Shown here piece by piece: positions 1 to 19,379 of a stretch of DNA of 19,379 nucleotides. How positions within the stretch are numbered: position 1 is the stretch's first letter; the number at the start of each line of letters is the position of its first letter. The stretch is from an uncultured Bacteroidales bacterium (GTDB taxonomy: Bacteria; Bacteroidota; Bacteroidia; Bacteroidales; Muribaculaceae), in assembly GCA_949123685.1 (NCBI GenBank), contig CASBHZ010000054.1:1-19379 (forward strand). Reading direction: 5' to 3'. Made by a program: the position numbers and the translations under genes. The notes under the pieces are model-generated. The model searched no databases, had not been told where the DNA came from, and worked only from the letters and a program-made list of their open reading frames with translations.

Positions 1-116
1 ACTTCCAGGATCCCGGACGTTCTACATGTACGCTTCTTTTTTTTTTAATGATCCGGCGCCCCCCGAGATCTACACAAGGGGACACACTCTCTCCCTACAC
101 GACGCTCTTCCGATCT
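1..116. other. Illumina adapter/flow-cell oligo artefact at the contig end
   Basis: Positions 37-46 are ten T residues, followed at 47-75 by a corrupted P5 sequence. Next come eight bases (AAGGGGAC, 76-83) in the i5 index position, then a near-exact read-1 primer ending in CTCTTCCGATCT at 116. The order T10, P5, index, read-1 primer matches the oligo grafted on Illumina flow cells plus a TruSeq-style adapter. Several A-to-C changes inside P5 look like sequencing errors. Bases 1-36 have no recognisable origin and should not be trusted either. The stop codon at 116-118 straddles the junction and artificially closes the frame of the following gene. Confidence 0.93.
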
Positions 117-121
117 AAGGG

Positions 122-3064
122 ATGCTCTATATGAGTTCCAATTCCGGAGACGATGGCAGCTATTCGTTGACAGTAACATTCGAAAACGGCACAGACATAG
201 ACCAGGCGGCAATAGATGTCCAGAACCGCGTTAGTATGGCACAGGGACAACTCCCCAACGCAGTTATACAGCAAGGCGTAAATGTAATCAAAGAATCAAG
301 CGACAACGTGCTTTTCTGCGCGTTGGAGAGCGATAACCCTCGTTACGATGCCCTTTACCTTACAAATTACGCACAGCTGAATATCATAGACCCGCTTTCA
401 AGGGTTGAAGGCGTAGGTGGCGTCCAGGCATTCGGTGCCGGTGAATACAGCATGCGCATATGGCTTGATCCGGCATTGATGCGTGCCCGGGGACTCTCTC
501 CGTCCGATATAGAGAGCGCGATACGCGCCCAAAACATGGAAGTGTCGGCTGGATCCGTAGGAGCGGCACCGACCGGTGGACCGGAAGAATTTAAATACAC
601 CATAACTGTGCAGGGACGGCTGTCGGACGTGTCACAATTCGAGGATATAGTGATACGCACCGATGATACAGGTATATTGCGTCTTAAAGACGTAGCACGC
701 GTAGAGCTGGGAAGTTCATCATATTCCGGAATAGCAAAAGTCAATGGCAAATCCACTGCAATGATAGGAGTCCGTCAGTTGCCCGGAGCAAACGCACTCG
801 ACGTGGCTAAAGGATCAATCAAGGAACTAAATCACCTTAGCCAATACTTTCCCAACGGAGTGAAATACCGCATCGTAATGAACTCCACCGATTATGTAAG
901 CAAATCGGTAGATGAAGTGCTCGTCACCTTCCTTGAGACAACACTTATAGTGATGGTGGTGATACTTCTTTTCCTACAGAACTGGCGGTCAGTGGTGATA
1001 CCGATGCTCACGATCCCCGTTTCACTCATAGCCACATTCGCGGTAATGAAAATAATGGGATTCTCCATCAACACGCTGACCCTGTTCGGACTCGTGCTTG
1101 CCATAGCCATTGTGGTGGATGACGCCATAGTGGTGGTGGAAGACTGTTCGCGGCTCGTTGACGAAGGGAAGCTAAACCGCATCCAGGCTGCAGAAAAGGC
1201 GATGTCGGAACTCACAGGTCCCGTAATCGGGGAAGTACTCGTGTTGCTGTCGGTATTCGTACCCACGGCATTCGTCAGCGGCATCACCGGCGAACTATAC
1301 AAACAGTTTGCCTTGACAATCGCGGTCTCCACGGCATTCTCAGGTTTCAATGCACTCACACTCACTCCGGCACTCTGTGCCCTGTTTCTTGTGCCAAGAA
1401 AAGAATCTAAATTCTTCATATACCGTTGGTTTAACAAAGGATGGTCTTGGTTTGAGACATTATATAAAAAAGTTGTGGGCAAGATGCTCAAGCACTCAGC
1501 CGCCGCATTATTGCTCTATCTCGCAATTGCTGCGGTTGCCTTCTGGGGATTCTTCAAATGGCCTACAAGCTATATTCCGGAAGAGGACATGGGATATTTC
1601 CTGACTTCCATACAACTCCCGGCAGGGGCGACACTGCAACGCACCGAAAAAGTCACCGATGCCATGTCGGCACAGATACTCAAAGAGGTTCCTCAGGTTA
1701 AAGACGTCATGGCGTTCTCCGGAATGTCGTTCCTCGGAGGAAGCGGCTCAAACTATGGTTCCTTCTTCGTAATGCTAAAACCATGGAAAGACCGCAAAGG
1801 GAAAGAAAATTCCATAAACGCCGTTATCGAAAAAGTCAATGAAATCACCGCGCAATATCCGGAAGCAGTATCTTTTTCAATCAATCCTCCCGCCATTCCC
1901 GGACTCGGCATGAGTTCCGGACTGGAAATGCAGCTCCTTGACATCTCAAATCTTGGCACCGGAGAATTGGGCAAAGCCCTTGGAAGCATAAAAGAGGCTG
2001 CAGCAAAGGATCCGAGGATAGCCTCTGTCACTTCAACATTCCAGGGAGAAGTGCCACAATATAAACTCGTATTCGACCGCGACCGTGCCATGATGCAGGG
2101 TGTGGGACTTGACGCCATATATTCAACACTGTCGGCATACATGGGAGATTCATATGTCAATGACTTCTTCGATTTCGGAAGAGCTTTCCAAGTAACAGTG
2201 AAAGGTGACCCTGCCGCCCGTGGCAACATACAGGACATAAGAAGGCTCTCCGTGGCTAATTCCAACGGTGAAATGGTGCCATTCTCTGCATTCACCACCA
2301 TAGAGCCGGCAATGGGCGTCTCGAACGTTGCAAGATACAACATGTATACCTCAGCCGGACTGACAGCCACCCCCGCCAAAGGAGTGAGTTCATCCGAAGG
2401 GATCGAAGCGATGGAAGAGATTGTGGATAAGACATTGGGAACGAACTATGGCTACGCATGGACAGGGCAGGCATACCAGGAAACTCAATCCGGTGTTACG
2501 GTATCGTTCGTGTTCATATTCGCCATAATCATGACCATTCTTGTGCTCTCGGCACAATATGAGAGCTGGACAGACCCTATCGCTGTTGTGCTCAGCATGC
2601 CGGTGGCAATCTTGGGCACTGTGCTCGGATGCATCTTCATGGGACAGAGCATAAGCATTTACACCCAGATCGGTTTGATATTGCTATTAGGCATGTCGGC
2701 AAAAAACGCCATCCTTATTGTGGAATATGCCATGGACTACCGCAAGAGCGGCATCCCCATAGAGAAAGCGGCACAGGATGCGGGCGTGGTTCGTTTCCGT
2801 CCGATAATGATGACGGCACTCGCCTTCGTGTTCGGAGTCATGCCCATGCTTTTCGCCACAGGACCCGGGGCAAACAGCCGCATCGAACTCGGCACCGCCG
2901 TTGTTTTCGGCATGGCGATGAACGCCTTCATCGGCACCCTCTTCGTTCCTAATTTCTGGGTATTGATGCAGACCATACAGGAGAAATACCTCTCCAAGAT
3001 AATCAAACCGCCGAAGAACCTGCTCAAGAATAGCGACAGCACCCCTACTTCCGATGGGATTTGA
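122..3064 (+). CDS. RND multidrug efflux permease, HAE1/AcrB type, 5' truncated
   Basis: Inner-membrane proton antiporter subunit of a tripartite efflux pump. The visible 980 residues hold the porter domain, TM segments, the docking region and a second repeat (GLGMSSGLEMQL near residue 600). The paired TM4 aspartates lie at residues 333-334 (VVDDAIVVVE) and the TM10 lysine is K861 (GMSAKNAIL), so the AcrB-type proton relay is intact. The opening MLYMSSNS matches AcrB at about residue 75, and D333 aligns with AcrB D407, so about 74 N-terminal residues are missing. The Gly codon at 119-121 also belongs to the gene. ATG 122 is therefore an internal methionine and the loss is an assembly artefact. 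The gene converges on the - strand operon. No outer-membrane channel follows it, so any adaptor or channel partner would be upstream, outside the window. Confidence 0.95.
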   Translation: MLYMSSNSGDDGSYSLTVTFENGTDIDQAAIDVQNRVSMAQGQLPNAVIQQGVNVIKESSDNVLFCALESDNPRYDALYLTNYAQLNIIDPLSRVEGVGGVQAFGAGEYSMRIWLDPALMRARGLSPSDIESAIRAQNMEVSAGSVGAAPTGGPEEFKYTITVQGRLSDVSQFEDIVIRTDDTGILRLKDVARVELGSSSYSGIAKVNGKSTAMIGVRQLPGANALDVAKGSIKELNHLSQYFPNGVKYRIVMNSTDYVSKSVDEVLVTFLETTLIVMVVILLFLQNWRSVVIPMLTIPVSLIATFAVMKIMGFSINTLTLFGLVLAIAIVVDDAIVVVEDCSRLVDEGKLNRIQAAEKAMSELTGPVIGEVLVLLSVFVPTAFVSGITGELYKQFALTIAVSTAFSGFNALTLTPALCALFLVPRKESKFFIYRWFNKGWSWFETLYKKVVGKMLKHSAAALLLYLAIAAVAFWGFFKWPTSYIPEEDMGYFLTSIQLPAGATLQRTEKVTDAMSAQILKEVPQVKDVMAFSGMSFLGGSGSNYGSFFVMLKPWKDRKGKENSINAVIEKVNEITAQYPEAVSFSINPPAIPGLGMSSGLEMQLLDISNLGTGELGKALGSIKEAAAKDPRIASVTSTFQGEVPQYKLVFDRDRAMMQGVGLDAIYSTLSAYMGDSYVNDFFDFGRAFQVTVKGDPAARGNIQDIRRLSVANSNGEMVPFSAFTTIEPAMGVSNVARYNMYTSAGLTATPAKGVSSSEGIEAMEEIVDKTLGTNYGYAWTGQAYQETQSGVTVSFVFIFAIIMTILVLSAQYESWTDPIAVVLSMPVAILGTVLGCIFMGQSISIYTQIGLILLLGMSAKNAILIVEYAMDYRKSGIPIEKAAQDAGVVRFRPIMMTALAFVFGVMPMLFATGPGANSRIELGTAVVFGMAMNAFIGTLFVPNFWVLMQTIQEKYLSKIIKPPKNLLKNSDSTPTSDGI

Positions 3065-3135
3065 TATCGGGAACAGACCATTTTAATTTACTTGAGATTT
3101 ATTAAAACGGGAGTTAAATGATTCTATAATCATTT
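3065..3135. terminator. Convergent intergenic region with two AT-rich inverted repeats
   Basis: This 65-bp gap separates two convergent genes. It contains TTTTAAT (3081-3087) paired with ATTAAAA (3101-3107), and AAATGAT (3116-3122) paired with ATCATTT (3129-3135), the latter overlapping the stop codon of the - strand gene. Both stems are only 7 bp and almost all A-T, so a bidirectional terminator role is plausible but weakly supported. Confidence 0.3.
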
Positions 3136-6060
3136 CCGTCGGGGAATGACAAGCAGAGGCAGGAGGAGGAAGATGGCAGATAGCGACATAATGAGCCCTC
3201 CCATTGTTCCTGAGGCAAGAGGGAACCAGAAGCCTTCCATGGTGTCGCCGATCAGGAATGGGATGAAACCAAGAACCGTGGAGAGCACCGTCAGGAACAC
3301 TGCAACGATCTTACGTCGGAACGCACGCATATAAAGCGTCTTTGCATCTACCGCACGCCCGGCACGTTTACGCATCGAGTTGTATTCGTTGATAATGTAT
3401 ATGGCGGCGTTCACCGTTATGCCACAAAGGAGAATCATGGCGGCGAAGCCCCCTTTATCGAACTTAAGCGAAAACAGATAAAACGTGAGGAACACCCCGA
3501 TGAATGACACCGGAATTACGAGAATCACTGCGAGAGGTTGCCTCAAGGAATTAAAAAGTATCGAAGATATGAAAAATATGATCACGGCAACAAGAGCCAA
3601 CAGCCAATATTTCTCGCCATCAATCTCAGGACGCCATTTAAATTCTTCCTTCTCGGCATGATACCCGAGCGGTAATGTCGGTACATAAGCGGCAAGTATA
3701 TTATCGAGAACTCTCTCCCCCGCTTTGTTTGAACCGATATATTCATATTGCAGGCAAAGAATATATTCCTGATCCTTTTTGACAACATCGGGAGGTGTCT
3801 GCCGCTTTTCTATCGAGGCGTAATCGGATAGTTTCATCTCCCGGCGTCCTACAGACATAGGATAGTTCATGAAGCCCCATACGTCACGGTCGTTTGACGA
3901 AGAACTAAGGCGAATATACTCGGCACCGTCATGGCCTGCAACAACCCCCGCACCGATATTCCGTCCCGTCTCGTTGCGGACAGCCCTGAAGAGATCAGAC
4001 ACTGTCAGGCTGTCTTTTGCCAACTTTTCGCGATCAATGTCAAGATAAAACTCGGTATAATCCTCCTTATAATAAGAAAATTCAGAATTTATCGTAACCT
4101 CCTTGATGCGTTTCAGGGTGAGTAATGTGTCGGCAAGCTCGCGTGCCCTCGCCGACAGTTCATCATAATTATATCCGCGCATCTTTATGCGGTAGCTTCC
4201 CGCCCCTTCCCTGACATCATTATTGAATCCCTGGTCTTCAAGACCATACACGCTCCAGCTACCTCCTCCGAGAGTCAAGGCTTTCGACACGACATCCGAT
4301 TTAAGCCTGTAAGGATATTCCCGCTGATATTCCGGTTTAAAGTATACGGAGATAGAAGCCCTGCGCGGTCCTGACACATAGGTCTGGAACTGATGTATAC
4401 CCTCCTGTCCGCTCAAGAAAGCTTCCATCTTCGAGATCAGAGCGTTCATCTGCGGTAATGTTGATCCATTCGGAAGGCTTGCCGCGATCTCCAACACCGG
4501 TTCCCGGTCATTATTATTAAAATATCCCCCTTCATATACCTTTGTGACGAAGACATAAACAGACCAACCGAATGCAGCGGCAAAGATAATGAATACGATC
4601 CAACGGAAACGGCAAAGGAAAGCCAGTATCCTGCCATACGCCCTATAGCATCTGACAATTATACGCCTGTTCCGCCTATGCGGCTTCCTTAACACCAAAC
4701 CCATCCTCTCCACAAGCGCAGGCACCAAGAAAAGCGCCACGGCAAGAGACACTGCAAGATTGACAATCACAACGACCGTGAAATCCTTAAGCGACAGGAG
4801 GGTCTTCTCATCAAGGAAAAACACTACGGCAAGCGCTCCGACCGTGGTAACAGTGGCGGCAAGCACAGCCGAGAACGCACGCAGCGTGCGATGTCTCGAC
4901 ACATGCTCTGTCATAACTATAAGATTATCAATTACAAGGTTGAGCGATATCGTGATTCCCGCAAGCGAATATAGTTGAATCTCCACACCGAGAAAATAAT
5001 ATGCGAGAAAAGCGATTGCCATATTAATTGCAAGACTTATAGCAATGATAAGCAAATAACGGATATTAGCTGTTATCACAGCCACAAAAAGCAACAATAC
5101 AAGTATGGTCAGGGCTGTACGGAAATATATCTTGTCCATCTCCTCGGAAATGGAAGCTGAGGCATCATAACTCAAGTCTGTCATAAAACCTTCGGGGAGG
5201 GAGATCCCTTCCAAAACTTTCCTAACCCTCTTACTCAACTCTATCTGGTTGGCATCATCTACCGCCTTTATGTTGAGATAGATGGAATTAAGCCCGTTAA
5301 TACGGAAATATCCCGTAGGCTCCGCTTCGCGACGCGACACTCGCGCCACATCTGCCAATGTAACTATCCGTCCGTCGGGCGCGGCAATGAACACCTTCGC
5401 CGGGTCAAGGACAGCAGACGAGGCATCCTCCCTACCCGATATTGCATCCGACACATCTTCGGGAGAAAGCCCAAGCGCAGAAAGCCTGTGGGGAGAATAT
5501 TCCACTTTCCACTCCATAGGCATGGCACCCGAAAGCTCCACATTCCCGACACCTTTAAGCGCAATCAAGGCGGGGCGTATATTCTCCTCGGCGAAATTCA
5601 TGATCCGGTGAGGCGAGAGCGGAGCATTGACCGTATAGCTCATGAACGGGCGGGAAGCCTCCGCATCCAGCTGCTTCACAGAGACACGCGGATAGCTGAC
5701 CCCCTCGGGCAAAGAACGGCGTGCTTCCCTGACAATCACCGCCGTCTCGAAGCGAGCCTTATCCATATCGGCATGACGGTCAAATTCAAGCGTCACCCTG
5801 CCGCCATTCTTACCAGAACGCGAAGTAATATGTTTTATTCCGGACACCCTTGCAAGCATCGCCTCCAAAGGAGCCGTAACCTCCGCTTCGACAGTGCGTG
5901 CGGATGCACCCGGGAAAGAATAGCTGACACTGACGGAAGGAAGCGTTTCAGAGGGCACAAGCCTGACAGGGAGCAACGGCATAAGCACGCACCCCAACAT
6001 AGCCATGGCAATAAAAATCACAATGACCGAAAACGATGATATCCCTCTGCCCTTTCTCAT
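3130..6060 (-). CDS. RND efflux permease B, last gene of the export operon
   Basis: A 976-residue RND-superfamily inner-membrane permease with the usual two-repeat layout: TM1 at about 8-30, a periplasmic loop, TM2-6 from about 315, a second periplasmic loop, and a final TM bundle from about 795. It is slightly shorter than typical members (about 1020-1050). The TM4 pair reads D378-N379 (VIDNLIVMTE), so only the first AcrB aspartate is kept. The TM10 lysine position is N884 (GITVNAAIYI). The closing segment (GFIPFLIGDTMEGFWFPLA) is typical of Bacteroidetes members. It starts one base after the channel gene stops, so it is surely co-transcribed with it. It is the second permease in an operon with only one adaptor and one channel, which recalls the two-permease MdtABC pump. 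A heteromeric pump is an inference. Confidence 0.9.
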   Translation of the reverse strand: MRKGRGISSFSVIVIFIAMAMLGCVLMPLLPVRLVPSETLPSVSVSYSFPGASARTVEAEVTAPLEAMLARVSGIKHITSRSGKNGGRVTLEFDRHADMDKARFETAVIVREARRSLPEGVSYPRVSVKQLDAEASRPFMSYTVNAPLSPHRIMNFAEENIRPALIALKGVGNVELSGAMPMEWKVEYSPHRLSALGLSPEDVSDAISGREDASSAVLDPAKVFIAAPDGRIVTLADVARVSRREAEPTGYFRINGLNSIYLNIKAVDDANQIELSKRVRKVLEGISLPEGFMTDLSYDASASISEEMDKIYFRTALTILVLLLFVAVITANIRYLLIIAISLAINMAIAFLAYYFLGVEIQLYSLAGITISLNLVIDNLIVMTEHVSRHRTLRAFSAVLAATVTTVGALAVVFFLDEKTLLSLKDFTVVVIVNLAVSLAVALFLVPALVERMGLVLRKPHRRNRRIIVRCYRAYGRILAFLCRFRWIVFIIFAAAFGWSVYVFVTKVYEGGYFNNNDREPVLEIAASLPNGSTLPQMNALISKMEAFLSGQEGIHQFQTYVSGPRRASISVYFKPEYQREYPYRLKSDVVSKALTLGGGSWSVYGLEDQGFNNDVREGAGSYRIKMRGYNYDELSARARELADTLLTLKRIKEVTINSEFSYYKEDYTEFYLDIDREKLAKDSLTVSDLFRAVRNETGRNIGAGVVAGHDGAEYIRLSSSSNDRDVWGFMNYPMSVGRREMKLSDYASIEKRQTPPDVVKKDQEYILCLQYEYIGSNKAGERVLDNILAAYVPTLPLGYHAEKEEFKWRPEIDGEKYWLLALVAVIIFFISSILFNSLRQPLAVILVIPVSFIGVFLTFYLFSLKFDKGGFAAMILLCGITVNAAIYIINEYNSMRKRAGRAVDAKTLYMRAFRRKIVAVFLTVLSTVLGFIPFLIGDTMEGFWFPLASGTMGGLIMSLSAIFLLLPLLVIPRRK

Positions 6061-6061
6061 A

Positions 6062-7549
6062 TCATTTTACCCCCAATGCCCTGTCAAATTCCGTCGGGAT
6101 AGGCACCCCGAGTTCAAAATCAAACAAAGTCAACTTACGTATCTTATAATAGCTCAGCCAATAATTCTGCAATGACGTGATATAGTTCTTACTTGCCTCC
6201 TGCTGCCGGCTATGTGAAAGCGTAAGGGAGTTTATGTCAGCTTTTCCGATGATGAACCGCTGTAAAGTCTGGGCATAGGCACGGTCGGCAAGATCAAGCG
6301 CCTCCGCTGCGCTCCCGACAAGGCGTTGGCGGCTATTGAAATCGCGCAGGGTTATGACCACATCCTGCTCCATCGACAATTCCTCCTGACGCGCAGCAAT
6401 GCGAGCCACGTTCAGAGTGTTCTTGGCAATGTTATATTTACCTTTCCTGACTCCCCAGTCAACCAAAGGAATAGATACAGACAGCGACACTAAATCCTGC
6501 TGCAAAGGATGGTTATAAGCCTCGCCAAAGGTGCGTGCAACCTGATTAAAACCTACAGAAGCGTTAAGGCTGAGGTTGAACATCGATTCCACCTTGGTCC
6601 TGTTGACATCCCTTTGCGCCTCGAGAACGCTCTGCCGTTTCGACATTATCGCCGGACTGTTCTCACGGGCATATTCCAACGCTTCCTCCTCCTGAATCCT
6701 TATTGCAACAGGCTTTCCCGGCAACATCACCTCTATCTCCGTGTCAGAGTCAAGACCGAGATATGTCGCTAATGAAAGTCTCGCCCGCTCTATTTCTATC
6801 CTGGCATTCTCCAGCGCGTTCTCTGCATTCACCTTGTCGAGCCGCAGGGTGAGGAGGTCGGTCTGGGATATAGCCGCGATACTGAAACGCCGTTCCCCTA
6901 TTATAAGGAGCGTATCGCTCGCCGCAAGGTTCTCTTTTGCAAGACGCAGTTCCGTCTGCGCCAATGCGAGGGCAAAAAAATGGCTCACCGTCTCTTCAGA
7001 AACTGTCTCCATGTTATATACGAACTCCCTTTTCGCCTTTTCATATTTCAAGGGTTCTATCCTTTTCTCCCAACGGAACGCATTGTAACCTATCAAGTCT
7101 TGCCGGTAACCGATCCTCACGGGCACCGATGAAAACTGATTACCCTTCATCGTGCCGAAGTTGCGCATATATTCAAGGTCGCTTTCAAGATATAGCGATC
7201 CGCCGAGGAAATCAACGTTCTGTGTCATGGTCAGCCCCGCGGAGGCAGTATACATCTGCTGGCTGCGGAACACGTCGACATCCTGCTGCGAATCATAACG
7301 CTGGGTGATATAGCGATAATATTGTGCCGGAGTCAGGTTTAGGGAAAGACCCGGAAGGCGGTTAGCCTTGAACGTGCGCCACTCCCAATAACCGGAGGCA
7401 TAAAGGTTACGGTTGCGGAAAGCATTCAGGGAGCTATCGTTGGCAAGTCGCACGGCATCCCCAAGCGACAAGACCATCTTGCCCTCCCCCCGGGCAAGCA
7501 AGCTACCGGCAATCAACGCAACAGTCATTATCAATCTTCCTATCATCAT
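6062..7549 (-). CDS. TolC-family outer-membrane efflux channel
   Basis: About 495 residues, normal for the TolC/OEP family, which forms the outer-membrane and periplasmic tunnel of tripartite pumps. The sequence shows a signal peptide (MMIGRLIMTVALIAGSLLA), an early LSLGDAVRLANDSSL segment typical of OEP repeats, and long amphipathic helices with repeated Leu/Ala/Glu heptads (about 160-250 and 375-455), including AKENLAASDTLL and IGKADINSLTLS. I start it at the ATG at 7547-7549, which gives a clean signal peptide 4 bp after the upstream permease stop. A longer reading from TTG at 7567 would overlap that permease by 14 bp. It sits between two RND permease genes, an unusual order (adaptor, RND, channel, RND), and presumably serves both. 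Confidence 0.92.
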   Translation of the reverse strand: MMIGRLIMTVALIAGSLLARGEGKMVLSLGDAVRLANDSSLNAFRNRNLYASGYWEWRTFKANRLPGLSLNLTPAQYYRYITQRYDSQQDVDVFRSQQMYTASAGLTMTQNVDFLGGSLYLESDLEYMRNFGTMKGNQFSSVPVRIGYRQDLIGYNAFRWEKRIEPLKYEKAKREFVYNMETVSEETVSHFFALALAQTELRLAKENLAASDTLLIIGERRFSIAAISQTDLLTLRLDKVNAENALENARIEIERARLSLATYLGLDSDTEIEVMLPGKPVAIRIQEEEALEYARENSPAIMSKRQSVLEAQRDVNRTKVESMFNLSLNASVGFNQVARTFGEAYNHPLQQDLVSLSVSIPLVDWGVRKGKYNIAKNTLNVARIAARQEELSMEQDVVITLRDFNSRQRLVGSAAEALDLADRAYAQTLQRFIIGKADINSLTLSHSRQQEASKNYITSLQNYWLSYYKIRKLTLFDFELGVPIPTEFDRALGVK

Positions 7550-7553
7550 ATTC

Positions 7554-10500
7554 TCAATTATTCTCAATTAATGCACCTGCTTTCTTCAAACGGCGAGAGC
7601 TGTAAAGCAGATAATAAATAAGCGGTATCACGAAAATGCTGACCAATGTTCCCACCACCATGGACCCGATCATTGCAACGGCAAGAGGTCGCTGCAATTC
7701 AGAACCCATATCTGAAGTGAAAAGCACCGGAACCATCGCAAAGACAGTGGTTAGCGAAGTCATAAGGATCGGTTTGAGCCGTCGTCTTCCGGCGGTATGG
7801 ATCGCCTCGGCGAGAGGCATCCCCTCCTTACGCAATTCATTGATCGAATCCAGCTTAAGGATAGAATCGTTAACCACAATTCCACATGTTACAATTATTC
7901 CGATTGCCGACATAAGGTTGAGCGTTTCCCCGCAGACCCAGAGGGTGAGTAATGCAAAAGAGACATCGATCGGGATTTCCACCAACACGATAAGCGGCTG
8001 GACAAAACTTTCGAACTGCGCACAAAGGATGAAATACATCATAAGCAGCGACACTAACAGAATCACCGTCAGCTCATTCATCATCCTTTGGTTGGAAAAG
8101 ACCGAACCTGAGAACGATACGTCCGGAATACCCTCCATCGTGGCAACCTCTTTCATTTTCTCCATTATTCCTCTGGCGTCACGAGCATCCGCATCAATTT
8201 CCATCGGTAGGTATTCACCCGAACCCGAGGCATTGATAACTCCCAAAGCTTCACGCTTTACCGTATGAGCCAATGCCGACAACGGTATGCCGTCAGTCTT
8301 ACCGTCTTTTCCGACAGCGGAGGGCACAAGAGCCGTTGCAAGCAACTCATCGGGAGAGATTCCGCGATCTGAAATCCTCACGGGTATATAGTCCTGATAT
8401 GAACGCAGTATAGTGGCACGTGAACCTTTGAACGTCACATCGATCGTGTTGCGCACATCAGAAGCGCCGACACCATAGAGAAGCATCCTTTCCGGATCCG
8501 TGCGTATCTCCACTATCTCCTGTCGGGGAATATCTTTCACCGGGACTCCCGCTGCTCCCTCCACCGCACTGCGCAGACGCGCCGCCTTTTCTACCGTTCC
8601 ACCGGCAGAGCCGGTCATAAAACGCGCCTCCAAAGAAGCTTCATCCGAAGAAAACACCTGCTCGAAAGGATTCGACGGAACACTGAACCTACTGACAGCG
8701 AAAGGATATTCCCGCCGTAAAAAAGATGTCAGGGAATCCTTGAACGTCTGCAATTCATCCGGAGCTGAAACCCTGAAATAAAACTCAGTTTCGGAAGATC
8801 CCCTTTCTGCATTATCACCGAGCATGAAATCCTGCCTGCCAACGAAAGCCGCCCATTCTTCATTATCCGCAGCTTTGGCAAGCGCTTCGGCACGCTTGCG
8901 GTTTTCATCGATATTTATATTTTCATTCCAATCTACTGAAAGGATAGTTTCCGCGCTGTCGATATAGGGCAAACGTTCTACATCAAGCGCCTTGACAAGC
9001 GGCACCAAGGCGAACGCAGCAAGCATGGCAAACAACACCGTCCCCATCTTATGGGAAAAGATAAAATCAATACCCTTGTCATACCAACCCCTACCATTTT
9101 CACCCGATCTGTCAACTTCCACTTCCTGCACATTCTTGCCTCTCCTCTTCTCCATTATGGAGACAAGCACCGGCAACAATGTTATTCCCACTATGTAAGA
9201 GGAGAACAGTCCCGCCGTGATAGAAAACGCCTGATCGGCAAATATTGCTCCGGCAATGCCGCTCATGAAAACGAGAGGTAAAAAGACAGCGACAGTGGTC
9301 AGCGAGGAACTGAGCATGGGAGTGATCATTTCTGTTGTGCCTTGCACACAACTGTCTTCCAGGGAATAGCCCCGTTTACGATATTGCATGATGTTCTCCG
9401 CCACGATAACCGAATTGTCAATCATCATGCCGACGGCAAGTATAAGTCCCGCCAAAGAAATGATATTGACAGAGATGTGGAAGAGATAAAAAAGAAGAAA
9501 CGTTATAATCACGGCTACCACGACGGTAAAGCCGATGACCACAGGCATCCTCCAGTTGCGCATGAATAGAGCGCACACAAGGAAAACGAGCACAAGACCC
9601 AAAATCAAGTTCTGGCGCAGGTTGCTTATTGTGAAATCGAGAAGTTCCGTCTGGCTGCGGGTCTTGGTTATGGAGATGTCGGGATATTGAGAAGAGAAAT
9701 ATCCGATAGTGTTATCGATCGCCCTGTCAAGTTCCGCCATGCTCGCCGCCTCATGCTTGATAACAGCCATGGTGACTGCCCTGTGTCCGTTAAACAGTGA
9801 ATAGCCTTGCGCAGGAGATTCCGTGAGTTCCACTTCACAGAAATCCCCAAGGCGGTGCATGCGCCCGTTCTTCATCATGGGCACATTCTCCACATCCTCC
9901 GGAGTGCGCAGTTTTCCTGATATATGGATGCTATATTCATAATAGCCGTCACGAACCGTCATGCTACCCGGTTCGGCATTGTTGTCCTTAAGTGCCGTCT
10001 CCAGATCCGCAAGAGTTATTCCCGCCGATTGCATACGGTCATAGTCGGGAGTTACACGCAATTCCTTCCCGGGAACTCCGGAAATATCCACCAGCGCCAC
10101 TTCCGGCAACTGTTCCAGCCTGCGCCTGATGATATTGTCCGCAACATCATAGAAACCGGGGGTAGGTTCCGAGGCAGACGTCAGCTGAAGATAGGTTACG
10201 GGGATATCAGCCACAGATGCCTTCACAGCCTTGGGGCGACTTATATCACGGGGAAGGGAATTCATCGCCGCGTCAATCTTTTCATTCACCTCGATAAAGG
10301 CGAGATCAGTGTCAACGCCATAATCCATCGTGAGGCGTATAATGCCATAGCCGTCGCGCGTTTCACTGCGGATATCCGACAGTCCGCTCACCTGCATCAG
10401 TTCGCGCCGGAGCGGGGCAACCACCATGTTCTCAAGCTCTCGTGAACCGAGGGAAGCGCCATCCGCCCTAACCGTTATCCGAGGTATGTCGACATCAGGC

Positions 10501-10625
10501 AAGAGCGACACCGGAAGCGTCACGAACGTGACACACCCCAATATCACCAGAGCCAGAAAACTCATCAGCACGGCAATCGGCCGTTGTATCAGGAACCTAA
10601 CCATCAGACATTGTTCATTGCTCAT
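7554..10625 (-). CDS. RND efflux permease A
   Basis: A full-length (1023 aa) RND-superfamily inner-membrane transporter. It has an N-terminal TM1 after MVRFLIQRPIAVLM, a porter domain, TM2-6 from about 338, a second porter half, and a C-terminal bundle ending ELQRPLAVAMIGSMVVGTL. TM4 carries D403-N404 (MMIDNSVIVAEN) and TM10 carries N919 (GIVVNDSIL) in place of the AcrB lysine, as in many non-AcrB RND proteins of Bacteroidetes. The relay therefore differs from the + strand AcrB-type permease in this window. The family consensus start MVRFLIQRP at 10604 is the likelier initiation site, 10 bp after the adaptor stop. The ATG at 10625 overlaps the adaptor by 11 bp. The substrate is unknown. Context suggests a peptide, glycan or other product of this locus rather than drugs. 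Confidence 0.93.
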   Translation of the reverse strand: MSNEQCLMVRFLIQRPIAVLMSFLALVILGCVTFVTLPVSLLPDVDIPRITVRADGASLGSRELENMVVAPLRRELMQVSGLSDIRSETRDGYGIIRLTMDYGVDTDLAFIEVNEKIDAAMNSLPRDISRPKAVKASVADIPVTYLQLTSASEPTPGFYDVADNIIRRRLEQLPEVALVDISGVPGKELRVTPDYDRMQSAGITLADLETALKDNNAEPGSMTVRDGYYEYSIHISGKLRTPEDVENVPMMKNGRMHRLGDFCEVELTESPAQGYSLFNGHRAVTMAVIKHEAASMAELDRAIDNTIGYFSSQYPDISITKTRSQTELLDFTISNLRQNLILGLVLVFLVCALFMRNWRMPVVIGFTVVVAVIITFLLFYLFHISVNIISLAGLILAVGMMIDNSVIVAENIMQYRKRGYSLEDSCVQGTTEMITPMLSSSLTTVAVFLPLVFMSGIAGAIFADQAFSITAGLFSSYIVGITLLPVLVSIMEKRRGKNVQEVEVDRSGENGRGWYDKGIDFIFSHKMGTVLFAMLAAFALVPLVKALDVERLPYIDSAETILSVDWNENINIDENRKRAEALAKAADNEEWAAFVGRQDFMLGDNAERGSSETEFYFRVSAPDELQTFKDSLTSFLRREYPFAVSRFSVPSNPFEQVFSSDEASLEARFMTGSAGGTVEKAARLRSAVEGAAGVPVKDIPRQEIVEIRTDPERMLLYGVGASDVRNTIDVTFKGSRATILRSYQDYIPVRISDRGISPDELLATALVPSAVGKDGKTDGIPLSALAHTVKREALGVINASGSGEYLPMEIDADARDARGIMEKMKEVATMEGIPDVSFSGSVFSNQRMMNELTVILLVSLLMMYFILCAQFESFVQPLIVLVEIPIDVSFALLTLWVCGETLNLMSAIGIIVTCGIVVNDSILKLDSINELRKEGMPLAEAIHTAGRRRLKPILMTSLTTVFAMVPVLFTSDMGSELQRPLAVAMIGSMVVGTLVSIFVIPLIYYLLYSSRRLKKAGALIENN

Positions 10626-11718
10626 TCACCATAGCCTGGTGAGCAAGGTTTTCGTTACCTTCTATAATCACCGTCTGTCCCGCCTCCAGGCCGTCAACAA
10701 TCTCGCGACTGTCAAGATTCTCGATACCGGTAGTGACATAGTTCCACATAGCCTTACCATTCTCCAAAGTGAAGACCACCTCCCTGCCCGAACGGAGCAC
10801 GACCGCACTCTTAGGCACGACCAGCCGCTTTCCGAGGTTCTTGCTGACACGCACACGGGCATTCATCCCGTCTACCATTCCGGATCGGGCACCCAATGAA
10901 GCCCTCACTTTCACAAGTCCCTTGTCATCGACCTTAGGATTTATTTCCGTCACCTTGCCACGGCAGGTTTCCCCGCCCGTGAAGGGTGAAACTTCCACTA
11001 CATCACCCGGACTCAAAAGTGACAGTTCACTTTCCAACACCGGAAACTCCACCTGCATCCCCCCGTCGTTGATAACGCGGCAAGCAGGCTCCGAAGTTAC
11101 CGCAAGACCGAAACGCTTCACCTTAAGATCGGCAATAACGCCATCGAAAGGAGCCGTTAAAGTGGATTGTTCTATCTCCTTTTTATTCAAAGCTACCGAA
11201 GTCTCTATTCCGTCAAGACCGCTACGCACCCTTGCCAGTCGCATAACCTCGTCGGGCACGGAAGACTTGTCGGCGGGATCATAACCTTGCCCTATCAGCA
11301 CGTCCTGCATATCGAGCAAGGCTTTCTCCCTTTCCGACAGCAGTCTGGCACGCTCAGATTCGAGTTTGAAAAGATCAAGACGTGCAAGCTTCTGTCCTTT
11401 CTTCACTCGTTGCCCCTCCCGAACCCAGACTTCGCTCACGGGTTCGGATGCGCGAAAAAAGAGGTCGGCAGTTTCCTTTGCGGTTATCTTGCCATTGCTC
11501 ACGACATCGTGGGTTATCTCCCTCTCTGTAAGTTTTATGGTTTTCACAATCGGCATGCCTCCTTCCGTAGAGGCAGAAAGCTTCTGCGTCTTTGCAGGCG
11601 GAGCAGCCTCTTCACTCTTATTTTTATCTGACGAACACCCCGCTGTCGCTGCAGCAAAAAATATGGATAGGGCTATCGTCTTGATTATCGTTACGTTCAT
11701 GATATTATAGGTTATCAT
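10615..11718 (-). CDS. Periplasmic adaptor (membrane fusion) lipoprotein of RND pump
   Basis: A 367-residue HlyD/AcrA-type adaptor that would join the RND permease to the TolC-like channel. A lipoprotein signal peptide with lipobox TAGC ends near residue 28, so it should be anchored in the inner membrane. The first half of the split lipoyl domain is visible as VSEVWVREGQRVKKGQKLARLD. It is followed by a short helical hairpin (about 115-165), the second lipoyl half (STLTAPFDGVIADLKVKRFG), a beta-barrel and a C-terminal membrane-proximal domain (LVVPKSAVVLRSGREVVFTLENGK). It begins 1 bp after the preceding gene's stop. A second ATG at 11700 gives a more compact signal peptide and is an equally good start. 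Length and domain order are normal. Confidence 0.93.
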   Translation of the reverse strand: MITYNIMNVTIIKTIALSIFFAAATAGCSSDKNKSEEAAPPAKTQKLSASTEGGMPIVKTIKLTEREITHDVVSNGKITAKETADLFFRASEPVSEVWVREGQRVKKGQKLARLDLFKLESERARLLSEREKALLDMQDVLIGQGYDPADKSSVPDEVMRLARVRSGLDGIETSVALNKKEIEQSTLTAPFDGVIADLKVKRFGLAVTSEPACRVINDGGMQVEFPVLESELSLLSPGDVVEVSPFTGGETCRGKVTEINPKVDDKGLVKVRASLGARSGMVDGMNARVRVSKNLGKRLVVPKSAVVLRSGREVVFTLENGKAMWNYVTTGIENLDSREIVDGLEAGQTVIIEGNENLAHQAMVNEQ

Positions 11719-11719
11719 A

Positions 11720-13123
11720 TCAGTCGGTTAAGTAAGTATTACACTTGTTCATTATTCCAGAGAGTTCCTTTCGCATTTCCCGTGTGGCAGGTGATTCCAC
11801 TTTTACCTGTAGCGCCATTGCCTCTTCATATGCCTTTCTGAATTTACCGGCAGAACCCTCGCCTCCATTTGCATAAAGCTTTGTCAGAAGATAATATGGA
11901 TAAAGACGGTTCGGCAACCTGTTGCGCGCCCTTATATAATATTTCTCTGCATCTACAACTTCCCCCTTGTCTTCATAATTACGCCCTATAAGGTTGAGGA
12001 ACATAGGGTCACTACTGATTTCCACACCTTTCTTAAGCACCATATTCGATTTATCAAAATGTCCGTTGCCACGCAACGCTTTCCCATAATCAAAAAGGTA
12101 CCGGACACTCCACCCCATTTCATCCATTAAGGAATCACATTCTGCAATCATATTGTCTGACAGGTTGTAGCGTATCATATTGCTCATCCGTTCCCATTCC
12201 CCAGCTTGCCGTTTCCTTTTCATGATTCCATAAGAGGGCACGGACACCAATGCCATCATAATTGCGCATAACCCCGCTTTGCTCCACAAAGGGAACTTAC
12301 ACAGACTGAACACGATTGCGACACCGATAAGGAAAACCAACAGATAAAACTCCGCAAACTGCAGAGGATATGAGGAGAAACAGACTGCCGCGAAAGCGGT
12401 CACCGCCCCGCAGAGTCCATAGCTGCGCAATCTCCATGTCACAACCATTCCCAAAACTACAAGCGCGACAATAGCAATGAACCCCGCAAAGCCGAATGCT
12501 ATCCCCAACTGTAGATATTCGTTAAATACATATTCCGGAGCACCTGCCACCGAAGCGAACGGTGAATCCGGATGAAGCATGAAATAATCTTCCTGCGCCT
12601 TTCCGAACGCACCGGCTACACGATCCCAGCCGACACCCAACGGGTGAGCGATCATAGCCCTGAAAGCCACCATCCACATCAGCACCCTCCCTTGCGCCGA
12701 TTCAGGTTTGATGAGATAAAGCAACGCGAGAGCAATGCATATAATGGCTATCGCGGAAATGATATATACACCGGTTCTCCATTTCTTAAATGAATGACTC
12801 ACTCCGGCATAACGACCTGCGGCTACAATCCCGCAACCGAGAATAGCTGCGATCCAGCCCGTACGCCCCATCAATGCGGGCATTATACCTATAGACAGAA
12901 CCAGATATGCCAATGAAAGCCAACGCAAAACCTTCTTATTAGCTGACAATGTTTCATTTAGCGCGACAGGAACGATGACCGCAAGAAAACAGCAGAATGG
13001 ACCGGGATTATAGAAAGTGCCGGTTGCCGGATACATGGAATTGCCGGAGGCTGCGAACCCGAAAAGTTGCAACCATCCGAAAACACATTCAATCAATCCG
13101 AAAACAACGATCAGTTGAGCCAT
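11720..13123 (-). CDS. O-antigen ligase/Wzy-family polytopic membrane protein with helical C-terminal tail
   Basis: A 467-residue protein, about nine TM segments over the first 305 residues and then a soluble helical region (about 310-460) that looks TPR-like. Family features (Wzy_C, PF04932) are TGTFYNPGPF (35-43), GRVLMW (145-150) followed by HPLGVGW (160-166), and the signature VFNEYLQLGIAFGFAGF (199-215). The family includes O-antigen ligases, polymerases and protein O-oligosaccharyltransferases that transfer lipid-linked glycans in the periplasm, so glycosylation of a secreted product is possible but unproven. It lacks several N-terminal TMs usual in relatives, so it may be a short form. 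I start it at ATG 13123, overlapping the signal peptidase stop by 13 bp. The frame is open back to 13171. Confidence 0.85.
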   Translation of the reverse strand: MAQLIVVFGLIECVFGWLQLFGFAASGNSMYPATGTFYNPGPFCCFLAVIVPVALNETLSANKKVLRWLSLAYLVLSIGIMPALMGRTGWIAAILGCGIVAAGRYAGVSHSFKKWRTGVYIISAIAIICIALALLYLIKPESAQGRVLMWMVAFRAMIAHPLGVGWDRVAGAFGKAQEDYFMLHPDSPFASVAGAPEYVFNEYLQLGIAFGFAGFIAIVALVVLGMVVTWRLRSYGLCGAVTAFAAVCFSSYPLQFAEFYLLVFLIGVAIVFSLCKFPLWSKAGLCAIMMALVSVPSYGIMKRKRQAGEWERMSNMIRYNLSDNMIAECDSLMDEMGWSVRYLFDYGKALRGNGHFDKSNMVLKKGVEISSDPMFLNLIGRNYEDKGEVVDAEKYYIRARNRLPNRLYPYYLLTKLYANGGEGSAGKFRKAYEEAMALQVKVESPATREMRKELSGIMNKCNTYLTD

Positions 13124-13998
13124 TTCATCACCCTTTCTTTCCTTATTTCCCCATCGCGTTCCGACCACCATACCATCAAAGCACGCCCGACAATAAACGG
13201 TTCAGGCACGAATCCCCAATAACGGGAATCCTGGGAATCACCGGAATTATCTCCCGCCATGAAATAATAATTCTCCCTGAAGCGGTATGTGCTCACCGGT
13301 TTGCCTCCCAACGTCAACACTTCCCCCTCTTTCTTGAGTTTGCTCTTGGTTTCCCACTCTATCGCCTTCTTATAAGGGAGATAGTTTCCGGGGCTGAGAC
13401 TTATCTCTTCCCCTTTCCGGGGTATATAAAGCGGGCCGAGATCCCTTATTGTCCAGCACGTTACCGAATCTTTCTTGAATGCATTGAATCCCGGCAATGA
13501 ATCGCGACTGAGCGAATCGGGTGCATATATCTCTCTCACCGACAAGCGATCTCCGCCCCCTTCGGATGGTACACCGTTAATATAATAATCAAAATCCTTG
13601 ATTTCAAGCACGTCACCCGGAGCCCCGACACATCTCTTGGCGTAATACACCCTGTAATTCATGTCGATCTTCCGCCATTCCCCACGAAAAGGAAAATTGA
13701 AGACCAATATATCGCCACGTTTGAATTTCCGGAATCGGGGCATACGGCGGATCTTTATATCTTCACCTGCGGCAGCATCGAAAATATCAAACAGACGCGC
13801 GCCCGTAGTCACCTTGTCTACCAACACCTTGTCTCCGGGCTGCAGCGCCGGCAACATCGACTCGGAGGGGATATTGAAAGATGCGAAAAGAAACAGATGC
13901 CAGATAACAAACAGAAAAAAGCCGATGCTGGCAACGAACAGCACGTTCTCCACCCACTTCCCTGCCTTGCTCCACCGGCGTTTCCATTTCTCATCCAT
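13111..13998 (-). CDS. lepB: Signal peptidase I (S26 family)
   Basis: A 295-residue inner-membrane serine protease that removes Sec signal peptides using a Ser-Lys dyad. One N-terminal TM anchor spans about 18-40. Box B is PSESMLPALQPGDKV with catalytic S47. Box D is KRCVGAPGD with general-base K121. Box E is AGDNSGDSQDSRYWGFVP near the C terminus. All catalytic elements are present, with a large insertion between boxes D and E (about 140-250) as in other Bacteroidetes enzymes. It is the first gene of the operon, 64 bp downstream of a canonical promoter, and its stop overlaps the next gene. A housekeeping copy probably exists elsewhere. Being first in an operon for a membrane glycan enzyme and an exporter, beside secreted-peptide genes, suggests a dedicated processing role (inference). 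Confidence 0.95.
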   Translation of the reverse strand: MDEKWKRRWSKAGKWVENVLFVASIGFFLFVIWHLFLFASFNIPSESMLPALQPGDKVLVDKVTTGARLFDIFDAAAGEDIKIRRMPRFRKFKRGDILVFNFPFRGEWRKIDMNYRVYYAKRCVGAPGDVLEIKDFDYYINGVPSEGGGDRLSVREIYAPDSLSRDSLPGFNAFKKDSVTCWTIRDLGPLYIPRKGEEISLSPGNYLPYKKAIEWETKSKLKKEGEVLTLGGKPVSTYRFRENYYFMAGDNSGDSQDSRYWGFVPEPFIVGRALMVWWSERDGEIRKERVMKWLN

Positions 13999-14005
13999 AA
14001 AGCAA

Positions 14006-14050
14006 TTACAACTCTGCGAAAGACATCCAGGCTGCCCTCTGTTTAGACAT
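14006..14050 (-). other. Possible 14-codon upstream ORF in the operon leader
   Basis: Between the promoter and the signal peptidase gene an ATG at 14048-14050 opens a 14-codon frame (MSKQRAAWMSFAEL). Its stop lies 7 bp before the signal peptidase ATG. Its start would be only a few bases from the expected transcription start. Such short frames arise by chance, so I offer it only as a candidate leader peptide. Confidence 0.15.
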
Positions 14051-14061
14051 AATTTAATTTA

Positions 14062-14093
14062 CAAAGATAGCGAATTGGAATATAACATCCAAA
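14062..14093 (-). promoter_or_regulatory. Canonical Bacteroidetes promoter for the export operon
   Basis: On the - strand TTTG (14093-14090) is followed after exactly 20 bp by TATCTTTG (14069-14062). This fits the Bacteroidetes primary-sigma consensus (TTTG at -33, TAnnTTTG at -7). The predicted start is near 14055, giving a leader of roughly 57 nt before the signal peptidase ATG. No other equally good promoter was seen before the end of the operon, so it may drive all six genes (about 10.9 kb). Confidence 0.8.
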
Positions 14094-14182
14094 ATAAAAA
14101 TCTATCATTGCTTTCTTTTGGCATATTTTACATACATAAGCATCAGCCGTTTATAAAAATTGATTTCATAAAAATCTATCAT
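14094..14182. repeat. Pair of 15-bp direct repeats upstream of the operon promoter
   Basis: ATAAAAATCTATCAT occurs identically at 14094-14108 and 14168-14182, 74 bp apart start to start. The proximal copy directly abuts the -33 TTTG box of the operon promoter. The arrangement is what paired operators for an activator or repressor would look like. No regulator gene is in the window. Confidence 0.55.
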
Positions 14183-14240
14183 CGAAATAACGCGTCATAA
14201 CATCGGTCAATCTTACGGCTGGATTTCCGGAATTTAGACC

Positions 14241-15314
14241 TTACTCGTATCTGACAAGGTGAAATATCTCGTTACCTTCATTATCTATCGAATTTATGAT
14301 CGCAATGAACCGGTCTTGTTCATCAACACAGAAAGTATTTAAACCCTCAGGAACATGTATGATCGACTGTGGCACGCCATCCCAGTCAACCTTTACTATA
14401 TGCGATTCAACAAGGTCATACCCCCGATTATCCTCAAGGGGCATTTCTTTTAAACGTCGCAAATAAACGCCGTTCCCGGAAGCATAGCCCGGTGCATATC
14501 TGATATAGCCGGCAGGTGACAGATCAAAAAATTTCTTTATGCTTTCATTAATATCAAACCCATCGCCCGATAAATTTACACTCTTAAGAAGATTCCCTTT
14601 GAAATCGTATACATAATACATGTCGAAATAATATTGAGAAACTACGATACGGTCCTTATTTCGATTGGCGTTTATAATGGAGGAAAGGTAGGATGGAGAT
14701 CTTTGGAGCATTTTCATAGACTCTTCCGATAGTTCAAAAGGATATGCTACCGGTTTCTGATCATTTGCTTCTATATCTGTAATATTAAAGAGATTATCGA
14801 ATTTCATGATAGTATGTGAAACAGCCGTATCCCCCCAATAATTAATAGAGCCCTCTTGCATAAGTATCTTAGGCATTCGCGTTTTCCTAAGCATAAGACT
14901 ATCGGCATAAACTGAAACAATCTCATTCAGGTTGCCGTCATATAAGCAAAGACCGCCATCTGCCGAAACATAATGGTTGTTGAAGAAAGAGGGAGATAAA
15001 ACATCATTCGGACCATTTCCCTTTATCGCTAAAGGTTTAATCTCCTTGGTATCCATGTCCATTACTTTGATTACCGTATCCTGTTGCGCGAACAGCAATA
15101 CCAGTTTATCTCCATGTTTTTCTACCCTTACGGGATAATCATGCGAAAAAGAGTAAAGCGTGTCAACTGGCTGCAACTCTTTAATATCAACGTCAGAAAA
15201 CTCCTCATTTAGAACATCCATTTCAAGCTTTGCCACTTTACTCTGTTTGTTGCAAGCCGACAACAACAAAACCAAAAACAGTAATCCATAAAAGGATACT
15301 AACATTTTTTTCAT
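14241..15314 (-). CDS. 6-bladed beta-propeller lipoprotein (BF3164/TolB-like)
   Basis: A 357-residue exported lipoprotein starting at ATG 15314 (MKKMLVSFYG), with lipobox LLLSAC and acylated C21. The rest is beta-rich with repeated blade-like strands such as RVEKHGDKLVLLF, LCLYDGNLNEIV and YYVYDFKGNLLKSV. The motif KGNGPND at 98-104 is a hallmark of the Bacteroidales 6-bladed propeller/BF3164 family. The molecular function of the family is unknown, and envelope binding or sensing is likely. The frame stays open upstream to a GTG at 15416 for 34 more codons. That segment is part of a duplicated leader block, and it would place a charged 34-residue extension before a normal signal peptide, so I prefer 15314. 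It lies upstream of the export operon, separated by that operon's own promoter. Confidence 0.82.
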   Translation of the reverse strand: MKKMLVSFYGLLFLVLLLSACNKQSKVAKLEMDVLNEEFSDVDIKELQPVDTLYSFSHDYPVRVEKHGDKLVLLFAQQDTVIKVMDMDTKEIKPLAIKGNGPNDVLSPSFFNNHYVSADGGLCLYDGNLNEIVSVYADSLMLRKTRMPKILMQEGSINYWGDTAVSHTIMKFDNLFNITDIEANDQKPVAYPFELSEESMKMLQRSPSYLSSIINANRNKDRIVVSQYYFDMYYVYDFKGNLLKSVNLSGDGFDINESIKKFFDLSPAGYIRYAPGYASGNGVYLRRLKEMPLEDNRGYDLVESHIVKVDWDGVPQSIIHVPEGLNTFCVDEQDRFIAIINSIDNEGNEIFHLVRYE

Positions 15315-15448
15315 TTCTTTGATGTTTTTGAGGTTCATTAAAATTATGTTATTTAAATTTAATTCGCATAGTCTGCTATGCTCTTTCTTCAACTTTTTGT
15401 ATTCTATCGCAGACACCTCTTTCTATGAATAGAATTATCCTCTACTAT
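15303..15448 (-). repeat. Leader repeat A, copy 1, with conserved hairpin
   Basis: About 146 bp nearly identical to 18232-18401. On the - strand it runs into the start of the propeller lipoprotein gene. It contains the hairpin GCATAG-TCTG-CTATGC (15366-15381). In copy 2 the stem is unchanged and only the loop differs. A 34-codon frame from GTG 15416 runs through the block in frame with the gene. In the aligned codons there are three amino-acid changes, two synonymous changes and no indels between copies. Confidence 0.85.
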
Positions 15449-15597
15449 ATAAGTCACATTTCAAAAAAAAATCTATAGGTGAATTTGGTAAAAAATATTA
15501 AAATTTATAAACAAGCCAGGTTTCCATAACAAAGCTTGCAATCAAATTACGACTTACCCTCTTCAAACGATTAATATCTATTCTTTTATCCTCCAAT
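15449..15597 (-). repeat. Leader repeat B, copy 1
   Basis: About 149 bp matching 18701-18845 with only a handful of substitutions and a 2-bp length difference in an A run. Here it is directly joined to repeat A, whereas in the second copy the two are separated by an insert of about 300 bp. The motif AAAAATCTAT (15467-15476) next to CAAA recalls the sequence beside the export-operon promoter. Confidence 0.85.
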
Positions 15598-15801
15598 CAC
15601 TTACAACCACGAAACAACCACCTCAAGATGCAAAAAAATCTTTTTTGAGAGTAAATGTACAAATGGCTGTTATGTGGTTGTGGGTGGTTGGAGTTGTGAA
15701 TCCTTGAGTGAATTCTTCGAATCAGATTTTGACTCTTCCATTCCAATCCATATTCATTATTTAGCATCCAACCACTTACAACCACGGAACAACCACATCA
15801 A
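15592..15801. repeat. 35-bp direct repeats with an inverted partial copy between them
   Basis: A 35-bp unit beginning TCCAA(T/C)CACTTACAACCAC occurs at 15592-15626 and 15767-15801 with three mismatches. A reverse-orientation partial copy, GTGGTTGTGGGTGGTTGGA, lies at 15674-15692. The whole 210-bp segment may be a REP- or MITE-like element. It lies in the 560-bp gap 15315-15874, which also holds leader repeats A and B and otherwise no convincing gene. A 62-codon - strand frame through it is explained by the repeats. Confidence 0.6.
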
Positions 15802-15874
15802 AATATATTAAAAGGATACCTTATAACCCTTCTTATCATATTCATAACCACTATATCAATATTAAATTACCCAA

Positions 15875-16759
15875 TTATTTTAAGAATCCGTGGAAGACAA
15901 GCCTCTCCGGATTATTCCGTTCCTTGAAAAACACATCTACATAGCGGTAAAACTGTTGAGGAACGCTATCTGCGACATAACATACGATTATGTCCATGTT
16001 ATTCCCACTCAACAAAGTATCAGTCTCAGCAACGGCAGATATACAATGACATGACGGAACCATCTCCTGTATTGTTAAGGTTTCTTTATCTGTATTTATC
16101 AAGCGAAATTTTTTTGAGATGGTGTCACCTTTATTAACAATTCCAAGACTTTGAACCGGCTCATAACACAAAGGTTTATTTACAACGGCATCAAAGCTAT
16201 CCGTACCATCTTGATTGAATATGATTCCTTTATAAAACTCTTTTATTTTAGGATTGTCTACAGGATTGCCTATGGCGAGCACCTTATTGTTACCATCAAG
16301 AAGAAATGTTTGATAATCTGACTTTTCAGGCAGGACATTCATAGCATAATAATCTCCCCTCGAATCTATTGCCACGGGATGATTGAAATTATTTTGTTTA
16401 AGTAACGTCTCAACAACGACCTTTTCGTCCGTGTTTATTACCATCAAAAAATTGATTGCAACATCAGGTGAAGATTTTAATTCATTAATAAATTTATCCC
16501 AGCTTTTTAATTTCATTTTACAGCTGGTACATCCATCTGAGTCAATATATGTCACAATCTTGAAATCTGCATTGAAAAAATCATAATCGATAAAGTTACC
16601 GCCAACCCGATACTTCAAATTTGAAGGAATTATAATTTCTTTACCTACCCATTCCTCAACAACTTTCCTGTGATCCTTATCAATTGTTGTACAAGAAGAA
16701 ATTAATGGTATTATGGCAATAATTGATAAAAACAATTGAAACACATTATTCATAAACAT
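15875..16759 (-). CDS. Lipoprotein with thioredoxin-like and DUF1573-like domains
   Basis: About 294 residues from ATG 16759. A lipoprotein signal peptide ends at LISSC (C23). An N-terminal alpha/beta domain carries DGCTSCKMKL (C77-C80), a CxxC in the position of a thioredoxin active site, followed by NHPVAIDSRGDYYAMN and a TFLLDGNNKVLAIGNP strand typical of TlpA/AhpC-like folds. The C-terminal part (about 195-294) has the DUF1573 pattern: FRLINTDKETLTIQEMVPSC, then HC. A redox or disulfide role toward the neighbouring cysteine-rich NVEALA peptide is an attractive inference. The frame is open to GTG 16813, five bases after the propeller stop, but that start adds a second hydrophobic stretch. 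A decayed paralogue of its 3' end lies at 19115-19195. Confidence 0.8.
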   Translation of the reverse strand: MFMNNVFQLFLSIIAIIPLISSCTTIDKDHRKVVEEWVGKEIIIPSNLKYRVGGNFIDYDFFNADFKIVTYIDSDGCTSCKMKLKSWDKFINELKSSPDVAINFLMVINTDEKVVVETLLKQNNFNHPVAIDSRGDYYAMNVLPEKSDYQTFLLDGNNKVLAIGNPVDNPKIKEFYKGIIFNQDGTDSFDAVVNKPLCYEPVQSLGIVNKGDTISKKFRLINTDKETLTIQEMVPSCHCISAVAETDTLLSGNNMDIIVCYVADSVPQQFYRYVDVFFKERNNPERLVFHGFLK

Positions 16760-16818
16760 AGGTAAATTAAGCAAATAACAAAGCACAACTAAGAACTTGT
16801 ATTTCAATGTCACACATG

Positions 16819-17976
16819 TTACTTACTATTAATAATATTTCTTTGTGGAAGTTGGAAGCTATATATCAAGAACTGCGATTTATCATCCGTTTCTATAGGA
16901 ATAAACCGGATTCCATAATATCGATTCCCATATTTACCAAGCAGTTTAAAATATGATGGCATCAATTTTTCTATAATCAGGTCATTGTCTCTATAGACCT
17001 GCATGACTGTCACGCCTGAAGAAAAATCTTTCATTGTGGTCCTAAACAATAATTGAGACTCGTCATCATAATACAATCCGGTATTGACACCAACTTCTTC
17101 AATATCTGCCTTAAAATTTTCTATAGACACATCAAATCCTTTCGTATAATTACGATTTATACCTTCCGGCTCAAAACCGAATGTATTAATAAGATCTCCA
17201 TTTAAATCATAACGATATATTAATGAATCCGGAGCATGATTCACGAATATTTGTGAATCAGCTTTATCAACAGCATAGTCGAAAAACTCAAAAAACGGCA
17301 GAGGGCTATCAGAATAAAAATCTGGAAATGATCCCCACAGATTTTCAATCTTAAGAGTGTTAAGATTCAATTTACCCAATATTTTGCCTTTCTCATATCG
17401 CGTTTTCGAAGTTTCACTAAAATTACGGTTAATTAAAGATAATGGCACAAGAATAGTTGAATCATCGATACAAGTTAACTTCATACCGAAATCACTCATT
17501 TCCAAAGGAGTATAATTAGAAACCGAAGAATAGTCATTTTTTGCAGGTTTGTCCCACCCCAAATCAATACGACCCTTGTATTTCACCATTCCTTTTGTGG
17601 ATATAAACTCATATATTCCATATGAAGAATCAAATATCCACATTGCTGTGTCTCCTGGATTAACAGGTGTACCATACATTATACCTACCATTTCGTTTGG
17701 TCCTTGTCCATATCCCGAATAAGTACAATTTAAATCTCCATTAATTCGATCATATGAAAAAATCTTGCAATATAATTGATCTACAAACATAATGGTAGAA
17801 TCTAACATTACAAAATTACCTCTGAGACTGGTAGTATCTGCGTTCGCAGCTACACTATCAATCTCTAAATTCACATTATATGGTTTACGGCTTCCCATAT
17901 GGGAAGCCGTTTTTACTCGTGAGCAACTGCATGCCAGCATACTCACGAGTAAAAATATAAATAGCTTCTTTCCCAT
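16819..17976 (-). CDS. 6-bladed beta-propeller lipoprotein
   Basis: A 385-residue exported protein. The signal peptide MGKKLFIFLLVSMLACSCS holds two possible lipidated cysteines (C16 or C18). The signature GYGQGPNEMVG at 88-98 matches the Bacteroidales 6-bladed propeller/BF3164 group. Blade-like strands follow (AMWIFDSSYGIYEFISTKG, SLIYRYDLNGDLINTFGFEP). It starts 6 bp after the NVEALA peptide gene stops, and the thioredoxin/DUF1573 lipoprotein gene follows, so the three form one operon. Its first 30 codons contain two adjacent perfect inverted repeats, described separately. Function is unknown for the family. Pairing with a small secreted peptide suggests a receptor, chaperone or immunity-like partner, but the sequence does not decide. 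Confidence 0.85.
   Translation of the reverse strand: MGKKLFIFLLVSMLACSCSRVKTASHMGSRKPYNVNLEIDSVAANADTTSLRGNFVMLDSTIMFVDQLYCKIFSYDRINGDLNCTYSGYGQGPNEMVGIMYGTPVNPGDTAMWIFDSSYGIYEFISTKGMVKYKGRIDLGWDKPAKNDYSSVSNYTPLEMSDFGMKLTCIDDSTILVPLSLINRNFSETSKTRYEKGKILGKLNLNTLKIENLWGSFPDFYSDSPLPFFEFFDYAVDKADSQIFVNHAPDSLIYRYDLNGDLINTFGFEPEGINRNYTKGFDVSIENFKADIEEVGVNTGLYYDDESQLLFRTTMKDFSSGVTVMQVYRDNDLIIEKLMPSYFKLLGKYGNRYYGIRFIPIETDDKSQFLIYSFQLPQRNIINSK
17887..17955 (-). promoter_or_regulatory. Two adjacent perfect inverted repeats inside the propeller gene start
   Basis: 17887-17910 is a perfect 24-bp palindrome (half site ACGGCTTCCCAT). Immediately beside it TTTTTACTCGTGAG (17910-17923) pairs perfectly with CTCACGAGTAAAAA (17942-17955) around an 18-nt loop. 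They cover codons 8-30 of the lipoprotein. On the + strand the palindrome is followed by TTTTT, the form of an intrinsic terminator. In the gene's own direction no U tract follows. Confidence 0.75.
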
Positions 17977-17982
17977 TTTTAC

Positions 17983-18243
17983 TTAACGACAGTTACTATC
18001 ATAATTGGAGCAAGGGTTACCTCCACAATATGATCCAGACGCATTTGCGGAACACACATTAGAAGTGAACCATTTTGTTTTGCAGAAACAAGATACTGTT
18101 TGGGAGCCACCTTCTCCACTGGACAAAGCCTCTATGTTGGCAAACTCTAAGTCATTTAGATTGTTTTCAGGATTGAAATAAACATATCCCAATCCAATTC
18201 CAACGGAAACTATGGCAATTGCCAATACTAACACTTTTTTCAT
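17983..18243 (-). CDS. NVEALA-type secreted peptide precursor, cysteine-rich
   Basis: An 86-residue precursor. An N-terminal signal/TM segment (MKKVLVLAIAIVSVGIGLGY) is followed by an acidic spacer and the motif FANIEALSSGEGG at 34-46, the family signature (NVEALA, PF14055) with I for V. The C-terminal 40 residues hold six cysteines (52, 54, 64, 73, 78, 85) and many Asn/Ser/Gly, suggesting a compact mature peptide with up to three disulfides. The GEGG just before it may mark a processing site, by analogy with double-glycine leaders (inference). I start at ATG 18243. The open frame to GTG 18345 is the duplicated leader A. It is the first gene of a three-gene operon with the propeller and the thioredoxin/DUF1573 lipoprotein. 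Family function is unknown. Confidence 0.82.
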   Translation of the reverse strand: MKKVLVLAIAIVSVGIGLGYVYFNPENNLNDLEFANIEALSSGEGGSQTVSCFCKTKWFTSNVCSANASGSYCGGNPCSNYDSNCR

Positions 18244-18401
18244 TTCTTTAATGTTTTTAAGGTTAATTAAAATTGTGTTATTTAAATTTAATTCGCATAG
18301 TTTGCTATGCTCTTTCTTCAACTTTTTGTATTCTATCGCAGACACCTCTTTCTGTGAATTTCTGTGAATAGAATTACCCCTATACTATATAGGTCATATT
18401 T
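18232..18401 (-). repeat. Leader repeat A, copy 2
   Basis: Near-identical to 15303-15448, here leading into the NVEALA peptide gene. It keeps the hairpin GCATAG-TTTG-CTATGC (18295-18310) and the in-frame 34-codon segment from GTG 18345. It carries a small tandem duplication (TCTGTGAAT at 18351-18359 and 18361-18369) that is single in copy 1. It ends at GTCATATTT (18393-18401), the left border of the insert. Confidence 0.85.
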
Positions 18402-18702
18402 TAGTAGATGACAAAAATTAATTTGTAAAAGTTCTTAAAAATTAGTAATTTAAAGAAAAAGTTTGACCGCTTTTTTTACATAAAAATCACTAATTCCAAG
18501 GACTTGGTCAAAGTTAACCAAATCCTCCCGATTATGCAAGAGCATTTTGGACAAAGTTTGAATCTGGTACGCATAAAGCTCAGAAGAAAGGCGAAGTCAC
18601 TTGTCAAGTATGGCTTGGAAGAGATTGCAACCATACTCATGTGACCGGCTTATACCACTAAATTCGATGTTTTTCAAATTTTTTGTCATGTCGTACTTAA
18701 AA
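18402..18702. mobile_element. Insert splitting leader repeats A and B, with possible transposase remnant
   Basis: Copy 1 shows A and B contiguous, so these roughly 300 bp are extra. They are flanked by GTCATATTT (18393-18401) and GTCACATTT (18703-18711), an imperfect 9-bp direct repeat resembling a target-site duplication. A + strand frame at about 18483-18555 reads KITNSKDLVKVNQILP, then HFGQSLNLVRIKL, and then decays. It reminds me of the N terminus of IS4-type transposases in Bacteroides, but this is from memory and unverified. No terminal inverted repeats are obvious. No other gene was seen here. Confidence 0.45.
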
Positions 18703-18845
18703 GTCACATTTCAAAAAAATCTATAAGTGAATTTGGTAAAAAATATTAAAATTTATAAACAATCCAGGTTTCCATAACAAAGCTTGCAATCAAATTACTA
18801 CTTACCCTCTTCAAACAATTAACATCCATTCTTTTATCCTCCAAC
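18701..18845 (-). repeat. Leader repeat B, copy 2
   Basis: Matches 15449-15597. On the - strand it begins 9 bp after the stop of the NVEALA gene at 18854-19084. The AAAAATCTAT motif recurs at 18715-18724. Confidence 0.85.
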
Positions 18846-18850
18846 TTCAT
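18746..18850 (-). CDS. Candidate 34-aa small ORF directly after an NVEALA gene
   Basis: ATG 18850 follows the tandem stops of the NVEALA gene by three bases and opens a 34-codon frame beginning MKLEDKRMDVNCLKR and ending in WIVYKF. An internal Met is preceded by GGAGGATAAAAGA. The same frame is open in repeat B copy 1 but without either ATG. The five differences inside it all change amino acids, so there is no sign of selection for protein sequence. It could be a small coupled product or only the relic of a longer gene. Confidence 0.2.
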   Translation of the reverse strand: MKLEDKRMDVNCLKRVSSNLIASFVMETWIVYKF

Positions 18851-18853
18851 TTA

Positions 18854-19084
18854 TTACCAGGGAGTTCCCGGGCAGCTCTTGTCACCGCCTGCGTTACATT
18901 GCCAATAAGAGGGATTAATGTATTTGACATACCAAAGACCATTGCCGCTCTCCCCGCTAACAAGCGCTTCGACATTCGCCATCTGTATGTCTGACATTGC
19001 ATCTTTCTGTTGCGCGTTTACTTCCACGTAAGCAGAAACTCCCAGAAGCGCCACTACGGCAGCGAAAATGATTCTCTTTTTCAT
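18854..19084 (-). CDS. NVEALA-type secreted peptide precursor
   Basis: A 76-residue precursor. The signal peptide MKKRIIFAAVVALLGVSA runs to a good signal peptidase I site after VNA (A24). A short acidic spacer then leads to MANVEALVSGESG at 35-47, the NVEALA family motif. The C-terminal 30 residues (GLWYVKYINPSYWQC, then CPGTPW) are aromatic-rich with two cysteines (63, 71), very different from the six-cysteine tail of the neighbouring precursor. The conserved leader with a variable tail is typical of secreted peptide families. Two consecutive stop codons end the gene. Directly upstream lies a decayed DUF1573 remnant, and repeat B follows. No convincing promoter was recognised. Confidence 0.85.
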   Translation of the reverse strand: MKKRIIFAAVVALLGVSAYVEVNAQQKDAMSDIQMANVEALVSGESGNGLWYVKYINPSYWQCNAGGDKSCPGTPW

Positions 19085-19114
19085 TTTTGAAATAGTTTAA
19101 ATTTTTAATGTAAT

Positions 19115-19195
19115 TTATTTTACGAATCCGTGGAGGATGAGTCTCTCAAGATTCGGTATTTCTCTTTGAACCGGACACCGACATAGCGGTGGAAC
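19115..19195 (-). pseudogene. Frameshifted 3' remnant of a DUF1573 lipoprotein gene
   Basis: About 80 bp align with the 3' end of the gene at 15875-16759. The - strand reads QFHRYVGVRFKEK, then shifts frame and continues as PNLERLILHGFVK and a TAA stop, against QFYRYVDVFFKER and NPERLVFHGFLK in the intact copy. A one-base length difference breaks the frame, and homology ends near 19195. This shows that another peptide/propeller/DUF1573 unit once stood here. Confidence 0.7.
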
Positions 19196-19236
19196 TGCTA
19201 AAAATTGTATTGGCAGAAGTGGCAGCATTGACAAAA

Positions 19237-19379
19237 TCAATAAAAGATCTGTCTCTTTAGAGAATGATCATATTCAAATATTCTCTCATCTTTGCCACCT
19301 GTGTGGTTTTTTAGGTATAATAAGGCACCTTTGGGTATCCTATAGTGCAACACATCAGTTTGAGTCTTCTGTTTTCCCA
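19237..19379 (-). CDS. C-terminal end of an unrecognised gene, cut by the window edge
   Basis: The - strand is open from the window edge to a TGA at 19237-19239, giving about 46 residues, including VLHYRIPKGALLYLKNHTGG and ERIFEYDHSLKRQIFY. The composition looks like real protein. From memory it resembles C-terminal ends of Bacteroidales surface proteins with transglutaminase-like domains, but I cannot verify that and the visible part is short. Bases 19196-19236 hold nothing I recognise. Confidence 0.35.
   Translation of the reverse strand, partial: GKQKTQTDVLHYRIPKGALLYLKNHTGGKDERIFEYDHSLKRQIFY

Follow-up and report, generated by a model that had tools for sequence, protein, structure and literature searches.

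Modular NVEALA peptide precursors, paired propeller lipoproteins and a candidate secretion route in gut Bacteroidales

What links small peptide precursors of the NVEALA family (PF14055), for which the Pfam model gives no function, to the peptidase, membrane protein and exporter genes encoded beside them? We examined this in a window (the whole stretch of 19,379 nt analysed here, contig CASBHZ010000054.1, assembly GCA_949123685.1) from an uncultured Bacteroidales bacterium of the Muribaculaceae. A preliminary description had placed two NVEALA precursors (N1, N2), two propeller lipoproteins (P1, P2) and a thioredoxin/DUF1573 lipoprotein (T) ahead of signal peptidase I (S26), a Wzy_C/TPR protein (Wzy) and adaptor-RND-TolC-RND, and profiles and coordinates bear out this gene content, strand, order and tight spacing (Table 1).

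Layout of the locus

All genes of the cluster lie on the minus strand, in the order TG end (a transglutaminase-like lipoprotein), N1, N2, P1, T, P2, S26, Wzy_C/TPR and adaptor-RND-TolC-RND. No propeller gene directly follows N1, N2 and P1 form an intact pair, and P2 stands without an adjacent peptide gene. Given the chosen starts, adjacent genes from S26 through the last RND gene overlap or are 1 nt apart. Because a gap of 242 nt between P2 and S26 holds a promoter-like site, matching what we take to be the Bacteroidetes-type consensus, the layout weakly suggests that S26-RND forms a separate transcription unit; the pattern occurs twice in the window (the second time within P1) against 0.47 expected, and at least twice in 16 of 200 shuffles. 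Among the intergenic elements, the sequence split in a relative is a possible insertion-element remnant. The preliminary description did not include the pairing of tails with propellers, the modularity of leader and tail, TG or the regulator, all treated below.

Table 1. Coordinates of features in the window, with supporting evidence
Feature	Position	Strand	Evidence
RND permease 2	3130-6060	-	PF00873 (ACR_tran) 376 bits
TolC-like outer membrane factor	6062-7567	-	PF02321 (OEP) 112 bits
RND permease 1	7554-10625	-	PF00873 (ACR_tran) 578 bits
RND periplasmic adaptor	10615-11718	-	TIGR01730 142.9 bits
Wzy_C-like membrane protein, C-terminal TPR-like region	11720-13123	-	PF04932 41.5 bits (cut-off 31.7); TPR sub-threshold
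S26 signal peptidase I paralogue	13111-13998	-	PF10502 111.9 bits
Bacteroidetes-type promoter-like site before S26	14062-14093	-	TTTG-N20-TANNTTTG
P2, putative propeller lipoprotein, no adjacent NVEALA gene	14241-15314	-	homologue L213 18352-19371 (1.7e-22)
D1 repeat, copy 2 (P2 upstream region and first P2 codons)	15296-15430	-	95% to copy 1
D2 repeat, copy 2	15465-15596	.	95% to 18713-18844
T, thioredoxin-like CxxC + DUF1573 lipoprotein	15875-16759	-	PF07610 (DUF1573) 50.1 bits; ATG 16759 or earlier start
P1, putative propeller lipoprotein, partner of N2 tail	16819-17976	-	homologues L036 (40%), L061/L240; model pLDDT 67.7
N2, NVEALA precursor, 86 aa, 6-Cys tail	17983-18243	-	PF14055 29.1 bits (cut-off 27)
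D1 intergenic repeat, copy 1 (N2 upstream region and first N2 codons)	18225-18359	-	95% to 15296-15430
Sequence split in relative L207	18401-18700	.	87-89% to L207, two parts ~0.9 kb apart there
D2 intergenic repeat, copy 1	18713-18844	.	95% to 15465-15596
N1, NVEALA precursor, 2-Cys tail	18854-19084	-	PF14055 41.0 bits (curated cut-off 27)
Putative remnant of T-type (Trx/DUF1573) C-terminus	19115-19197	-	82% over 39 nt and 74% over 35 nt to 15875-15955
TG, C-terminal end, open at window edge	19237-19377	-	TG profile from related loci (hmmsearch)

Modular precursors and their propellers

Both N1 and N2 are members of the NVEALA family, and no paper in the collection searched contains the word 'NVEALA'; the leader-tail modularity and the partners of the family are newly added here. 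The precursors have in common a leader with MKK, a hydrophobic segment and LSDLALA-NVEALA-xxE; of about 197 precursors, 155 have E and 9 have G at the last position of the motif NVEALAxxE. Behind this leader the tails of N1 and N2 differ, with 11 of 46 alignment columns identical and two versus six Cys. The leader and motif of N1 are identical at 32/42 positions to those of two precursors in genome G007, the tails of which match N1 at only 10/49 and 11/49, and the N2 tail is 31/44 identical to that of a precursor in locus L036; its six-Cys frame recurs in Bacteroides fragilis (L240), one loop being shorter by one residue. Tails are Cys-rich throughout the set (even Cys count in 159/197, odd in 38/197). 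Outside tail class I, and whatever the tail, leader likeness is 0.60 within genomes versus 0.31 between them, a difference reached in none of 1000 permutations. The precursors are thus modular by sequence, a genome-typical leader being joined to many different tails.

Neither P1 nor P2 reaches any family cut-off in a Pfam profile search; proteins of PF15869, PF17170 and PF16288 and the solved BF0058 (4raa, titled putative exported protein) are relatives of these lipoproteins in sequence and fold. The propeller nature of P1 is suggested by its homologues and a modest propeller-like model (pLDDT 67.7). The homologues of P1 in L036, L061 and L240 each stand behind an N2-type tail, and that of P2 in L213 directly behind an NVEALA gene. 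The next labelled gene is a same-strand propeller gene for 78/94 and 97/121 precursors, and 610 of 620 core genes share the strand of the precursor closest to them.

Similarity of tails and propellers was compared over 157 tail-propeller pairs, giving 12,120 inter-locus comparisons, in which the tail-propeller correlation was 0.685 and the leader-propeller correlation 0.033. The cognate propeller exceeded the best non-cognate one in similarity in 65 of 66 locus pairs. Dropping overlapping loci gave 0.690 for tails and 0.038 for leaders, the cognate being best in 53 of 54 locus pairs; leaving out class I gave 0.574 and 0.118. Over all pairs the values were 0.74 for tails and a small 0.09 for leaders, both above all 500 permutations. 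A tail type predicted beforehand from a propeller was then found in B. fragilis (L240). On sequence evidence, each tail type goes with a propeller lipoprotein of its own, whose gene lies immediately downstream. The association could come from linked genes being inherited together rather than from binding; the leader, part of the same gene as the tail, scarcely tracks the propeller. By sequence comparison the two genes form the linked, co-inherited, specific pair expected of a toxin and its immunity protein, in the sense of co-inheritance only.

Processing and export partners

A survey of 58 NVEALA clusters and 20 control regions returned propeller genes in 57/58 versus 0/20 neighbourhoods, T in 36/58 versus 0/20, TG in 23/58 versus 1/20, S26 in 16/58 versus 0/20 and Wzy in 13/58 versus 0/20. 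Local linkage was not significant for the adaptor (10/58 versus 1/20, p 0.27) or RND (9/58 versus 0/20, p 0.10). Most NVEALA neighbourhoods thus do not include Wzy, S26 or RND (present in 13, 16 and 9 of 58, respectively), whose products would need to work in trans. At the level of genomes (NVEALA E ≤ 0.001, Wzy E ≤ 1e-20), NVEALA co-occurs with Wzy in three partly overlapping samples (Fisher 2e-9, 9e-6 and 6e-5) and with the adaptor in two (8e-14 and 3e-7), p-values uncorrected for the relatedness of the genomes. Among Bacteroidaceae, Wzy is found in 22/26 NVEALA-positive versus 19/95 negative genomes and the adaptor in 22/26 versus 8/95, a propeller gene still standing beside the adaptor in the four negative genomes with the closest orthologues; among Muribaculaceae, a close adaptor orthologue occurs in 5/6 positive versus 0/73 negative genomes. 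Positive Bacteroidaceae lacking both are G201 and G191 (the latter with a single sub-threshold hit, in a frame of 988 aa), while G226 and G259 lack Wzy and G158 and G227 the adaptor; outside this sample, G115, G128 and G305 are positive without Wzy. Given the neighbourhood enrichment and the co-occurrence of Wzy and adaptor with NVEALA, the linkage is not accidental, and the condition that the preliminary description set for its refutation does not refute it. The earlier interpretation is supported in part: its single linked route is well supported, although local RND linkage to NVEALA did not reach significance.

Several residues are conserved in the partners. S26, additional to the S26 copies elsewhere, has relatives with conserved Ser (75/78) and Lys (78/78), placed by the signal peptidase motif and presumably the catalytic dyad. 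CxxC is kept in 65 of 68 members of the T family. The TG fragment in the window resembles the TG C-terminal consensus and has no Pfam match of its own; its relatives conserve Cys, His and Asp (60/60 each), which we take to be catalytic, and PF01841 is above cut-off in L047 (29.7 versus 23) and below it in L041 and L021. The Wzy-like protein shares the Wzy_C domain and an aligned Arg with WaaL (7tpg/7tpj) and differs in its TPR-like region and in reading FNE where WaaL reads HND (alignment to 7tpg, E 4e-4). Because the His aligned in WaaL, presumably catalytic, is Phe in 92/92 relatives, the sequence does not support glycosylation by this protein, and the earlier suggestion that the peptide is perhaps glycosylated is weakened. 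Adaptor, RND permease and outer membrane factor are all present, as in a tripartite RND exporter.

We lean slightly towards a secretion system dedicated to small peptides with disulfide bonds. Sec would carry the modular precursor over the inner membrane; cleavage near NVEALA would fall to the additional S26 peptidase, possibly with TG, and disulfide formation to T; the Wzy-like protein would recognise or tether the leader rather than transfer a glycan, adaptor-RND-TolC-RND would expel the peptide, and the propeller would bind its own tail, most likely for self-protection or as a receptor. The conserved class I peptide, with its TolB-like propeller and the regulator described below, would most likely be a self-signal controlling production.

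Possible roles and known systems

That the RND-TolC-RND genes encode an ordinary efflux pump merely adjoining the peptide genes seems improbable. The sparse local adaptor counts and the eight NVEALA-negative genomes with an adaptor would fit it, but the adaptor's distribution over both families argues against it, as do its position ≤1 kb from Wzy in 29/69 loci with enough sequence and the divergence of the permeases, neither of which (best scores 510.5 and 327.3 bits versus 1250) reaches the cut-off for any of the 11 listed NCBIfam families; an unrelated RND at 122-3064 passes TIGR00915 (1030.5, cut-off 940.35). Propeller lipoproteins capture vitamin B12, and secreted Cys-rich peptides might likewise be taken back by surface propellers once they had bound a metal or some other ligand. 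The Bacteroides lipoprotein BT2095 with bound cyanocobalamin is in the Foldseek list, among many propellers, and an iron-stimulon table lists BT0662, BT0664, BT0667 and BT0669 (second column 0.11-0.35; PMC10434189). We nevertheless regard such capture as very improbable, an uptake transporter being absent among the genes profiled and one ligand hardly explaining the tail diversity.

Two further readings are each possible, if somewhat unlikely. The peptides could be pheromones, with propellers as receptor or co-receptor lipoproteins and variable tails as strain-specific channels. In favour, a regulator adjoins 30/36 class I precursors versus 2/175 others (Fisher 4e-28; 3e-26 on distinct precursors), and class I propellers are well conserved, with PF15869 in 18/19 scanned. 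This regulator is predicted to be membrane-bound and DNA-binding: in related loci it has a membrane one-component layout (TM, periplasmic domain, TM, OmpR-type winged helix, the last cytoplasmic), with at least two hydrophobic segments in 18/20 (two loci counted twice), PF00486 above cut-off in 2/5 scanned and a modelled PhoB-like domain (pLDDT 88.9). Against this reading, it is rare beside other precursors, and the top 50 PDB matches in the list for the regulator model all concern the DNA-binding domain, none of them naming a peptide sensor. Alternatively, class II (non-class-I) tails could be antibacterial, with the propeller as immunity protein and class I plus regulator turning production on. 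The polymorphic tails with linked cognate partners, up to 20 matches per genome and Cys-rich peptides beside a thiol-redox protein, as in bacteroidetocins (PMC6671954), point this way. Many propeller genes have no precursor directly ahead of them (106/275, some loci counted twice; 9/122 examined may hide a missed precursor), while fewer precursors are followed by a labelled gene other than a propeller (40/215). Against it, Cys frames kept across genera suit receptors equally, and there is no match in the PADLOC library of anti-phage defence. We know of no immunity function of propellers.

Combining these, we tentatively propose a communication-and-antagonism system of Bacteroidales in which precursors with genome-specific leaders would share one Sec/S26/TG/T/RND-TolC route. 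The class I peptide would serve as a pheromone that its producer senses through a TolB-like propeller and the membrane-bound winged-helix regulator; hypervariable class II peptides would be payloads neutralised or received by their own propellers, and propeller arrays would give resistance to neighbours' peptides. The whole looks like an undescribed system of gut Bacteroidales, with Cys-rich peptides of one leader kind and many tails beside a processing and export machine, which may serve signalling to, or fighting, neighbouring bacteria. It offers a first testable reading for function-less families (NVEALA, PF15869/DUF5128 propellers, DUF1573-thioredoxin, transglutaminase-like lipoprotein, Wzy-like TPR protein) and proposes Gram-negative peptide export through RND-TolC with a regulator-linked peptide. 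Should the peptides act between cells, they would form a directly testable layer of gut communication or competition.

Among known systems, bacteroidetocins are likewise small Cys-containing peptides with a leader (15 aa, cut after GG), an ABC transporter/peptidase and a linked thiol oxidoreductase (PMC6671954). The NVEALA system differs in its linked propeller, in S26 and RND-TolC, and in a leader of Sec type that carries NVEALA, mostly followed by xE. Its leaders are not short and GG-ending, and no peptidase/ABC transporter of that type is among the window genes or the representative loci scanned. Gram-positive class II bacteriocin loci with an inducing pheromone have a GG-ABC exporter and a kinase/response-regulator pair. 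They resemble the NVEALA loci in using one leader type for conserved signal-like and variable peptides, in their linked partners and in having a regulator, whereas the recurrent NVEALA set, without GG-ABC exporter or kinase/response-regulator pair, has instead a membrane one-component regulator and propeller lipoproteins.

Gene neighbourhoods of NVEALA precursors

Read 5' to 3' on its minus strand, the window carries the end of a gene for a transglutaminase-like lipoprotein (TG), two NVEALA (PF14055) precursors (N1 and N2), a propeller lipoprotein (P1), a lipoprotein with a thioredoxin-like CxxC and DUF1573 (T), a second propeller lipoprotein (P2), a signal peptidase I paralogue (S26), a Wzy_C-like membrane protein with a C-terminal TPR-like region (Wzy) and the exporter genes adaptor, RND, TolC-like and RND. 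From S26 to the last RND, each gene overlaps the next or is separated from it by 1 nt. Since the 242 nt between P2 and S26 contain a promoter-like site of the Bacteroidetes type, called with what we take to be the consensus, the upstream cassette and the exporter may form two transcription units. The nearest Wzy relative in the genome scan belongs to Muribaculaceae bacterium Isolate-036 (69% identity), whose adaptor is 82% identical to that of the window. The possible insertion-element remnant listed in the table may have removed the propeller of N1. The intergenic repeats D1 and D2, duplicated in the window, were found nowhere else among the loci searched and were rejected as a general motif of such loci. 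The adapter-like stretch near the window start was presumably left by Illumina sequencing.

Coordinates of features in the window and in fetched loci (L-numbers)
Feature	Location	Strand	Sequence	Remarks
TG, gene end only	19237-19377	-	window	
Possible DUF1573 gene-end remnant	between TG end and N1	-	window	
Possible insertion-element remnant	18401-18700		window	present as two separated pieces in L207 (Isolate-036)
54-nt direct repeat and 29-nt inverted repeat	15585-15813		window	similar sequence in L209
Stretch resembling an uncleaned Illumina adapter, with errors	47-117		window	
RND ORF of ordinary type, convergent	122-3064	+	window	starts directly after the adapter-like stretch, without the first ~75 profile positions; TIGR00915 1030.5 bits (cut-off 940.35)
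N2-type precursor	4450-4731		L240, B. fragilis	six Cys in the N2 frame, one loop one residue shorter, same ending
TG-type lipoprotein with carbohydrate-binding-module-like C-terminal domain	5000-7012		L041	also in relatives
TG-type lipoprotein with carbohydrate-binding-module-like C-terminal domain	11401-13371		L047	also in relatives
Glutaminase-A-like protein (PF16335/PF17168), between TG and S26	7003-8883		L041	same-size ORFs there in L053 and L070

A first sample of loci was obtained by scanning genome contigs, short ones included, with 22 Wzy relatives and keeping the best 80 of 352 loci, from which profiles for S26, the propeller family (P), TG, T, NVEALA, adaptor, RND and TolC-like were built. 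Among these best 80, S26 was matched in 70, P and TG in 62 each, T in 50, NVEALA and adaptor in 47 each, RND in 46 and TolC-like in 40. In 47/80 loci S26 preceded Wzy at a distance of at most 400 bp, and of the 69 loci with enough sequence 29 had an adaptor no more than 1 kb downstream of Wzy. The labelled genes of L041 follow the order N-P-N-P-T-TG-S26-Wzy-adaptor-RND-TolC-RND, and L053 and L071 are closely similar. For two loci with RND missing 3' of Wzy (L021, L047), an alternative ABC exporter, suggested by gene size, was ruled out by Pfam, which found histidine kinase, AAA, DUF4435 proteins, MscS, LptF/G, RibBA and aminotransferase.

The second sample was chosen by NVEALA alone. PF14055 exceeded its cut-off in 6/149 order-wide genomes, 19/121 of the P. 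vulgatus family and 5/79 of the Isolate-036 family (genomes G001 and G032 are counted in two of the three samples), and 58 of the 64 clusters were analysed. Of these neighbourhoods, 57 had P, 36 T, 23 TG, 16 S26, 13 Wzy, 10 an adaptor, 9 RND and 7 a TolC-like gene, the P counts being lower bounds because P1-type propellers escape the profile. Twenty evenly spaced control regions from three of the NVEALA genomes yielded one TG, one adaptor and one TolC-like gene, and no P, T, S26, Wzy or RND. Dropping six loci that overlap others (L207, L185, L219, L182, L218, L184) left 52, with P in 51, T in 31, TG in 17, S26 in 12, Wzy in 11, adaptor in 8, RND in 7 and TolC-like in 6; the shares of TG, S26 and Wzy fell slightly and the conclusions were unchanged. 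The next labelled gene 3' of a precursor was a same-strand propeller in 78/94 cases in the first sample and 97/121 in the second, and 610 of 620 core genes lay on the strand of the nearest precursor. The preliminary description had linked NVEALA genes to these neighbours other than TG: co-occurrence with P, T, S26 and Wzy was borne out, and the local enrichment of adaptor, RND and TolC-like over controls was not significant.

The link to the exporter, also part of that description, did emerge at the level of whole genomes. With thresholds of E <= 1e-20 for Wzy and E <= 0.001 for NVEALA (Fisher test), Wzy was present in 22/26 NVEALA-positive vs 19/95 negative genomes of the Bacteroidaceae, the family of P. 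vulgatus, in 6/8 vs 9/141 of the order sample and in 5/6 vs 5/73 of the Muribaculaceae. The adaptor of L017, a locus of Phocaeicola vulgatus ATCC 8482, occurred (E <= 1e-50) in 22/26 NVEALA-positive and 8/95 negative Bacteroidaceae genomes. A close orthologue of the window adaptor (48–82% identity) was present in five of the 79 Muribaculaceae genomes, each of them NVEALA-positive; the remaining matches listed reached at most 33% identity. Adaptor surroundings were inspected in five of the eight NVEALA-negative Bacteroidaceae genomes that carry it: four (G156, G225, G207 and G265; L241-L244) have a propeller gene beside the adaptor/exporter and no labelled NVEALA or Wzy, and G203, scored as negative, has a weak precursor missed earlier, together with Wzy, S26 and TG. 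The cluster S26 is an additional copy, Isolate-036 (G007) and G345 each having one beside Wzy and one elsewhere. Accidental linkage of NVEALA and its neighbours is rejected by the neighbourhood counts against controls and by the genome-level adaptor coupling.

Modular precursors and tail-propeller pairing

The precursors are modular: outside class I, a conserved tail class, the leader (the shared N-terminal part) follows the genome and the tail varies. Among the 211 precursors whose motif was aligned, the leader end is conserved as LSDLALA-NVEALA-xxE and the tail is variable, with Cys making up 8.6% of tail vs 0.9% of leader residues. The Cys count of 198 unique tails of at least 10 residues was even and non-zero in 159, odd in 38 and zero in one (binomial 8e-19, uncorrected for relatedness). 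Sixteen families of at least three members took in 74 of the 193 clustered tails, with the Cys frame largely kept across genera. Mean leader similarity, class I excluded, was 0.60 for different tails in the same genome (246 pairs), 0.39 for the same tail in different genomes (76 pairs) and 0.31 where both differed (10,999 pairs), a within-genome difference reached by 0/1000 label permutations; class I leaders showed no genome effect (0.24–0.28 in every comparison). N1 and two Isolate-036 precursors, for instance, agree at 32/42 positions of leader and motif and at only 10/49 and 11/49 of the tail. That leaders are alike within genomes suggests one machinery per genome reading the leader.

The tail, in turn, tracks the adjacent propeller. 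For 157 precursor-propeller pairs (12,120 inter-locus comparisons), propeller similarity correlated with tail similarity at r = 0.685 and with leader similarity at r = 0.033. When loci holding two or more pairs each were compared with one another, propellers beside matching tails were more alike than any mismatched ones in 65 of 66 cases. Without overlapping loci these values were 0.690, 0.038 and 53/54 (33 of the 54 comparisons being class I and 21 not), and with class I left out the correlations were 0.574 and 0.118. Mantel statistics over all pairs were 0.74 (tail) and 0.09 (leader), each above 500/500 permutations, so that the leader retains some dependence on the propeller. The tail-propeller pairing suggests that the tail is read by a partner.

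Locus L036, which is not among the 157 pairs, was considered as a counter-example and rejected, as direct search revealed a P1 homologue missed by the P profile. It stands behind a precursor matching N2 at 31/44 tail and 15/37 leader positions. The only other P1 relative among the loci searched, a fragment, lies at the edge of L061 (B. fragilis); from it we predicted beforehand that the upstream precursor would have the N2 tail frame, as indeed it does. The locus in question (L240) contains, besides a divergent regulator, a class I precursor paired with a TolB-like propeller and an N2-type precursor with a P1-type propeller, followed by a DUF1573 protein and T. It is common for a propeller to have no precursor directly before it (65/142 and 41/133), which fits resistance or eavesdropping.

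Class I precursors and their regulator

Class I, defined by the tail profile C-x-G-x-G-S-V-D-C-P and variants, comprises 36 of the 211 precursors. A regulator with two TM segments, a periplasmic domain of ~160–190 residues between them and, on the cytoplasmic side, a winged helix of the OmpR/PhoB type is encoded no more than 300 bp from 30/36 class I genes vs 2/175 others (Fisher 4e-28), or 28/34 vs 2/169 when only distinct precursors are counted; 7 of 39 regulators have no precursor within 300 bp. Neither a class I gene nor the regulator was seen in the window. PF15869 matched 18 of 19 class I propellers scanned; among 40 others, 25 matched it and 20 matched PF17170, and P1 matched neither. 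Because a conserved class I peptide adjoins the regulator, self-sensing by class I is the more specific part of the overall claim.

Component proteins and a possible working

Conservation in an automatic alignment of 160 propellers was limited to the lipobox Cys (150/160) and a GxGP motif, which does not favour an enzymatic function common to all of them; among class I propellers many more residues are shared, and these propellers may, on this ground, have an enzymatic role. Cys, His and Asp are each conserved in 60/60 TG proteins. The C-terminal part of TG is similar to chains labelled carbohydrate binding family 6 (2yb7, 5e-23) and CBM32 (2jd9, 4e-4), which may tie the system to glycans. In the Wzy family, compared with WaaL (7tpg, E 4e-4), the aligned Arg is kept, but Phe replaces the WaaL His, which we take to be catalytic, in 92/92. 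The cluster's two RND permeases, unlike the ordinary RND near the window start, stay well short of the cut-offs for the listed named RND families. T has CxxC in 65/68 and a Cys in the lipobox region in 62/68; since Bacteroides is said to be without general disulfide machinery (PMC6671954), a local thiol enzyme would be meaningful.

From the families and their neighbourhood, a precursor would first pass through Sec and then be cut by S26/TG, T would form its disulfides, and it would probably leave via RND-TolC. Antagonism and signalling fit the data alike, and sequence alone does not separate them. A role in anti-phage defence was rejected, nine proteins scanned with PADLOC giving no match, and no NVEALA, TG or propeller protein scanned exceeded an NCBIfam cut-off. 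BT0662, BT0664, BT0667 and BT0669 of B. thetaiotaomicron VPI-5482 are annotated like this locus and appear, with opposite signs and second-column values of 0.11–0.35, in an iron-response table (PMC10434189).

In the literature searched, with most subscription papers and bioRxiv outside the search, we found neither a description of this system nor the word 'NVEALA'; matches to the family names concerned, by title, Plasmodium, enzyme profiles and, in one case (PMC1887533), Bacteroidetes signature proteins. Leader-directed bacteriocin and pheromone loci, none of which to our knowledge matches the NVEALA system in machinery and partner fold, follow a similar logic.
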